Assembly (NCBI RefSeq): GCF_963668385.1 | Contig: NZ_OY764327.1 | Span: 6,207,091-6,271,090 of the forward strand | Reading direction: 5' to 3' | Source of the DNA: an uncultured Carboxylicivirga sp. | GTDB taxonomy: Bacteria; Bacteroidota; Bacteroidia; Bacteroidales; Marinilabiliaceae | DNA: 64,000 nt | Shown here: piece by piece, positions 1 through 64,000 of the stretch | Layout: each line of letters begins with the position of its first letter | How positions within the stretch are numbered: position 1 is the first letter of the stretch | The notes under the pieces: model-generated | Seen by the model: the letters and a program-made list of their open reading frames with translations, nothing else | Told to the model about the DNA's origin: nothing | The model's database searches: none | Program-made: the position numbers and the translations under genes

Positions 1-174
1 AATAATTTCAACACCTAATTCATCATTGCCTATTGCACTGATTGCCATGCTATCCAAGCCTAACTTAGAAGCATGATAGGCAAAATTACATGGAGCACCT
101 CCCATTTGTTTATGATCGGGAAATACATCCCATAATAACTCACCTATGCCTATTACTAATGGTTTCTTTGCCAT
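1..174 (-). CDS. PfkB-family sugar kinase, probably fructokinase (N-terminal part only)
   Basis: The reading frame starts at an ATG (172-174, minus strand) and runs off the left edge, so only 58 residues are visible. They read MAKKPLVIGIGELLWDVFPD, then a QMGGAPCNFAYH stretch and a GNDELG motif. This is the classic ribokinase/PfkB amino end: a nucleotide-fold beta strand, then the substrate-binding GGxxxN motif. The GELLWD and GGAPCN version is typical of bacterial fructokinases (known of the family). It lies 4 bases after the sugar-porter gene and 3' of GH32 and GH36 genes, so phosphorylating fructose released in the periplasm and imported by the porter is the natural role (inference). The ATP-binding C-terminal half is not visible. 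Confidence 0.85.
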   Translation of the reverse strand, partial: MAKKPLVIGIGELLWDVFPDHKQMGGAPCNFAYHASKLGLDSMAISAIGNDELGVEII

Positions 175-178
175 AATT

Positions 179-1537
179 TTAAATCAATCCAAGTTCTTTT
201 TCAATTTGTTCCAACGATTTCCCTTTGGTTTCAGGGATCCGGAATTTTACAAACACAAAAGCTATAACGCTGAATATACCAAAGATACCAAACAGGTAAC
301 TTAGCCCCAATTGCCCTTGTATAACAGGTGCGAAATAAACTGTCAGGAATGTACATAACCAGCTTACTGCTGTTGAAAATGACATAGCCACACCCTTAAT
401 TCTATTGGGATATATTTCTGATATAATAACCCACATAACAGGAGCAAAGGAGGCTGCAAAAAAGGAGATATAAACCAATAAAGCAATGAGTACTCCGGCT
501 CCATACTGGGTCTGTTTGCTAAATTCAAAAGTAAGATATGCCAGTGAAACAACCATGCCTACTGCCCCCCAAAGCAGTAAAGTCTTTCTCCCTTTTTTAT
601 CAACCAGCCAAAGTGCTACAATTGTCATTAGAAAATTAACCAGACCAACAATCATGGCTTGCATCATCGAATCTCCCTGGGCCGATCCAGCCGCTTTGAA
701 AATATCGGGTGCAAACATGATAACTGCATTAATTCCTGTTATTTGTTGTAGCGCAGCAATGGCTGTTCCAATGGCAACAATTTTACCTGTTTTCCCCTTA
801 AACAGTTCTGAAACCCTAACTTTTTCTTTTGATTTTTCCTCCTTTATAACTCTCTCTATTTGCTCCATTTCATTATTTACCAACTCCTCTCCTCCAATCT
901 TTAACATTACAGCTTCGGCCTCAGTTTTTTTCCCCTTAGCAATTAGCCATCGCGGGCTTTCCGGAAAAGAAATTAGTATAAAAATGAAATAAAAAATACT
1001 GAATATTGCTGGTACAGCTAGCATATAACGCCAACTGTCATCTCCTAAATCAATAAGAAAATAATCGAAGATATAAGCTAAAACAATTCCAATGGTAATG
1101 GCAAACTGATTCATTGAAACCAACCTTCCCCGACTATGAGCAGGTGATATTTCAGAAATATACATAGGCCCCACTACCGATGTAGCTCCTACAGCCAAAC
1201 CTGATAGTACTCTGAACACAATCAATATCACAGATGATTCGGCTAAAGCACACCCCATGGCAGAAATTATATACAGTAATGCTGTTGCCTGCATCACTTT
1301 CTTTCGTCCATATTTTTCGGTGAAGTTGCCAGTAAAAAGGGCCCCGATTAAACAACCAAATGTTAATAAGGCAGCAACGGTTCCCAAACCGCCATCGGTT
1401 AAAGAAAATTCACTTTTTAGCATATCAACGGCACCTGATATACCAGCCATATTTAATCCAAATAACAATCCCCCATTAATAGCTACAAATGTAATCCAAT
1501 ATAAATAAGTTGCGTGTATTTTATTATTCGTCTCCAT
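179..1537 (-). CDS. MFS sugar porter (SP family) importing a monosaccharide
   Basis: About 452 residues with roughly 12 hydrophobic segments. Sugar-porter signatures are visible: GRKKVMQ in the loop between helices 2 and 3, PESPRWLIAKGK before the central loop, QQITGINAV in helix 7, DKKGRKTLL, and PETKGKSLEQIE at the C terminus. The frame can be extended upstream to a TTG at 1561, but the ATG at 1535-1537 (METNNK) follows the GH36 stop by 7 bases and is preferred. As the inner-membrane importer of a fructan or raffinose-type PUL it would take up fructose, glucose or galactose by proton symport. The exact sugar cannot be read from the sequence. Fructose is favoured by the adjacent fructokinase. 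Confidence 0.9.
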   Translation of the reverse strand: METNNKIHATYLYWITFVAINGGLLFGLNMAGISGAVDMLKSEFSLTDGGLGTVAALLTFGCLIGALFTGNFTEKYGRKKVMQATALLYIISAMGCALAESSVILIVFRVLSGLAVGATSVVGPMYISEISPAHSRGRLVSMNQFAITIGIVLAYIFDYFLIDLGDDSWRYMLAVPAIFSIFYFIFILISFPESPRWLIAKGKKTEAEAVMLKIGGEELVNNEMEQIERVIKEEKSKEKVRVSELFKGKTGKIVAIGTAIAALQQITGINAVIMFAPDIFKAAGSAQGDSMMQAMIVGLVNFLMTIVALWLVDKKGRKTLLLWGAVGMVVSLAYLTFEFSKQTQYGAGVLIALLVYISFFAASFAPVMWVIISEIYPNRIKGVAMSFSTAVSWLCTFLTVYFAPVIQGQLGLSYLFGIFGIFSVIAFVFVKFRIPETKGKSLEQIEKELGLI

Positions 1538-1544
1538 AAATTTA

Positions 1545-3782
1545 CTATTTATTATAACCAACAGCTTTTAGTTTAAATACAGCACTATCAAACTGTTCTG
1601 AAAGAGTTAATTCTATACCCACACTCATCAGGTAAGATGCAGAAAACGTTTGACCATCACCCCAGAATTGACTATCGCCTTGTTTATTGATTTCAATAAT
1701 CTGATACTCTTTATTCGTATCCAGTCCGTTTAGTTTAATGGTTGAATAAACTCCACGTGTATGCTGATCGGTACTAAAGGCATAAAGTACAGCCGATTCC
1801 TTATCCTTTGAAACAAACATTTGGGATGCATAACCACCTTCATCATAAGGCGATTGTAATCGGTACAAATCACCGTTGGTTATTATCGGACGTATAAATT
1901 GTTTATAGTTTTTGATGGCATCTTCGGCAAATATTCGATCCTCTCCCTGAATATCTTTAGGCTGCAATTCCATTCCCAAGCGACCGGTCATGGCCACATC
2001 AAAGCGAAATTTTAGTGGAGTAACGCGCATGGTTTGATGATTAGGACTAGTTGACACATGCGATGCTGCCCCCACTGGTGGATAAATTAAAGTGGTTCCG
2101 TATTGAATAAAAATGCGCGATAAAGGATCGGTATTATCTGATGTCCAGTACTCATTATGATATTTTAATGCACCATAATCCAGTCGTCCACCACCTGAAG
2201 CGCAATCCTGAATTACAAAGTCAGGATATTTGGCACGAATGCGTTCATAAACAGCATACAAACCCTGCGTATAGCCATTCCATAGATGAGTCTGCTCCGA
2301 GGAAGGTAAATAAGTTGATCCGGCCTGTTCCACATGTCGGTTGGCATCCCACTTTATATATTCAATACCGGGGTGAGTAGTTAATAAACTATCAAACACA
2401 TTGTAAACAAAATCCTGCACTTTGGGATTTGACAAATCCAATAGCAACTGATTTCGCCAAGTAATTTTCTCTCGTCCATTACTTTGCACAATCCACTCCG
2501 GATGATTTTCGGCCAATTCGCTTTTAGGATTCACCATTTCAGGCTCAATCCACAATCCAAATTTGAGTCCTTTTTTGTGCGCATATTTAATCAAGTAATC
2601 AATCCCGTGGGGTAATTTCTTTTTATTGGTTTGCCAATCGCCCAAACCGGCAGTGTCGCTGTTTCGAGGATATTTATTTCCAAACCAGCCATCATCCAGC
2701 ACAAAAGTCTCAATTCCCATTTCGGCAGCATCATCCATCATGCCTGTTAGTGTTTTTTCATCAAAAGTAAAATATGCACCTTCCCAACTGTTTAGCACAA
2801 TATCATGTATTTTATTTCCGCCAACCATAGCATATGTGCGGCCCCAGTCGTGCAGATTACGTGAAACCTGACCACGCCCTTCGTTACTATAGGTGTAAAT
2901 CATTTCAGGCGTAGTAAATTGCTCTCCTGTTTTTAAGGTCCAGTCCGAAAGGAATGGATTGATACCACTTACAATATTAAGCATTTTCCACTCATCCAGC
3001 TGAAAAGCCAAACGGTAGTTACCCGACCATGCTAATGCACCCCCATAGCATTCTCCCGAATTTTCTAAAGATGGATGGTTCAAACTTAAAATAAACGAAG
3101 CATTTTCAGTTTGTGTTGTTCTCACTCCTTTCTTGCAATCGATAACTTTAATGCCATTTTCAATCTTCTCTTCCACCATAGTCATTTCGCCAGCCCAGGC
3201 ACCATAAAAATGTGTTAAGTAATAGCTTTGAGCTTTCAATGGCAAATAAGATGAAGCATAATTAGTGAGCTTCACAGCTCCTTCCTCATCATTTTTTATC
3301 ACCGTCCACTGACTGATTACATCTTCTTTGTAAAAAGCTTTGGTATGAAGTTCAACGGTAAAGTCATATACCGGATCTTTTAATTGGATAACTGTTTCTT
3401 CGACATTTGGGTTCGATTTGTCGATATTTACACCATTATAAATCAACTCGGTATTTAAACTACCATCGGAATGAATGACTGTTAAAGCCGGTTCATTAAT
3501 ATTTCCATGTCCAAAGGCCGGATAGGCTTCGTAAGAGAAATCTCTATCAGTATCCATTTTAGGATAAGCCCTTTGCTGCATAAAGTCATCGTTTGCATCA
3601 ACCTTTGCTCCATAATGTTGAAATACCAGCCGTCCATCTTTATCCACCGCATAAACCAGAGAGGTTGACTGAGTTTGAATTTCTATGACGTTGGAATTTT
3701 GTGCAACTATCACTGAATATGGCAGTAGTAAAATTCCTATAGCGAGTAGTATCGTTTTTAATGTTGTTTTCATGATTTTCAT
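1545..3782 (-). CDS. GH36 alpha-galactosidase, exported
   Basis: 745 residues with an N-terminal signal peptide ending near a VAQN site. The GH36 (melibiase) hallmarks are present. The nucleophile motif YIKWDANR has its Asp near residue 478. The CASGGGRLDYGA substrate-binding loop follows, then SDNTD with the acid/base Asp near residue 548. An FVLDDGWFG strand and a C-terminal beta domain complete the family architecture at the usual length. It should remove terminal alpha-1,6-galactose from raffinose or stachyose. With the neighbouring GH32 this gives complete dismantling of raffinose-family sugars: galactose first, then sucrose to glucose and fructose (inference). It lies 12 bases after the GH32 gene in the same operon. 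A second in-frame ATG lies three codons downstream at 3771-3773. Confidence 0.92.
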   Translation of the reverse strand: MKIMKTTLKTILLAIGILLLPYSVIVAQNSNVIEIQTQSTSLVYAVDKDGRLVFQHYGAKVDANDDFMQQRAYPKMDTDRDFSYEAYPAFGHGNINEPALTVIHSDGSLNTELIYNGVNIDKSNPNVEETVIQLKDPVYDFTVELHTKAFYKEDVISQWTVIKNDEEGAVKLTNYASSYLPLKAQSYYLTHFYGAWAGEMTMVEEKIENGIKVIDCKKGVRTTQTENASFILSLNHPSLENSGECYGGALAWSGNYRLAFQLDEWKMLNIVSGINPFLSDWTLKTGEQFTTPEMIYTYSNEGRGQVSRNLHDWGRTYAMVGGNKIHDIVLNSWEGAYFTFDEKTLTGMMDDAAEMGIETFVLDDGWFGNKYPRNSDTAGLGDWQTNKKKLPHGIDYLIKYAHKKGLKFGLWIEPEMVNPKSELAENHPEWIVQSNGREKITWRNQLLLDLSNPKVQDFVYNVFDSLLTTHPGIEYIKWDANRHVEQAGSTYLPSSEQTHLWNGYTQGLYAVYERIRAKYPDFVIQDCASGGGRLDYGALKYHNEYWTSDNTDPLSRIFIQYGTTLIYPPVGAASHVSTSPNHQTMRVTPLKFRFDVAMTGRLGMELQPKDIQGEDRIFAEDAIKNYKQFIRPIITNGDLYRLQSPYDEGGYASQMFVSKDKESAVLYAFSTDQHTRGVYSTIKLNGLDTNKEYQIIEINKQGDSQFWGDGQTFSASYLMSVGIELTLSEQFDSAVFKLKAVGYNK

Positions 3783-3794
3783 ATTGGATTTAGA

Positions 3795-5360
3795 TCACCA
3801 AATTGATTTAATTTCAGCCAATTGAGAATGAGTCATCGAAATAGCTTGCCCTTTAGAAAATATTTTTAATTTACTGAATGGCTGAGTACAAAAGAATATT
3901 TCGGTCATCACCACATCTCCATTATTAACAAATATTTCCATCGAAGCTGCATCGATGAAGATCTCCAAATTCAAGGTTGATCCTGTTTGATAAGGTGCTG
4001 TTGAGATATGTGCAAACTTTTCGGAAAAACTTAAATTACCCGATTGTGTACGATTAAATTGAAACTGTTTTGTCGAATCAACATAGCTAAATTTTATTTG
4101 CTCATTTAGGTTGTTTTCTAAAATAATTCCAAATTCGTGAGGAATAGAATCACCTAATTCAAAATCAAATACCAAATGACTTTGATTCAGATTTATTCCT
4201 TTTGTATTTAGCACAAACTCATCACTTATGCTTTTAACTTGATTTGAAATAACAGTTTCAGTATTGATGATTTTATTGATTTCTTCAACTGGTGTAGATC
4301 GCACCATAAATTCATCTTTCTTTTTCACTAATGAAAGAACACGAGGCAAGGTCATTGCACTTCTCCATTTTTTAGTCGGAACCACTTGTGCATAATCCCA
4401 ATTACTCATCCACCCCATAAAAATTCTGCGACCATCTTCTTTAGGAACATCAGCCCAGGTTACCCCAGCATAATTATCATGTCCCCAATCTAACCACTTG
4501 GTTTCTTTTGTATCGGCATTAAACTTACGCCCATCAAATTCACCCGTAAAATACTGGGTTGCGGAGCCTCCATTGGGTCCACCCGGATTAATATTTACAA
4601 TTAATACCCATTTAGCCTCCTCTGTATCATCTACCTTCAAAGGAAATAAATCAGGACATTCCCAAACGCCTCCATGACCGCCCGCATCAACACCAAAATC
4701 ACTTTCATATTTCCATTCTTTTAAATTATCAGAGGAATATATTTGCACATGATCGTGCGCCGAGAGAACCAAATTCCATTTTTGAATGTCTTCATTCCAA
4801 AAAACATTGGGATCACGAAAATCTCTATTCCCGTCATTAGGTATCACAGGATTACCTTCGTATTTGATCCAGCTTCGCCCTTTATCAATACTATAAGCAA
4901 TGGCCTGCGACTCCACATCCACTACACCAGCTTCAGCAATTAGCGCATTGTGGTAGGTATATATGGCAATCAATGGAGGATTCTCCTGGGTACCTAATCC
5001 ACTGGTATTTTTCCAGTCAACCACTGCACTTCCTGAGAAAATATAACCTAAGCTATCAGGATATAAGGCAATGGGTAAATGCTGCCAGTGGACCAAATCG
5101 GTGCTAACTGCATGCCCCCAGTGCATGGGCCCCCAAACCGTACTATCAGGATAATATTGATAAAACAGATGATATTCACCATCGTAGTATACCATTCCAT
5201 TGGGATCGTTCATCCAGGCTGAATCTGGCGAAAAATGGTATTGCGGTCGATATTGCTCTGTATATCTTATCTCTTTGCTTTCCGTCTGTTTATCTGAACC
5301 AGAAGAACAAGCCCATATTAACATGGGAATTAAAAATATTATATAGGATTTATAATTCAT
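3795..5360 (-). CDS. GH32 beta-fructosidase lipoprotein (sucrase/levanase type)
   Basis: 521 residues. The N terminus is a lipoprotein signal with Cys18 in an IWACSSG lipobox. The five-bladed propeller of GH32 follows with every catalytic motif intact: WMNDPNG (nucleophile Asp52), RDPNVFW (transition-state Asp183) and WECPDLF (acid/base Glu234). FSGS and GGHGG loops are also present. A C-terminal beta-sandwich starts near residue 370 and ends with the MEIFVNNG strand typical of the family. The enzyme hydrolyses beta-fructosides such as sucrose, inulin- or levan-type oligosaccharides; the preferred linkage cannot be told from sequence. As a lipoprotein in a SusCD locus it is expected in the periplasm or on the cell surface. 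The upstream gene is a degenerate paralogue. Confidence 0.95.
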   Translation of the reverse strand: MNYKSYIIFLIPMLIWACSSGSDKQTESKEIRYTEQYRPQYHFSPDSAWMNDPNGMVYYDGEYHLFYQYYPDSTVWGPMHWGHAVSTDLVHWQHLPIALYPDSLGYIFSGSAVVDWKNTSGLGTQENPPLIAIYTYHNALIAEAGVVDVESQAIAYSIDKGRSWIKYEGNPVIPNDGNRDFRDPNVFWNEDIQKWNLVLSAHDHVQIYSSDNLKEWKYESDFGVDAGGHGGVWECPDLFPLKVDDTEEAKWVLIVNINPGGPNGGSATQYFTGEFDGRKFNADTKETKWLDWGHDNYAGVTWADVPKEDGRRIFMGWMSNWDYAQVVPTKKWRSAMTLPRVLSLVKKKDEFMVRSTPVEEINKIINTETVISNQVKSISDEFVLNTKGINLNQSHLVFDFELGDSIPHEFGIILENNLNEQIKFSYVDSTKQFQFNRTQSGNLSFSEKFAHISTAPYQTGSTLNLEIFIDAASMEIFVNNGDVVMTEIFFCTQPFSKLKIFSKGQAISMTHSQLAEIKSIW

Positions 5361-5385
5361 CTTTATTAGTTTAGCTGTTATAATT

Positions 5386-6864
5386 TCACTTCAACTCTGT
5401 AATCTTTCCTTCCTGTAAACTGATGGAACCATTCTTACCAAAAAACTGCAAATCAACCACATCTCCTTCAAAAACAAACTTTCTTGATACCCCCACCAAT
5501 CCTTCCATAGCAAATAATTCAACTGATTTTTGATCGATAATCAAGGTCATATCAACTTGTGGCTCATTGGTAACATATGGAGCATAGTTAAAACCATCCC
5601 ATGTATCGGGGTAATTCTTTTGAATGGATGGATCAGAAATAAAGAAATACCTTCGTTCTGCCTGATAGCCTACAATTAGCTCCTGCCCATTATCATTCGA
5701 TATTTTAACACCAAAAACCTCTGCCATACCTAAATACAAACGATTATCAACATTAAATTTCAAATCAATCTTTATAGGTAATTGAGCTTTTTCTTCAATT
5801 TGCTTCTGATCAGCCAACTCTATACCTGATATAAAAGTATTACTCGCTGAATTGGATTCAGCCAGATTGGTTGGCTGTTGAATAAGGTATAAATCATTAA
5901 ACTTCTCAATTAAACTTAGTTTACGAACCAATGAAAACTCTGTTTGAGCATCATCAGGCAGATTAAATTTTTGATAGATTGAATTGTAAATACTTCCGAT
6001 CAAAACAGGCTGTTTATTTACAGTATAATAATCTGAAAGAACAACGGTTTGATAGATATCGCTTCCATGATCAATCCACTTGGGTTTATTATGAGATGAC
6101 ACATAAGCAAAACCGTCATAGTCACCAACAAAATACTGTACACCACTCCCTTCATTGGGCGAACCTTTATCAGCACTAATGGTTAGTATCCACTTTATTA
6201 CTCCTGTTTTTTCTACTTCCATCGGAAAGAAATCAACACTTGTCCATTCGCCTGATTTCAAATACACATCATCGCCAAATCGACTTACATATTCCCATTC
6301 TTTCAAATCATCTGAAGAATAGAATTGAACCTGGTATCCCGATAACACCAACATATTCCATTTCTGAGTATTATCGTTCCAAAACACTTTCAAATCCATT
6401 ATTGGATCTGATAAACCATCGAGTAATATGGAGACATCTGAATCTTCATTCCATGTTAAACCATTATCATGACTGAATAAGAGGCTTAATTCTCCCGATT
6501 TATCATCGTTACTACAAAATGCGATTAAACCAGGCTTTTCATTGCTGTATTTTGTCAGGTAACTCCAATCAACCAAAATACTCTTAATATTATTCTCTGT
6601 TGCTGATTCTATCCTCATTGGTACATTATTCCAATGCTGTAAATCTTTGCTTTCCACCTGCCCCCATTTTTTGCTCTTTCCATCAATTGAATAGGTATAA
6701 TACAGATGATAGACATCATCAACACAAATTATTTCAACCGGTTTTGTTAGTGCCGAATCCTGTAAACTAAAGTGTATAGATGTTCTGATATTTTTATTAC
6801 CACAACCAGAGCCCCCCAAAAAAACAATCAAAACCAGTATTATATTTGCTATGGAATTTTTCAT
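5386..6864 (-). CDS. Catalytically dead GH32-like lipoprotein
   Basis: About 492 residues from the ATG at 6862-6864; an earlier ATG at 6901-6903 would place a polar stretch before the signal. A hydrophobic signal ends in a Cys at residue 21. The body aligns along its whole length with the GH32 next door, for example HFS near the start, FWNDNTQKWN, YSSDDLKEWEY and GVQYFVGDYDG. All three catalytic motifs are changed. Lys41 replaces the nucleophile Asp (ALTKPVEI instead of WMNDPNG). RDP is MDL at 156-158. Thr208 replaces the acid/base Glu (WTSVDFF instead of WECPDLF). Hydrolysis should therefore be impossible. The frame is long and intact and keeps its aromatic surface residues, so a retained binding role, like a surface glycan-binding protein, is inferred. 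It follows susD directly, the usual place for such proteins. Confidence 0.85.
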   Translation of the reverse strand: MKNSIANIILVLIVFLGGSGCGNKNIRTSIHFSLQDSALTKPVEIICVDDVYHLYYTYSIDGKSKKWGQVESKDLQHWNNVPMRIESATENNIKSILVDWSYLTKYSNEKPGLIAFCSNDDKSGELSLLFSHDNGLTWNEDSDVSILLDGLSDPIMDLKVFWNDNTQKWNMLVLSGYQVQFYSSDDLKEWEYVSRFGDDVYLKSGEWTSVDFFPMEVEKTGVIKWILTISADKGSPNEGSGVQYFVGDYDGFAYVSSHNKPKWIDHGSDIYQTVVLSDYYTVNKQPVLIGSIYNSIYQKFNLPDDAQTEFSLVRKLSLIEKFNDLYLIQQPTNLAESNSASNTFISGIELADQKQIEEKAQLPIKIDLKFNVDNRLYLGMAEVFGVKISNDNGQELIVGYQAERRYFFISDPSIQKNYPDTWDGFNYAPYVTNEPQVDMTLIIDQKSVELFAMEGLVGVSRKFVFEGDVVDLQFFGKNGSISLQEGKITELK

Positions 6865-6897
6865 TTCAACTTGAATTTGTTTGAGATATTTTGGGTT

Positions 6898-6932
6898 AAT
6901 CATGGCAGAAGCAATATACTTCCACCATGATT
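6898..6932 (-). terminator. Intercistronic stem-loop after susD of PUL 1
   Basis: AATCATGG and CCATGATT pair around an inner GAAG/CTTC helix with a symmetric CA/CA internal loop. The structure lies immediately after the susD stop. No strong T-run follows on the minus strand, so it is more likely a partial terminator or mRNA-stability element than a full stop. A stem-loop also follows susD in PUL 2. Confidence 0.45.
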
Positions 6933-6942
6933 ATATTATTTA

Positions 6943-8685
6943 TTAGTATCCTACATTTTGAGTATAAGAATCCACCGTAAAGTCGATTTCGCGTTGCGGA
7001 ATTGGAAAATACTCATCTCTACCAGCAGTGAACTTTGCATTATTCAAAAAATCGTGTCTTGTTTTTTCCTTTTCTAAATAATCATTCAAAGTAGTAGCGG
7101 CTATACCCCAACGAACTAAGTCGAAGAAACGAGGACTTTCCAATGCAAACTCCAAACGACGTTCCCAACGAAGAGCAATACGTGCATTTTCCTGATTCCA
7201 TGCCAGATTAGTTCCGTCATATTCCGAGATTAAATAATTGGATGGAGCAGAACCATCTGCAAAACGAGTTCTTCCGGTACTTTCAGCAGCTCTTTTTCGT
7301 ACCTGATTAATAAGAGGACGAGCCATCTCAGGTTGCCCCAACTCAATGTAAGCTTCGGCTTGCATTAAAAGCACATCGGCATAACGGATTACATCTATAT
7401 TTTTAGATACGCCCATAAACGGACCTTCTTTCTTATAACAAGAACAATCGGCAGCCTGTTGCTCCTTCATACTCTGAAAATAGCCATAAACTCCAGGATC
7501 GCGTACCCAGCTGTTACTAAAGATGTAATTCTCTTCGTTTCTGTATTTGTACGGATGTCCGTCTAAACCTACCGAATGATCGATACGAGGATCAACTGTT
7601 ACGCCATCAGGTGTAATATCTGCAGCACTCAACTCCACATCGTTGAAAGTGTCAAATTTAGGCAGTCCGGTTGTACTGGTTGCAAATGCATTTACCAAAT
7701 TCTGACTAGGTTGATGAAATCCACAACAACCATACTGAGGAGCTCCATGCGGATAGTTTAATCCATTTTCAAAGTTCAATCGACCAACAGTAGTTCCATC
7801 ACTAATTGAAAACTGAATGGCAAAAACAGATTCAGGTCCATTATCATAACCATCCAGAAAATTCTCACCAAAATCAGGTTGCAAACTGTAACCTCCTTTA
7901 GTGATTACATCTTCACAAAGATCAACCACTTCTTGTAAACGCTCTTTATTGATATTAATAACCTGGTTATTATCATCTTGTTCATATGCCTGATACAATC
8001 TTAGTTTTGCCAAATAAGCTTCAGCAGCATATTTATTGGCTCTACCAACTTCAGGTTGCTTTTCAGGTAGATTATTCATGGCAAATTCAAAATCTTCGGC
8101 GATTTTACTCCATAATTCATCGTTTGTATAAGCACGGTTTTTGGTGGCTAATATTTCTTCTTTACTAAGATCTTCTGTGATATATGGAATGTACTTAAAA
8201 AGCACTTTCAACATAAAATGGGAATGACCTCTTAAGAATCGAGCCTCTGCCATTCGTGTCTTACGTAAGGCATATTCTTCATCAGTCAACTCATTAAGAG
8301 TTTTTAAAGCTGAATTAGCACGAGAAATAGCCCGATAGTAATTCTCCCAAGTAAAAGGCAAACCGGCTAACCAATTTTGAAATGGCTGAGTTAGATTATA
8401 CTGCTCATAAAAGTTGAACGGTTCCATATCGGCTACACCACCTCCTCCTTTGTAGGCATCATCAGACCTAACACTTCCATACACCCACATACTTGCAATA
8501 GGACCAATCATATCATCATTTCCAATACCGGCATAAGCGGCGGTAACCAATCCTTCAGCGGCATCGATGGTAGGACTGCCGGCTGTGATAAAACCCTGAG
8601 GTTCTGTTTCGAGATAATCGCTGCAAGAAAGAGCTAACATGCTAATCAGTGCTACGATGTATATATTGATATTTTTCATTTTCAT
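6943..8685 (-). CDS. SusD/RagB-family surface glycan-binding lipoprotein (PUL 1)
   Basis: 580 residues. The signal ends in the lipobox LALSCSDYLE, giving an acylated Cys and the S-D-Y-L-E start typical of SusD proteins. The helical TPR-like core is visible (RANSALKTLNEL, MAEARFLRGHSHFML, YAAEAYLAKLRLY). The SusD C-terminal block is present too (DVLLMQAEAYIELGQ, NQVRKRAAES, WERRLEFALESPRFFDLVRWG), ending in the usual PIPQREID segment. It caps the SusC channel on the outer surface and captures oligosaccharide for TonB-driven import. The gene is 21 bases after susC. Two ATGs, at 8683-8685 and 8677-8679, are both possible starts. Substrate, by neighbourhood, is probably a sucrose-core galactoside or a fructan. 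Confidence 0.95.
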   Translation of the reverse strand: MKMKNINIYIVALISMLALSCSDYLETEPQGFITAGSPTIDAAEGLVTAAYAGIGNDDMIGPIASMWVYGSVRSDDAYKGGGGVADMEPFNFYEQYNLTQPFQNWLAGLPFTWENYYRAISRANSALKTLNELTDEEYALRKTRMAEARFLRGHSHFMLKVLFKYIPYITEDLSKEEILATKNRAYTNDELWSKIAEDFEFAMNNLPEKQPEVGRANKYAAEAYLAKLRLYQAYEQDDNNQVININKERLQEVVDLCEDVITKGGYSLQPDFGENFLDGYDNGPESVFAIQFSISDGTTVGRLNFENGLNYPHGAPQYGCCGFHQPSQNLVNAFATSTTGLPKFDTFNDVELSAADITPDGVTVDPRIDHSVGLDGHPYKYRNEENYIFSNSWVRDPGVYGYFQSMKEQQAADCSCYKKEGPFMGVSKNIDVIRYADVLLMQAEAYIELGQPEMARPLINQVRKRAAESTGRTRFADGSAPSNYLISEYDGTNLAWNQENARIALRWERRLEFALESPRFFDLVRWGIAATTLNDYLEKEKTRHDFLNNAKFTAGRDEYFPIPQREIDFTVDSYTQNVGY

Positions 8686-8706
8686 GACTTAATTAGTTTT
8701 GATTGA

Positions 8707-11700
8707 TTAGAATGAAACATTTACACCTACTGAGAAAGTTCTTGGAATAGGCACTAAATCCAGATTTGTACGTTCAGGATCCGGTCCCTGAAATTCCTTA
8801 CTCTTAATCCAGAATAAATTCTCGGCCATTGCATAGAAACGAAGTTTTTCCATGTGCAAACGTTCCATGATTCCAGCTGGTAATGTGTATCCAACCTGAA
8901 CATTACGTAACTTAAAGTACGAGGCATTCACATTCAGATAACTGGAAGTACGTGTTTCGTTATTACTATCTGATAAAGTCAATGCAGGAACATCGGAATT
9001 TGGATTTTGCGGAGTCCATGCACTAAACACACCAGGACCAACATTGTCGCGACCACGAATAAAGTCGTTATAAAAGGTGTAAGGATCATATCCTGTTTTT
9101 CCGGCTACTCCAGATCCGAATATCGAAACATCATAATTCTTGTAGTTCAAATCAATGCGAAGGCTGTATTCCAATTTAGGAAGCAGGGTTCCCAAAAACT
9201 TCTGATCAGAAGAATTGATAACACCATCATTGTTTAAATCGGCCCATCTGATACGGCCTGGTGCTGCACCCACCTGATCGGCATGCGCTTGCACTTCAGC
9301 ATCATTCTTAAAAATACCATCAGCAACATAACCAAATATCGAAAGTTCTGAATGACCAACCACTGTTTGCTCTGAGTTACCCGGATAAGCTGTTCTTACC
9401 GCTTCGGGCAGATCGGTAATCTTATCGGCAAAATGACTGGCACTTCCTGCTACTTCATACATAAAATCGTCGTTTACCTGCTTACGATAGCTCAAAGCAA
9501 ATTCCCAACCAGTATTCTTTTTGGTGGCTCCGTTTAAGAACTGTAGTTGTCCTTCGCCTAATGCTGAAGCTACTGGTGGTTGAATTAATATATCAGTCGT
9601 TTTTCGGGTATACCAATCAAAGGATCCAATCAACTTACCATTTGCAAAGCCAAAGTCCAATCCAAGGTTCAATTCATCTGTAGTTTCCCATCTTAATGCA
9701 GGATTGGCGGCTTGAACTGACACAAAACCAGAAGATAGATTACCCGTATTTTGTCCGTTTAAGTCATAGGCTGAACCTACATTCCAATAATTATCGAAGA
9801 AATCATTATGCGAGACACCATCCACCTGGCTGGCCACGGCTCCATAACGAGGTTCGTATAATCCAAGACTGGCAAAATCACCTACATCCTGGTTACCAAC
9901 GCGCCCTACACCCGCTCTGAATTTTAAATTAGAAAAGATATCCATGTCTTTAATAAAAGATTCTTCACTCAAACGCCATCCGAAAGTGGCAGCAGGAAAA
10001 AATCCATATCTATTATCTGCTCCAAAACGAGACGAACCATCGCGACGTAAAGTAACTGAAGCCAAAAAGCGCTCATCATAATTGAAATCTATCTTACCAA
10101 ATTGAGAGAACAAACGACTTCCGGTTGCTGTACCAAAGCTATTTCCGTTGTTGGTACCGGCGCTCAATACAAAGAACTCCTCTGTTTGCGTTGAAAAACC
10201 TTCTTTGTAACCCATAAAATCCTGGAAATCGTCGCTTACAGCTTCAATACCCAATAAAAATCCGAATTTACTTTTTCCCCAATCCAGACTATAATGTGCG
10301 GTATTTGTCCATGTTACACTGGTAAAATCACTATTGTAAATACTCAGGTTATTAACCGATCTGGCAATAAAACCGTTGGTAAAAGCTGGTTCAATATCCT
10401 TATCCTTCACCATTGAATAATCAAGCCCTAAGGTTGTTCTAAAAACCAAATTCTTTACAGGTTGTATTTCAGCATATACACTTCCAAACAAATACTTACG
10501 ATTGGTATTATCCCAGCGGTTAATGTATTGCATCATTAACGGATTATTTCTATCTGAATATCCTGATCCCAGTGGCCCGGCATATTCACCATCTGCTGTG
10601 TAAACAGGTATGGTTGGTGCCATGGTAACACCTAATCCGGGAGTTGGTGCATTACCTAAATCATTTGCTGCCAATGTTTCATTGGAAGATACAAATTGAG
10701 CATTTAATCCAAACTTAACCTTATCATCCAACAAACTAGTTTGTCCGTTAATTCTGGCTGTGATACGGTCGTAATCGGTATACTTTAACATTCCAGTGTT
10801 TTTGATATAACCTACATTCATTAGTACCGATGATTTTTCTGTACCTCCTGAAATGGTAAGATCATTATTAATCACAAAACCGGTTTGATAGATTGCATCC
10901 TGCCAGTCAGTATCACCTACCGGAACATTAGTATCACCTCCTACATATGGCTGCGGAGTAACACTGTTTAATACAGGATTACTATAATCACCATTCCAGT
11001 CAAAGTTGTATATTTCCCCGTACCCACTGGCTGGATCAATACCATCATTAACTGAAGCCTGCCACAAAGCACGTCCTCGGTCTACTGCATTAAGCATATT
11101 TAAACGCTGTGATTTCTCGCTTTGAACTGATAGATTAGAGTTAAACTGTACACTAACCTCTCCTTTCTTGTCTGATCCGTTTTTAGTTGTAACTATCACT
11201 ACTCCGTTTGAAGCCCGTGCTCCGTAAATAGAGGATGCTGAAGCATCTTTCAGTACCTGAACCGATACAATAGATCCGGCACTTAAGCCTTGAAATACTT
11301 CCGGACGTTTGGTTGGTACTCCATCAATAATGTATAGAGGATTGTTGTCTCCCAAAGTATTTACACCCCTAATTAAGATACGATTATTGGCGGCATTAGG
11401 AGAACCACTTTTTTCGATATATAATCCAGGAACACGACCTTGTAAAGCCTGCATGGGGTTACCTGAACTTAAACTAACATTTTCTATCGATTCTAATTCA
11501 ACTACCTCAATGGCTCCGGTTAAATCGGCCTTACGCTGAACCTGATAACCAATGGCTACCACCTCATCCAATCCAACCGATTCTTCCAATAAAGTAACAT
11601 TTATGTCTGTTGCTCCATTTAAAGCAATTACTTGTTTTTGCATACCAATAAACGAGAACTCCAACACATCTGCTATACCCACATTACCCAAAGAATAGTT

Positions 11701-12192
11701 CCCATCAAAATCGGTGATGGTTCCCTCCGTAGTTCCTTGTATAACCACTGTTACACCTGGTAATGGAGCTCCTGATGCATCAGTAACCTTTCCGGTAACG
11801 GTAACCTTTTCAGGCTGTTCCTGCTGCTGAACATCCTTCACTTTAGTAACGGCAATGTACTGATCAATTACTTCGTATGTATATCCTGTATCTTTAAATA
11901 TATCGGCAAGTACCTGATCAAGATCCTGATCTTCATAGTCAACAGCTACCATTCTGTCTAATATTTCCGCATCGGCTTTTAATACAAAATGGTAACCTGT
12001 TTTTGCTTCAATTTGCTCAATAACCTCCTCAAACGTAGAATTAATGTTTAAGGATATCTTTCCTGTTTGTGCGAAAGATTTTGAGTATAAATTCATACTT
12101 AAGATGAATATGAACAAGACTGTTAGCTTCATAATTCGCATAATTTGCTTGAGATCTGAATGATTCAGACTCAAATCCGGTTTTTTTTTCAT
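8707..12192 (-). CDS. SusC-type TonB-dependent transporter with STN domain (PUL 1)
   Basis: About 1161 residues from the ATG at 12190-12192 (MKKKPDLSLN). The upstream ATG at 12268-12270 adds 26 residues inside a strongly structured leader and is less likely. Domain order: signal peptide, STN domain (FEEVIEQIEAKTGYHF onward), carboxypeptidase-D-like repeat (VTGKVTDASGAPLPGVTVVI), TonB plug (IRGVNTLGDNNPLYIIDGVP, VLKDASASSIYGARASNGVV) and a 22-strand barrel ending in VGVNVSF. The STN domain is what couples outer-membrane transporters to FecR anti-sigma factors, matching the fecR and ECF sigma genes upstream. So substrate loading should switch on the locus through FecR and the sigma factor (established for this architecture). 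SusD follows directly. Confidence 0.96.
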   Translation of the reverse strand: MKKKPDLSLNHSDLKQIMRIMKLTVLFIFILSMNLYSKSFAQTGKISLNINSTFEEVIEQIEAKTGYHFVLKADAEILDRMVAVDYEDQDLDQVLADIFKDTGYTYEVIDQYIAVTKVKDVQQQEQPEKVTVTGKVTDASGAPLPGVTVVIQGTTEGTITDFDGNYSLGNVGIADVLEFSFIGMQKQVIALNGATDINVTLLEESVGLDEVVAIGYQVQRKADLTGAIEVVELESIENVSLSSGNPMQALQGRVPGLYIEKSGSPNAANNRILIRGVNTLGDNNPLYIIDGVPTKRPEVFQGLSAGSIVSVQVLKDASASSIYGARASNGVVIVTTKNGSDKKGEVSVQFNSNLSVQSEKSQRLNMLNAVDRGRALWQASVNDGIDPASGYGEIYNFDWNGDYSNPVLNSVTPQPYVGGDTNVPVGDTDWQDAIYQTGFVINNDLTISGGTEKSSVLMNVGYIKNTGMLKYTDYDRITARINGQTSLLDDKVKFGLNAQFVSSNETLAANDLGNAPTPGLGVTMAPTIPVYTADGEYAGPLGSGYSDRNNPLMMQYINRWDNTNRKYLFGSVYAEIQPVKNLVFRTTLGLDYSMVKDKDIEPAFTNGFIARSVNNLSIYNSDFTSVTWTNTAHYSLDWGKSKFGFLLGIEAVSDDFQDFMGYKEGFSTQTEEFFVLSAGTNNGNSFGTATGSRLFSQFGKIDFNYDERFLASVTLRRDGSSRFGADNRYGFFPAATFGWRLSEESFIKDMDIFSNLKFRAGVGRVGNQDVGDFASLGLYEPRYGAVASQVDGVSHNDFFDNYWNVGSAYDLNGQNTGNLSSGFVSVQAANPALRWETTDELNLGLDFGFANGKLIGSFDWYTRKTTDILIQPPVASALGEGQLQFLNGATKKNTGWEFALSYRKQVNDDFMYEVAGSASHFADKITDLPEAVRTAYPGNSEQTVVGHSELSIFGYVADGIFKNDAEVQAHADQVGAAPGRIRWADLNNDGVINSSDQKFLGTLLPKLEYSLRIDLNYKNYDVSIFGSGVAGKTGYDPYTFYNDFIRGRDNVGPGVFSAWTPQNPNSDVPALTLSDSNNETRTSSYLNVNASYFKLRNVQVGYTLPAGIMERLHMEKLRFYAMAENLFWIKSKEFQGPDPERTNLDLVPIPRTFSVGVNVSF

Positions 12193-12205
12193 AATTTTGA
12201 ATGTT

Positions 12206-12324
12206 CGAGTTAATACTTGCCTGTTAGCGCAGGCGTTATTTCTTGATGTAGAACCGGATGCTGGTAACATCCGTTTTACACTTCAGGTCGAGGATACTAA
12301 CACTATTCACGGCCTGATTTTTTT
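12206..12324 (+). ncRNA. Candidate cis-antisense RNA opposite the susC leader (PUL 1)
   Basis: The stretch between susC and fecR folds into three stem-loops on the plus strand: GCCTG/CAGGC (12219-12234), CGGATG/CATCCG (12255-12273) and TCAGGTCG/CGGCCTGA (12283-12317). The last is followed by seven Ts. A perfect -7 box, TAATTTTG (12192-12199), sits about 10 bases before the putative start, without a clear -33 box. Bacteroides PULs of the sigma/FecR type are known to carry antisense RNAs of the DonS kind at exactly this place. The alternative is simply a structured 5' leader of the susC mRNA. RNA evidence is lacking. Confidence 0.35.
12283..12324 (+). terminator. Intrinsic terminator on the plus strand between susC and fecR (PUL 1)
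   Basis: The stem TCAGGTCG/CGGCCTGA (one G-U pair, 19-base loop) is followed by TTTTTTT on the plus strand. There is no plus-strand gene it could serve, so it points to antisense transcription over the susC start. Confidence 0.5.
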
Positions 12325-12383
12325 GTTAGCTTCTTTTGTTTTAAATACTTCTATTTTAGATTAATAATTAGTTAACTACGCAC

Positions 12384-13364
12384 TCACTCCCAATAAATAA
12401 GAGTAGGTCTGTCTGATCGGTATTCGATTTGATAATGAAGTGAGGAAGTTCTTTTAAGCACTTCCAAAATCTGATCAATAGGTTTATTTTTCATGATCGA
12501 TCCGAAGTACAACTCTTTAGCCAGCTTTTGATCTTTAATAATAATCTCAACATTGTACCATCGCTCCAATTTCTTTGCTATATCTTCCAACTTTTCATTT
12601 CTAAAGATGATGATGCCATCTTGCCACGATGTGTATAAATCAACATCTACCTCTTTCACACTATATTTCTTTGAAACATCGTTATAGCTAATTTTTTGTC
12701 CCGGTTTCAGACGAACGATCTCATCTCCCTTTTTAGCTACAACCCCTAGGCTTCCTTCTACCAATGTTGTGTTGATTCTATCGTCATCATCATAAGCCTG
12801 AATATTAAAAGAGGTTCCATGCACTACAAAATCGAGCGTTTTGGTCTTTACTATAAAAGGATGTTCTGCATCTCTAGCTACATCGAAAAAAGCCTCGCCT
12901 GTTAATTCAACTGTTCGCTCGCCCTGGGTAAAGTTACCTGTGTATGAGAAGTGGCTTCCCGAATTTAATTGAACAACCGTTCCATCTGGTAAAGTGATAT
13001 TGGACATTTGCCCGTAAGGGACATCAATCACTGCATTAGACGCATAAACCGCCTCATCAATACCTCCCCATTTCAATTGTTTTTGAATGAACATGCCCAA
13101 TGCAAAAAACAATATAACGATAGCTGCATAACGGGCAATAACATTAATTGATTGAATTTTTCTACGATGAATACTGCGTGATATTACCTGATTCCATATG
13201 CTATGACTATCCTCTGATGATTTGGATGTAAGAGCATAGGCTTTCTTTAGTTTTATAAACTCAGATTTGAATTCGGAAGAGTTTTCGATTTGTTTAAAAA
13301 TCTCCTTCACTTCTTCTTCTGTAGCTTTACCTGATAGATATTTTATGACTTGAGTATGATCCAT
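12384..13364 (-). CDS. FecR-family anti-sigma factor (PUL 1)
   Basis: 326 residues. A short cytoplasmic sigma-binding part is followed by one membrane helix (YAAIVILFFALGMFIQ, near residues 104-120). Next comes the periplasmic FecR domain (VPYGQMSNITLPDGTVVQLN, TGEAFFDVARDAEHPFIVKT, VHGTSFNIQAY). The C-terminal DUF4974-like domain (LERWYNVEIII onward) contacts the STN domain of SusC. It should hold the neighbouring ECF sigma factor inactive until SusC reports substrate. It is 75 bases after the sigma gene, in the same orientation. Confidence 0.93.
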   Translation of the reverse strand: MDHTQVIKYLSGKATEEEVKEIFKQIENSSEFKSEFIKLKKAYALTSKSSEDSHSIWNQVISRSIHRRKIQSINVIARYAAIVILFFALGMFIQKQLKWGGIDEAVYASNAVIDVPYGQMSNITLPDGTVVQLNSGSHFSYTGNFTQGERTVELTGEAFFDVARDAEHPFIVKTKTLDFVVHGTSFNIQAYDDDDRINTTLVEGSLGVVAKKGDEIVRLKPGQKISYNDVSKKYSVKEVDVDLYTSWQDGIIIFRNEKLEDIAKKLERWYNVEIIIKDQKLAKELYFGSIMKNKPIDQILEVLKRTSSLHYQIEYRSDRPTLIYWE

Positions 13365-13439
13365 TTTTTTGCTTTATACCATTAGTACACGCAAACATGG
13401 ATACACCCTATATCAAAATGAAGAAAATTTTAAAAAATG

Positions 13440-14051
13440 TTACGAAAGGTAACGAATCACTAATTGAACTAACACAGCTGGTAAGAATTCCGCCAATTTT
13501 ATACTTAATTGTTTTAAGGCTCTTGTGATATTCGCTTCTACTGATTTTACTGATATTTGAAGTTCCTCAGCAATCTCCTTATTCTTCTTTGATTCAAAGC
13601 GACTCATCATAAAAACCTGCTTGCTCTTCTCGGGTAGTTCATTAATGGCACGATAAATCAACTCTTCCATTTCGGTAAATTCAATGGAATCAAAATTAAA
13701 AGAGTTTAATATTTCGGCATTAATATTACTCTCTACCTGTTGCAAACGTTGATCTTCGTATCTCTTAATTACTTTTTGATGACGAATAAAATTAAGGCAA
13801 GACGACTTGGCATAAGTATACAAAAAAGATTTTATGCCATTGGATGATTCAATCTTATTGCGATTAATCCATAGGTTAATAAAAGCTTCCTGCGCCAGAC
13901 TGGCCGCCTTATCATGATCGAAAATAAATTGATAACAAAAGCCAACAATCGAATCATAATTAGCTTTAAAAACATGCTCAAAGGCCGATTCGTTTCCATC
14001 TTTTAATTGTATGAATACGAATTCATTTGCATCTTCACTTTCTACTAACAT
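13440..14051 (-). CDS. ECF sigma-70 factor of PUL 1
   Basis: 203 residues with the two ECF domains. Region 2 is near residues 20-90 (AFEHVFKANYDSIVGFCYQF, AQEAFINLWINR). Region 4 is near residues 130-185 (INELPEKSKQVFMMSRFE, NKEIAEELQISVKSVEANI, the helix-turn-helix). It belongs to the large Bacteroidota group of SusCD-linked sigma factors and should drive the susC promoter. The start ATG is at 14049-14051. FecR is the next gene. A 12-base palindrome, AGATAATTATCT, lies 138 bases upstream at 14189-14200; its role is unknown. Confidence 0.93.
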   Translation of the reverse strand: MLVESEDANEFVFIQLKDGNESAFEHVFKANYDSIVGFCYQFIFDHDKAASLAQEAFINLWINRNKIESSNGIKSFLYTYAKSSCLNFIRHQKVIKRYEDQRLQQVESNINAEILNSFNFDSIEFTEMEELIYRAINELPEKSKQVFMMSRFESKKNKEIAEELQISVKSVEANITRALKQLSIKLAEFLPAVLVQLVIRYLS

Positions 14052-14229
14052 TAAGCTTAATTGCTATTTCATTAACATTGTTTAACAAATGCAATATAAG
14101 AAAAATAAGTAGACAAGAACTCAACCGAACCTTCTTAGTTAGTTTATTTGACTATAAAAGTTACTATCCTATAACTACCCAAATTATAAGATAATTATCT
14201 GAATGAGTTAACATTAATCCATATTACAT

Positions 14230-15108
14230 CTAGATGCAAGCTCCCTTACATTTAGCTTTTAACAAAGCTCCTATGGGAACAATATTCTTAAGCAATTCAT
14301 CCGGCACTTTAAAGTCTCCTTCTCCAACGCCTAATTTAATATGCGGACGGTTAGCTCCATGAAAATCGGATCCACCTGATTTTATAAAGTCAAATTCATG
14401 GATATACTGGGCGCAACGTTTTTGATCCTCCTCGGTAAAAGATGGATAATAGTATTCCATGCCATCCAAACCTAATTGTTTAAGTTGCTTTAGACGTTCA
14501 CGGGTTTCTGTCTCGGAGTACCCTTTTAGCCCAATGGGTAGGTGAAAGTGAGCCATAAAAGCCTTACCTCCACTAACATGTATAGCTTCAAAAGCCTCTT
14601 GAGGTTCTATCAATTCGCCTGATACGTAATCTACTTTATCGAGGTATTGTACCCACGAATCTTTAACACTATTTGTATATCCTTTTTGAACCAGGCACTT
14701 GGCAACAGCTTGCCTATCCATATATCCACCAATCACAAATGGTTCCGCATCTTCGCGCTTAATATCAACCCCCATGTTTCGGAGTTTTTCAAATACTACA
14801 GATAGTTTGTCTGATCTTTCTCGCCTATAATCTGTATAAATTCTAATAAAGTCAGCATTATTCGGATCAATACCTAAACCAAGAATATGTACCAAACGAT
14901 TTTCACCCAAAGCGGTACTAAATTCAATACCATTAACCAGATTAACCCCCAATTTATTAGCTTCTATCTGAGCTACTTCCAAACCAGCAATACTATCATG
15001 ATCAGTTATAGCAACTGCCTCCAAACCTGTTTCTTTAGCCAGATGAATAAGCTCTTTGGGAGTTAATGTTCCGTCAGAAATGGTCGTATGCGCATGTAAG
15101 TCAATCAT
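14230..15108 (-). CDS. PHP-domain phosphoesterase (RNase AM / nucleoside 3',5'-bisphosphate phosphatase type)
   Basis: 292 residues, one PHP domain. The metal ligands are visible: HAHTTISDG at the N terminus, ITDHDS near residue 38, a central GIEFS, MAHFHLP near residue 190 and GGSDFHG near residue 245. The length and motifs match the YciV/RnaM/TrpH group, which remove the 3' phosphate of nucleoside 3',5'-bisphosphates and trim 5' ends of short RNAs. The exact substrate is inferred from family only. It is a stand-alone gene with its own -7 box, on the same strand as PUL 1 but separated by 178 bases. Confidence 0.85.
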   Translation of the reverse strand: MIDLHAHTTISDGTLTPKELIHLAKETGLEAVAITDHDSIAGLEVAQIEANKLGVNLVNGIEFSTALGENRLVHILGLGIDPNNADFIRIYTDYRRERSDKLSVVFEKLRNMGVDIKREDAEPFVIGGYMDRQAVAKCLVQKGYTNSVKDSWVQYLDKVDYVSGELIEPQEAFEAIHVSGGKAFMAHFHLPIGLKGYSETETRERLKQLKQLGLDGMEYYYPSFTEEDQKRCAQYIHEFDFIKSGGSDFHGANRPHIKLGVGEGDFKVPDELLKNIVPIGALLKAKCKGACI

Positions 15109-15142
15109 GATATATTTTTGTGAAAAATCAAAAAACTAGCCG

Positions 15143-15150
15143 CAAAAATA
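15143..15150 (-). promoter_or_regulatory. -7 box for the PHP phosphoesterase gene
   Basis: Minus-strand TATTTTTG matches the Bacteroidota -7 consensus TAnnTTTG. It lies 35 bases before the start codon. No TTTG is present at the -33 spacing. Confidence 0.4.
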
Positions 15151-15263
15151 CATTATGATTCTCAAACAGATAAGTAAGTCAATTTAATTTTTTATTAAGT
15201 AGGCCTACAAAAGCAGCTTGAACTAGATAGTCAACTGTTAACTTAACATTCAACTGCTGTAGT

Positions 15264-15590
15264 TTAGAATAGATTAGTAATCTTAGCAGCCAGAATAAAG
15301 TCATTGTCGTGCAAACCATCAATTTTATGAGTCCAAATACGGATATCTACCTTGCCCCATGTAAAGCAGATTTCGGGATGATGATTTTCTTGCTCGGCAA
15401 CTTGTCCCACCTGATTAACAAAAACCAGAGCTGACTGAAAATCTTTAAATTCAAAAGATCTTTGAAGGTGATGATTATTCACGGCCTTCCACCTCTCTAA
15501 CTGTTCCATTCTCTCTTTAACCTCTTCTTCATTCAGCGGGGGTATTCCTCCTTTACAAGGAACACAGTTTCTATCGATAAAATCTTTCAT
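15264..15590 (-). CDS. phhB: 4a-hydroxytetrahydrobiopterin dehydratase
   Basis: 108 residues, the normal family length. The pterin carbinolamine dehydratase signature is clear: ENHHPEICFTWGKVDIRIWT, then HKIDGLHDNDFILAAKI. It contains the His-His-Pro active-site pair and the third His of the W-T-H motif. The enzyme dehydrates 4a-hydroxytetrahydropterin, recycling the cofactor of phenylalanine hydroxylase. No hydroxylase gene is in the window. The N terminus carries a Cys-Val-Pro-Cys-Lys-Gly-Gly motif, common in this subgroup. Expression is likely from its own promoter just upstream. Confidence 0.92.
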   Translation of the reverse strand: MKDFIDRNCVPCKGGIPPLNEEEVKERMEQLERWKAVNNHHLQRSFEFKDFQSALVFVNQVGQVAEQENHHPEICFTWGKVDIRIWTHKIDGLHDNDFILAAKITNLF

Positions 15591-15597
15591 TTTTATT

Positions 15598-15629
15598 AAA
15601 AGATAAGGAAAATGAAATAGTCATTCAAC
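15598..15629 (-). promoter_or_regulatory. Promoter of the pterin dehydratase gene
   Basis: Minus strand: GTTG, 20 bases, then TATCTTTT, close to the TTTG-N19/20-TAnnTTTG pattern. The -7 box ends 8 bases before the start codon, so the leader would be almost absent. Confidence 0.4.
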
Positions 15630-15751
15630 TTTAAAAACCGGATCGCTTAAACCCATATTTGATTAAAAAAAAGAATGAATATGACATACTCATTAAATAA
15701 TTGAATGAATTCATAAAATAGTATGTTCTATCAAAAAACAATTATCCATCA

Positions 15752-15775
15752 TAATTGTAAACTGTTATACAATTA
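15752..15775. promoter_or_regulatory. Inverted repeat upstream of the response-regulator gene
   Basis: TAATTGTA (15752-15759) and TACAATTA (15768-15775) form a perfect 8-base inverted repeat with an 8-base spacer, 31 bases before the start codon. A dimeric regulator could bind here. Autoregulation by the LuxR-type protein that follows is a guess. The region is AT-rich, so chance is possible. Confidence 0.3.
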
Positions 15776-15806
15776 ATCAAAACTAACCATATAATATCTC
15801 TTTCAA

Positions 15807-16472
15807 ATGGAAAGATCCGAAAGCAATACTATACCTGTTTCCAAAAGCATTGTAATAGTTGATGACCAAAATCTATTTGCCGAAGGAATATCAAAAATAA
15901 TAAGCGGAATAGATCATGTAAAAGTCATTGCAACTTTAGATTCGGGTGAAAATATTGCAGATAAACTGTCAATCTTAAATCCTGATGTTCTTTTTCTGGA
16001 TTTAAACCTGCCAGGTAAAAATGGTCTGGAAATATTAAAAGATATCAGATTTCGATTTCCTAAAATGGTTATAGCCATTTTAACCATGTATGAAGATGCC
16101 TACCTGATTAAAAAAATCAAAGAAAATAGAGCCAATGCCTACCTTTCAAAAAAAGCGAGCATTGATGAATTAAGGCAGGTAATATTCTCCTCTACAGATG
16201 ATCCATTTTTTACCAGTGGCAATGTTGAGACACCTGATAATAAATCTTTTGAATTGGCAGAAGATTCCTTTACCATTAAAGCTCAAATAACCCAGCGCGA
16301 GAAGGAAATTATTCGATTAATTGTTGATGGCAGAAGTACCGAGGAGATTTCTGAAATGCTTATTATTAGTTATGAAACGGTAAAGTCACATCGGAAAAAC
16401 ATTTTTCGTAAACTCAACCTTAATAAAGTTACCGAACTTATTAAATATGCCTATGAACATCAGCTTTTATAA
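15807..16472 (+). CDS. NarL/FixJ-type response regulator
   Basis: 221 residues. An N-terminal receiver domain has the acidic pair in VIVDDQNLF and the phosphoacceptor Asp in PDVLFLDLNLPGKNG near residue 72, with a Lys in YLSKKAS. A LuxR-type helix-turn-helix follows near residues 155-215 (ITQREKEIIRLIVDGRSTEE, ETVKSHRKNIFRKL). It should be phosphorylated by the sensor kinase encoded next; the two frames overlap by 26 bases, indicating translational coupling. Targets cannot be read from sequence. The unrecognised cluster beginning at 18461 lies on the same strand just downstream. Confidence 0.93.
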   Translation: MERSESNTIPVSKSIVIVDDQNLFAEGISKIISGIDHVKVIATLDSGENIADKLSILNPDVLFLDLNLPGKNGLEILKDIRFRFPKMVIAILTMYEDAYLIKKIKENRANAYLSKKASIDELRQVIFSSTDDPFFTSGNVETPDNKSFELAEDSFTIKAQITQREKEIIRLIVDGRSTEEISEMLIISYETVKSHRKNIFRKLNLNKVTELIKYAYEHQLL

Positions 16473-18318
16473 GTATACTTTAGTCGGTAAGAAAATAACT
16501 CTGATACTATTGATAGTGTCACTTTTTGCGTGCACCCCACAGTTTACTTCAAATAAGAACCAACCCATCAATCTTACAGAAGATTTTACAAGCCAATCGC
16601 TTAACAGCCGCTATTTACTATATTCTTCTGTTGAAGATATGTCAATTGAAAAAAGTATTGCAATTTTCGATACCATTAACCGCCCTTCTGATAAAATAAA
16701 GTTCAATGAGTACCAATGGATCTATTTTCAATTGAAGAATAGATCGACTCACAATAACTTTACATTTGAAATAAATAATAACTACCTGCATAAATATGAG
16801 CTGTATCAACTATTTAATGATAGTATTCAGTTAAAAGCTAAAGGAGGAATAGCTTACCCTTATCATCATCGAAATATTGAAAACAGACGCTTTATTGAAA
16901 AGCTGTCTATCCCCTATGACTCAACTTACACATACATACTAAAGATAGATGATAGAGAAAGAGAAACCAGCTTATCATTAAGAGTCTGGGATCAATCAGC
17001 CTTTAATAAAAATGAAGCTAAAGATTTATTGTTCTACAATTTGTATTTCGGAGGATTGGTATTTATCGCCTTATTTAGCTTGTTAATTGGCTTGATATTA
17101 AGGATGAAGGTTTTTTATGCATATAGTTTTTATACCTTAATTATGGCCTGGTTTATGTTTGACAACCTTGGGTTTGCCTATGAATTTTTCTATCCTAACC
17201 ACCCAAATATCAAACGCTTTTTGGATACCATGTTAATTTCTCCTTTGCTATTCTCATTTTTAAACTTTGGAGCAACCTATTTTAATATTCCTCAAAAACA
17301 CCCCGTTTTGTTTAAACGCATTAAAGTGTATTATTGGGCCATGTTGGTATACATTATCTTTTGGGTTTTGAGTGGAGCTCAATTAACAATGCATTATTAT
17401 CTGCTTGCCAACTATACTTTTGTGCTAATCACTTTTAGTTTACAGATTATCATTGTAATTCAAGGCATAAGATACCAACGCAAAAAAGCATACTTTTTTA
17501 TGTCTGCCGTTTTGGTATTATTGGTAGGTGCCATATTATTTGCCCTTTCATATGCAGGTTATATCCCCTACGAATGGTTTCCAACCAACCCACTTTTGAT
17601 GGGATCAGTAATCGAATTCGGTATTTTTTCAATTGCCTTGATTTTTGAGGTACATCAGATTAATAAAACAAAAAATGATTTGCTGATTGCCAATGCCGAA
17701 CATCAGAAAAAACTACTGGCCGCCTTTGTTGAAGGTAGCGAAAAAGAACGTGCCCGATTATCAGCTGAGTTGCACGATAATGTGGGAAGCCGCCTGGCAC
17801 TGCTTAAACACAAACTTAACAACACGTCAAGCCAACCCAGTGAAGTAAATGATGATTTGGATAATTTATACAAGAATGTGCGCTCCATGTCACATGAGCT
17901 ATCACCTCATGAATTTGAAATAGTTAGCCTGCAGGAATACCTGGAGAATTATTTAAATGATTTTCAGAAAAACACCTTCATTACAACTAAATCATACTTT
18001 AATAACCTACCGCAAAAGATAAATGCTGAAATTACCCGACAAATATTCCGCATAATACAAGAAGCTTCACTCAACGTGCAAAAACATGCCCAAGCAAACT
18101 CTCTGGAGGTTCAATTAATAGGGCACCCCCACGAATTGATTCTCACCATTGATGATGATGGTAAAGGTTTTGATCCTCGTGCTGTGGATACCAATAACTC
18201 AAACGGGTTATTTAATATGAAGACACGGGTTCAGGCATTGGATGGTACCTTCGAGATTTCATCTCAACCTCAAAAAGGAACACATATCCTCGTTTCAATC
18301 CCTTTGCAAGACCTATAA
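16447..18318 (+). CDS. 7TMR-DISM sensor histidine kinase (HisKA_3)
   Basis: 623 residues. The signal region with a Cys (SLFACTPQ) is followed by a 7TMR-DISMED2-like extracellular sensor domain to about residue 190 (YQWIYFQLKNRS, FTFEINNNYLHKYELYQL). Seven membrane helices span about 195-405. A short coiled stretch precedes the HisKA_3 dimerisation domain (ARLSAELHDNVGSRLALLKH, phospho-His in ELHDN). The ATPase domain has IIQEASLNVQKHA, DDDGKGFD and NGLFNMKTRV. The DISMED2 fold is carbohydrate-binding-like, so a small extracellular ligand is plausible, but none is identified. Start ATG at 16447 overlaps the regulator gene; a second ATG lies at 16453. Confidence 0.92.
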   Translation: MPMNISFYKYTLVGKKITLILLIVSLFACTPQFTSNKNQPINLTEDFTSQSLNSRYLLYSSVEDMSIEKSIAIFDTINRPSDKIKFNEYQWIYFQLKNRSTHNNFTFEINNNYLHKYELYQLFNDSIQLKAKGGIAYPYHHRNIENRRFIEKLSIPYDSTYTYILKIDDRERETSLSLRVWDQSAFNKNEAKDLLFYNLYFGGLVFIALFSLLIGLILRMKVFYAYSFYTLIMAWFMFDNLGFAYEFFYPNHPNIKRFLDTMLISPLLFSFLNFGATYFNIPQKHPVLFKRIKVYYWAMLVYIIFWVLSGAQLTMHYYLLANYTFVLITFSLQIIIVIQGIRYQRKKAYFFMSAVLVLLVGAILFALSYAGYIPYEWFPTNPLLMGSVIEFGIFSIALIFEVHQINKTKNDLLIANAEHQKKLLAAFVEGSEKERARLSAELHDNVGSRLALLKHKLNNTSSQPSEVNDDLDNLYKNVRSMSHELSPHEFEIVSLQEYLENYLNDFQKNTFITTKSYFNNLPQKINAEITRQIFRIIQEASLNVQKHAQANSLEVQLIGHPHELILTIDDDGKGFDPRAVDTNNSNGLFNMKTRVQALDGTFEISSQPQKGTHILVSIPLQDL

Positions 18319-18349
18319 ACACCACATTTTTTTCTCCATTATAGCAATT

Positions 18350-18365
18350 TCCCCCTTTCGGGGGA
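18350..18365 (+). terminator. Short GC hairpin after the kinase gene
   Basis: TCCCCC, loop TTTC, GGGGGA: a tight 6-bp GC stem 31 bases after the kinase stop. Only TTT follows, so termination may be partial. Confidence 0.45.
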
Positions 18366-18388
18366 TTTACCCTGTTAATTCTCCCTTT

Positions 18389-18396
18389 TAATTTTG
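18389..18396 (+). promoter_or_regulatory. -7 box ahead of the unrecognised gene cluster
   Basis: TAATTTTG is a perfect TAnnTTTG match, 64 bases before the ATG at 18461. No good -33 element is present. Taken with the hairpin just upstream, transcription of the cluster probably restarts here. Confidence 0.35.
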
Positions 18397-18460
18397 TTTC
18401 TGTAAGTCAATTAAAACCATTATACACTTACATAATAATAACAAAATTAAATATATACTT

Positions 18461-19447
18461 ATGACTGATAACCTAAAGTTACCTGATCTCAATAAGTTAG
18501 TTAAAGAGTTTGTTGAGGAAGAGATTCAAGCCAAAGCAAGAGAGCTTTTGGAAAAACAGGTGATAGCCTGGGCTAAAGCCATAGGAGGCCCCTCTGCTAT
18601 TCTCGACAATATTGAGATGGAGACAGAAATGAAAGAGGCCTCAATGGATTTACCAACGGCAACCATCAAAACGGAGCAAAAAACCATTATGGTTCATTTA
18701 CCAAAAGTTGTTTGGACTCTTAAAACTATAGCAAAAATAAGTATTCCGGAAGTACGAATGGAAAGGCAACGAATTGGGGACCATCATCATGTTAAAACTG
18801 TATGGAAAACTAAACACCTTGGCTTTGGCATTAAAACAAAGATACCTGAATTATACCATTACACTACACCTGCTTACGCTGATGTACCCGTAACAACAAT
18901 GCGCCTTGAGGAAATAAAAACAGAGATACCCAGCGTTGAAATGGCTCCTCAAAAAATAATTGTTGATTTACCTACTGTTACCACAGGGGTTAATAGGGTT
19001 AAAACCATGATGCCATATATTACAGGAGCCAAAGTTGATATAGGAGGTGTAATTAAAGACTTTGTGCCCGGGGCAAGTATTCTGGATACAATAATTCAGT
19101 TGATTCAAGAAGCAGAAGAGTTCAAAAACAACTTAATAAACAAAGTTGAAGAAGCTATTGATAGTGCTTTGTCATCTACTCTTGAAGTTATTGATTCGAC
19201 ATTAACTAAAGCAAATGAAGCTATTAATAATATTCAAGATAAATATGAAGAAATACTAAAAGATCTTGAAGAAAGAGCCGGAGAGCATAGCGAAGAAATT
19301 AAACGCATCTCAAAAGAACTGGAACAGAAGGTTAAACCGATTTTAGAACAAGTAAATAAACTTGAAGAAACCATAAGTAAATACGACGAAGCAAAGCTAA
19401 AAGCCCTTAGCTTTTTTAAATCAATATCAATAAATATTAATTTTTAA
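18461..19447 (+). CDS. Unrecognised cytosolic protein with beta-rich middle and coiled-coil tail
   Basis: 328 residues, no signal peptide and no membrane segment. The first 45 residues are helical and charged. Residues about 50-200 are rich in Val/Thr/Ile/Pro with a loosely repeated pattern (ATIKTEQKTIMVHLP, EIPSVEMAPQKIIVDLPTVT), suggesting short beta strands in tandem. Residues about 230-320 are a long Lys/Glu heptad-rich coiled coil (EKYEEILKDLEERAGEHSEE type). I recognise no family. It begins the six-gene run that ends in a patatin phospholipase, 10 bases before the next gene. A structural or scaffolding role is a guess from the coiled coil only. Confidence 0.7.
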   Translation: MTDNLKLPDLNKLVKEFVEEEIQAKARELLEKQVIAWAKAIGGPSAILDNIEMETEMKEASMDLPTATIKTEQKTIMVHLPKVVWTLKTIAKISIPEVRMERQRIGDHHHVKTVWKTKHLGFGIKTKIPELYHYTTPAYADVPVTTMRLEEIKTEIPSVEMAPQKIIVDLPTVTTGVNRVKTMMPYITGAKVDIGGVIKDFVPGASILDTIIQLIQEAEEFKNNLINKVEEAIDSALSSTLEVIDSTLTKANEAINNIQDKYEEILKDLEERAGEHSEEIKRISKELEQKVKPILEQVNKLEETISKYDEAKLKALSFFKSISININF

Positions 19448-19457
19448 ATCTATAGTC

Positions 19458-19823
19458 ATGTATAAGTATTTCCTTTCAATCGTATTGTTTATGTTTACCT
19501 TAACATCATATGGACAAAATGATGATACCCACTACTATTTCTATCATTATCACCAAGAAGTTAATTCTCAGTGGGTTTTAGTTATCTCTACTATATTTGA
19601 GATGGATGCAGGTAATTACACAAAAAGTAAAATCAAAAAACAATGGTCTGAAAATCTGATTTTAGAAGATTTAGAAAAGTATGCCTGCTATGCTACTTCT
19701 TATGATTTTATGCCGCGCGAAGACACGCAACAAGAAGCCGTTAAAGAAAGACGTGCTATGATGGCAGAATATAAGAAGAAAGGCTATGAAATAGTTGAAA
19801 TAAAATTCAATTACATTCCATAA
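19458..19823 (+). CDS. Small secreted protein, unrecognised
   Basis: 121 residues. A clear signal peptide (YFLSIVLFMFTLTSYGQ) is cleaved after Gly-Gln, the usual Bacteroidota pattern. The mature part is about 100 residues, rich in Tyr and His at the start (THYYFYHYHQEV) and then helical with many Lys/Glu. It has one Cys. It resembles no family I know. It lies 10 bases after the coiled-coil gene and 57 before another small secreted protein, so co-expression is likely. Periplasmic location is expected. Confidence 0.65.
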   Translation: MYKYFLSIVLFMFTLTSYGQNDDTHYYFYHYHQEVNSQWVLVISTIFEMDAGNYTKSKIKKQWSENLILEDLEKYACYATSYDFMPREDTQQEAVKERRAMMAEYKKKGYEIVEIKFNYIP

Positions 19824-19880
19824 TGCAACTATTAACCGAACCTTGCCCCTCCATTACATTAATCTTTTAAATCTACCGAC

Positions 19881-20348
19881 ATGAAACATATTATCATAAT
19901 TCTTCTTGCAAGTTTAGTAAGCTATGTTGCTATTGGGCAAAACACGAATAACCCCACTTTTGAAGAGACTATTGAGTTCCTAGAAAAGCTTTTAAATAAT
20001 GCACAAACATATTCTGAAGTTGAGAAGTTTCGTTATGAAGTTACAGATAACCAAATAGTAGAGTATGTATCTCACAAATTGACTGACGAATATAAACTAT
20101 GTTATAGGTATTACATTAATTTGAATGAAATTGATACCGTTTTCGTTGATAATGAAAAAGATCGGATAATAATGTATGGAATATATCCAACAAGTATAAT
20201 TGCAGAAAAAAAATTTGATGGCTGGAATAAAACTTCTAGTCGTGTTTTTTCGCTATACACGAAGAACATGCATGAAACAGATCGAATTTTTAAAACTCTG
20301 CAGCACCTTGCAAAATTAAATAAGCAGGAATACAAGCCTCTATTTTAA
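19881..20348 (+). CDS. Secreted protein, unrecognised
   Basis: 155 residues with a signal peptide (IIIILLASLVSYVAIGQ, cleavage after Gly-Gln). The mature protein alternates hydrophobic and charged residues. In the middle are predicted beta strands (YRYYINLNEIDTVFVDN, DRIIMYGIYPTSII) and at the C terminus a helix (FKTLQHLAKLNKQ). The strand-rich middle could be a small lipocalin-like or NTF2-like fold, but this is not supported by a motif. It is a member of the six-gene plus-strand run; the next gene starts 34 bases on. Confidence 0.65.
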   Translation: MKHIIIILLASLVSYVAIGQNTNNPTFEETIEFLEKLLNNAQTYSEVEKFRYEVTDNQIVEYVSHKLTDEYKLCYRYYINLNEIDTVFVDNEKDRIIMYGIYPTSIIAEKKFDGWNKTSSRVFSLYTKNMHETDRIFKTLQHLAKLNKQEYKPLF

Positions 20349-20382
20349 TATTTAATTAATCATAACCAAACAATTCCCCAAT

Positions 20383-21774
20383 ATGAAAGACTTACTCAAG
20401 ATTCCAAACTTAAAATCAGTTTTGTTTTGGTTTATAGGGTTATCACTTGTTACACCCCAGATATTCAGCGCCATAAATAACACTTTTGAAAATGAAACTT
20501 TAAAACCTGTCATCTTCCGCATTTTTGTCGCTGTATATATAATAGTACCAATTATTATTCTTGCTGTTTATTTTATATTACAATCCAAACCTAAAAAAAG
20601 AGAGATTAAAAATAATAAGTCGACTCCTATAATAACTATTGCCGCAATTCTTTCACTTAGTAGCATTTCTATATGGGCTTTAAACTTCAATAACGTTAAA
20701 AATTATAGTATTAAAGAAGAAATCAAATACGAATCTGCTAAATATATTTTTGAATACGGCCCATATGATTGTAAAATAAATAATCTTTTCAATATTTTAA
20801 ATGACTTTGAATATCAGGATAGTGTAGCAAATGTTATTCAAAGAGAAATTATTCATACAAAGTTAAAACTGGCAAATTATAAGGCTTCGGAGCTTAGTAA
20901 TAAGAATGCATCTATTAAAAACTTTATTAAAGATTCATGTGAAGATAAATATTATTCGTCCTTGTATCAGCATTATAAATTTCTAAACGACAGTAGTATG
21001 TCAAAAAAATCTCTTGGATTAACAGACTCTATTGTTAAAACAAAAAATGCAGTATATGAAATCAATGAATTAACTAATATTATCAGAAATCAACTTGAGG
21101 TAAAACAAAAAGACTACAAATTATATGTTGAGAATTTGTTCCTATTATACATGAAAAAGGTCAATAAGCTTTTCTTGTTGGAAACGATAATTATACTCTT
21201 AATTCTACTTAGTATTTACATACGTAGTAAAGGAATTAGTGAAGATTATAAAAAAGCAATTAAAATAGGTATTGATATCTATGTTTTAATGTTTATCCAA
21301 CTTATCACAGGTCTGGCATCCGAAAGTAAATCAATAGACATTAATCATAAAGGATTTCTTTATACTTCCTCTTCATGGTATGCGCCAAACTTTTTATACT
21401 CGGTAATATCAGGCTCTAATGTTAATAATATAAATAAAAGTAGGAATTCGTATATCTATCAAAGTGAATTAGATAGTACACTTCTCCTTAGTAAATTTGA
21501 TACTATAAAAAATAGCTTAGCTGAAATAAACGAATCAATTAAAAAGAGTTCTACAAATTCAACTAATACTGATATAGGAACATATTTAACTGAGCTTAAC
21601 TATGTTTTAGAGAGTATTAATTCTTCTATTACTACAGGGCTCAGCAACCATAAACAACTTGATACATTAAATAAAAATATCGAACAGATAAATAAGGAAA
21701 TTGGACATCTTAAAAAGCAAACATTAAGCTACATCGAGCAATACAGAGAAGATTCCGGTATTAAGAATAATTAA
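20383..21774 (+). CDS. Multi-pass membrane protein with long extracytoplasmic loop and coiled-coil tail, unrecognised
   Basis: 463 residues. Membrane segments are near residues 13-31, 44-68, 82-101, 258-282 and 290-310. A charged helical loop of about 150 residues lies between the third and fourth. The C-terminal 150 residues are soluble and helical, with Asn/Ser/Lys-rich heptads (TLNKNIEQINKEIGHLKK). The layout resembles membrane sensors or channel-like proteins that assemble through a coiled coil, but no family motif is visible. In the cluster it sits two genes before the patatin phospholipase. The base composition is more AT-rich than the neighbouring PULs, which may indicate transfer. Confidence 0.65.
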   Translation: MKDLLKIPNLKSVLFWFIGLSLVTPQIFSAINNTFENETLKPVIFRIFVAVYIIVPIIILAVYFILQSKPKKREIKNNKSTPIITIAAILSLSSISIWALNFNNVKNYSIKEEIKYESAKYIFEYGPYDCKINNLFNILNDFEYQDSVANVIQREIIHTKLKLANYKASELSNKNASIKNFIKDSCEDKYYSSLYQHYKFLNDSSMSKKSLGLTDSIVKTKNAVYEINELTNIIRNQLEVKQKDYKLYVENLFLLYMKKVNKLFLLETIIILLILLSIYIRSKGISEDYKKAIKIGIDIYVLMFIQLITGLASESKSIDINHKGFLYTSSSWYAPNFLYSVISGSNVNNINKSRNSYIYQSELDSTLLLSKFDTIKNSLAEINESIKKSSTNSTNTDIGTYLTELNYVLESINSSITTGLSNHKQLDTLNKNIEQINKEIGHLKKQTLSYIEQYREDSGIKNN

Positions 21775-21798
21775 TTTTTACCCTTTTAATTCTGCCAT

Positions 21799-22287
21799 AT
21801 GAGAACTTATTTACTTCTATTTATAATCTTCGCAAGTAGTATAGATTCCTTTAGCTGTAAGAAACAGAAAGAAAGAATTGATATCTTATACCTTAGCATT
21901 GATAAACTAGATTATACACTGTTTAATTTAATAACTACAAAAGAATGCGCTAACAGCCATCTTGTTTATATTGAAGATATTACAGAATCGATAAAGCGTA
22001 TTGATGAAATCATTATAAACATGGAGGACATCCTTGATAACAAGGATCTGAAATTGTCAAGAAAGAAAGCATTGCAACTATATGAATACATTAATACAAC
22101 CAAGAAATTATCATTACTCTTAAAGTTTCAAAAATACAGAACGCTACATGACGAAAAGAATACCATTTTTCCGTCAGGCATAGCCTATGCATCTTTTTAC
22201 GAAACATTCCATTCAACATTAAAAGAATACTCGTCACATTCCTCATATATAAAAGCCATATTCAGGAAAAAACATCTTAAAAAGTAA
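21799..22287 (+). CDS. Secreted or lipid-anchored helical protein, unrecognised
   Basis: 162 residues. An N-terminal hydrophobic signal (YLLLFIIFASSIDSFSC) ends in a Cys that could be a lipobox Cys (SFSC). The mature part is almost entirely helical (RIDILYLSIDKLDYTLFNLI, IKRIDEIIINMEDILDNK), with a basic end (IFRKKHLKK). A helical bundle is likely. No family is recognised. It is 24 bases after the membrane protein gene and 57 before the phospholipase start, within one probable operon. Confidence 0.6.
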   Translation: MRTYLLLFIIFASSIDSFSCKKQKERIDILYLSIDKLDYTLFNLITTKECANSHLVYIEDITESIKRIDEIIINMEDILDNKDLKLSRKKALQLYEYINTTKKLSLLLKFQKYRTLHDEKNTIFPSGIAYASFYETFHSTLKEYSSHSSYIKAIFRKKHLKK

Positions 22288-22344
22288 AGCAGAAATAATT
22301 TGCACTTAAAGCAAGGTAATAAACTAACAACTAATACTATAACA

Positions 22345-23394
22345 ATGAAAAAAATAAGAGTTCTTTCAATTGACGGTGGAGGCATTAGAGGTATTATACC
22401 AGGTATTGTATTGAGTAGGCTTGAAAAGAAACTGCAACAAAAAGTAGGTAAAAATAATGTTTACTTATCTGACTTTTTTGATTTTATGGCAGGTACAAGT
22501 ACCGGAGGTATCCTGATTTTATCATATCTTCTAAAACCTAAAAACGGAAGAGAAAAATTGACTGCAGAAAACGCAGTTAATTTATATTTAGACAGAGGTG
22601 ATGAAATATTTGATGTAACATTTTGGAAAAAATTAAAAAGCGGGCTCGGAACTTTAGATGAAAAATATGATGCAAATGAGTTAGAAGAAGCTTTGGCTGA
22701 TACATTTGGCGATGCTATGTTAAGTGAGTTATCAAAACCATGTATTATTTCATCGTACGATATAAGAAAAGGAGAACCCCATTTCTTTAAGCAAAGAAAA
22801 TCTTTATCAGATGATATTTATGATTTTAAAGTCAAAGATATTGGACGAGCAACATCTGCAGCACCAACTTATTTTGAAGTTGCCAGAATTAAAAATAAAA
22901 TAGGAACTCCATTTCCATTAATTGATGGAGGAGTTTTTGTAAATAATCCTGCACTTGCAGCCTATTCAGAAATCAGGACTATGAAATTTGAGAAATTAGG
23001 TGAAAGGTTACCAACAGCTAAAGATATGATGATAGTTTCGCTAAGCACAGGTAGTATGAGTAAGCAATATGAATACAAAAAAGCAAAGGATTGGGGTGCT
23101 GTAAGCTGGATTCAACCTGTAATAGAGATAATGATGTCGGGAAATTCAAAAACGGTAGATCATCACCTACAACAAATATATAAATCGCTTATCGATGAAA
23201 GTAATCCAGATGATAAGAATGCTCAGGATTATTATCGATTAGAGCCCAAACTATTAACTGCTAATAACGATATGGATAATGCATCCATTGAAAATATGAA
23301 TAAGCTTAAAGAAGATGCTTTGACCTTTTTATCGGATGAAGACAATAATATAATACTTGATGAAATTGTTGATAAGCTTATCAGATATGAATAA
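22345..23394 (+). CDS. Patatin-like phospholipase
   Basis: 349 residues from the ATG at 22345 (MKKIRVLSIDGGG); the frame is open to a TTG at 22300 but homology starts at MKK. The catalytic elements are complete: oxyanion loop DGGGIRGIIPG, nucleophile Ser in GTSTGG near residue 53 and catalytic Asp in DGGVFVNNP near residue 195. Unlike eukaryotic iPLA2 enzymes it has no ankyrin repeats. Patatins of this type hydrolyse acyl chains of membrane phospholipids; relatives serve as membrane-degrading effectors in CBASS (CapV), but no cyclase gene is nearby. Here it closes a run of unrecognised secreted and membrane proteins. A role in lipid turnover or as an effector is inferred. Confidence 0.88.
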   Translation: MKKIRVLSIDGGGIRGIIPGIVLSRLEKKLQQKVGKNNVYLSDFFDFMAGTSTGGILILSYLLKPKNGREKLTAENAVNLYLDRGDEIFDVTFWKKLKSGLGTLDEKYDANELEEALADTFGDAMLSELSKPCIISSYDIRKGEPHFFKQRKSLSDDIYDFKVKDIGRATSAAPTYFEVARIKNKIGTPFPLIDGGVFVNNPALAAYSEIRTMKFEKLGERLPTAKDMMIVSLSTGSMSKQYEYKKAKDWGAVSWIQPVIEIMMSGNSKTVDHHLQQIYKSLIDESNPDDKNAQDYYRLEPKLLTANNDMDNASIENMNKLKEDALTFLSDEDNNIILDEIVDKLIRYE

Positions 23395-23522
23395 CCCGGT
23401 AAATACAACGGACATTAGGATGATAATTTGGGCTAAATTAGAAAATATTGGTAATATCAGATCATCTACAGAAGTTCAGCATTTTACTATGCATAGATAA
23501 CAAGATTTTCAGTTGTTTAAAC

Positions 23523-23675
23523 ATGAATAAACTTAATATAAATTGGAAACAAAAACAGCCTAATCAACAACAGAGTGTTGATATTTGGGAGAAAACTGGT
23601 AGTCAGGGAATATATTTTATCGAAATTATATCCCCAGATAACTATAGAGAAATACATAAAATCATCAAACACTAA
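23523..23675 (+). pseudogene. Relic of a T9SS C-terminal sorting domain
   Basis: A 50-codon frame from an ATG at 23523. Its end, SQGIYFIEIISPDNYREIHK followed by IIKH, matches the last strands of the Bacteroidota type-A sorting domain (G-x-Y-x-I-x-I, then x-K-x-I-x-K). Such tails normally end proteins of several hundred residues, but upstream the frame is closed and no cargo domain is visible. It most likely remains from a deleted exported protein. A strong terminator follows 10 bases later. Confidence 0.45.
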
Positions 23676-23685
23676 CCCATGTTTG

Positions 23686-23717
23686 GAGGCTGCTTTTTAT
23701 AAGCAGCCTCTTTTTTT
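23686..23717 (+). terminator. Strong intrinsic terminator
   Basis: GAGGCTGC, 9-base loop, GCAGCCTC, then TTTTTTT. It closes transcription of the patatin cluster and the T9SS relic. Confidence 0.85.
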
Positions 23718-24604
23718 GCATTTAGTTTGTAATTGAATACTCAAATTAAAATCCGATTATTACTTCTAAAGTGGCACTTAAGGAAACTCTACAGTTTGGC
23801 TTATATCAAAATACATAACAAACATTTCATCTTTCTAAAGCATGGTACATTTACTCTTCAGGTAAACTCAATAACACTAATAAGATAGTAATTCAACTCT
23901 CCACATTCTGTATAGCCTATTTACAAAGGCTTTTGAAATCGCCAACTCTAACTAACCCATGCCAACAACTGAAATAAATTAATTATTTTACAGTACACAT
24001 ATTTGAATTTAAAAATATTTTTATTTATTTCATACATAATAATAACCAATACAATTACACTAAATTAAGTCCCAATGAAAAAAATACCTCATTTTACAGC
24101 TCCACCAGATCATATATTTATGAATACAAAAGCAGGATGAATAAATGGTAATATCTGTGTATGATTAATAACAACCGTGCTAACAGAAAATCGGTGTAAC
24201 TGTATAAAGGTAAATTCAACAATAAAGTAACTACCTATACCAATGCAGGTTCTTACAGAGTCGAAAAATAATTACCTATATCCACAGAAGCATTTATCCA
24301 TCAATAAAAACATTGCATATATAGGTTCAGGTTATTAATAAGGCTACAAACATCAGCCAATATGCATATAGTTTAAAAATTATTATAGCCCTATATACCT
24401 ATACGATTATAAATAATCCATCAACTATAAAAATATGTTTTATACAATTAAACGTAGATTTAATACACTCCAGTTAGCTCTTATGCTTTTACAGGCATTT
24501 GTTTTTCGACTCCACTGGTCTTTATAATCCAACAGAAACTAATTGTTGGCACCAATTAGAATATCACTAATTACATATAAAAATTCACCCTAAAATCAAG
24601 AATT
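23718..24604. other. 887-base stretch without a convincing gene
   Basis: No frame longer than about 25 codons looks real. A 21-codon frame starts at an ATG at 24075 (MKKIPHFTAPPDHIFMNTKA). A second frame around 24100-24270 keeps gene-like wording between stops (for instance YTNAGSYRVEK before a TAA near 24270). This suggests an eroded coding region. A 7-bp hairpin CTAATTG/CAATTAG lies at 24539-24559, about 46 bases before the next gene. No insertion-sequence ends were found. Confidence 0.4.
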
Positions 24605-25336
24605 ATGATTAAATCAATTTCATTTTCAAAACTAAGCAACAACCTGCTTTACACTTTTACCAAACGTATGTTAACTACGTATGACTCTTTTAATGCAACA
24701 GATTCGATTCAAAAAGTTTATATCGATAAGGTAAAAGATTTATTTGACAAATTTGCGCTGGCTTTTGAAAACAACAGAAGCACCCCATATACCGAGATAA
24801 AAGCCCAAAAAGATAGCGAAAGAGATGATGCTTTTATAGCCTTTAGAAGTTATATTGAGGCATGTAGCTATCGTAAAAAAGATGGGTGGAATGATATGGC
24901 TGGTGATATTCTTGCAGTTATTCGTAAGCACGGATGGAGTTTGTGGAACCTGGGATACAAAGCACAAACAGCATCGGCATCAGCACTATACAGCGAGATA
25001 CGCAACATGTATTCGGATCAGATAAATAGCCTAATGGCCGGCGAGTGGTTAACAGAAGCTGAGGATAGTCAACAATCTTTTGAACAAGTACATAAAGAAA
25101 GTATCGATAACACTAACGATGGCCCTACCGTAACATCTACCCGTCCTGCATTGGAAAAAAGTGTACGCTCATTACTTCAAATAACAGCCATGGTGGCCGA
25201 CACTAATCCATCTGAATCAGACAATAACCTGATTAATAATTTAAATGAATTAATTATGGAGACCATGACTGTAGCCAAGGCTGCCAACACCAGAGATAAA
25301 AACACCGTTGAAACAGAAAAAACAGACTCTGAATAA
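24605..25336 (+). CDS. DUF6261-like protein
   Basis: 243 residues without signal or membrane segments, mostly helical. The sequence (IKSISFSKLSNNLLYTF at the start, RDDAFIAFRSYIEACSYRK, DILAVIRKHGWSLWNLGY) resembles the DUF6261 family of Bacteroidota, whose function is unknown; I assign it from memory of the pattern. The C-terminal third is Asp/Ser/Asn-rich and probably flexible. The gene stands alone between the eroded stretch and a terminator. Members are often present in several copies per genome, which could be checked in the rest of the chromosome. Confidence 0.6.
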   Translation: MIKSISFSKLSNNLLYTFTKRMLTTYDSFNATDSIQKVYIDKVKDLFDKFALAFENNRSTPYTEIKAQKDSERDDAFIAFRSYIEACSYRKKDGWNDMAGDILAVIRKHGWSLWNLGYKAQTASASALYSEIRNMYSDQINSLMAGEWLTEAEDSQQSFEQVHKESIDNTNDGPTVTSTRPALEKSVRSLLQITAMVADTNPSESDNNLINNLNELIMETMTVAKAANTRDKNTVETEKTDSE

Positions 25337-25377
25337 GTTATCTTTTTGCTTATATTAAAAATTAGTGATGATTTAAA

Positions 25378-25415
25378 AAGAGGAGCAGGTAATTAACAAA
25401 ACACCTGCTCCTCTT
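25378..25415. terminator. 13-bp stem-loop terminator
   Basis: AAGAGGAGCAGGT pairs perfectly with ACCTGCTCCTCTT across a 12-base loop, 41 bases after the DUF6261-like gene. The T-run is better on the minus strand (TTTTT), so it may also block readthrough from PUL 2. Confidence 0.75.
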
Positions 25416-25574
25416 ATAATTATTAGATAGTATCTATTCCTGATTTTTAACTTTATTGACGAGGCCTACTGAGAACAAATTATTGAATTCAATTTCGTAT
25501 TCTGATTACCACAAGTGTGTTTACCCACTTGATAAATGAATGTATAATCTGTTCGTTCTTTCATTACAAAGAGT

Positions 25575-25610
25575 AAAAAAGGGCTGTTAGCTTATTAGCA
25601 AACAACCCTT
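25575..25610 (-). terminator. Terminator of PUL 2
   Basis: Minus strand: AAGGGTTGTT, 12-base loop, AACAGCCCTT (one U-G pair), then TTTTTT. It lies 11 bases after the last gene of PUL 2. Confidence 0.8.
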
Positions 25611-25621
25611 AGCATTGTGTA

Positions 25622-27265
25622 CTACTTTTGGAATATCTCAGGGTATTTTCTTATAAAATAGGTTGGGGTACAACTCCATGCATGACAATAACTATTTACC
25701 GGATAAAAATGATAAGGCGATAAAAAATCATCTGTTGGACTGTAAACTTCCCAAAAAGTATCTGCTCCTTTTTCAACCATTCCACCCCAAAAATCCATTA
25801 TTTGTTGCTTTGCTTCATCTGTCATACCAACATTAATCAATGATTGTATAAAATAATGATACATATACGGACCTCCGGGAAAAAGCGCCTCTTTATTACT
25901 CATTACATTTTTTAAAGCACGTTTACCTTGTTTTTCTGTCAGAGCTCCACCTAAAATCATCCATACTTGTGATGCATATGATATTTGCTTATCAACACCA
26001 CTTTCAAACAATCCTGTTGATTTATTATACAAATTGCCTATTGCTTCCTTTTTCATCTTTTTTACCAAAGCAGGTATAAAACTAACTTCATCTTGCTTAT
26101 TTAGTTGTTTAGCAAGAGTGTAAGTTTCATTTAAAGCAAACATCATCAACCCTTGTATGGCAGCTTCTTTATTCAACCCTTCTTTCCAATCGAAAAACAA
26201 CCACCACTCTTTGTTGGCTGTTTTGTAATCAACCATTCCCTTTTCCGAAACATATTTTTGAATAATATCCAGTTGACGTTTGGCAACAGGCCACAATTCA
26301 TTAGCTGTTTCTATATCTCCTGTTGCTTTCAGGTATTCTTTTAAAGTACAGTTGTATAAAAGCGAATAATCCATCAAACGCTGATGAGCCTGAGCATGAG
26401 GCTCGGGTGTTTCAAACACAGTACCTAATACATAACCTTCTTCATCTGATAAACCAGCCAATAAATACAAACAACGTTGGGTTAACTGATGATTTTTGAA
26501 AGTGACCGTATTTGCTAACGATTCAAGATACATATCACCAACCCATAATCGTCTGTCGCGTTTAGGACCATCTTCGTATACCGTTTGCATACATTCCTTC
26601 AGTGTCTTCTGACTAACGTTATCTATTGCTTTAATTTTGTCTGGGGTAGTAGTGGCTAATTCATCTGGTTGGTTTGCAACTGAGGTATATGCCCTAAAGC
26701 GTACCTCACTTATTCTGAAATCGAAATAACGCGATGCACCCAACAATTCTATTTTCATATATCGACCAGATATCCTTCTTGATAAACTAACGGTTGAAGG
26801 TATGTGCATAACTGTTACCACCTCATCCTGAAGCCAGGCACGACTTAAATCACCTTTATAAGGATCAAATGGTGTTGCCAACTCGGCCGGTACCTCTCCA
26901 AATGTGAGCTTAAAACGAACCGGCGCATCTGAGGTTCCAAAAATGGTTTGTAAGTCCATTGAAAAATAACCGGTATAATGATCTCCAAAATCAATAATTA
27001 CGCTTTTTTGCTCACGAAACGATTGATGATAAAACTCATCAACAGTTATTGTTTCAGATGCCTCCCATCCTTGAAACGCATCTTTGTTTTCAACCATTGC
27101 AACCATACGTTGAGGCTGAATTACTTCTTCAATTAATTTAGGTTTGATCTCTTCTGATTTAATAACCCATTGTTCACCATTCTTATAATAAGTTTGTGCC
27201 ACACTTACGGTTACACCTGCAATTAACAGTATAGACAAGAGAATATTTCGTTTTATTATTTTCAT
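25622..27265 (-). CDS. GH78-like alpha-L-rhamnosidase or related (alpha/alpha)6 glycosidase, exported
   Basis: 547 residues with a signal peptide (ILLSILLIAGVTVSVAQ). A beta-sandwich domain occupies about residues 70-200. An (alpha/alpha)6 barrel follows with the GH78-type motif EDGPKRDRRLWVGDMY near residue 230, whose acidic residues include the general acid in GH78 enzymes. GADTFWEVYSP near the C terminus matches the GxTTxWE motif holding the general base. It is much shorter than typical GH78 enzymes (about 900 residues), lacking the extra N-terminal beta domains and the C-terminal one. It is the last gene of PUL 2, 9 bases after GH3. Cleavage of terminal alpha-L-rhamnose is the family activity; the short form leaves substrate open. 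Confidence 0.75.
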   Translation of the reverse strand: MKIIKRNILLSILLIAGVTVSVAQTYYKNGEQWVIKSEEIKPKLIEEVIQPQRMVAMVENKDAFQGWEASETITVDEFYHQSFREQKSVIIDFGDHYTGYFSMDLQTIFGTSDAPVRFKLTFGEVPAELATPFDPYKGDLSRAWLQDEVVTVMHIPSTVSLSRRISGRYMKIELLGASRYFDFRISEVRFRAYTSVANQPDELATTTPDKIKAIDNVSQKTLKECMQTVYEDGPKRDRRLWVGDMYLESLANTVTFKNHQLTQRCLYLLAGLSDEEGYVLGTVFETPEPHAQAHQRLMDYSLLYNCTLKEYLKATGDIETANELWPVAKRQLDIIQKYVSEKGMVDYKTANKEWWLFFDWKEGLNKEAAIQGLMMFALNETYTLAKQLNKQDEVSFIPALVKKMKKEAIGNLYNKSTGLFESGVDKQISYASQVWMILGGALTEKQGKRALKNVMSNKEALFPGGPYMYHYFIQSLINVGMTDEAKQQIMDFWGGMVEKGADTFWEVYSPTDDFLSPYHFYPVNSYCHAWSCTPTYFIRKYPEIFQK

Positions 27266-27274
27266 ATCTTCCTT

Positions 27275-29554
27275 TTATTTAGTTAGTAAAATTGCTTTAG
27301 GCAATTGTATTGATTCTTTACATCTGATATCATCAGACGATGCTCCTACAAGAATTTCATACGATCCTTGCGAAGCCTCCCATTGGTTGGTTACAGCATT
27401 AAACGATACAAAATCTTTTGCATCCATTTCAAACTTTACTGAATGCATTTCACCCGGTTTTAACAAAGGTGTTTTATCAAAACGCTTTAACTGAATAAAA
27501 GAGTCCTGTGGTGTTTTAACATATACCTCAACCACTTCTTTTCCTTCATAATCACCGGCATTGGTTACATTAAGCTGAACTATATAAATACCTTTACTCA
27601 AAGGTTTAATGGCTAAATCGGAGTAGAGAAACTGAGAGTATGACAAACCAAAACCAAATGCAAACGATGGCTTAATATTATTAGCCAGATAATGTCGATA
27701 TCCAACCATGTTAGCTTCCTGATAAATAACCTTATCTGGATTTAAATCTGGGTTGGGGAAATAAGATGCCGAAGGAACATCAGTATATTTCTCAGGAAAA
27801 GTCATGGTTAACTTTCCTGATGGATTTTCCTTACCGGATAAAACATCGGCTACAGCATTTCCTCCTTCCATACCGGGTTGCCAGGCTAGCAAAATTGCAT
27901 CGGCCATATGCTTCCAGGATGCTGTTTCGATCACTCCTCCAATGTTTAAAACAACAATCAGTTGCTTATTTTGCTGATGAAAAGCCTTCGATAGCTTTTT
28001 TATCATATCCATTTCTTCGATAGATAATTCAAAATCATTTTCAATCTTTCTATCGGCAAATTCACCCGAAGTTCGGGAGATGGTAAACAATGCAATATCC
28101 GTTTGCTTAGCAAGAACTGTTAGATCCTGCTCCTTCCAGGTTTTTTCTTTTAGCATAATATCAGGATCAAAGTACGAAGATTTTTCACCTACTCTTTCTT
28201 TCTCTCTTTCCACATATTTTTGATACAACTCTTTTATGTCATCAGACATTTGATACCCTGCTTCTTTCAATCCCGAATAAATGGTTGTTGTATAAGCGCT
28301 GTTTACATTGCCACTACCTGTTCCTACCGCAATAGTTTGGTAAGTTCCAATACCTAATGCAGCAATCTTCGATATCTGCTTATCAAAAGGCAGAACTTCA
28401 TTGTTTTTCAATAAAACCATACTCTCAGCTGCCGCTTTTCGGGCTACACCAGCATGTTTATTTAAATCAGGCTTATCGCTATATGCATACTTGTTAAAAC
28501 GAGGAGTTTTCTTTATCAGATTTAGAATTCTATTAACATTTATATCAAGATCGTTTTCATTTAACGCCCCATTTTCAACCGCTTGCTCAATCATATTTAT
28601 AATATGAGTACTTCCGGGCATTAGTAAATCATTACCTGCTTTTACTTGGTCAATTCTATTACGCCCAGCAAACCAATCTGTCATCACCATACCCGAGAAA
28701 TTCCAATCTTTCCTTAAAACAGAATCGAGTAAAAAAGAATTTTCAGCACAATAAGTCCCGTTAATTTTATTGTAAGCTGACATAACTGTCCAGGGATTTG
28801 ATTTTCTAACCGCAATTTCAAATGCTTTCAGGTAGATCTCATTCAGGGTTTTCGAATCAACTTTTACATCAATGTTCATTCGATTGGTTTCATTATTATT
28901 AGCAGCAAAGTGTTTTAATGATGTACCTACTCCCATCGACTGAACTCCATTTACCATAGCGGCAGCCATAGCACCTGATACAACAGGATCTTCGGAATAA
29001 TACTCAAAATTTCTTCCTCCTAAAGGGTTACGATGAATATTTAATGCAGGGGCCAGCAATACATCCACTCCGTATTCGAGAGCCTCCTTCCCCATTGCTT
29101 CACCCACATCGCGAACCAACACCGTATCCCACGAGCAAGCCAATAATGATTCAATTGGAAAAGTTGTGGTATAATATGTTTTTGATGTATCCTCTCTGAT
29201 TGGATCAATTCGAACCCCTGCCGGTCCGTCTGCCAAAACAATTGCTGGAATTCCAAGACGAGGTATGGCATATGTAGTACCAGCAGCTCCTGGCACTAAC
29301 TTTTTTGTATTACCTGCTGCAGGAGGTTGACTAGTAAATAAAGTATCAGCTCCTCCAAAAAATGATGGATACCCTCTGGGAAAACCAGCATCGGCACCTA
29401 CTAAAAGCATTGCTTTTTCGTGAAGCGTCATAGCATCAATCACCTCCTGATTAGTACTGACGCCAAGTTTTATATTCTTGTCATGTTTAGTACAAGCGCA
29501 AAACAAAAAAAGTAAACTTGCTATTTTAGCTAAAAAATTTAGTTTGATTTTCAT
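27275..29554 (-). CDS. GH3 beta-glucosidase-type lipoprotein
   Basis: 759 residues. A lipoprotein signal (LLFLFCACTK) is followed by the GH3 TIM barrel (ADGPAGVRIDP, GRNFEYYSEDPVVSGAMA, LKHFAANNNETNR). The nucleophile Asp is in GMVMTDWFAG near residue 292. An alpha/beta sandwich holds the acid/base region, and a fibronectin-III-like C-terminal domain (NAGDYEGKEVVEVYV) completes it. The domain order and length are normal for the beta-glucosidase/xylosidase branch. It should trim beta-linked glucose from oligosaccharides imported through the PUL 2 SusCD pair. It is 15 bases after the GH5 gene. Confidence 0.93.
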   Translation of the reverse strand: MKIKLNFLAKIASLLFLFCACTKHDKNIKLGVSTNQEVIDAMTLHEKAMLLVGADAGFPRGYPSFFGGADTLFTSQPPAAGNTKKLVPGAAGTTYAIPRLGIPAIVLADGPAGVRIDPIREDTSKTYYTTTFPIESLLACSWDTVLVRDVGEAMGKEALEYGVDVLLAPALNIHRNPLGGRNFEYYSEDPVVSGAMAAAMVNGVQSMGVGTSLKHFAANNNETNRMNIDVKVDSKTLNEIYLKAFEIAVRKSNPWTVMSAYNKINGTYCAENSFLLDSVLRKDWNFSGMVMTDWFAGRNRIDQVKAGNDLLMPGSTHIINMIEQAVENGALNENDLDINVNRILNLIKKTPRFNKYAYSDKPDLNKHAGVARKAAAESMVLLKNNEVLPFDKQISKIAALGIGTYQTIAVGTGSGNVNSAYTTTIYSGLKEAGYQMSDDIKELYQKYVEREKERVGEKSSYFDPDIMLKEKTWKEQDLTVLAKQTDIALFTISRTSGEFADRKIENDFELSIEEMDMIKKLSKAFHQQNKQLIVVLNIGGVIETASWKHMADAILLAWQPGMEGGNAVADVLSGKENPSGKLTMTFPEKYTDVPSASYFPNPDLNPDKVIYQEANMVGYRHYLANNIKPSFAFGFGLSYSQFLYSDLAIKPLSKGIYIVQLNVTNAGDYEGKEVVEVYVKTPQDSFIQLKRFDKTPLLKPGEMHSVKFEMDAKDFVSFNAVTNQWEASQGSYEILVGASSDDIRCKESIQLPKAILLTK

Positions 29555-29569
29555 AGTAAATTTGTTTCC

Positions 29570-31798
29570 TTAATAGATTACCAATTTTTCGGTACGTTTT
29601 CCCACTTCAATCAGATAGACACCCGGCCCCAGATCATTTAAATTCACTTGACCTGCACCTCCAATATTTTCGGTAAATACTTTTGCCCCACCTGTATCAT
29701 AAACGGATAGTTGCTGAGTACGATTATTAGTTAATGAATAATTAAGAACTTTGTCTGCTGATAATGGATTGGGATACAGCTTAAAATAAACTTCCAATAA
29801 ATCTTCTTCTATTCCAGTGCTTCGTTTTGCCCAGGAAAAAACTTCCCAACCATCAATATTAGTACGATTTGCAGTTATAGGAATACTTCCATCTTCCATC
29901 GAAACAAAACCTCCTACACCCAGTAATGCTACCTGATCATTAGCCAGATCTACCCAATAAAATTTTTCGGCTTCACCTATTTCGTCCTTATTACAAGTCA
30001 TAGACGACACTCCGTTATTGGAACTAACGTATTTACCATTACTGCCTTTTAAAGCGATTTTACCTTCTCCAGCATCAACAACCGTGAAATACTCTGAATC
30101 GCTCAACTTTGCTGTGGTACATGTCATCGCCGAAATTCCATCTTCGGAGCTTATATAAGTGTTATTATAAGCTTTTAAATAAATAATTTCGCCAACCGCT
30201 TTATAAGTAGCACTTTGAGTAAATGAACGAATCGTATCAATTAAATTGGCATTACGATAGAACTTATCCGTTGTGAATTTATTCCACTTTTCCATAATCG
30301 TTTCTTCAGAATCGATATTTAAATCAGGAACAACATTACTATTACCTAAATACAATCCCCAGTTTTTATCAGATGTCATGTTTTTATATGTCCAGTTCGA
30401 CCACGAACCATTAAAACCATTGACTCCGTTCATCCATTTAGCCCATAAATCAAGAAATCCCCAAAAGTTATATTCACCAGCCAACACAGGCACATTCCAA
30501 TGTAGTTGATGCCAGGCCATATCTCCCAATGCATAATTGATAAAACCATTTTGAGAATCCCAATTGTAATAGTCGGTATTATAATAATGAGCCTGATAAA
30601 GTATATTTTGCCATCCGTGTATAGCAGGAGCATCAATCATTGAAAAATTATAAAAAGCTTGAACAGATATGATGTGATCGGGATCCACTTCTCGAACTGC
30701 CTTATAAATTAAATCGTACATCTCGCTAATTGTGAAAGATGGATTATTACTCACTGGTTCGTTCATTAAATCGTAAGCAGCAACGGCCGGATTTTCGGTA
30801 AAATGTTCTGCTACAGCTTTCCAAAGAGTAATGGTGCGTTGTTGCGATCCTTCATCGTACCAAAGGTCATTAGTTACAGCCTGACCACTGGTAATATATC
30901 CATCTAAACCACCAGGTGCCCCATGTAAATCGAGCATAACATATAGCCTACGTTGCGAACATTCATCAACCACCCAATCCAGTTGTTTAAATGCATTGGC
31001 TTTGATGGAGCCATCATTATTCATCAACTCCATCCAATAAAAAGGAACGCGAACCATGTTCATTCCCATTGCTTTTATACTATCTAAATCTGAGGAAGTA
31101 ATCCATAAATCCTGATAGTAATCCCACAATTCATCCGCTTTCTCGACACCAAATCTATTATAGGTTGCATTTCTAACAGAGTAATCATCATTCATATATA
31201 GAAGGAATTCTGCAATAGACCATTCTGATTCAGCATCACCATTTTGAGCAATTCTTATATACCGGGCTTCCACGGCTCCCAAATATAAATCAACATACTT
31301 ACTACCTGCATTTCCATTAGCTACTTCGGTCCAGTTTGAACCGTTTAACGAAACAGACACGGCATAAGAAACCGGAGCTTCATCTGCATTTTGAGCAATG
31401 AAGCTTATTTTATCAAAAACAACAGCTTTACCACAATCAACAATCACATATTGATTTTCGCTGGAGTTTTGCAAAGCTCCCGATGACCAAAAGGTATTTT
31501 CGTTATCATCAAAAATCAATTCCTGATTATCTGATGACAAAGTACCCGAAAACGAAACTGACCAACCATTTCGGTCAAGCACTCCATACCCCAATGGACC
31601 AATCCAGGCCTCCATACTTAACCACGATCCGAGATTTGTCCCTCGTAAAGTCACTATCTCTCCCCGTTGGTTTTTAATTAGTGAACCATCAGTTATAAGA
31701 AAATCCTCAGTTGTAAATCCTTGTTGAGCATGAATAATCTCAAAACCAATAAATAAAAGTCCAATAACTATCTTTGGTATTCGAAAGTTTTTAAACAT
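29570..31798 (-). CDS. GH5 glucanase-like T9SS cargo with inserted discoidin domain and fascin-like trefoil
   Basis: About 742 residues from the ATG at 31796-31798 (MFKNFRIPK); the frame extends further but only this start gives a signal peptide. The GH5 domain opens with LRGTNLGSWLSMEAWIGPLG, like exo-beta-1,3-glucanase-type GH5 proteins. It is then interrupted near residues 78-203 by an F5/8-type C (CBM32-like) domain (FDDNENTFWSSG, VEARYIRIAQNGDAESEWSI). The barrel resumes with the acid/base Glu near 347 (YDLMNEPVS) and the nucleophile Glu near 442 (LAGEYNFWG). A beta-trefoil of fascin type follows near 530-650 (YISSEDGISAMTC, KYVSSNNGVSSMTC). A type-A sorting tail (LYPNPLSADK to the end) closes the protein. 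It should be a surface-exposed or released beta-glucanase of PUL 2. Confidence 0.88.
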   Translation of the reverse strand: MFKNFRIPKIVIGLLFIGFEIIHAQQGFTTEDFLITDGSLIKNQRGEIVTLRGTNLGSWLSMEAWIGPLGYGVLDRNGWSVSFSGTLSSDNQELIFDDNENTFWSSGALQNSSENQYVIVDCGKAVVFDKISFIAQNADEAPVSYAVSVSLNGSNWTEVANGNAGSKYVDLYLGAVEARYIRIAQNGDAESEWSIAEFLLYMNDDYSVRNATYNRFGVEKADELWDYYQDLWITSSDLDSIKAMGMNMVRVPFYWMELMNNDGSIKANAFKQLDWVVDECSQRRLYVMLDLHGAPGGLDGYITSGQAVTNDLWYDEGSQQRTITLWKAVAEHFTENPAVAAYDLMNEPVSNNPSFTISEMYDLIYKAVREVDPDHIISVQAFYNFSMIDAPAIHGWQNILYQAHYYNTDYYNWDSQNGFINYALGDMAWHQLHWNVPVLAGEYNFWGFLDLWAKWMNGVNGFNGSWSNWTYKNMTSDKNWGLYLGNSNVVPDLNIDSEETIMEKWNKFTTDKFYRNANLIDTIRSFTQSATYKAVGEIIYLKAYNNTYISSEDGISAMTCTTAKLSDSEYFTVVDAGEGKIALKGSNGKYVSSNNGVSSMTCNKDEIGEAEKFYWVDLANDQVALLGVGGFVSMEDGSIPITANRTNIDGWEVFSWAKRSTGIEEDLLEVYFKLYPNPLSADKVLNYSLTNNRTQQLSVYDTGGAKVFTENIGGAGQVNLNDLGPGVYLIEVGKRTEKLVIY

Positions 31799-31894
31799 TG
31801 TATATAAGTATTGAATTAATAGCAGTAAACTTTTATTAAGTGTTTGCCAGTATGATTGCAGCAACATCTATTAACAAAGAGTACGCTAGACTTG

Positions 31895-31935
31895 AAAAAA
31901 ATAAAGGCAAGCAACCTTCTTCTAGTGCTTGCCTT
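31895..31935 (-). terminator. Stem-loop with T-run between susD and the GH5 gene (PUL 2)
   Basis: Minus strand: AAGGCAAGCA and TGCTTGCCTT pair across a 12-base loop, followed by TATTTTTTT. It lies 9 bases after the susD stop. Partial termination here would make susCD more abundant than the enzyme genes. Confidence 0.7.
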
Positions 31936-31943
31936 CTTCTCAA

Positions 31944-33455
31944 TTAATAATCAGGATTCTGCTTTAAATCAGGATTTAAACGCATTTCTCTTTCCGGAAT
32001 TGGGAAAATCAATCTGGATTCGGTTACATCAAATGCAGTACTTACAGGCTCTACACCTTGGGGATAATAATATGCTTCAGGATCAGCTTTCACCTTTTGC
32101 CCGTGTGCAGCCATTACATCAACAGCAATACCCCAACGCACTAAATCAAGCCATCTTTTATTTTCAAATGCTAATTCTACACGTCTTTCTTGAATTATGG
32201 CATTACGAATATCTTGTTGTACTGTTAGTTCTAATGCATTTAATCCGGTTCTTGAATGTGCATGCACTTGATTTAAATAAGTTACAGCTTCAGGACCTCT
32301 ACCTTGCTCGTTAATTGCTTCGGCTAGCATTAGCAAAACTTCTGAATATCGATAAACGGGCCAATCATCATTGGTGTTAGGTGCAATATTTGCTCCATGT
32401 ACGTATTTTTTTACGTATGGACGATCAACATAACCTTCGCCTGTATAAAAGCCAACCGAGGCTTCTAAACGCAAATCACCAGACTCATAAGCTTCGATAA
32501 TATCCGGAGTTGGAACATTCCATCCGGCATATGTATTTGAATTACCATTGGGAAAACCCGGTATTACTCCCGGATTAGATAAAATAGGCAAAAAGTTATA
32601 CGCAAAATTACTGGCAGCACCAGCTGTAGGATCTTCGGTATACTGAATTGAAAAAATCAACTCATCATTATTTTTATTGTTAGGATTAAAAACATCGGCA
32701 TAATCTGCCAGCAATGAATAGCCTTTAACTTCCACTAGTGCTTTCTCTGCATTTTCCCATTGTTTCTGCACCAGGTATACATTTCCTAACAAAGTATAGG
32801 CGGCTCCATTAGATACATAACCTCTTTGCTGTTCACTAAATGATGGTAGTATACGGGCAGCTTCTGATGCATCAGTAATTATTTGTTCATATACTAAGTC
32901 TTTTGAGGTTCGCAAGGCTAATGTTTGCTCATAGCTGGTAGGAGGAGTTGTTATTAACGGTACATCACCAAAATATTGTACCAAATCGAAATAGGCAAAT
33001 GCTCTTAAAAAAAGAGCCTGGCCTTTGTAATTGTTCCTCGCCTCTTCAGTAATGTTTGCTTCATCAATACGATTAATGATTTGATTAGCTCTTCCAATAA
33101 TGATATAGTCATTATCGTATTTTGTCGAAACGGCTCCTCCATTAGAATCATCTATAAATTGATCGACATATTCCCTGTCGGCATATCCACGGTTATCAAT
33201 ATTATAACTAAAAGTGGTATTATCTGAACGCATCTCTCCCATTGCCCAAGCACCATAATCGGCCAATCCCGAACCATATAAGGTACGCAATGGTTGATAA
33301 GCTCCTACAATAGCTAAAGCAAAGTCAGACTCTGTTTTATAGAAATTTTCTGCCGACACAACTGTTTCGGGCAAGTTCACTAAATAATCGTCGCTACAAG
33401 CTGTTATTGAAAAAACAGCCATTAAAAGCATATATAAATAATTAGATCTTTTCAT
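31944..33455 (-). CDS. SusD/RagB-family lipoprotein (PUL 2)
   Basis: 503 residues. The signal ends in VFSITACSDDYL, giving a lipid-anchored Cys and the usual acidic start. SusD landmarks follow: YQPLRTLYGSG, KGQALFLRAFAYFDLVQYFG (TPR core), YTLLGNVYLVQKQWENAEKA, SEVLLMLAEAINEQGRG and VELAFENKRWLDLVRWG. The protein ends in PIPEREMRLN and a short tail. It is 18 bases after susC. It binds glycan on the cell surface for the SusC partner. Sequence alone does not give the ligand, but GH5 and GH3 neighbours suggest a beta-glucan. Confidence 0.95.
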   Translation of the reverse strand: MKRSNYLYMLLMAVFSITACSDDYLVNLPETVVSAENFYKTESDFALAIVGAYQPLRTLYGSGLADYGAWAMGEMRSDNTTFSYNIDNRGYADREYVDQFIDDSNGGAVSTKYDNDYIIIGRANQIINRIDEANITEEARNNYKGQALFLRAFAYFDLVQYFGDVPLITTPPTSYEQTLALRTSKDLVYEQIITDASEAARILPSFSEQQRGYVSNGAAYTLLGNVYLVQKQWENAEKALVEVKGYSLLADYADVFNPNNKNNDELIFSIQYTEDPTAGAASNFAYNFLPILSNPGVIPGFPNGNSNTYAGWNVPTPDIIEAYESGDLRLEASVGFYTGEGYVDRPYVKKYVHGANIAPNTNDDWPVYRYSEVLLMLAEAINEQGRGPEAVTYLNQVHAHSRTGLNALELTVQQDIRNAIIQERRVELAFENKRWLDLVRWGIAVDVMAAHGQKVKADPEAYYYPQGVEPVSTAFDVTESRLIFPIPEREMRLNPDLKQNPDY

Positions 33456-33473
33456 TTCAATTTGAGTTAAGGG

Positions 33474-36400
33474 TTACAAATTAATATTCAATCCTAATGT
33501 AAAAGTTCTGGGTACAGGGTAGGCCGTGTAATCGTTTCCGGCATATAAACCTCCAGCAGCTGACACCTCGGGGTTATTACCTGGATAATCGGTAAATACA
33601 TAAGCTTGCTGAATACTTCCATATACCCTAAGACCTTTAATATAATTACTATTAAGAGGGACCTGATACCCTAAAGTGATATTTTTAATTGATAGATAAC
33701 TAGCATCATATAAGAATTTAGAACTCATCCAATCACGCTCATATTGAGTTGTTCCTGAAATAACTTTTCCATAAATACCATCACCCGGATCTTCAGGAGA
33801 ACGCCATCGGTTTGCAACTGATTTATATGCATTAAAAGCACCATCTAAATTAGTTGAGAAACGTTCGATATGATTAAAGATTTTATGTCCATATGCACCT
33901 TGAATAACCACTGAAAGGTCAAAACCTTTGTAATTAAAAGTATTTGTTATTCCATAAACGCCTTTAGGGGCAGAGCTTCCCACAACAGTTTTGTCGCGAT
34001 CGTCGTTATAAACCCAACCATCTCCATCCTGATCTTTAAATTTAACAGTACCTATTTCTGCACCTTGTCTTCCAACCTTTGCAACTTCATCTTGAGTATA
34101 ATACAATCCATCCCATTCCAATGCATATAGTTGACCTAAAGGTTTTCCTACTTCAGTAATGGTATTATCACCATAAATAGCTGCATTAGAGGTTCCTAAT
34201 TCAAGAGCCTTATTTCTATTAAACGCTATGTTAAAATCGGTATTCCATTTAAACTCACCAGTAAGATTTTTGGTACTAACAGAAAGCTCATGTCCCCAAA
34301 ATTCGATTTTACCAATGTTTGTGGTATAGTTGTAGAAACCTGAAGAAATAGGAATATCAACTGTATAAAGCAAATTATCAGTAGTGCGTTTAAAATAATC
34401 GTAAGTAAAATAAACACGATTATTAAAGAACCCTAAGTCCATACCAAAATCAACTTCAGTTGTTTGCTCCCATCCTAACTCATTATTATTCAATCCTGCT
34501 AAACTTTTACCATTAACCAATACACTGTTGACGGGGTTATTAGTTGCTACCATATTGGCATACTGAGTGTAATTACCAATATTATTATTACCGGTTACAC
34601 CATAACTAGCTCTCACCTTAAGAAACGAAAGTTGTTCTAACCCGGTCATAAAGTTCTCTTCTGAAGCCACCCATCCTACAGATGCAGAAGGAAAACCACC
34701 CCAACGATTATCAGCTCCAAATCTAGATGATGCATCACGGCGGTAGGCCATAGAAACCAGATAGCGTTGCTTGTAATTGTAATTTAAACGACTAATTACC
34801 GATAACAATGACCAATCTTGGATATCAGATGATCCGGTAATAGTAGTAGCCACATTTAATGTTTCGATACGATTATCTGGGAATCCGGTACCTCTCATAT
34901 TAGCACTTTCGCTATGAGCACTTTGTGCCGAATAGGCTGCAAGCAATTCAAATTTATGCTCATTAAACTGCTTCTTATACGTTAATATATTTTCCCACAA
35001 CCACGAATAACCATATGAATTACTATGAGTTGCATAAGTTCTTGAAAAATCAGTATCGCTGCCTGGATCAAAAATACTTCCGGCTGTTGAGGGATTGAAA
35101 AAATCATTAATATTATTGCCTAAATCAATTCCTATTGAAGATTTATAAGTTAAGCCTGGAAGTGGTTCAAATTCTAAAAATCCAGTTGACAAAAATCCAA
35201 TATTTTTGGTTTGGTTCTTAACCACCTGCACCTGATTGTACCAGTTAGGACCTGGAGATGACCCATAATCATTACCCCAAACACCAGCATTAATTGGTAC
35301 TGTTCCATCTTCATTGATATAAGGTGCAATGGGCGACGTTAAAAGAGCTGATTGAATGATACTGGGACTGTTATACCATATTCCATCACTCTGAGGTGTA
35401 TTGTTTTTTGTAACCGTATTGGAAACATTAACCCCCACCTTAAGTTTATCGTTAAATGCATATTCAGAATTAACTCGAACCGAAAAGCGATTGTAATCTG
35501 AATTTAGCAAAACTCCTTCTTGTTTGAAATAGCCTGCTACTATTGAAGATCTGAATTTATCCTTACTAACACTATAATTAATGGAGTAATTTTCAATAGA
35601 TGCAGTACGAGTAACTGCATCTAACCAATCAGTGCCTTCTCCATATTGCTCAGGATTCTGAAACATTTCAGGAACATCCCAACCATTTTCTTCCTGTATT
35701 TCTTTTTTAAACTGAGCAAATTCTCGAGCGTTCATCATTTCAGGCATCAAATATTTAGGTATTACCTGCATTCCGGTATAAGCACTTATAGTTAAGTTCG
35801 ATTGACCTGCCTTAGCTCTTTTGGTTGTGATCATAACCACCCCGTTTGCTGCCCTTGAACCGTACATTGCAGTTGAAGAAGCATCTTTCAACACCGAAAT
35901 AGATTCTATTTCATCAGGGTTGATATTAGCAATATCGCCTGTTAACGGGAAACCATCCACCACATATAATGGATCACTTCCTGCAGATATAGAAGCCTGC
36001 CCTCTTACCCTAATTGACATTCCCTGCCCTGGAATACCTGTTGTTTGGTTAATCTGCACTCCTGCAAGTTTCCCTTGTAACTTTTGCGATATCTGAGCGG
36101 TTGGAATACTTTCTAATTCGTCAGCATCTAAATTTTGAATAGCCCCTGTAATATTACGTTTCGATTGTGAACCATAGGCGATAGCCACTACTTCATCAAT
36201 TCCAATAACCTCATCCAACAGGGTCACATTAATGGTAGTTTTATCTCCCACTAATACTTCCTGTGATTTCATACCGATAAACGAAAATAACAGCACATTA
36301 TCAGACGTTACATTAGGCAAAGTATACTGACCATTCATATCTGTTATAGTACCTGTTGATGTACCATTAATTGTAACAGTTACACCGGGCAACGTGGCCC

Positions 36401-36818
36401 CTGTTTTATCTTTAACAATACCTGTTATTGTTTTATTTTCCTGTTTATTTTCTCCCGGAGGTGAAAGAATAATTTTTCGATCGATTATGGTATACTTCAC
36501 ATCTGAATCATCAAAGATCTCATTTAATATTTGATGAATTTTTTGCTGATTAGCAGATATGGTAATTTTCCTATCTAAGTCAATAAGTTTTTCATTATAA
36601 ACAAAATAAAACTCCGACTTCTGCTCTATTTCGTCAATAACTTGCGATAACTTTTGATTTGTAACCTCTATTGAAATGTTCGTTTTTTGACTATAACTAT
36701 TACTAGCGATAGCACTAAAAGCAGTTACGAACAATAAAAAAATGCTTATGCGCATAATTCTAAGAATTTTGACATGAGTGTGGCATTCACATTCATGAAA
36801 AGTTTTGGATTTTTTCAT
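33474..36818 (-). CDS. SusC-type TonB-dependent transporter with STN domain (PUL 2)
   Basis: 1114 residues. A signal peptide (FLLFVTAFSAIASNSYSQ) is followed by the STN domain (LSQVIDEIEQKSEFYFVYN), the carboxypeptidase-D-like repeat (TGIVKDKTGATLPGVTVTI) and the plug (RVRGQASISAGSDPLYVVDG, SVLKDASSTAMYGSRAANGV). A barrel ends in TFTLGLNINL. The STN domain links it to the FecR protein encoded upstream. It imports oligosaccharide captured by the SusD partner. The overall fold is as in PUL 1 but the two transporters are clearly diverged and serve different substrates. Confidence 0.96.
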   Translation of the reverse strand: MKKSKTFHECECHTHVKILRIMRISIFLLFVTAFSAIASNSYSQKTNISIEVTNQKLSQVIDEIEQKSEFYFVYNEKLIDLDRKITISANQQKIHQILNEIFDDSDVKYTIIDRKIILSPPGENKQENKTITGIVKDKTGATLPGVTVTINGTSTGTITDMNGQYTLPNVTSDNVLLFSFIGMKSQEVLVGDKTTINVTLLDEVIGIDEVVAIAYGSQSKRNITGAIQNLDADELESIPTAQISQKLQGKLAGVQINQTTGIPGQGMSIRVRGQASISAGSDPLYVVDGFPLTGDIANINPDEIESISVLKDASSTAMYGSRAANGVVMITTKRAKAGQSNLTISAYTGMQVIPKYLMPEMMNAREFAQFKKEIQEENGWDVPEMFQNPEQYGEGTDWLDAVTRTASIENYSINYSVSKDKFRSSIVAGYFKQEGVLLNSDYNRFSVRVNSEYAFNDKLKVGVNVSNTVTKNNTPQSDGIWYNSPSIIQSALLTSPIAPYINEDGTVPINAGVWGNDYGSSPGPNWYNQVQVVKNQTKNIGFLSTGFLEFEPLPGLTYKSSIGIDLGNNINDFFNPSTAGSIFDPGSDTDFSRTYATHSNSYGYSWLWENILTYKKQFNEHKFELLAAYSAQSAHSESANMRGTGFPDNRIETLNVATTITGSSDIQDWSLLSVISRLNYNYKQRYLVSMAYRRDASSRFGADNRWGGFPSASVGWVASEENFMTGLEQLSFLKVRASYGVTGNNNIGNYTQYANMVATNNPVNSVLVNGKSLAGLNNNELGWEQTTEVDFGMDLGFFNNRVYFTYDYFKRTTDNLLYTVDIPISSGFYNYTTNIGKIEFWGHELSVSTKNLTGEFKWNTDFNIAFNRNKALELGTSNAAIYGDNTITEVGKPLGQLYALEWDGLYYTQDEVAKVGRQGAEIGTVKFKDQDGDGWVYNDDRDKTVVGSSAPKGVYGITNTFNYKGFDLSVVIQGAYGHKIFNHIERFSTNLDGAFNAYKSVANRWRSPEDPGDGIYGKVISGTTQYERDWMSSKFLYDASYLSIKNITLGYQVPLNSNYIKGLRVYGSIQQAYVFTDYPGNNPEVSAAGGLYAGNDYTAYPVPRTFTLGLNINL

Positions 36819-36830
36819 AAATTTGTTCTT

Positions 36831-36890
36831 TACTTTTATTAAAAAATGGATCGTTTTTTAGGAAGTTGTTACCGCAACTTCCTTTTTTTT
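36831..36890 (+). ncRNA. Candidate cis-antisense RNA opposite the susC leader (PUL 2)
   Basis: A perfect -7 box TAAATTTG (36818-36825) lies on the plus strand at the susC start codon. It is followed within 70 bases by an intrinsic terminator pointing the same way, which would give a transcript of about 60 bases antisense to the susC leader. No -33 element is evident. PUL 1 has the same arrangement at the same place. The -7 match partly arises from the AT-rich start-codon context, so the terminator is the stronger evidence. Confidence 0.3.
36860..36890 (+). terminator. Intrinsic terminator on the plus strand between susC and fecR (PUL 2)
   Basis: AGGAAGTTG, 6-base loop, CAACTTCCT, then a run of eight Ts on the plus strand. 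No plus-strand gene is present, and the minus strand has only As after the stem. Confidence 0.6.
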
Positions 36891-36936
36891 AGCCTTTGCT
36901 TTTAATTTGTTTTCTTTCTTTAGCTGATTAATTAAA

Positions 36937-37980
36937 CTACTTTTTAAATAACATCACCTTGGTTGGTGTAATAGTACCGTCGTTCTGCAGTTGACGGTCA
37001 ATAATTTTATATTTAATTGGAGAGGTTATACTTAAATATTTAAATACTTCTTCAAAGGTATCGTCCTGAAACGTGCCTCTAAAAACATATTCTTGCAATT
37101 CTTTATCTACTATTTCTATATCAATATTATACCACTTCTCCATTCTGCTAACCACTTCTTGCATTGGATCACTCTTAAAAACTAATTTACCTTCTTTCCA
37201 AGCGGTATATTTCGATGCATCAACTTCATTAACATTTAAAACATTATCACTCAGAAGTAAACGTTCATTTGGCTTCATAATGATATTCTTCTTTAAACCC
37301 GAAGTGGAAAATTCAACCTTGCCTTCTTCCAGAATCACCTCCATATAATGATTTTCTAAATCGGCATTACAATTAAATTGTGTTCCTAATACCTTAATTT
37401 TAGAATGTCCCGACGAAACTTCGAAAGGATGGCTTGGGTCATGTTTAACATTAAACCAAGCTTCTCCTTCAATATTGACTTTACGATTATATGCAAACGG
37501 CACCTGATACTCTATAGTTGAACCACTATTTAAAAAGCCATTCGTTCCATCTGGTAAAGTAAAACTAACACGCGATCCTAAAGGAGCAATAACCTTGGCA
37601 GTTAAAGGTTGCTGAATTTGAGTTTTGATCGCTTGTTTATAATCGACATACAATTTTGCTCCCGCTGCCATTAATAAAGGAATTAGTAGAATTGCTGCGG
37701 CTTTTGAATACCATTTTAGAAATCGACTTTTGAACTGATTTTCTTTTTGAAAGCGTGAGCTATTTATTTTATGATGAATACGATCAAGAATATGGCTAAC
37801 ATCTTCTGGCTTTTCAATATTATTAGAAATGAATTTTTCGAAATTAGCCTGAACTAACTTTTTTAGCTCATTATCATTCTCTCCATTAGCCAAAGAATCT
37901 TTTACAACCTGCGCTTCTTTATAAACTAGTTCGTTACGAGTAAATTTTTCTAATATGCTTTTATCAATCTTCGTTTTCAT
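36937..37980 (-). CDS. FecR-family anti-sigma factor (PUL 2)
   Basis: 347 residues. A cytoplasmic N-terminal part binds sigma (to about residue 85). One membrane helix follows (AAAILLIPLLMAAGAKLYV), then the periplasmic FecR domain (APLGSRVSFTLPDGTNGFLN, EGEAWFNVKHDPSHPFEV, VLGTQFNCNADL) and the DUF4974-like end (MEKWYNIDIEIVDKEL). It relays the substrate-bound state of the PUL 2 SusC to the sigma factor. It is 166 bases after the sigma gene. Confidence 0.93.
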   Translation of the reverse strand: MKTKIDKSILEKFTRNELVYKEAQVVKDSLANGENDNELKKLVQANFEKFISNNIEKPEDVSHILDRIHHKINSSRFQKENQFKSRFLKWYSKAAAILLIPLLMAAGAKLYVDYKQAIKTQIQQPLTAKVIAPLGSRVSFTLPDGTNGFLNSGSTIEYQVPFAYNRKVNIEGEAWFNVKHDPSHPFEVSSGHSKIKVLGTQFNCNADLENHYMEVILEEGKVEFSTSGLKKNIIMKPNERLLLSDNVLNVNEVDASKYTAWKEGKLVFKSDPMQEVVSRMEKWYNIDIEIVDKELQEYVFRGTFQDDTFEEVFKYLSITSPIKYKIIDRQLQNDGTITPTKVMLFKK

Positions 37981-38146
37981 TTATGAATATTTGGCCGTTG
38001 CTACTATTGGATTTACTTAGCCTTTCATAAAGTAATACACACGAAGGAATAAATTCTAACATCTACTAATACATTTATTTTATTTTTTTTGACAAATACC
38101 ACCTTAACACACTAGTTATATACAACTTAAATGCAATGCTTTTTTT

Positions 38147-38737
38147 TTAGAGAAATAAGAAAAAATACAGAATCAAACCAATATTTGCTTCTGGAATATG
38201 TTTTCGAAGGAATTTAAGAGCTGCCGAAATCTGATTATCAACAGTAGCTGGAGATATATCCAACTCCTGAGCAATTTCTTTTGATGATTTTCCTTCTTTT
38301 CGGCTTTTAATAAAAATCTGCCTTTGCCTCTGGGGCAATAAGTTTACTATTTTATCTATTTGTTGAAGTGTTTCGTTAAACTCTATCTGTTCTTCCAGGT
38401 TGGAACTACCTTCGGTCTTTAACTTCTCAGAAAGAATAAACTTATCATGTTGATTTTTCTGTCTAAATATATTACACATTTGATGATAGGCTATGGTAAA
38501 CAAATATGATTTAAGTGATGATTCTTTTTTTAGCTTAGCTCTGTTTTCCCATAGTTTTAAAAAGACATCCTGAACTAATCCTTCCGCATCTTCTTTGGAT
38601 TTCAGATAACTGATTGCAAAGGCGTATAAACGACTTCCATATTTATCAAAAATCTGATCAAAAGCAGCCATATCTCCTCCCAGTAATTGATCTACTAAAA
38701 AGACATCAGATAATCGTTTCGATTCTGTCGTTAGCAT
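38147..38737 (-). CDS. ECF sigma-70 factor of PUL 2
   Basis: 196 residues with region 2 (AFDQIFDKYGSRLYAFAISY, AEGLVQDVFLKLWENR) and region 4 (NLLPQRQRQIFIKSRKEG, SSKEIAQELDISPATVDNQI). The C terminus is hydrophobic (LILYFFLFL), a feature common in Bacteroidota PUL sigma factors. It should direct RNA polymerase to the PUL 2 susC promoter when released by FecR. Region 4 differs from that of the PUL 1 sigma factor, so the two loci are probably controlled separately. Confidence 0.93.
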   Translation of the reverse strand: MLTTESKRLSDVFLVDQLLGGDMAAFDQIFDKYGSRLYAFAISYLKSKEDAEGLVQDVFLKLWENRAKLKKESSLKSYLFTIAYHQMCNIFRQKNQHDKFILSEKLKTEGSSNLEEQIEFNETLQQIDKIVNLLPQRQRQIFIKSRKEGKSSKEIAQELDISPATVDNQISAALKFLRKHIPEANIGLILYFFLFL

Positions 38738-38933
38738 ATTTGTAATTTTAAAATCCTAAAGACTATATAATCCCCAATCAAACGAATATATTTACAAATG
38801 TGATTATTTGTTAATTTTTGTATACCCATTCCAATAACAAATATATAAATCGTTTTGGATAACAAAAATGATCCCCAGCATATGTTTCGAACAATTAAGT
38901 AGTCAAACTCAATATTATTATTAGTCGATTTAT

Positions 38934-40265
38934 TTACTCTATCTGTTCCTGAAAATGAATACCTAGTTGATTCAACTCGTGTAAAACGGGTTCATAAATA
39001 GTTTTGATGCTGGGAATGTGCACCCCCGTTAGCTTCAATTTGCCTTCGAGATAAAGTTTAACTGCAATAGCCAGTGGCAACCCAACTGTTGTAGCCATGG
39101 CCGTACGCACATTATCCTGACCTTCAACCACCAATGACGACGTAAGACAAGTATCTTTCTCATCACCATCAATGCGATACACAAACTTATGCCACATCAC
39201 CACCATGTCTTTTTCTTTACGCTTCAACACCCACTTCTCGGTTAACAACTTTTCAAGAATTTGAGCAGGAGTGGCCTTTTTCAAACCAATAGGCTTATCT
39301 GTCAATATCTCTAACCACTGTAGTTTCTCAATAATATCCGAATCCTGATCGATGTGCATGTAATGATACAGTTTGGTTTCGACCGAATCGGAAGGATGGT
39401 AATACAAAAACGAATTAATAAAATCACGATAAGTCATTCCTTCGGCTAAATCCATTTCAAACGAATCGTCTGTGATCCCCAGTTGCACAAACAGGTTCCA
39501 GGCACGACAAAAACCTGGTCGACGTAATGTACCCCGATAAATAGTAGGGATTCCTTGTAGGTTGTAACGTTCTATATACTTCAGAGAATCGCGATTAGCA
39601 TACCCTTCAAACTTACCATATCCTGGTATTTCAATGATTTCGGTGCGACGAAACAAACGGTTATATGGAATGTATTTATATTCTCCTTCCTGAATAAATT
39701 TAGCTGTTCCTCCCTGGCCAGCCACCACTACATTTCGGGGGTTCCACGAGAATTTATAATGCCAGGGATTATTATCCGATTCAGGCGCTACCAATCCTCC
39801 CGTAAACGATTCAAAAGATTTTAGTTTATGCCCGGCAGCTTTTATTTTATTGAGCAATTGCATGGCCGACATATGATCAATACCAGGATCGAGCCCCATC
39901 TCATTCAAAAACAGTAAACATTTACGTTTCACCTCAGGTTCCAACCGTTTAATTTCTTCGGCTTCGTACGAAGCTGTAAATAGCGAGGTGCCTTCGTCAA
40001 CACAAACCTTAGCTACCACCGTGTGCAGATGCGCAGGCAACAACGACACCACAATCTTGCTATTCCTCACCTCTTTTACCAATCGGTCGGCATCAAATAA
40101 ATCGAGTCGCACTACATTGGTTTCATCGCTAACATGATTCTGAATATGCGAAATATCTTTATCAACCACAGTTATCTGCCACTTATTCTTATTGGCATGT
40201 TTCTCCAGATAATTGATCAAAGCGATGGCAGATCTGCCTGCACCTATAATAAGTATATTTTGCAT
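38934..40265 (-). CDS. Saccharopine dehydrogenase, glutamate-forming (LYS9-like)
   Basis: 443 residues. The N-terminal Rossmann motif is ILIIGAGRSAIALINYL. The saccharopine reductase core follows (VVSLLPAHLHTVVAKVCVDE, NEMGLDPGIDHMSAMQLLNK, SFTGGLVAPESDNNPW, YKFSWNPRNVV). These match the C-terminal half of animal AASS and fungal LYS9. It oxidises saccharopine to alpha-aminoadipate semialdehyde and glutamate. It follows the lysine-ketoglutarate reductase gene by 14 bases and ends an operon that starts with an ALDH7 gene, so the direction is most likely lysine breakdown. Cytosolic. Confidence 0.9.
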   Translation of the reverse strand: MQNILIIGAGRSAIALINYLEKHANKNKWQITVVDKDISHIQNHVSDETNVVRLDLFDADRLVKEVRNSKIVVSLLPAHLHTVVAKVCVDEGTSLFTASYEAEEIKRLEPEVKRKCLLFLNEMGLDPGIDHMSAMQLLNKIKAAGHKLKSFESFTGGLVAPESDNNPWHYKFSWNPRNVVVAGQGGTAKFIQEGEYKYIPYNRLFRRTEIIEIPGYGKFEGYANRDSLKYIERYNLQGIPTIYRGTLRRPGFCRAWNLFVQLGITDDSFEMDLAEGMTYRDFINSFLYYHPSDSVETKLYHYMHIDQDSDIIEKLQWLEILTDKPIGLKKATPAQILEKLLTEKWVLKRKEKDMVVMWHKFVYRIDGDEKDTCLTSSLVVEGQDNVRTAMATTVGLPLAIAVKLYLEGKLKLTGVHIPSIKTIYEPVLHELNQLGIHFQEQIE

Positions 40266-40279
40266 ATCCCTTGTTTTTT

Positions 40280-41497
40280 TTAGGTTTGCTGTTTGTTTGA
40301 TGAAGCAAAATCTTGTAAGTATTCAAAAGCTGGTGTTAACTCTCCATCTTCAGCTATAGTAGCACGCTCAATCACTCCTTCTCTATCTGTCTTTATTATA
40401 TAATCCAGTATCCGATTCATTAAATGACAACCAAACTCACGTGACGCATCTTTGGGCAATTCATTGGGCAAATTATCAACTGCCATCATAGTTATGTTTT
40501 TGTCATCAGAAAAAGGCGGTGCCTCCATATTGGTAAATGGATCGATATCGTAGTTAGGTTTATCAATACTTGCTGCACGAATGGTAGTAGGGATGGCTCC
40601 ATCTATATCACACGAAATATCAGCAATCACCTTTATCTTAAAATCATCATGCCGCATATCATCACGCATAAATAACACCGGAGATTGCGGATCCCAGTAA
40701 GCCGCCGAAATCAATAAATCGGTATATTTACAAAAGCGTTTAAAATGGCTGCGATACTCTTTGGGATGCTTGTAAAAATGTAACAAGTCAAAATCGTCAC
40801 TTGCTTTATGACGCGCATACTCAGCCGGCGATAACTGCACATAACAAGCCTCGGTAAACGATTGTTGTAAATATTCGTCAACAGATAAACGACGAATCAT
40901 CATCTCTTCCATTACCTCAATCACCCCGTTAGCTACCCGTCCATTACCGGTAACCACAATCTTTATGGCAGGTAATTCAATCGATTTTAATTGTTTCAGC
41001 ATTTCAGCCTTGTCATTACACTCATTTGCGGGCTTAAGCTGAAACAAATGATAACGCCTTCCATAAGTACGAAAAGCATTGTAGGCGCCCACCAATCCAG
41101 CATATCTTCCAAATCCCAGCAAGCGACGGCCTTTTTCGTCGATTAGCAATTCGTAATCAATCAAACGAATATGCTTCTCCAATACCGTTTGCAGTAATTT
41201 TTGATTGTGCTTTTGCTTTTTAATGGTATGAGAAAAGAACAAATACGATTTACCCTCCATCAATTGATCAACAGGTACTTCTTTAATTCCCAAAAAGAAA
41301 TCGCATGTACTAATATCATCTTTAACCGTTATGCCTTGCTTATGGTATTCATCATCAGTAAAACATCTTACTGGGCTCGATTGCACTTCAATCTGAAGCT
41401 TGGGATAGATCTTCAACAATGATTTACACTGCTGAGGTGTTAGAGGCACCCTCTTATCAGGTGGAATTTTGCCTTCTTTAAGAATTCCCAGTTTCAT
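40280..41497 (-). CDS. Lysine-forming saccharopine dehydrogenase / lysine-ketoglutarate reductase (LYS1-like)
   Basis: 405 residues of the AlaDH/PNT type. The substrate domain opens with LGILKEGKIPPDKRVPLTPQ and has FSHTIKKQKHN and LGFGRYAGLVGAYNAFRTYG. The nucleotide-binding fold contains VVTGNGRVANGVIEVM, and DISCDIDGAIPTT follows. These features match the LKR half of AASS and fungal LYS1. It condenses lysine with 2-oxoglutarate to saccharopine. Together with the next gene it does the work of the single animal AASS protein, in the same gene order but as two polypeptides. An inverted repeat lies in the 119-base gap after the ALDH gene. Confidence 0.9.
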   Translation of the reverse strand: MKLGILKEGKIPPDKRVPLTPQQCKSLLKIYPKLQIEVQSSPVRCFTDDEYHKQGITVKDDISTCDFFLGIKEVPVDQLMEGKSYLFFSHTIKKQKHNQKLLQTVLEKHIRLIDYELLIDEKGRRLLGFGRYAGLVGAYNAFRTYGRRYHLFQLKPANECNDKAEMLKQLKSIELPAIKIVVTGNGRVANGVIEVMEEMMIRRLSVDEYLQQSFTEACYVQLSPAEYARHKASDDFDLLHFYKHPKEYRSHFKRFCKYTDLLISAAYWDPQSPVLFMRDDMRHDDFKIKVIADISCDIDGAIPTTIRAASIDKPNYDIDPFTNMEAPPFSDDKNITMMAVDNLPNELPKDASREFGCHLMNRILDYIIKTDREGVIERATIAEDGELTPAFEYLQDFASSNKQQT

Positions 41498-41530
41498 GAT
41501 GTGTGTATTAGTCTATATTCTATTACGATA

Positions 41531-41608
41531 AAGACCGTTGACGGAAGACTGAAAAACTCCCTCTTTAACTCCTCATATTCTCTTTATCAGTCCTCCGTCT
41601 TCGGTCTT
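41531..41608. repeat. 22-base imperfect inverted repeat between ALDH and LKR genes
   Basis: The arms (41531-41552 and 41587-41608) agree at 19 of 22 positions, with a 34-base loop. They are built on a AAGACCG/GACGGA/GACTGA wording unlike the flanking DNA. It looks like a dispersed intergenic repeat of the genome and could also act as an attenuator, since TTTATC follows on the minus strand. Confidence 0.6.
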
Positions 41609-41616
41609 AACACTCT

Positions 41617-43155
41617 TTAAATCTTAAACTCTATACCCTGCGCCAATGGCAACTCAGTACTATAGTTAATGGTATTGGTCTGACGACGCATATAAGCCTT
41701 CCACGCATCCGAACCAGATTCGCGACCTCCACCCGTATCTTTCTCACCACCAAAGGCTCCTCCAATCTCGGCACCCGATGTTCCAATGTTCACATTGGCA
41801 ATTCCACAATCTGAACCCTCGTGCGATAAAAACCTTTCGGTTTCCAACATATTTCTTGAAAAGATGGCTGATGACAATCCCTGAGGTACATCGTTATGTA
41901 TATCAATGGCTTCGTCCAAATCTTTATATTTAAGCAGATACAACAGAGGAGCAAACGTCTCGTCCTGCACAATCTGATAATGGTTTTCAGCCTCAGCTAT
42001 TGCCGGAACCACATAACACCCACTCTCATAGCCCTTACCATTTAATACATCACCACCATATATAATAGTCCCACCTTCAGCTTTAACTTTTGCAATTGCA
42101 TCCTGATAAGTTTGTACAGCGTTTGCATCAATTAGCGGTCCTACCAAGGTTTTATCATCCAATGGATGACCTATATTGATGCTTTTATAAACACTGATCA
42201 GTTTTTCTTTCATCGATTCATAAACCGACTCATGAATGATAATGCGGCGTGTTGACGTACAACGCTGGCCACAGGTGCCAACAGCACCAAAAACAATGGC
42301 TCTCAAAGCCATTTCCTGATCGGCATCCGGTGTAACAATTATGGCATTGTTTCCGCCCAGTTCAAGGATGTATTTTCCAAGGCGCTCACCAACTAATCTT
42401 CCCACCTTACGCCCAATTGGAATGGAACCGGTAAATGAAATTAAAGGAATATTGCGATCGCTAAGCATATCATCACCCAAATATTTCGATCCGGTAGCTA
42501 CTAAGTTCATTACTCCTTCCTGAATATTATTTTTCTTCAATACCTTTTGTACAATTTTATGAACCGCAATTGCACACAACATCACTTTCGACGAAGGTTT
42601 CCAAACAACAACATCACCACAGACCAAAGCTATCATAGCATTCCAGGCCCAAACAGCCACCGGAAAATTAAAAGCTGAGACCACTCCTACTATACCCAAT
42701 GGATGATACTGATCGTACATGCGATGTTTCGATCTTTCGGAATGCATAGTAGAGCCATACAATTGCCGCGACTGCCCCACAGCAAAATCACATATATCAA
42801 TCATTTCCTGGACCTCGCCCAAACCTTCCTGGTAGATTTTACCCATTTCGTAAGAAACAAGCTTACCCAAAGCTTCTTTATGCTTCCGCAATTCTAGCCC
42901 AATCTGTCGAACTAACTCTCCTCTTACAGGAGCCGGAACCATGCGCCAATCTTTAAATGCAGCTTTAGCCGTTTGAATCACTTGATCATATTCTTTTTTT
43001 GTAGCTTGTTTAATGCTGGCAATTTCAGTTCCATCAGCAGGCGAAAAGCTGATTATTTCATCTCCACTTGTATTTGCCCATTCAGTACCCGTACAAATAC
43101 CATTATTTATTTTTTCAATGCTTAATTCTTTAAGCGCTTCTTCTAATCCGTACAT
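41617..43155 (-). CDS. ALDH7-family alpha-aminoadipate-semialdehyde dehydrogenase
   Basis: 512 residues. Aldehyde dehydrogenase landmarks are present: FNFPVAVWAWNAMIALVCGD, VVWKPSSK (NAD binding), LELGGNN (catalytic Glu), GTCGQRCTSTRR (catalytic Cys) and DETFAPLLY. The combination of GQRCTSTRR, the GIANVNIGTSGAEIGGAFGG stretch and TGGGRESGSDAWKAYMRRQT is typical of antiquitin/ALDH7 enzymes. These oxidise alpha-aminoadipate semialdehyde to alpha-aminoadipate. It leads the lysine-catabolic operon; LKR and SDH genes follow. Confidence 0.9.
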   Translation of the reverse strand: MYGLEEALKELSIEKINNGICTGTEWANTSGDEIISFSPADGTEIASIKQATKKEYDQVIQTAKAAFKDWRMVPAPVRGELVRQIGLELRKHKEALGKLVSYEMGKIYQEGLGEVQEMIDICDFAVGQSRQLYGSTMHSERSKHRMYDQYHPLGIVGVVSAFNFPVAVWAWNAMIALVCGDVVVWKPSSKVMLCAIAVHKIVQKVLKKNNIQEGVMNLVATGSKYLGDDMLSDRNIPLISFTGSIPIGRKVGRLVGERLGKYILELGGNNAIIVTPDADQEMALRAIVFGAVGTCGQRCTSTRRIIIHESVYESMKEKLISVYKSINIGHPLDDKTLVGPLIDANAVQTYQDAIAKVKAEGGTIIYGGDVLNGKGYESGCYVVPAIAEAENHYQIVQDETFAPLLYLLKYKDLDEAIDIHNDVPQGLSSAIFSRNMLETERFLSHEGSDCGIANVNIGTSGAEIGGAFGGEKDTGGGRESGSDAWKAYMRRQTNTINYSTELPLAQGIEFKI

Positions 43156-43287
43156 ATTATTGTCTTTACTCTTTGCTTTATAACCTGATTAATCTTTAAT
43201 TTATGTTTTATTTATCACTTTTACAAGTGAATTTTGTGATGATTTTAACTTATTAAAAACATACCTCTTCTATTCTTTTTTGATTGC

Positions 43288-43295
43288 TATCTTTG
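43288..43295 (+). promoter_or_regulatory. -7 box for the DUF3820 gene
   Basis: TATCTTTG is a perfect TAnnTTTG match 17 bases before the start codon. No TTTG lies at the usual -33 distance. Confidence 0.45.
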
Positions 43296-43312
43296 CTGTC
43301 AAATGAAATACA

Positions 43313-43519
43313 ATGAATCCGGAATTACTAATTAAGCTAACAAAAATGCGAATGCCTTACGGAAAATATAAAGGCAGAATTTTATGTGATTTGCCCGAAC
43401 CTTACTTGGTTTGGTATCATCAAAAAGGATTTCCGGAAGGTCAGTTGGGAATGTTACTAAACACATTATACGAGATTAAACTTAATGGATTAGAGTACTT
43501 GTTAAAGCCGCTTCGATAA
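43313..43519 (+). CDS. DUF3820 family protein
   Basis: 68 residues, soluble. MPYGKYKGRILCDLPEPYLV and WYHQKGFPEGQLG are the DUF3820 signature (a small domain also found at the end of some exonucleases). Function unknown. The ATG at 43313 fits the -7 box upstream. It is probably transcribed together with the pirin gene 54 bases downstream. Confidence 0.85.
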   Translation: MNPELLIKLTKMRMPYGKYKGRILCDLPEPYLVWYHQKGFPEGQLGMLLNTLYEIKLNGLEYLLKPLR

Positions 43520-43573
43520 CAAAACTTTTTTACTGCATTGATGTTTTCCTATTACACTGGAAAAGGAGATATC

Positions 43574-44284
43574 ATGCAATATATTATTCATAAGGCTGAA
43601 GAACGCGGACATGCTAATCATGGATGGTTGAATACATGGCATAGCTTTAGCTTTGCTGGTTATTACGATCCTGAAAAAATACATTTTGGAGCTTTACGCG
43701 TTCTAAATGATGATACGGTTGCACCGGGTATGGGATTTGGTACCCACCCTCACGACAATATGGAGATTGTTACCATTCCGTTGGAAGGATCCATCAAACA
43801 TGCCGATAGCGAGGGGCATTCAGAATTATTAAAAGTAAACGAAGTACAAGTAATGACTGCCGGTACTGGTATTCGGCATTCGGAGTTAAATGCATCCTCA
43901 AACGAGGTTTTAAAATTCCTTCAAATTTGGATTTTTCCAGATAAAAAAGGTCTGAATCCTGCTTACAACCAACATATTTTTGAAGAAAATAATTTCACAA
44001 ATAAACTTCATACTATTGTTGGAGGACGTACCGTAGATGCTCCATTGAAGATTCAACAAAACGCAGTTATTAGCATGGGTAAATTCGATGCAGATCAAAC
44101 CATTGATTATACTATCAGTGACCTGTCAAACGGAGTTTACATCTATATTATCGAAGGCGCTGTAGAAATTAGCAATATTGCTTTAGAACGAAGAGATGCT
44201 ATTGGTATTTGGGAAACAGAAAACATTCGTGTGAATATTCAGAAAGATACTCATATATTGTTTCTTGATATACCTAAAGAATAG
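43574..44284 (+). CDS. Pirin-family bicupin protein
   Basis: 236 residues from the ATG at 43574, which is preceded by AAGGAG at a proper distance, an unusually good Shine-Dalgarno sequence for this phylum. The frame remains open to a TTG at 43538, which is not needed. The N-terminal cupin carries pirin metal ligands (FGTHPHDNMEIVTIPLEG, GTGIRHSELN) and the family opening HGWLNTWHSFSFAGYY. The C-terminal cupin is less conserved. Bacterial pirins include quercetin 2,3-dioxygenases and redox-sensing partners of pyruvate dehydrogenase; which applies here is unknown. Confidence 0.9.
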   Translation: MQYIIHKAEERGHANHGWLNTWHSFSFAGYYDPEKIHFGALRVLNDDTVAPGMGFGTHPHDNMEIVTIPLEGSIKHADSEGHSELLKVNEVQVMTAGTGIRHSELNASSNEVLKFLQIWIFPDKKGLNPAYNQHIFEENNFTNKLHTIVGGRTVDAPLKIQQNAVISMGKFDADQTIDYTISDLSNGVYIYIIEGAVEISNIALERRDAIGIWETENIRVNIQKDTHILFLDIPKE

Positions 44285-44310
44285 AAATAAGAGACACTTT
44301 TATATAAAAC

Positions 44311-44347
44311 AAAAACATCGGAGCACTTTTAGTACTCCGATGTTTTT
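44311..44347. terminator. Bidirectional terminator between convergent pirin and DUF3078 genes
   Basis: AAAAACATCGGAG and CTCCGATGTTTTT pair along 13 bases with an 11-base loop. The A/T ends give a T-run on either strand. Confidence 0.85.
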
Positions 44348-44371
44348 ATTTAAATCGATTCATTTAATCGT

Positions 44372-45256
44372 TTATTTGCCAAATTTATAACTCAATCCAA
44401 AACCAAACAATTGTTTAAACTGAACTTGAGGACCTTGATCAATACCATCGGCATCAACATAACTGATATCATCATCATAAATTAAGTTGAAAGATGCAAT
44501 GGCACTTAAATAATCATTAACCTTAGCGTTAAAGACCACTTCCCAGTTAACATCAACATTTTGCGGTTTTTCGGTTAGATTCGAGAATAAATCTAAACGA
44601 GTAGATACATCCACATTTTTAACAATGTTAGCCTTTTTTGCAGTAAGCTTCACCGAAGCACCATATTCTGAACGCATATTTTCACCTTCATCAACACCAA
44701 AGGCACCAACTGTTGACAATGAATCATCTAAAACAAATGTCATTTTCGATGTTAATGGCGAAATATACAATGAAAAATTATCTGATGGTTTAAAATCCAT
44801 ACCCAGCGAAAGGTTCAAATATCCCGGAGCCATAAATTCCGAAACTTTGCTTGTATTTTCCGGAGGATCACTAAATCCATTAGCAAACTGAGTTTTAAAA
44901 TCGAGCAAAGCAGAGTAAAACCACTTTTTACCAGCCGAATAACCATATTTCGAAACAACATAAATTTTATCCTCTGACTTAAAAGGATTATCTGTTCCTT
45001 GTTTGGTTAAACCATAACCTAAATCAATTAGGTTATCCCAGTTAACTTTATCTTTTTTGTAGTTAAAATGAGTGTTCAATAAAGCTGTTCCGGCAAGTGA
45101 ATTCTTACCCCCAGCTGTCCAGTTGGTTAGCGATACCTGGTTAAAAGTAAATGACGACGTTCCTCCAACTGTCCAATAAGTAGTATCTTTTTTAGCATCT
45201 TGCGCCGAAACAGATATACTAATCATACAAATGAGTCCTAAAACAATTCTCTTCAT
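44372..45256 (-). CDS. DUF3078 outer-membrane-associated protein
   Basis: 294 residues. The signal peptide (IVLGLICMISISVSAQ) is followed by YWTVGGTSSFTFNQVSLTNW, then AGGKNSLAG, the hallmark of DUF3078. The rest alternates short beta strands ending in FGFGLSYKFGK, a terminal aromatic pattern typical of beta-barrel proteins. An outer-membrane beta-barrel of unknown function is likely. It is transcribed alone, convergent with pirin. Confidence 0.85.
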   Translation of the reverse strand: MKRIVLGLICMISISVSAQDAKKDTTYWTVGGTSSFTFNQVSLTNWTAGGKNSLAGTALLNTHFNYKKDKVNWDNLIDLGYGLTKQGTDNPFKSEDKIYVVSKYGYSAGKKWFYSALLDFKTQFANGFSDPPENTSKVSEFMAPGYLNLSLGMDFKPSDNFSLYISPLTSKMTFVLDDSLSTVGAFGVDEGENMRSEYGASVKLTAKKANIVKNVDVSTRLDLFSNLTEKPQNVDVNWEVVFNAKVNDYLSAIASFNLIYDDDISYVDADGIDQGPQVQFKQLFGFGLSYKFGK

Positions 45257-45276
45257 AAGACGGGTTTATAATACAA

Positions 45277-45310
45277 ATGATAGTTTGATTACATAACATC
45301 AAACTATCAT
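45277..45310 (-). terminator. 13-bp stem-loop after mscS
   Basis: ATGATAGTTTGAT-type arms (45277-45289 and 45298-45310) pair across an 8-base loop, 16 bases after the mscS stop. The T-run on the minus strand is weak (TTTGTATT), so termination strength is uncertain. Confidence 0.5.
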
Positions 45311-45326
45311 CTTTAAATTTTACTAA

Positions 45327-46151
45327 TTATGCTTCTTTTATGATATGCACATCGCGTTGTGGGAATGGAATAGAAACGCCCTGAGCATCGAACTCTTTCT
45401 TCACATATTCCATCATATAGAAATAAACAGTCCAATAATCAGCTGAATTAGCCCAAACACGAGTTACTATATTAACAGAGCTATCGCCATGCCCAACCAC
45501 ACCAATAAAAGGCTCTGGATCTGTCAATATCATCTCATTTTTATTAATCACATCCAATATTACTTGTTTGGCTTTATCTATATCATCGCCATAACCAATT
45601 CCGAAAGTAAAATCAACACGGCGCGTAGGCTGTGCAGAGTAATTAATCATAGCCCCTGTCGATAATCCTCCATTTGGAATGATCACCTTTTTATGATCAG
45701 GAGTTAATAATATGGTATTAAAAACCTGAATTTCCTGAACTGTCCCCATATAGCCTTGAGCTTCGACAAAATCACCTACTTTAAAAGGACGAAGAATGAG
45801 TAGAATAACCCCACCAGCAAAATTTTGTAATGTTCCGGATAAAGCCATACCAACAGCTAAACCAGCGGCACCCAGTACTGCAACAAAGGAAGTCATACTA
45901 ATTCCTAAGTAACTAATAACACTAATTACCAAAAGTATTTTAAGAGTTACCCCAACAATACTTACTAAAAAAGGAATCAAGGTTTGATCTACACTTCGAG
46001 AAACAAGCACTCGTTTAAAACCTTTAACTATCAGTCCTACAATCCATAGACCAATAACAAGAACCAATAAACCAATAATTAGCTTACTTCCATAAGTAAT
46101 AACTAATTTTTGGATTTCTTCCATTTGAATTGTGTATCCAAAAATTTCCAT
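45327..46151 (-). CDS. mscS: Small-conductance mechanosensitive channel (MscS family)
   Basis: 274 residues, the E. coli MscS size. Three N-terminal helices are present, the third being the pore helix with AVLGAAGLAVGMALSGTLQN. The beta domain follows (GGVILLILRPFKVGDFVEAQ, IPNGGLSTGAMINYS), and the C-terminal alpha/beta domain ends at VSIPFPQRDVHI. It opens under membrane tension to release osmolytes. Single gene with its own hairpin downstream. Confidence 0.93.
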   Translation of the reverse strand: MEIFGYTIQMEEIQKLVITYGSKLIIGLLVLVIGLWIVGLIVKGFKRVLVSRSVDQTLIPFLVSIVGVTLKILLVISVISYLGISMTSFVAVLGAAGLAVGMALSGTLQNFAGGVILLILRPFKVGDFVEAQGYMGTVQEIQVFNTILLTPDHKKVIIPNGGLSTGAMINYSAQPTRRVDFTFGIGYGDDIDKAKQVILDVINKNEMILTDPEPFIGVVGHGDSSVNIVTRVWANSADYWTVYFYMMEYVKKEFDAQGVSIPFPQRDVHIIKEA

Positions 46152-46390
46152 ACAATTAAGTTAAGTTAGTTTAAAAGCTTATAAGTTGAAATATACATTT
46201 CCTCATACATACAAATAATTACACTATGCAATAATTATGTATACATTAATGGCTATTTCACCCCCAACTTTAAGTTTACTATTTGAATTATCTGCAAAAA
46301 TGGTTGTTTGTTCTGTTAAGTTCAAGTATTATAGCATAATTATTAAAAATTAATTCAGAATAATTACCTTCGCAGCCCAAAATTCGTGAT

Positions 46391-47005
46391 ATGAAGCTTA
46401 ACAAAAAATCATTGCTTGATTCTGTGTTGGAAAACAAGGATATTGAAGCCCTAATTTTTGATATGGACGGAACCTTAGTTGACACACTTCCTGTGCATTA
46501 TGCTGCATGGTTAAAAGCATGTAATAATGAGGTTGATTTTTCCATGGAGTATTTTATAAAACTAACCGGAAGACCCGCATTAGAGCTTAGTAAGGATATC
46601 ATTCGTGATTTTAATGTACCCTTGAAACCGGTTGAGCTATTAGAAAAAAAAGAAGCTTTAGTGAAAGGTCAATTTAATCATATGAAGGTATTCCCCCCCA
46701 TATCGGAAGTATTGAATCACTTTCATAACAAACTACCCATGACAGTTGGAACAGGTGCTACCAAAGAAATGTGTAACAACATTTTGGAATTAACCCAACT
46801 AAGCAAATATTTCGATTACATTGTAACATCTGATGATGTAACCAATTACAAGCCTCATCCTGAAACCTTTCTAAAGTCAGCCGAATATTTAGGAATTGAT
46901 CCATCGAAATGCCTGGTTTTTGAAGATGGACAGTTAGGTATTGATGCTGCAAAAGAAGCTGGTATGAATGTTGTTGATGTAAAACCATTTTATTCACAAT
47001 CGTAG
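46391..47005 (+). CDS. HAD-superfamily phosphatase (beta-phosphoglucomutase-like)
   Basis: 204 residues. HAD motif I is DMDGTLVDTLPVHYAAW with both Asp. Motif II is a Thr in TVGTGATKEM, motif III the Lys in NYKPHPETFL and motif IV FEDGQLGIDAAKEAGM. The cap domain is helical and sits after motif I, as in the beta-phosphoglucomutase and sugar-phosphatase branch. A small sugar phosphate is the probable substrate. An AccTTCG-type -7 box lies just before the ATG at 46391. The channel gene starts 11 bases downstream. Confidence 0.88.
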   Translation: MKLNKKSLLDSVLENKDIEALIFDMDGTLVDTLPVHYAAWLKACNNEVDFSMEYFIKLTGRPALELSKDIIRDFNVPLKPVELLEKKEALVKGQFNHMKVFPPISEVLNHFHNKLPMTVGTGATKEMCNNILELTQLSKYFDYIVTSDDVTNYKPHPETFLKSAEYLGIDPSKCLVFEDGQLGIDAAKEAGMNVVDVKPFYSQS

Positions 47006-47016
47006 TTTCATTTTAA

Positions 47017-47652
47017 ATGGATCCAATAGTACTTTTCGATTATATCGGAACCATGGTATTTGCCATTAGTGGCACATTAACTGCTGCTCAAAAACGCCTC
47101 GATTTATTTGGTGCTATGTTTATTGGTTTTGTAACAGCCATTGGTGGTGGTACAGTTAGAGACATTATGCTGGGTAATCTGCCTGTAACCTGGATTAAAA
47201 ACTACGATTATTTTTTAATTATTCTGCTGGGTATCATTCTAACGGTAATATTTAAAAAGACTGTTATCAAACTTAAAAACACCCTGTTTTTGTTTGATAC
47301 CATTGGAATTGGGGTATTTACCGTTTTAGGCATAGAAAAAACATTAGAACTAGGTATTTCTCAACCAATTGCAGTAATAATGGGACTTATTTCAGCTGTT
47401 GTTGGAGGTATTATTCGTGATACTTTATGTAATGAACTTCCTCTTATATTTCATCGCGAGATTTACGCCACTGCATGTATAGCCGGATCCATTGTATACC
47501 TTGCATTACGTAACATTGGCTTTCCTCCATTGGCTTATACCTGGATTACAGTAGGAACCATCATCACCATCAGATTGATTGCTGTAAAATACAGCTTAGC
47601 CATTCCGCTTTTGACAATAAGCGATGATCAATCCTCTTCAAACCCTAAATAG
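47017..47652 (+). CDS. TRIC-type channel protein (UPF0126/YicG family)
   Basis: 211 residues with about seven membrane helices arranged as two similar halves, each with a glycine-rich kinked motif (GGGTVRDIMLGNLP and GGIIRDTLCNELPLIF). This is the bacterial trimeric intracellular cation channel family. Prokaryotic members form trimeric monovalent-cation channels. Its end overlaps the convergent helicase gene by 25 bases. Confidence 0.9.
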   Translation: MDPIVLFDYIGTMVFAISGTLTAAQKRLDLFGAMFIGFVTAIGGGTVRDIMLGNLPVTWIKNYDYFLIILLGIILTVIFKKTVIKLKNTLFLFDTIGIGVFTVLGIEKTLELGISQPIAVIMGLISAVVGGIIRDTLCNELPLIFHREIYATACIAGSIVYLALRNIGFPPLAYTWITVGTIITIRLIAVKYSLAIPLLTISDDQSSSNPK

Positions 47653-49634
47653 TCAGCCATATTTCGATACTCAGCAGCCTTTTCATCTTCGCCCAGCTTA
47701 TAACAAACTTCGCTTAGATAATAATATGCTTCTGCATTTTTCTTTTTAATATTAATACATTGAAGAAAATCGTTGTATGCACTTTCGTATTTTTTTAATA
47801 ATAAGCGATTACACCCACGATTAAAAAGTACTTTAAATGATCTCCTTTTGATTTTTTGAGCTGCACAAAAATCCCGATCAGCCGCTTCCCAATCTCCTGT
47901 TTCACTTAATATCTGACCTCTTCTAAGCAAAGCATCAAAATAGGTAGGGTTAAGTTTTAATGCTTTATCCAGATTACCTAAAGCGGCCCTGTTATCTTTA
48001 AACTTTACAACACACTGGTTGGCCAGTAAATAATATTCATAAGCAAAATCCTCAACATTCTCCTGCCGGGTTTTAATCTCATTTTCAAGATCATTAATTT
48101 TCGCTTTTAAGCGATGAATCTTAGAAAGCTTAATACCAATTAAGCGCTGTACCGATTCTACCGATAAAGCTTCACGCTTTTCATTTCCTAAGGCAAAACT
48201 ATGCACGGCATCAGTAAACTGATCTTTTTTGAACTTTCGCATGGCATCTATAAACAAATCGCGCGACTCTGCCCTGTTCATTTCTTTTTCGATAAGAACT
48301 TTATCATTGGCCGATTTAGAGAATTGAACCACTTCAGGTTTTACAATAACATCGCGTTCACTCACCTTGGTTTTTAAGATAATTCCATTCAAACTTCTAC
48401 AACGGCTGAGTGCAACATAAAGCTGTCCTCCTGCAAAAGCCCCTCCAGAAAAATCAATCATCACTTTGTCGAAAGTTAATCCCTGACTTTTATGAACCGT
48501 GATTGCCCAAGCCAATTTTAGAGGATATTGAGTAAATGATCCTAATTCTTCTTCAACAATTCGATTGTTTTCTTCATCGTATTTGTAACGTATATTTCGC
48601 CATACTTCCTTTTCGACGTAACAAATTTCATCATTCTCCAAACGAACCTGAATACCGCTATCATTCATTTCTTCAATTCGGCCGAGGCTACCATTATACC
48701 AACGCTTCTCCATGTCGTTCTTAACAAACATCACCTGCGCATTTTCTTTCAAAACCAGATATTTTAATGTTGGCAAAGCCGAATCAGGGAACTCTCCCGA
48801 TATATTACCTGAAAATTTTTTCTCCTCACCTTCCAACTCCTCCAGTTTTGAGTCATTTATAAAATCAACCGTATCTCTTCGTGTTGCTAACGTAATAAAA
48901 AACTCATCGACAGGTGCCGAAAAATCCGGGATACATCGGGCATTAATAGCTTCGATATCTTTTCGACCTGCTTGCTTCAATCGAACACGATCCAACAGAT
49001 TAACAAAGCTATCGTCTTTTTGACGATACACCTTTTTGAGTTCGATTTGTACTAAAGGTATTTTCTGAAAGACTCTTGCTGAAAAGAAATAAGGAGTTGA
49101 ATAAAACCTACGAAGTATTTGCCACTCGTCGCGTTTAACAACAGGTTCCAACTGAAAAGCATCGCCTACCATCAGCACTTGTTTACCGCCAAATGGCAGG
49201 TTCATATTTTTACTATAAACGCGAAGTACCCGATCAACAAAATCAAGAATATCACCCCTTACCATCGACACCTCATCGATAATTAACAAATCCAATTCTT
49301 CGATTAACTGCTGATGTGCTTTGCGATACTTTAAAAAGTCGAAGATACGTCCTTTGACTGTTGATAAATCAGGATCGTCAGGCAAAATAGGTCGAAAAGG
49401 AACTTTAAAAAACGAATGAATGGTTACACCTCCGGCATTAATCGCGGCAATACCTGTTGGAGCCACAACCACAAACTTTTTATGAGTATGCTGACAAATG
49501 TATCGTAAAAAAGTTGACTTACCCGTTCCCGCCTTTCCCGTTAAATACACCGATGAGTTTGTATATTGAATCAGTTTAAATGCATCCTGAAACTCATCAT
49601 TATCCGTATCTATCACCTCCGGCAACGGATTCAT
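47628..49634 (-). CDS. PIF1-like DNA helicase with C-terminal TPR extension
   Basis: 668 residues. Walker A is TGKAGTGKSTFLRYI near residue 35. PIF1-type motifs follow: VVAPTGIAAINAGGVTIHSF, LLIIDEVSMVRGDILDFVD (Walker B) and GDAFQLEPVV. Late motifs are AWAITVHKSQGLTFDKV and YVALSRCRSL near residue 400. After residue 430 comes a helical linker and then, from about 550, two or three TPR units (RAALGNLDKALKLNPTYFDA, FNRGCNRLLLKKYESAYNDF). The helicase part should unwind 5'-tailed DNA and structured DNA. The TPR tail suggests a bound partner. The upstream gene, 3 bases away, is also TPR-rich. Confidence 0.88.
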   Translation of the reverse strand: MNPLPEVIDTDNDEFQDAFKLIQYTNSSVYLTGKAGTGKSTFLRYICQHTHKKFVVVAPTGIAAINAGGVTIHSFFKVPFRPILPDDPDLSTVKGRIFDFLKYRKAHQQLIEELDLLIIDEVSMVRGDILDFVDRVLRVYSKNMNLPFGGKQVLMVGDAFQLEPVVKRDEWQILRRFYSTPYFFSARVFQKIPLVQIELKKVYRQKDDSFVNLLDRVRLKQAGRKDIEAINARCIPDFSAPVDEFFITLATRRDTVDFINDSKLEELEGEEKKFSGNISGEFPDSALPTLKYLVLKENAQVMFVKNDMEKRWYNGSLGRIEEMNDSGIQVRLENDEICYVEKEVWRNIRYKYDEENNRIVEEELGSFTQYPLKLAWAITVHKSQGLTFDKVMIDFSGGAFAGGQLYVALSRCRSLNGIILKTKVSERDVIVKPEVVQFSKSANDKVLIEKEMNRAESRDLFIDAMRKFKKDQFTDAVHSFALGNEKREALSVESVQRLIGIKLSKIHRLKAKINDLENEIKTRQENVEDFAYEYYLLANQCVVKFKDNRAALGNLDKALKLNPTYFDALLRRGQILSETGDWEAADRDFCAAQKIKRRSFKVLFNRGCNRLLLKKYESAYNDFLQCINIKKKNAEAYYYLSEVCYKLGEDEKAAEYRNMADYLGFEED

Positions 49635-49637
49635 AGG

Positions 49638-51776
49638 CTACTCTTTTACTTCGGTTGAATCACCAGGTAATTTCTCTGTACCATAGCGCTTAATAACATT
49701 GTACGCTTTGTAAATTCCTAACTCACCAGCTTTACTTAAATCGGTCGTTCCTTCATCTTCTTTTTCGAGATAGATATAAGTTAATCCACGATTGAAATAC
49801 GCTTCTGCAAAATCAGGATTAAGCTCTATAGCTTTTGTAAAATCCTCAATTCCTTGAAGAAAATCACGCTTCAAGCAATACAAAATAGCACGATTATAAT
49901 AAGCAAATTCAAAATTAGGTGATAACTCAATCACTTTGTTTAAATCAGCCATCACCAAGTCATAATCTACAACATATTCCAGTTCCTTATCCGAATTATC
50001 AGGCTTGCTATTATTACCATTCTTCACCCGGATAGGCCCTTGCAGTTTTAATTCGGTCATTTGATTCTTCTCCTGCTCCATTGCCCGAATTTCTTCAACC
50101 ATTTTTTGTCTGATGTATGCGCGATTAAATAAAGCCAAAACATTATTTGGATTCTTCTCAAGCAATTTATCGTAATGCGCAATTGAATTGGTATAATTAG
50201 CTACTGCTCCATATAAAACGCCTCGTACCATTAACAATTCAGGATCAGCATCTTCCTCATCCAACTCTTCGGCAAGCTCGTTGATAGAATTAAATATCTG
50301 AACAGTATGATTGCCCTGCGCTTCTATCTCGCGATTGGTAATTTTTAAGTCACCAGGATATAATTTCTTTTTATTGAAAGCAGCTACTTCTTTCTCGTAA
50401 TATTTTGGACGACTGATAATAGTATCGGCCGAGAAGTATGACAAACCAAATACAGGCTCTAGATCAATAAAGATGTTTCGATTCTGAACTTTACCTCTAA
50501 TACTTGCAAATTCCTGTTCTTCGTTTTCATCCTCATTGAAATCATCCAGTACAGCAATTTTATTGGCATTGTTTATATCCTTATCCGATTTTTTACGAGT
50601 AGCTTTCGATTTTTTACTTCCTTTTTGCTCTTTATCCTCATCCTTATCACCCGATACCTGAGCCATGTCCGATTTTTCGCGACGTTCCATTTCTATTTTG
50701 GTTGCCGTCATATAATCGAGTCTGGCTCCATCTTCATCGTTCATTTTTTGCTTGGCAATGGCACGAGTTTGGTACCCAGCACCAAAATTAGGATATTGAG
50801 CAATTACAATATTCAGATCATTCAAAGCCTGACGGTATTGCCCAAGCTGCACCATAATTTGTGCTCGCTGATACAATACCAGATAATCATCGGGATTGAT
50901 AGCCAAAACTCTCGAAAAATCTTCAACTGCCCGGTTCAAATCCCCAACTTGAGCACGTAAAATACCGCGGTTATTATAAGCCATCGCATTTTGAGGTTCC
51001 AGTTCAATTACTTTCTCAAAATCGCTCATTGTACCTCGCAAATCATCCAACTGATATCGGATACTACCTCGAATCATGTAATATTGAGCATCGTTATTTT
51101 TAAGCTCAATCACTTTATCGTAATCGGCTAAAGCCTCCTGATAACGCCCCATTTGATAATACAAATAACCTCGTGTAGCAAAACCATCAGCCATATATGG
51201 ATTGCGCTCAACAACGGTTGAAAAATCTTCTAATGCACCAATACTGTCTTTGGCATGAATCTTCGCCATTCCTCTAGTAAGATATGCACTCAACATTGTC
51301 GGATTTCGATCCAGCACCTTGTCATAATCCTCGATAGCTGCATCGTATTCTTCCAAAGCAGTTTTGCTCTGCCCTCTATTAATCAATAGATTAACATTAT
51401 TAGGTTCAATGGTTAATCCTTCGGAGTAGTCGTCAATGGCTTCCTGATACTCTTTTCGACGTCCTTTAATGATACCCCTAACATTATAGGCATCAACCAA
51501 AAATGGATTTTTACCCAAAGCTGTGTTCAAATCCAGTTCGGCACCATTATAATCTTCGAGATAATATTTAGCCAAACCTCTGAAAAAATAAGGTTCTGAA
51601 AGATAGGGCTTAACTCTGATTACTTTATTAAAGTATTGAATAGCCAATACATAATCCTCGAAATACAGTGCATTTTTACCAATTGCAAGCATTCGGTCAG
51701 TATTTATTTGAGCATCGGCCTTTGGCTGGCTAATACACAATACTATAAACAGTAAATATATATATCGTTGAATCAT
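49638..51776 (-). CDS. Exported TPR-repeat protein
   Basis: 712 residues. A signal peptide (YIYLLFIVLCISQPKADAQ) is followed by about nine tandem TPRs to residue 350 (YNVRGIIKGRRKEYQEAIDD, AYLTRGMAKIHAKDSIGALE and so on). A Lys/Glu/Asp-rich linker near 375-425 is probably disordered. A further TPR block near 510-700 ends at a short acidic tail. TPR arrays of this kind act as periplasmic or outer-membrane scaffolds. The gene is 3 bases from the TPR-helicase gene, which is odd given that one product is exported and the other binds DNA. Confidence 0.85.
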   Translation of the reverse strand: MIQRYIYLLFIVLCISQPKADAQINTDRMLAIGKNALYFEDYVLAIQYFNKVIRVKPYLSEPYFFRGLAKYYLEDYNGAELDLNTALGKNPFLVDAYNVRGIIKGRRKEYQEAIDDYSEGLTIEPNNVNLLINRGQSKTALEEYDAAIEDYDKVLDRNPTMLSAYLTRGMAKIHAKDSIGALEDFSTVVERNPYMADGFATRGYLYYQMGRYQEALADYDKVIELKNNDAQYYMIRGSIRYQLDDLRGTMSDFEKVIELEPQNAMAYNNRGILRAQVGDLNRAVEDFSRVLAINPDDYLVLYQRAQIMVQLGQYRQALNDLNIVIAQYPNFGAGYQTRAIAKQKMNDEDGARLDYMTATKIEMERREKSDMAQVSGDKDEDKEQKGSKKSKATRKKSDKDINNANKIAVLDDFNEDENEEQEFASIRGKVQNRNIFIDLEPVFGLSYFSADTIISRPKYYEKEVAAFNKKKLYPGDLKITNREIEAQGNHTVQIFNSINELAEELDEEDADPELLMVRGVLYGAVANYTNSIAHYDKLLEKNPNNVLALFNRAYIRQKMVEEIRAMEQEKNQMTELKLQGPIRVKNGNNSKPDNSDKELEYVVDYDLVMADLNKVIELSPNFEFAYYNRAILYCLKRDFLQGIEDFTKAIELNPDFAEAYFNRGLTYIYLEKEDEGTTDLSKAGELGIYKAYNVIKRYGTEKLPGDSTEVKE

Positions 51777-51808
51777 TAATGGTTCGCTCTATTCAATAAT
51801 TTTGTCGA

Positions 51809-51816
51809 CAAATATA
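51809..51816 (-). promoter_or_regulatory. -7 box for the TPR protein gene
   Basis: Minus-strand TATATTTG, a perfect match, 32 bases before the start codon. A TTTG lies 23 bases further upstream (51840-51843), slightly too far for the usual spacing. Confidence 0.45.
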
Positions 51817-51894
51817 ATTATTTATCATCCCTTAGCTTCCAAATTTAGCTTAAAGTTCAAATACTCCCTCTTTTAGAGTTAACAACCACCTTTT

Positions 51895-53610
51895 TTAGAG
51901 GGTAAAATGAGTTTTTAATTCCGATTGATTGTTTTTAGCATCACTTACTTTAACTAACAACTCGTGCCTTCCACTTTTTATTGGGATATTTTTAAAAAAT
52001 CCAGTCAATAAACTCTGCTTGGCATCATACTCAAAAAGAGCCCATTCTCCATCTATAAAACAATCATAATCTTTAATACCACTAAAATTATCAGTAATTA
52101 AAACTTCAATAGAAGTTCGACCCTTATAGATATTTCCGGCTGGGGCTTTTTTTAATCTAACACGCGGAGGAATCGTATCAACAGCGAGTCCAACTCTTCC
52201 AAAATTACGGGTTGATGTAGTTATATATCCATCTTTAAAACTCCCCCCTCGCGAATAAACTTTATTAGTAGCTGTAACACCTGCAACACAAAGTTTATCT
52301 TTTAAATACATCAGAGAATCGTTAACAGGAATTGAAAAAGTCATGAATTTTTGAACCGGAACATTCGCATCTCCAATTGTATAAACTGGCGACAATAAAC
52401 TGTTAATAACCGTATCCTGCTTATAAATCAATAAGTGTTGATTATCATACAATGCATAAGATGGAATATTAAGTAGAATACCAACTGTATCAATTTGGTA
52501 CGCCTGATTATATTTCAACAACTTCATATCATTTACCTTCTCAACAAAATCAGAAGGATCATCTCCCAAAATAGTAAAACTCAATTCTGAAGTATTACCG
52601 GTAACATCCTTAATAACATACTTCATATTATATGTTTGCCCCGGCTTAACATCAACACTATATGCATGAGCCAGCTTATTTATACTTAATCGATTATTGG
52701 GCAACACAAAACTACGTTGAATACGTTTTCCGGTTTTCATTTTCTCAGCATAATCAATCTGCGCATTTAAATAGCGCGTTTCGGCAAAACTAAACTGATG
52801 AATTAACGAATGAAAAACCAATGTATCGTTAGCAAAAAGTTCGATAGACGAAACCCCACATTTACGCCAACTATTGCTTAAATAATCCAACACCTGAACT
52901 CCCACTCCGATTTTGCCATAGGCTTTTATTTGTTTCCATCCTTTGGGATGAAATTTACCATCGTATTTTACTGTTGGTGAATAATAATCATCAGCTTTTC
53001 CCTTAATACTTGACTCGGCCGTTAAAGCATATATCTTCACCCCTTGAATCTGAGGTTTTACATTATCTTCAATATCTTTACGAAACAACATTGCATCCAT
53101 TGGCTTTTGACTTGCTCTATCTCTTATTTCGTAATGCAAATGCGGACCACCCGAACTACCCGAGTTTCCACTATAACCAATTACTTCACCTCGCTCTATT
53201 GGTAACTCACCTTGTTTAAAAAATAATTCTACTTCAAATGATTTTTCCTGATACTGTCGTACTTTAACAATCGAATCTATCTTGTCGCTATATCGCTCCA
53301 TATGAGCATAAACAGTAGTATGTCCGGTTGCGGGGTGATCAATATAAAGAGCTTTTCCATAACCAGCAGATGAAACTTTTATTCGCGAAACACTTCCTTT
53401 ATCACTTGCATAAACCCTATAACCAGTTTTACCATTAGTGGTTAAATCCAATCCTGAATGAAAATGATTCGACCGTAATTCGCCGAAACTACCGCTAACA
53501 ACCGGTTTTATTTTTAACGGCAATACATAATCAGGAACTTCGACATCCTGTGCCATAACATGAGATATATAAAAACTAAATGATAGTAAAAAGAGAATAG
53601 ATTTTCGCAT
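51895..53610 (-). CDS. M23 (LytM) family peptidase
   Basis: 571 residues. The signal peptide (ILFLLSFSFYISHVMAQ) precedes an M23 domain at residues 30-170. Zn ligands are the His and Asp of SNHFHSGLDLT and the final His of SSGGPHLHYEIRD; VYAHMERYSD carries the third catalytic His. After it come about 400 residues of beta-rich Ig-like modules (NDTLVFHSLIHQF, TDNFSGIKDYDCFIDGEW). It cleaves peptidoglycan cross-bridges or acts as a divisome/outer-membrane attachment factor in the periplasm. The C-terminal modules make it much longer than a bare LytM domain. Confidence 0.9.
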   Translation of the reverse strand: MRKSILFLLSFSFYISHVMAQDVEVPDYVLPLKIKPVVSGSFGELRSNHFHSGLDLTTNGKTGYRVYASDKGSVSRIKVSSAGYGKALYIDHPATGHTTVYAHMERYSDKIDSIVKVRQYQEKSFEVELFFKQGELPIERGEVIGYSGNSGSSGGPHLHYEIRDRASQKPMDAMLFRKDIEDNVKPQIQGVKIYALTAESSIKGKADDYYSPTVKYDGKFHPKGWKQIKAYGKIGVGVQVLDYLSNSWRKCGVSSIELFANDTLVFHSLIHQFSFAETRYLNAQIDYAEKMKTGKRIQRSFVLPNNRLSINKLAHAYSVDVKPGQTYNMKYVIKDVTGNTSELSFTILGDDPSDFVEKVNDMKLLKYNQAYQIDTVGILLNIPSYALYDNQHLLIYKQDTVINSLLSPVYTIGDANVPVQKFMTFSIPVNDSLMYLKDKLCVAGVTATNKVYSRGGSFKDGYITTSTRNFGRVGLAVDTIPPRVRLKKAPAGNIYKGRTSIEVLITDNFSGIKDYDCFIDGEWALFEYDAKQSLLTGFFKNIPIKSGRHELLVKVSDAKNNQSELKTHFTL

Positions 53611-53631
53611 AACTTATTTTTTCACTTCAGG

Positions 53632-53663
53632 CAAAATTAACCTAAGGTTATATAAATAACAAC
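53632..53663 (-). promoter_or_regulatory. Promoter of the M23 peptidase gene
   Basis: Minus strand: GTTG, 20 bases, TAATTTTG. The -7 box is perfect and the spacing is right; the start codon is 21 bases further on. Confidence 0.55.
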
Positions 53664-53865
53664 TAAAGTATGTCGTTGATATTGCCTCAAAGAAGCAACC
53701 TATTCTTTAAAATTCCATCATAAAAGTTAAACTGTATTAATATTAAAAAACTGGCACAATTTTCCCATTCATTTCAACAACAAGTAATAACACCACTACA
53801 AAACTATTTTGTAGGGTATGTTTATTGGGTGAGATAATTGTGTTAAACATTTAAAGGTTGAAGAC

Positions 53866-54621
53866 ATGAAAAAACTAGGTTTAGGGATTTTGGTAATCTT
53901 AATTGGAATTGTATTTCAAAGCTGCGACGATTCTGATGGATACTCATTAAACGATATGTGGGTAACAATCGGAAATATCGAAGGAGATGCTGATAGTTAT
54001 GTAATAGTTACCGACGGAGGAACACGTCTGTTTCCTTCAGCTACGGCCGTACCTGATTATGGGTTTAAAGATGGTGATCGAATGTTCATTAATTTTACTA
54101 TTCTCGGTGATGGATCAGAAAATTCAGGAATTGATCATTATATAAAACTAAACAGCTATCGTCCTATCTTAACCAAAGGTTTAATCGAACTTACCGAAGA
54201 GAATGTTGATTCAATTGGGAATGATCCCATTTGGTTTTCGAATAAAGAAGATGACATTTGGATATCGAACGACTACCTTAATGTTGACTTTATCTACGAA
54301 GGAGCTCCATGGATTATGCATTATATAAATTTAGCTTACGATCCTGAGAATTTAACCAATGAGGATGGTATACCTGTATTTGAAATCAGGCATAATGCAA
54401 ATGACGATCCATACACTCAGCCTCCTTTAAATGCATTTGTATCTTTTGATTTAAAGGAATTACAAGAGCCCGGTCAATCCGAAATTACCTTTATTGTTAA
54501 ATCTAAAGGTCGTACCGAGAGCGAAAATTTTGAAAAGCAATTTACCTATACCTTCCTTGATAAAGAACCAATGGCCATGCAAAACATGAAAGTTACTGAT
54601 CATAGCAAATCCATTGAATAA
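53866..54621 (+). CDS. NigD-like lipoprotein
   Basis: 251 residues. A lipoprotein signal (LVILIGIVFQSCDDSDG) is followed by a two-domain beta protein. The opening DMWVTIGNIEGDADSYVIVT then DGGTRLFP, and the later FDLKELQEPGQSEITFIVKS, match the NigD-like family of Bacteroidota. This family has an OB-fold-like N-terminal domain and a beta-sandwich. NigD was named in a bacteriocin-related operon of Bacteroides but most members have no known function. The gene stands alone; a terminator follows. Confidence 0.82.
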   Translation: MKKLGLGILVILIGIVFQSCDDSDGYSLNDMWVTIGNIEGDADSYVIVTDGGTRLFPSATAVPDYGFKDGDRMFINFTILGDGSENSGIDHYIKLNSYRPILTKGLIELTEENVDSIGNDPIWFSNKEDDIWISNDYLNVDFIYEGAPWIMHYINLAYDPENLTNEDGIPVFEIRHNANDDPYTQPPLNAFVSFDLKELQEPGQSEITFIVKSKGRTESENFEKQFTYTFLDKEPMAMQNMKVTDHSKSIE

Positions 54622-54649
54622 GCTTATATCAGATCAATATATACTCCAC

Positions 54650-54682
54650 AAAATGCCGACGCAATAATTTGTTCGGCATTTT
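54650..54682 (+). terminator. Terminator of the NigD-like gene
   Basis: AAAATGCCGA, 13-base loop, TCGGCATTTT, then GTTTAT: a symmetric stem 28 bases after the stop. Confidence 0.7.
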
Positions 54683-54759
54683 GTTTATCCTACAACTTTC
54701 TACTAATTAAAAGATTAATAATAAAACGTTATTTTTTTACATTTTTTAAGTCTTTTAGT

Positions 54760-54791
54760 TTTGTAGTAAAGACTCAATTTACCTATATTTG
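54760..54791 (+). promoter_or_regulatory. Promoter of tRNA-Arg
   Basis: TTTG (54760-54763), exactly 20 bases, then TATATTTG (54784-54791). This is the full Bacteroidota consensus with ideal spacing. Transcription would start near 54798, about 39 bases before the tRNA. Confidence 0.8.
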
Positions 54792-54812
54792 CACCGCATT
54801 TGAGCCAAGGGG

Positions 54813-56477
54813 CTACACAAAAATGCTAACAATATTGGTTTCGTAGCTTAATTGGATAGAGCACCTGGTTACGGCCCAGGAGGTTGCAGGTTCGAGTCCT
54901 GCCGAGATCACCAAAGCGGGGATTTTGTCATTATTGATGAAATCCCCTTTTTTATGTCCTTCTGTGTACCTTGCCAGTTCAGGGATTAGAGAGAAAAAAG
55001 AATTTACACGAGGGGTTCGAACTTGGTTGTTTTCGTGATTGTAGTAAATTCCTTCGGGGAATAGCATTTTTTGGAATACTTTCTTACTGTCAATACTAAG
55101 TGATTCCCACATATTCAATAAATTAGAACTTAATTTAGTGACAAATTTCAAAGCTTTATTGAGGTTCGAACTATAATTGCCCATTGAATTTAATTCCTGC
55201 TCAATTTCGATAATTTCTTTCTCGAATTTAGGCTTAAACTTATTATATAATGAACGGTCTATTTCTCCGATAACAAACCTTTCTTCGATTGCATCCAGTT
55301 TCTTTTGTACTTCACTTTTTTGAGCCTTGAGTTTTTTTGAGTCTTCACTCTTCGATTTGAAAAATACATTCATTTGTTCTGATAGTACGACCTTGATTAC
55401 TTCTTGCTCATCTTTGTCGATATGAAAAGCAGAAACTAAATTCTGAAACATTTGGTGCAATGATTTGGCACTTTTATTCACTCTGCAACCTTTCGTTCTG
55501 CATTTGTAATAGTAAATTCCTTTCTTTTTAACCAAATATCCGGTCATTGGCTTTCCACATTTCTCACACTTTGTAAATACTTTTAATGGCAGGTTCTCAT
55601 TATCTTTGTCATGCACAAAACCATGAACTCTATTTTCCTGTCGAATATTATTTACTTGTAAAAACAAATCACGAGTTACCAAGGGTTCATGTCGTCCTTC
55701 AATAACCTCTCCCGGTAGCATTTTGCTTGTAATTAAACCACAATAAAACGGATTTGTAAATAGGTTGTGTAATCTTTTCTCCGAAATATCAACGCCCAAT
55801 CTTTTTAATTTACGAGATATTTCTGCATTAGGAGTTTGTTTATATGCTTTCCATTCGAAAGCCTTCTTTAATATTTTACCTTCTTCATTTACTACTAAGT
55901 TACGCTCAGTTGCTTTTCCTTTATTCAGGTCAGTATAACCTCTTGGAGCAGCCCAAACCCAATGTCCTTTTATTAGCAGTTCTTTCATTCCGGTTACTAC
56001 CTTGTCCCGCCTCAATTCATTGTCCATTTGCCCTACAAGGAAAAGAATATTTTGTTGAAACGAGCCAGCTGGAGTTGTTGGGTCTAATTCTTGCGTAACT
56101 GCCAATGTAATAATCCCATGCTTTTTGATTAAGTCATTTGCAATAGAAGCTCCATTAATACCTGAGCGAGAAAAGCGTTCATAAGAATATACGATAACGT
56201 AATTAATGCTTTTCGACCTCTTTACAAAGGTTAGCATCCTATTGAATTCTTTACGGTCATCAGTTTTTGCTGATTCGTAAGTTCCACCAAAATAGCCTAC
56301 AACATTTAATCCCCTTCGTTCAGCAAATATTTCGCAATGCTTTTTCTGTGAACCAAGACTTGTATTATCTTCCTGGTCTGCCGATGAAACTCTTGTATAA
56401 ATCACGGCATTATTACCTTCCTTGAATTTTTCAGGGACTTTTGGTGCAAATTGTTGAAAAAGGGATAAGTTGCTCAT
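54813..56477 (-). CDS. Large serine recombinase (integrase) of a mobile element
   Basis: 554 residues. The resolvase domain holds the catalytic Ser31 in IYTRVSSADQ and FSRSGINGAS. The recombinase domain follows (GYTDLNKGKATERNLVVNEE, LHNLFTNPFYCGLI). A zinc ribbon (CEKCGKPMTGY, CRTKGC) and a coiled coil near 370-430 complete the large serine recombinase plan. Residues from about 522 are encoded opposite tRNA-Arg (54837-54913), reading SAGLEPATSWAVTRCSIQLS, and the stop lies in the tRNA leader. The frame also crosses the tRNA terminator hairpin. The native C terminus may therefore have been altered by integration at the tRNA. It is the probable integrase of the element to the right. Confidence 0.9.
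   Translation of the reverse strand: MSNLSLFQQFAPKVPEKFKEGNNAVIYTRVSSADQEDNTSLGSQKKHCEIFAERRGLNVVGYFGGTYESAKTDDRKEFNRMLTFVKRSKSINYVIVYSYERFSRSGINGASIANDLIKKHGIITLAVTQELDPTTPAGSFQQNILFLVGQMDNELRRDKVVTGMKELLIKGHWVWAAPRGYTDLNKGKATERNLVVNEEGKILKKAFEWKAYKQTPNAEISRKLKRLGVDISEKRLHNLFTNPFYCGLITSKMLPGEVIEGRHEPLVTRDLFLQVNNIRQENRVHGFVHDKDNENLPLKVFTKCEKCGKPMTGYLVKKKGIYYYKCRTKGCRVNKSAKSLHQMFQNLVSAFHIDKDEQEVIKVVLSEQMNVFFKSKSEDSKKLKAQKSEVQKKLDAIEERFVIGEIDRSLYNKFKPKFEKEIIEIEQELNSMGNYSSNLNKALKFVTKLSSNLLNMWESLSIDSKKVFQKMLFPEGIYYNHENNQVRTPRVNSFFSLIPELARYTEGHKKGDFINNDKIPALVISAGLEPATSWAVTRCSIQLSYETNIVSIFV
54837..54913 (+). tRNA. tRNA-Arg (anticodon ACG)
   Basis: Cloverleaf read directly. Acceptor GGTTTCG pairs with CGAGATC (two G-U pairs). 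D-arm GCTT/GAGC has loop AATTGGATA. Anticodon stem CCTGG/CCAGG carries loop TTACGGC, with ACG at 54871-54873. The variable loop is AGGTT, T-arm GCAGG/CCTGC has loop TTCGAGT, and CCA is encoded. It reads CGT/CGC/CGA codons after A-to-I editing. It has its own promoter and terminator and looks intact despite the convergent recombinase. Confidence 0.95.
54918..54953 (+). terminator. Terminator of tRNA-Arg
   Basis: GGGGATTT, 14-base loop, AAATCCCC, TTTTTT, starting 5 bases after the CCA end. It lies inside the convergent recombinase frame. Confidence 0.85.
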
Positions 56478-56504
56478 AAACTACATTTTTAGACTTACTC
56501 TCTA

Positions 56505-56512
56505 CAAATATA
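56505..56512 (-). promoter_or_regulatory. -7 box for the recombinase gene
   Basis: Minus-strand TATATTTG, perfect match, 27 bases before the start codon; the -33 position has only TTAT. Confidence 0.45.
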
Positions 56513-56537
56513 CTGATTCCCTGGATTTTACATAACA

Positions 56538-56741
56538 CTACATCTCTTGCTCTACAACTTCTTCCTTTGATAAGGACTCAAGAATTAATAAAGAAAAGGT
56601 TTCAGCGCAATCAAAAAGGTTATTGTAATCCTGTTCTGTAATATCTTTGTATTTATTTCTTCTTTGCAGTTCCTCTATAGGAAGGCGTTGTTTTGCCCTC
56701 TGAGTAGCTTCCTGAATAGTATGTGAATCCGGCTTTTGCAT
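56538..56741 (-). CDS. Small protein of the mobile element, unrecognised
   Basis: 67 residues, soluble, helical, charged (TIQEATQRAKQRLPIEELQR, DYNNLFDCAETFSLLILES). No family recognised. The start at 56741 follows a perfect -7 box by 22 bases. It is the first gene behind the recombinase on the same strand, 60 bases apart. Small accessory or regulatory proteins are common at this place in integrative elements. Confidence 0.55.
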   Translation of the reverse strand: MQKPDSHTIQEATQRAKQRLPIEELQRRNKYKDITEQDYNNLFDCAETFSLLILESLSKEEVVEQEM

Positions 56742-57042
56742 AATTGCTATAAAAATTATGCTACAAACCTATACCTATTGCGTAGTCTGCTCTGGCTGGT
56801 TTTGCTCAGATTTTTTTATAATTGTCTTGAATATGTTAAATGTGGTTATTTTTGTTTGTATTTGTCTATTTGTAAAGTTGCCAATAGTAACTTGATGTGT
56901 GAATTTGCTAAAAGAATTGGCCATTTTATCATATAAATCATTGGTAATATAGCAAGAATTATAGCTTAAGGACTATAAAGAATATTAGAATTAGAACTGT
57001 GTGAATACTAAAAAGAAATTATTTTTAGCACTATTCAATCCC
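56742..57042. other. 301-base gap inside the mobile element
   Basis: Apart from the -7 box at 56764-56771 nothing definite is seen: no hairpin with T-run, no repeat and no convincing frame. The wording is T-rich on the plus strand. Confidence 0.5.
56764..56771 (-). promoter_or_regulatory. -7 box for the 67-residue protein gene
   Basis: Minus-strand TAGGTTTG matches TAnnTTTG and lies 22 bases before the start codon. Confidence 0.4.
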
Positions 57043-57420
57043 TTATAACTCATTCAAGATGTCCAATATTTCATTTAGCACATCTTTTTTTATCAAAGAA
57101 TTTGTCGTTGTAATCTTCCGACGTAGATAATTTTGTGGCACTTGCTTTTTAATAAGCACCTTTGCCAATTTCCCCAAATTAATCAACAATTCTTTTTCAG
57201 GTGATTCACTTTGAAAAAAGTCATTGAGTGTAGCCTTTGAAAAATGACTACTAACGGGATTGTGACATTCTTGCAATCTTGAAAGTGTAATTCTATATTC
57301 ATCCTGCATTTTTTGAAACTCAAGTACAGTTCCCCCGGCATCAGAATGGAGTTGCTTTGCTAAATGACGATAAAGTAGTTTGGCTTGCTCCACATTAGTA
57401 ATACCCTGAAAATACTTCAT
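57043..57420 (-). CDS. J-domain-like protein with HSD in place of HPD
   Basis: 125 residues. The first 45 resemble the end of a J domain: FQGITNVEQAKLLYRHLAKQ, then LHSDAGGTVLEFQKMQDEY. This is the usual Y-R-x-L-A-x-x-x-H-P-D-x-G-G-D pattern of phage and plasmid J-like proteins, with Ser26 replacing the Pro of the HPD triad. The rest is helical with a basic segment (IKKQVPQNYLRRKI). Binding to DnaK would be weakened by the change. The start codon overlaps the stop of the upstream gene in ATGA, so the two are translationally coupled. Confidence 0.6.
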   Translation of the reverse strand: MKYFQGITNVEQAKLLYRHLAKQLHSDAGGTVLEFQKMQDEYRITLSRLQECHNPVSSHFSKATLNDFFQSESPEKELLINLGKLAKVLIKKQVPQNYLRRKITTTNSLIKKDVLNEILDILNEL

Positions 57421-57650
57421 AGCTGTTCAAATTCTTCAAGTGATATACTAAAGTGTTCCAGGATTAAAAGGAGTTGTTGTTTGTTGTAATAATGGCATCT
57501 GGTATTTCCGGCATTTGCAATTTGTTCTTTTAACGGAGGGCAAATTTCAATTTCACATCTGAGTTGCTGCATTGCCGACCTTACAGAAATACTATTGGGA
57601 TATAACTTTTTTACAATGTCTTGTTTTAATATTGTTCTTCGTATTATCAT
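57417..57650 (-). CDS. DUF4248-like small protein
   Basis: 77 residues from the ATG at 57648-57650; the frame is open to a TTG at 57692 but the family pattern begins here. KKLYPNSISVRSAMQQLRCE, then CPPLKEQIANAG and LLLILEHFSI, resemble DUF4248, a small domain family common in Bacteroidota mobile elements and probably DNA-binding. It overlaps the J-like gene by 4 bases. A good promoter lies at 57747-57779, giving a leader of about 90 bases. Confidence 0.55.
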   Translation of the reverse strand: MIIRRTILKQDIVKKLYPNSISVRSAMQQLRCEIEICPPLKEQIANAGNTRCHYYNKQQLLLILEHFSISLEEFEQL

Positions 57651-57746
57651 ATTTGAAAAATTTTGCGAGAAATGAATAATTTTTTGAAACAAAAAGCATT
57701 TTGAAAAGCATGCGTGGAATTAAACAGGATTTTATTACTAATAAAA

Positions 57747-57779
57747 CAAAGTATATCGTAATAAATCAAAAAACACAAA
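57747..57779 (-). promoter_or_regulatory. Promoter of the DUF4248-like/J-like pair
   Basis: Minus strand: TTTG (57776-57779), 20 bases, then TATACTTTG (57747-57755), which is the -7 consensus with one extra base. Confidence 0.45.
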
Positions 57780-57794
57780 GGGTCTATAAACACG

Positions 57795-57815
57795 AAAAGC
57801 CTCTGTAAGAGGCTT
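57795..57815 (-). terminator. Terminator of the candidate small RNA
   Basis: Minus strand: AAGCCTC, loop TTACA, GAGGCTT, ending in TTTT. No protein gene ends nearby on this strand. Confidence 0.65.
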
Positions 57816-57930
57816 GTTGCAAGTGTTATATGTATTTTTTTAGGCACAATTCATTGTATTACACCCTTTGGTAAACCGTTCTGTAAATATATTAATTTGG
57901 AATTAAATTGGAAAATATTTTCATTATTGA
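57795..57930 (-). ncRNA. Candidate small RNA between a strong promoter and an intrinsic terminator
   Basis: A complete promoter (TTTG-N19-TAGTTTTG, 57935-57965) is followed about 120 bases later by a terminator hairpin (57797-57815) on the same strand. Between them the only frames are a 10-codon one at 57892-57924 and MNCA. So an untranslated RNA of about 135 bases is the simplest reading. A tandem of three GTTAAC palindromes lies 7 bases upstream of the -33 box, so expression is probably regulated. It could instead be a leader with a tiny peptide. Confidence 0.4.
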
Positions 57931-57934
57931 AGGC

Positions 57935-57965
57935 CAAAACTAACTTTGAAAACCAAATACTCAAA
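57935..57965 (-). promoter_or_regulatory. Promoter of the candidate small RNA
   Basis: Minus strand: TTTG (57962-57965), 19 bases, TAGTTTTG (57935-57942), both boxes perfect. Confidence 0.6.
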
Positions 57966-57972
57966 AAAACAC

Positions 57973-58077
57973 GTTAACCGTGTTAACTTTGTTAACTATA
58001 CTTGTAAATAACAGAAATTCTGTCACTTAATGGTTAACAGGCTGTTGATCTCTATGTTAACCTGTGTTAACCATTAA
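57973..58077. repeat. Cluster of six GTTAAC palindromes
   Basis: GTTAAC occurs at 57973, 57982 and 57991 (exact 9-base steps) and again at 58033, 58056 and 58066. The last group includes a 13-base perfect inverted repeat (58027-58039 and 58065-58077) with TTAATGG arms. Three sites lie just upstream of the small-RNA promoter. The pattern suggests cooperative binding by a dimeric element-encoded protein, as operators, iterons or recombination accessory sites. Confidence 0.7.
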
Positions 58078-58102
58078 TTATGCGAAAAAAATGTAATAAA
58101 CG

Positions 58103-58127
58103 AAAAAAGTCGGCTATTCACCGACTT
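58103..58127 (-). terminator. Terminator of the peroxiredoxin operon
   Basis: Minus strand: AAGTCGG, loop TGAATAG, CCGACTT with TTTTTT, 22 bases after the peroxiredoxin stop. Confidence 0.8.
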
Positions 58128-58148
58128 CCTATTTTAGAGAATAAAAGC

Positions 58149-58862
58149 TTACTTTTTTAACACCTTCTTCAAAACTTCGTCTTTATCTAGCTTCTTGGTA
58201 CAGAAGAACCAATCCTTACAATCTATTTCACTATCTTCCATTCTATCTTTTGCTGTACCACATGAACCCGCTGGGCTAATAATCACATCGTCTCCTGGTC
58301 TCCAATCAGCAGGAGTTGCTACTCCAAATTCATCAGCAGCTTGCATTGCAATTAATGCACGGTATAGCTCATCAAAGTTTCTGCCTAAACTTAAAGGATA
58401 ATAAATGATAGCACGAATAATTCCTTTTGGATCAACAAAGAAAACGGCGCGAACAGCTTTAGTTGAATCTTCATTGGGTTGAATCATGCCATATTTCTTA
58501 GCAACATCCATTTTAATATCTTCAATCAAAGGAAAAGTAACTTCTATGTCTTTCATCCCTTTATATTCAATTTTTTCTTTAATGGTGCGTAGCCATGCAA
58601 TATGACTGTACAAGCCGTCAATAGAAAGACCGATAAGCTCACAATTAGCTTCATTGAATTGCTTCTCCATATGAGCAAAAGTCATAAATTCTGATGTACA
58701 TACAGGTGTAAAATCAGCAGGATGGCTGAATAAAATTGACCATTTGCCTTTATAATCTGAGGGGAAATTGATTTCACCTTGTGTGGTTACTGCTTTAAAT
58801 TCCGGTGCAGGGTCACCAATACGTGGCATACTCACTGCTTGTAATTCTTGATTTTCTTCCAT
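58149..58862 (-). CDS. Peroxiredoxin of the Prx6 / archaeal Tpx type
   Basis: 237 residues. The peroxidatic Cys is in FSHPADFTPVCTSEF near residue 50, with the Arg of the family in KAVRAVFFVDPKG. The long C-terminal arm carries further Cys residues (SPAGSCGTAKDRM, IDCKDWFFC), the pattern of thermophile and archaeal enzymes that resolve through C-terminal Cys. It reduces hydrogen peroxide and organic hydroperoxides in the cytosol. It lies 16 bases after a PerR/Fur-type regulator gene on the same strand, so peroxide-regulated expression is likely. Confidence 0.93.
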   Translation of the reverse strand: MEENQELQAVSMPRIGDPAPEFKAVTTQGEINFPSDYKGKWSILFSHPADFTPVCTSEFMTFAHMEKQFNEANCELIGLSIDGLYSHIAWLRTIKEKIEYKGMKDIEVTFPLIEDIKMDVAKKYGMIQPNEDSTKAVRAVFFVDPKGIIRAIIYYPLSLGRNFDELYRALIAMQAADEFGVATPADWRPGDDVIISPAGSCGTAKDRMEDSEIDCKDWFFCTKKLDKDEVLKKVLKK

Positions 58863-58878
58863 TTTTTAATTTTTAAAT

Positions 58879-59304
58879 TCAACATTTATTAAAAGTTCCA
58901 TTTATTTGCAATACAAAATTTTTTAGTTTAAACCCTTTAATGTTTTTTTTCTTGAAATAATCAGTTAACAGCTTGTCAAGTTCTTTATCGTTGTAATCCT
59001 CTATTAAATCACACTCCACACAATACAAATGATGGTGATTTTCCATAATTCCATCGTATCGCATAACTCCATTATCTGTTGTAACCTTCTTGACAAGTTT
59101 ATTTTCGATTAGCGTATCAAGCACTTTGTAAATTGTACCCATCGCAACATTGGGATTTTCCTTTCTCACATATGCGAGTATGTTATCCGCTGTTGGATGA
59201 TTATTAAGCTCATAAACAGCTTTTAACACAGCCATTCGCTGAGGGGTTACTTTTAATCCTTCGCTTTTAATCTTTTCGCTTATTTGTTCTGTCAACTTCT
59301 TCAT
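58879..59304 (-). CDS. Fur/PerR-family peroxide or metal regulator
   Basis: 141 residues from the ATG at 59302-59304; the frame is open to a TTG at 59346. The winged helix is recognisable (VTPQRMAVLKAVYELNNHPT, VRKENPNVAMGTIYKVLDTL). The metal site HHHLYCVECDLIEDY contains the first CxxC. The C-terminal second CxxC is altered: the protein ends INGTFNKC, retaining only one Cys, so the structural zinc site may be incomplete. It precedes peroxiredoxin and probably represses it. Candidate operators lie at 59311-59343 just upstream. Confidence 0.88.
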   Translation of the reverse strand: MKKLTEQISEKIKSEGLKVTPQRMAVLKAVYELNNHPTADNILAYVRKENPNVAMGTIYKVLDTLIENKLVKKVTTDNGVMRYDGIMENHHHLYCVECDLIEDYNDKELDKLLTDYFKKKNIKGFKLKNFVLQINGTFNKC

Positions 59305-59310
59305 TATATA

Positions 59311-59343
59311 ATTTCTTTGCGGAGAAATATTCTTATTAAAGAA
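59311..59343. promoter_or_regulatory. Two inverted repeats upstream of the PerR/Fur gene
   Basis: ATTTCT/AGAAAT (59311-59328, 6-base spacer) and TTCTT/AAGAA (59330-59343, 4-base spacer) lie side by side, 7-39 bases before the start codon. Position and AT-rich dyads suit autoregulation by a Fur-family dimer. Confidence 0.4.
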
Positions 59344-59428
59344 CAAATAAAATTCCGAAATGTTTACGATTTTAATAAGAAAACCGATTTATTTTTTTAA
59401 ATATCCATTTTTTAGAAAACATTTTAGA

Positions 59429-60772
59429 TTATTTGCTTTTTACAATTCTTTTAAAGTAGGTTGTTTCGGTAATTACGCCACAGAGTTGTTGTTTGGCATC
59501 CTTGACTAGCACCTTGTACACATTATTATCTTTCATTTCTTTTCCAATTAATATTAATGGGTCAGTTTCATTGAAAATGAGGATAGGTTTAAGGTCAATA
59601 TCCGATATTTTCTGAGAAATATCTGTGCTGTTGTTTATTATATGGTCAAACAAGTTTCTTGTATTGAGTATACCTATTGGCTTATTAGTTGAGTCCATTA
59701 CTACTAAAGAATGAATATGTTCTTCTTCAAATAATTCAATGGCTTCCTTAATACTTTTATCATCATTTATAGTAAAGACTCCTTTACTCATTACATCACC
59801 AGCTACATCTGGTGGTGCTTGTCCAAATATTACATTGGTAAATTTAACATACCATGCAGCCGATTGCGTTTGAATAATATAAGCTACAGCAATTATTAGC
59901 GCAATTTCCGAACCCTCAGAGCCGAACACAGTCATTGCAATTGCCAATGCAATAGAAAGGTTACGCAAAACACTTCCATATACCAAGGCAATTCCATTTG
60001 CACGTGTAAAGAAATACTTTCCAATAAGAGTACTTATAGCAAAGTTTGCAATATACAATATAGCTAATGGAATGGCATACTTTATTAAAACTGTTGGGTC
60101 GGCAACTATTGACTTTGCTTTTAATGCCATTGCTACAAATACTATACTTAACACTCCAAGAGTAGATATAGGTGGAAATATCTTTTTTATATCTTTTTGG
60201 TATTTAGCCATTCCATACTTTTTTATGATGAATTGCTGAGTTATGTAACCAAATAGCATTGGAAGAAAAACAACCACTATAATTTGTTGAAATACTTTAG
60301 CCAAAGGAATTTCTATTTTTGCACCTAATAAAAGTTGCAAATACAATGGAGTAATTGCAGAACCTAAAATAAGACCTATTACTGTCATTTTTACAGCTTC
60401 TACCATATTACCTTTAGCAAATCCTGTCCAAGAAATAGTCATTCCTGAAGTAGGCAATAAAGAAGTTAACAACAGACCCAGCATTAAAATTGGATTTTCA
60501 GGAAAAAATAAACGACCAAGTATATACCCAATAAAAGGGATTAATATAAAATTAACAAGTTGAGTTGTAACCTGAACTTTATTGTCTCCTTTCGAAAAGA
60601 CTTTTTTAATATTCAAGTTTACCATCATCGGATAAACCATGAGAAATGTCAACGGTAGTATTGTTGTTTTTAATCTTACGGCATCTATGTTTGCACCATA
60701 TATTAAACCAAGCACCATAAAAGCGGGAATCGTAAAAACCAAGTTTTTTTGAAGAAATTGTAATATTTTCAT
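59429..60772 (-). CDS. ACR3/bile-acid-symporter-type transporter fused to a CBS pair
   Basis: 447 residues. Residues 1-315 hold about ten membrane helices of the BASS/ACR3 fold (FLMVYPMMVNLNIKKVF, SLLPTSGMTISWTGFAKGN, GLILGSAITPLYLQLLL, SVLRNLSIALAIAMTVFG). In true ACR3 arsenite pumps the fourth helix carries a conserved Cys; here the position reads TSGMT, so arsenite is doubtful. From about residue 325 two CBS domains follow (VMSKGVFTINDDKSIKEAIE, VVMDSTNKPIGILNTRNL, then NVYKVLVKDAKQQLCGVITE), which usually bind adenine nucleotides. A nucleotide-gated exporter is inferred. It stands between PerR and the disulfide reductase genes. Confidence 0.82.
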   Translation of the reverse strand: MKILQFLQKNLVFTIPAFMVLGLIYGANIDAVRLKTTILPLTFLMVYPMMVNLNIKKVFSKGDNKVQVTTQLVNFILIPFIGYILGRLFFPENPILMLGLLLTSLLPTSGMTISWTGFAKGNMVEAVKMTVIGLILGSAITPLYLQLLLGAKIEIPLAKVFQQIIVVVFLPMLFGYITQQFIIKKYGMAKYQKDIKKIFPPISTLGVLSIVFVAMALKAKSIVADPTVLIKYAIPLAILYIANFAISTLIGKYFFTRANGIALVYGSVLRNLSIALAIAMTVFGSEGSEIALIIAVAYIIQTQSAAWYVKFTNVIFGQAPPDVAGDVMSKGVFTINDDKSIKEAIELFEEEHIHSLVVMDSTNKPIGILNTRNLFDHIINNSTDISQKISDIDLKPILIFNETDPLILIGKEMKDNNVYKVLVKDAKQQLCGVITETTYFKRIVKSK

Positions 60773-60836
60773 ATCTCTCTATTTTTATAGTTTATCACAA
60801 ACGCATGTTTATTACATTTTTTAGATACCTTCAGTG

Positions 60837-62528
60837 TTATTTTTCTTTCTCAAATGGCCATGCAGCAACTCCACCTTCAAGCACTTTTACGTTAGTGTAT
60901 CCATGTGCTTGTAATAAAACTGCTGCTTCATAACCACGTAGTGAAATTTTACAATAAGTGATAATCTCTTTGTTTTTATCTTCCGGTAGTTCATTTAGCC
61001 TTATACGGAGCATTCCTATCGGGATTAATGTCTCTCCAATACCTAAGCGTGTTTGTTCGTACTCATCAGCTCCACGGACATCCAGTATAAACAGGTCTTC
61101 TTTGTTATCCAGTTTTTCTTTTAATTCTAATGAAGATATTCCATTAAAAATACCGTGCATTTTATTTTGTAATATATGTGCTGATGCTATGCTATGGTCA
61201 ATAGCTAAAGAAAACGGAGGTGCATAGGGAAGGTCGGCATTTACCATGTCATCAACCGTTAAACCACCTTTTATGGCAGTAGCCCAAATAGCCAGTTGTT
61301 TGCTTACATCGCCTGGACCAAGGCATTGCGCTCCCAGAATTTTGCCAGTAGTTTTTTCTGCAAGCAATTTAGTTATTAGCAATTTACCATCCATAAAGCC
61401 AGGTTTATCAGGACTAGCATTTACAACTTTCTCAAAATCCATTCCTGCTTCCTTTGCTTTGGATTCTGATAATCCGGTTATCCCAATGCCATAATCAAAC
61501 AATTTACAAATACCTGTTTGTTGTGTTCCGGGAAAAGTAGCAACATTTCCTTTAATAACATTTTCGCCAGCCACACGTCCCTCAAGGTTTGCAAGGTCGC
61601 CATAGGGAGCAAGTACGCTATTTCTTGTAATGATATTTTTAATTTCGCAACAATCGCCTGCTGCATAAACGTCAGAGGTAGACGTTTGCATGTGTTCATC
61701 GACAAGAATACCACCTAATGCTCCAATTTTTAGCCCTGCCTCTTTTGCTAGTTTAACATTGGGTTTTACACCTATGGCTACCACAGCTAATTCGCACGGG
61801 ATTTCAGTTCCGTTTTGAAGTTTTACACCTGTAAGTTTACCGTTTTCTCCAAGAAATTCAGCAACCCCATTTTGGGTAATAACATTAGCCTTAGTCTTGA
61901 GGTAGTTCTCAACCAACTTAGCCATCTTCCAATCGAGAAATGTAAGAAGCTGAGGAAGCAATTCAATCATGGTAAGTTCGATGCCTGCTAAGTGTAAAGC
62001 TTCAAGTGTTTCAATACCTATTAATCCTCCACCAATAACAACGGCTTTTTTAATCTTACCTTCATCTCGGATTTTGCGCAAGTAATCAGCATCTTGCATC
62101 GACTGTAAAGTTGTTATCCCATTAAGGTTTGTTCCGGGTATTGGAGGCATATTTGCTGTCGCTCCTGTAGTAATGATTAACTTATCATATTCCTGAGAGC
62201 CTTGTTCTCCACTTGTTAAATCCTTAAATTCAATCTTCTTGTTTTTGATATCTATTTTTGTAACCTCGGTATTTACTTTAGCTAAAATACCTTTGGCGTT
62301 CCAATAAAACTTAGGGTCGCGAACCGCACCTGTGGGAGTGCAAAGTAATTTGTTGCGGTCATCGAAAAAACCACCAACAAAATATGGGTATCCACAGGAT
62401 GCCATTGATAAATCGGGACTTTTCTGAAATATTGTTATTTCTGCATTTTCGTCCATTCTTCTTGCCCTTGCAGCTGCTTTGGGGCCGGCAGCTGACCCAC
62501 CAATTACAATTATCTTTTTTGCCATCAT
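60837..62528 (-). CDS. CoA-disulfide/persulfide reductase with C-terminal rhodanese domain
   Basis: 563 residues. The FAD fold starts IIVIGGSAAGPKAAARAR. The redox Cys is in LSMASCGYPYFVGG near residue 44, the NAD fold in AVVIGGGLIGIETLEAL, and the dimer domain has YAAGDCCEI and APPFSLAIDHS. A rhodanese domain follows from about residue 455 (LDVRGADEYEQTRLG), with a Cys in ITYCKISLRGYEA at the sulfur-accepting position. This is the layout of NADH-dependent persulfide reductases, which reduce CoA persulfide and polysulfide. Sulfane-sulfur handling is therefore its likely role. Confidence 0.92.
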   Translation of the reverse strand: MMAKKIIVIGGSAAGPKAAARARRMDENAEITIFQKSPDLSMASCGYPYFVGGFFDDRNKLLCTPTGAVRDPKFYWNAKGILAKVNTEVTKIDIKNKKIEFKDLTSGEQGSQEYDKLIITTGATANMPPIPGTNLNGITTLQSMQDADYLRKIRDEGKIKKAVVIGGGLIGIETLEALHLAGIELTMIELLPQLLTFLDWKMAKLVENYLKTKANVITQNGVAEFLGENGKLTGVKLQNGTEIPCELAVVAIGVKPNVKLAKEAGLKIGALGGILVDEHMQTSTSDVYAAGDCCEIKNIITRNSVLAPYGDLANLEGRVAGENVIKGNVATFPGTQQTGICKLFDYGIGITGLSESKAKEAGMDFEKVVNASPDKPGFMDGKLLITKLLAEKTTGKILGAQCLGPGDVSKQLAIWATAIKGGLTVDDMVNADLPYAPPFSLAIDHSIASAHILQNKMHGIFNGISSLELKEKLDNKEDLFILDVRGADEYEQTRLGIGETLIPIGMLRIRLNELPEDKNKEIITYCKISLRGYEAAVLLQAHGYTNVKVLEGGVAAWPFEKEK

Positions 62529-62659
62529 ATTAACCTTTTTTATTAATTACTGTTCCTTTTATTTTAAAATTTGAATTCACAAGTTTCAACATCGTTTAAT
62601 TAAATCTATCTCAAAGTCATGAATGGTTCTATGATTTAGTTTGAGCCGATTATAATTAA

Positions 62660-63415
62660 TTATTTTACAGTAAGAAAACCATGTTTCTCCCAAATTTTCA
62701 ATCCTTTTTCAGAAGTAATATATTCATAAAGTTTATTCACTTTCGGGTTATCGACAACCATATAACTTATAAATTCAATAGGCTTATGTGAGTTTTGAGG
62801 GAATGTACCAATAACCTTAACTTTTGTGGATTTAATAGCATCAGAGGCAAAAACAACACTTGCGCTTACCTCACCCAGCTCGGCATAGCTTAAAGCTGCC
62901 CTAACATCTCTGGCATTTATAAAACGACCTCTAAAAGCAGAATCCCAACCAAAGTATTCCAAACTTTGCATTAAGTATCTGCCTGCCGGAACTGTTTCAG
63001 GATTACCAATGCCAATTTTACCCTGAATAATATTTGGTAAATCTGTTTGTTGATTAATCTCTATGGATTGCAGCTTACTGTTTTTAGGAGCAACTAAAAC
63101 AAGTTCGTTCTGTGCTACGGTATAAGATGTGCTATCTATAACTAATTGCTTTTCCTCTGCATAGTCAGCCCATTGTTTGCTGGCAAATATTATCATATCA
63201 GCAGGTGCACCCGATTCAAGTTGCCTAACAAGTATTGCAGAACTTGCCAGACTTAACTTAACTTCAATGCTAGTTTCTTCTCTAAATTTATTAGCGATTT
63301 CCTTTACGGCATCTGTCATACCAACTCCGGCGAAAAGTATAAGGTTTTCGCGTGGGGTTTGTTTACACCCTGTAAGTACAACTATTAACGATATGCTTAT
63401 AATTAATCTTATCAT
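62660..63415 (-). CDS. ModA-like molybdate/tungstate- or oxyanion-binding lipoprotein
   Basis: 251 residues. A lipoprotein signal (SLIVVLTGCKQT) precedes an ABC-type binding protein of the ModA fold: LILFAGVGMTDAVKEIANKF, LASSAILVRQLESGAPADMI, GIGNPETVPAGRYLMQSLEY and ARDVRAALSYAELGEVSASV. The ASS and AG-Y motifs are the oxyanion contacts of ModA. No ModB permease or ATPase is within the window; they may lie further right beyond the MBL gene. It is 7 bases after the MBL gene, in one operon. Confidence 0.88.
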   Translation of the reverse strand: MIRLIISISLIVVLTGCKQTPRENLILFAGVGMTDAVKEIANKFREETSIEVKLSLASSAILVRQLESGAPADMIIFASKQWADYAEEKQLVIDSTSYTVAQNELVLVAPKNSKLQSIEINQQTDLPNIIQGKIGIGNPETVPAGRYLMQSLEYFGWDSAFRGRFINARDVRAALSYAELGEVSASVVFASDAIKSTKVKVIGTFPQNSHKPIEFISYMVVDNPKVNKLYEYITSEKGLKIWEKHGFLTVK

Positions 63416-63422
63416 ATTAGTT

Positions 63423-64000
63423 TTAAAATTTTAAAATCATCCCTGTTTTAATTTGAGGAAAACTAAATTCCTTGCGAAATGCAATTAGTGCATCTAATTG
63501 TGTACAATGCGCTGGATATATGTTTTGAATATTCTGATTCTTTAAAAAGCGAATGGTTTCTTTGGTCTGTTTATTGTCTGTTTTTAGGTGGAAACCGCCT
63601 ATAACTGCTTTTACTTTTGTTATACCTGTTACTTTTTGTGCATGTAGGATAGTATTACAAATACCTGAATGTGCACATCCGCTAATAATGATAAGTTCAT
63701 CATTTTGCACTACGACTATGGCAGAATCATCTGGCACATAATCAGGTTGATTTTGTTTATCAATAAAAGGAGTAGTTTTTGATTCAAATTCAGTTAGTCG
63801 TGGAATTTCACCAAGAAAATAAATATCTTTAAAAACTATATAAGGTTGCTCTGTGGTTATCAAGTTATATTTGTGCTTAACTTCACCCTCTGTTAAGCCT
63901 AAACCAATATAACTGTTATCATTTCCTCGAAACCTTTCCATAAAAGATAAAGGGTGGGTGATTAGAGCTTTGTCTTTAAGGTTTGCTAATCCGTTACCGT
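63423..64000 (-). CDS. MBL-fold metallohydrolase, C-terminal part
   Basis: The frame is open to the right window edge. An ATG at 63939-63941 lies inside the domain and is not the start: upstream codons read LANLKDKALITHPLSFM in frame, a normal MBL stretch. Visible are SAIVVVQNDELIIISGCAHS, GICNTILHAQKVTG, IGGFHL and NIYPAHCTQLDAL, the second half of the family related to dihydropterin-ribofuranosylaminobenzene-phosphate synthase. The first metal motif HxHxDH lies beyond the window. Substrate is unknown. Its place beside ModA suggests a link to molybdopterin or metal handling (weak inference). Confidence 0.82.
   Translation of the reverse strand, partial: GNGLANLKDKALITHPLSFMERFRGNDNSYIGLGLTEGEVKHKYNLITTEQPYIVFKDIYFLGEIPRLTEFESKTTPFIDKQNQPDYVPDDSAIVVVQNDELIIISGCAHSGICNTILHAQKVTGITKVKAVIGGFHLKTDNKQTKETIRFLKNQNIQNIYPAHCTQLDALIAFRKEFSFPQIKTGMILKF

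Follow-up and report, generated by a model that had tools for sequence, protein, structure and literature searches.

A GH32-derived protein without two of the three catalytic residues of its family, here called pseudo-GH32, is encoded directly after susD in a levan-type SusCD locus of an uncultured Carboxylicivirga sp. We give about even odds (a probability of roughly 0.5) to the reading that it is a non-catalytic outer-membrane lipoprotein standing in the position of the surface glycan-binding protein (SGBP) of the SusCD import complex. Because its catalytic parts have been lost and it has long been kept in the place of an SGBP, its role is probably in catching sugar and not in cutting it.

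A GH32 homologue between susD and an intact GH32 gene

The window, that is, the whole stretch of 64,000 nucleotides analysed, sits at the end of a single 6.27 Mb contig. Its minus strand carries, in order, genes for an ECF sigma factor, a FecR-type anti-sigma factor, SusC, SusD, pseudo-GH32, an intact GH32 (the neighbour or partner enzyme), GH36 and an MFS porter, with intergenic gaps of 78 bases before and 25 bases after pseudo-GH32. The features are as follows.

179..1561, minus strand: MFS sugar porter (TIGR00879 over cut-off)
1545..3782, minus strand: GH36 alpha-galactosidase (Melibiase 394.6 bits, GH36 N and C domains)
3795..5360, minus strand: partner GH32, exo-inulinase-like, catalytic motifs intact (WMNDPNG, FRDPNV, WECPDL); best solved match 8i12, an exo-inulinase, 397.5 bits
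5386..6864, minus strand: pseudo-GH32, a GH32-derived pseudoenzyme and predicted lipoprotein of 492 aa (matches to GH32N and GH32C; two-domain GH32 fold by prediction; replacements at two of the three catalytic residues)
6241..6243, minus strand: Thr208 codon, position of the acid/base Glu, by comparison with partner enzymes and orthologues
6394..6396, minus strand: Asp157 codon, retained transition-state stabiliser Asp (RDP to MDL; Asp in 20 of 22 orthologues)
6742..6744, minus strand: Lys41 codon, position of the GH32 nucleophile Asp, by comparison with partner enzymes and orthologues
6802..6804, minus strand: Cys21 codon, putative lipidation site (GSGC, relaxed lipobox), behind a hydrophobic N-terminus
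6943..8685, minus strand: SusD homologue, BT1762 (levan) type (464.6 bits to levan SusD chains; next other SusD 94.6)
8707..12270, minus strand: SusC homologue, BT1763 type (782.8 bits to 5t3r_D, also 8a9y; next other SusC 427.6)
12384..13364, minus strand: FecR-type anti-sigma factor (best match a FecR model, 53.8 bits, below the equivalog cut-off of 385)
13440..14051, minus strand: ECF sigma factor (TIGR02985 over cut-off)

Another SusCD locus, with GH78, GH3 and GH5 enzymes, lies at 25622-36818 (minus strand) of the window.

The open frame of pseudo-GH32 encodes 492 aa, or 505 aa if an upstream ATG at 6903 is used, and both domains score above the curated Pfam cut-offs (GH32N, PF00251, 122.3 bits with a cut-off of 22.1; GH32C, PF08244, 39.1 bits with a cut-off of 21.9). 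The neighbour GH32 scores 335 and 75 bits for the same domains, and the two proteins are 28% identical over 485 columns. Strong GH32N matches in the whole genome are confined to this pair, with four others scoring 20–27 bits. The sequence-only reading had described an intact frame with full-length GH32 homology, a signal and a place directly after susD, of which the frame and the place are confirmed; the N-terminus has a hydrophobic stretch followed by Cys21, a putative signal. It had also named structural modelling as a check; the predicted structure, the fold of which was compared with solved structures by VIA-align, has the five-bladed propeller and beta-sandwich of the two-domain GH32 fold, although the conserved sandwich stretch 412-432 is modelled with a pLDDT below 50. 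No match to DUF5018 or to DUF4960, the latter marking levan SGBPs of the BT1761 type, was found in the window pseudo-GH32 by profile scan.

Alignment to the neighbour GH32 and comparison with orthologues confirmed that Lys41 takes the position of the nucleophile Asp and Thr208 that of the acid/base Glu. The earlier statement that all three catalytic motifs were destroyed is right for the motifs and wrong for the residues, because the Asp within the RDP-to-MDL change (Asp157) is retained. The stabiliser Asp is thus the sole triad residue to survive, and with these substitutions pseudo-GH32 would be expected to lack hydrolytic activity. Because it passes the GH32 cut-offs without two catalytic residues, counts of GH32 domains overestimate fructan-cutting capacity.

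The fructan contacts W85, C298, C299 and R368 of BT1762 are kept in all 21 orthologous SusDs compared, from which the SusD of locus L080, split over two frames, was excluded; Y395 is replaced by Phe. In the window SusD, D67 of BT1762 is kept, N43 is not, and D41 is ambiguous in the alignment. Of the 9 sibling SusDs, all have R368 and 7 have the Cys pair, but W85 is kept in only 2.

Conservation of pseudo-GH32 across relatives

A first scan of genome contigs returned six loci, from Carboxylicivirga linearis (99%), four Draconibacterium (56–57%) and Mangrovibacterium lignilyticum (50%), in all of which pseudo-GH32 stands between susD and an intact GH32; the window protein is 99% identical to the C. 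linearis copy. A later survey was anchored on the SusD protein, so that loci were not chosen by pseudo-GH32 itself, and covered 149 relatives of one Draconibacterium carrier and 71 genomes of the window's family, with the best candidates per genome (up to 9 or up to 19) scored. Among these top candidates, the Draconibacterium relatives yielded 29 SusD places in 24 genomes (17 at 73% or above, 12 at 48–51%), and in the window family 17 places were spread over 13 genomes, 12 of them at 48–52% and 5, the window included, at 75% or above. At 22 of 22 loci with an orthologous susD (at least 72% identity), pseudo-GH32 is encoded with susC/susD and immediately downstream of susD, as is looked for in an SGBP; the near-identical pairs window/L007 and L026/L027 are counted separately here, and the number is 20 if each pair is counted once. 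The L084 protein, the best BLAST match of which is the active reference (32%), was counted as a pseudoenzyme by its lost motifs and tree placement.

When 393 genomes were drawn evenly from the order and 3 candidates were scored in each, the only returns were the window, G083, the locus of which has the same coordinates as that of G560, and G324, which has a susD at 60% and no pseudo-GH32. Presence is also patchy at the genus level, with pseudo-GH32 in the window genome and one other of 14 genus genomes. The window copy groups inside the Draconibacterium-side clade, apart from the same-family genomes G046, G048 and G050. The patchy presence and this placement suggest horizontal transfer of the locus (window positions 179-14051).

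The nucleophile column in the 22 orthologues holds Asn in 11, Lys in 3, Ala in 3 and Ser, Leu, Tyr, Met and Ile in 1 each, with Asp in none. The acid/base column holds Thr in 18 and Ser, Ala, Asp and Leu in 1 each, with Glu in none, and the stabiliser column holds Asp in 20, Ser in 1 and Ile in 1. Nucleophile and acid/base are therefore each lost in 22 of 22 orthologues (20 with near-identical pairs merged), whereas none of the 21 partner GH32s compared from the same loci has lost either, all three triad residues being invariant in them. These 21 leave out the partner GH32 of L133 (3960-5567, minus strand), which is interrupted by a TGA, possibly a sequencing error; the pseudo-GH32 of L133 is intact. 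The changes extend beyond the triad: the Trp, Asn, Gly, Arg and Cys that the enzymes have at pseudo-GH32 positions 38, 40, 44, 156 and 209 are mostly lost, the FSGS motif is whole in no member, and, of the positions that at least 20 of 21 enzymes share, 79 remain in fewer than 4 of 20 pseudoenzymes, those around the pocket among them. The ancestral fructose pocket is probably not intact, judging from these residues. At the same time, all 20 distinct pseudoenzymes agree at 38 positions, such as W207, R405 and Y400, and the residues conserved specifically in pseudo-GH32 include T208 (16 of 20 distinct members), Y177 (18 of 20) and R405 (20 of 20).

The pseudo-GH32 gene is constrained, yet more loosely than its neighbours: dN/dS in 11 overlapping close pairs, none of which includes the window copy, is 0.12–0.28 for pseudo-GH32, 0.06–0.14 for the partner GH32 and 0.02–0.04 for SusD. 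These related copies of pseudo-GH32 are thus under purifying selection. Over 16 loci, the mean distance is 0.73 for pseudo-GH32 versus 0.42 for the active GH32. Conservation has also shifted away from the catalytic propeller, with mean pairwise identities at 14 core loci of 69.0% (propeller) and 73.5% (sandwich) in pseudo-GH32 and of 89.1% and 69.1% in the partner; the same measure at 19 loci gives 54.1% and 56.1% for pseudo-GH32 and 80.9% and 53.4% for the partner. Segments better conserved in pseudo-GH32 than in the enzyme include 253-267, 368-382, 395-409 and 421-435, and segment 231-245 is conserved in both. Taken together, the conserved segments of pseudo-GH32 span 253-272, 368-385, 395-435 and 442-456.

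Random frame damage among orthologues had been named as the observation that would mark a merely decaying gene, and 22 of 22 frames are intact at loci keeping susD. One truncated relative was seen in L134 (genome G534; 6045-6817, plus strand), where the start of SusC is fused to a 120-aa tail of pseudo-GH32, by deletion or by an assembly join; it falls outside the 22 since its susD is missing. Most of susC, susD and pseudo-GH32 are gone together there and the active GH32 is intact, as expected if the role of pseudo-GH32 is tied to the transporter. Pseudo-GH32 is thus a maintained and not a decaying copy.

Origin of the clade and the slot after susD

Trees from which duplicate or truncated rows had been left out place the pseudoenzymes in one clade (support 100/99 with 20 rows and 100/100 with 21 rows). 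The active enzymes nearest to this clade are eight other GH32s with which it forms a group (100/99), and 7 of them lie beside a sibling susD; the core pseudoenzymes have a mean identity of 31.5% to these eight versus 28.5% to the neighbour enzymes. Forcing the pseudoenzyme clade together with 16 neighbour enzymes makes the tree worse by 58.7 log units (AU p = 0.008), the group tested being 16 of 20 partner rows, with the partners of L026, L027, L028 and L082 left out because the tree places them elsewhere. The proposal of a glycosidase duplicated in tandem, with the neighbour GH32 as its source, is accordingly rejected by the tree and the AU test; the branches are long and may have affected the placement, and the conclusion therefore goes no further than a lack of support for an origin by tandem duplication of the neighbour. 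Two degenerate GH32s lie outside the clade, at L029:3705-5282 (minus strand; nucleophile and acid/base motifs WMHVPSG and WDNPDF) and L048:820-2271 (minus strand; FVGSPSA and KGRPDL), so that GH32s have turned into pseudoenzymes on more than one occasion in these bacteria.

The SGBP of SusCD systems is often encoded right after susD, and the sibling loci follow this pattern. In 9 of the 24 sibling places (SusD 48–52%) that were opened, a lipoprotein-like ORF of 368–486 aa follows susD in all 9. Profile scans of five of these loci found DUF4960 in 4 and DUF5018 only in 1, and L085 has a DUF4960 protein whose match to the SGBP chain in the levan utilisome structures (8aa2/8a9y) scores 149.8 bits. 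Since the sibling loci hold an SGBP-like protein after susD, the dead GH32 occupies the SGBP-like place of its relatives, and at all 22 orthologous loci a GH32-fold protein without two catalytic residues is kept there. A genome scan found no DUF4960 match in the window genome, and the 21 other carrier genomes have 13 DUF4960 matches in 8 genomes, none at the pseudo-GH32 locus. The gene after susD in G324 is neither pseudo-GH32 nor SGBP-like, and the slot is therefore not obligatory.

Acidic residues after the lipidated Cys occur in surface-export signals of Bacteroidota. By eye, acidic residues stand close behind the Cys (CEEE, CDEE, CQKDEE and like) in 9 of 9 sibling SGBP-like proteins. The window pseudo-GH32 (CGNKNIR) lacks such a run, which counts against a plain SGBP and slightly lowers the odds given to that reading; the partner GH32 (CSSGSDK) likewise lacks it. 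The N-termini of the orthologues are hydrophobic with a Cys in 22 of 22 by eye, and 9 of 22 match the lipobox pattern.

Role of pseudo-GH32 and comparison with known systems

In the reading given about even odds above, pseudo-GH32 would be secreted and then lipidated at the putative site Cys21, would come to lie on the cell surface with SusC/SusD and the partner GH32, and would help to keep beta-fructoside chains, either fructo-oligosaccharides or sugars of the raffinose type, close to the transporter during their trimming by the partner GH32. Lipidation, surface location, docking on SusCD, glycan binding and the nature of the ligand are all steps that we infer. That loss of the nucleophile need not end binding follows from Asp-to-Ala mutants of GH32 enzymes that were crystallised, by their structure titles, with raffinose, sucrose or inulin (8beu, 9tdv, 2qqw and 3u14), the mutated Asp residues of which we take to be the nucleophiles. 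The loss of the pocket surroundings in pseudo-GH32 counts against a simple use of the old pocket. A further, tentative step, to which we would give less than even odds, is that a dead GH32 of the pathway displaced an unrelated DUF4960 SGBP, slot for slot, in a levan-type SusCD utilisome, with a GH32 fold that could already hold fructans and dock on SusC being recruited as a lineage-wide SGBP.

Two narrower versions of the role fared less well. GH36 is found within the fetched stretch at 13 of 22 loci (the L080 match is just 41% identical, and the L084 stretch is short), and a raffinose-specific role is therefore not supported as the general one; raffinose is perhaps one ligand. The regulators at the 22 loci are hybrid two-component sensors (HTCS) in 17 and ECF sigma/FecR pairs in 5, and the retention of the same gene beside two kinds of regulator weakens the regulatory sensor role that the sequence-only reading had offered as an option. 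The exchange itself is seen at otherwise syntenic loci when window positions 12384-14051 are compared with the other 21 loci.

Somewhat unlikely, yet the foremost of the alternatives, is that pseudo-GH32 serves as a scaffold at SusCD. The stabiliser Asp is a fructose-contacting residue in GH32, and its retention in 20 of 22 orthologues would be needless for a pure scaffold. For such a role speak the dismantling of the ancestral pocket well beyond the triad with the fold kept in the model, and the location of the segments whose conservation exceeds that in the enzyme, which lie for the most part in the beta-sandwich and at 253-267. The GH32 BT1760 is known to dock on SusC, according to the available text of PMC7618045, and for BT1284, a GH18 that is likewise dead and belongs to a SusCD locus, the available part of PMC11180146 describes no measurable substrate binding, for which reason a scaffold is to be taken seriously.

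That pseudo-GH32 instead helps its partner enzyme, raising the performance of the active GH32 by surface organisation or by preventing inhibition in the manner of plant defective invertases, is improbable. The two genes adjoin in 18 of 22 loci, and the distance matrix of pseudo-GH32 over 16 loci is correlated with that of the active GH32 (Pearson 0.94, versus 0.90 for SusD and 0.89 for SusC), but a correlation of this kind is expected from shared phylogeny alone, other genes stand between the two in L026, L027, L083 and L133, and the active GH32 of L134 survives without pseudo-GH32 and without SusCD. The precedent is tobacco Nin88, which indirectly activates cell-wall invertase (PMC3713406, as far as its available text goes).

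A changed mechanism or new activity on the GH32 fold, with other catalytic residues or another substrate, is very improbable: the stabiliser Asp and W207 are kept and new conserved polar residues (D232, E238, K203 and R405) have appeared in the clade, but the nucleophile position varies among unrelated residues (Asn, Lys, Ala, Ser, Leu, Tyr, Met and Ile), which counts against a new mechanism, since that would need a uniform replacement. Least credible of all is a functionless copy in slow decay, for although dN/dS is above the partner's in every one of the 11 overlapping pairs, divergence is fast and one relative (L134) is truncated, random decay is rejected by the intact frames, a dN/dS well below 1 and the conserved pseudo-specific positions (T208, Y177 and R405), with the single clade also against it.

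If the SGBP-like reading is true, pseudo-GH32 shows, in nature and across a lineage, the change of a GH32 from cutter into probable binder, and 21 of the 22 loci encode an intact GH32 that can serve as internal control. Two questions then become testable, how far the lipoproteins around SusCD are interchangeable and whether SGBPs can originate from enzymes of their own pathway. A literature search on GH32 pseudoenzymes returned no match, and a bacterial GH32-derived SGBP is named in no title or abstract opening among the matches listed, most subscription journals lying outside the scope of the search.

Dead glycosidases in SusCD loci are already known from BT1284 and the GH18-like pseudo-endoglycosidases of Bacteroidales PULs, the catalytic substitutions of which are conserved over many species, as the available text of PMC11180146 relates. 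BT1284 resembles pseudo-GH32 in that a dead glycosidase homologue and an active relative are encoded in one SusCD locus, and conserved non-conservative substitutions of catalytic residues are common to both. BT1284 is, however, a GH18 TIM barrel of N-glycan loci without measurable substrate binding (PMC11180146, same portion), and, belonging to a different GH family, it is an analogue and not a homologue of pseudo-GH32. Plant GH32s unable to cut sucrose are likewise known. Defective invertases such as tobacco Nin88 have the GH32 fold and a role of their own although they do not split sucrose, but in the available part of PMC3713406 the triad is never affected, only an Asp/Lys couple and Trp residues near the glucose, whereas pseudo-GH32 has lost nucleophile and acid/base and is a bacterial predicted lipoprotein of a SusCD locus.

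Engineered Asp mutants of GH32 (by titles, BT1760 D62N in 7znr, D188A in 8beu and D81A in 9tdv) have likewise lost the nucleophile Asp, and Asn, the commonest natural replacement in pseudo-GH32 (11 of 22), is the same change as in the 'inactive' 7znr; the engineered mutants keep otherwise intact pockets, whereas the natural pseudo-GH32 has lost surrounding residues too. BT1760 was not among the solved sequence matches of pseudo-GH32 or of the partner GH32, and an attempt to map its secondary fructan site via the levanase-like L086 was fruitless, as BT1760 was not matched by sequence. The levan utilisome consists of SusC BT1763, SusD BT1762, the SGBP BT1761 and the GH32 BT1760, which docks on SusC (PMC7618045 and PMC7782687, in their available parts, with the docking from the former). 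The window locus has the same SusC/SusD type and, in the order SusC, SusD, predicted lipoprotein and GH32, the same set of parts. It differs in that its partner GH32 is exo-inulinase-like and not an endo-levanase of the BT1760 type, and in that a dead GH32 holds the place of the DUF4960/Ig SGBP.
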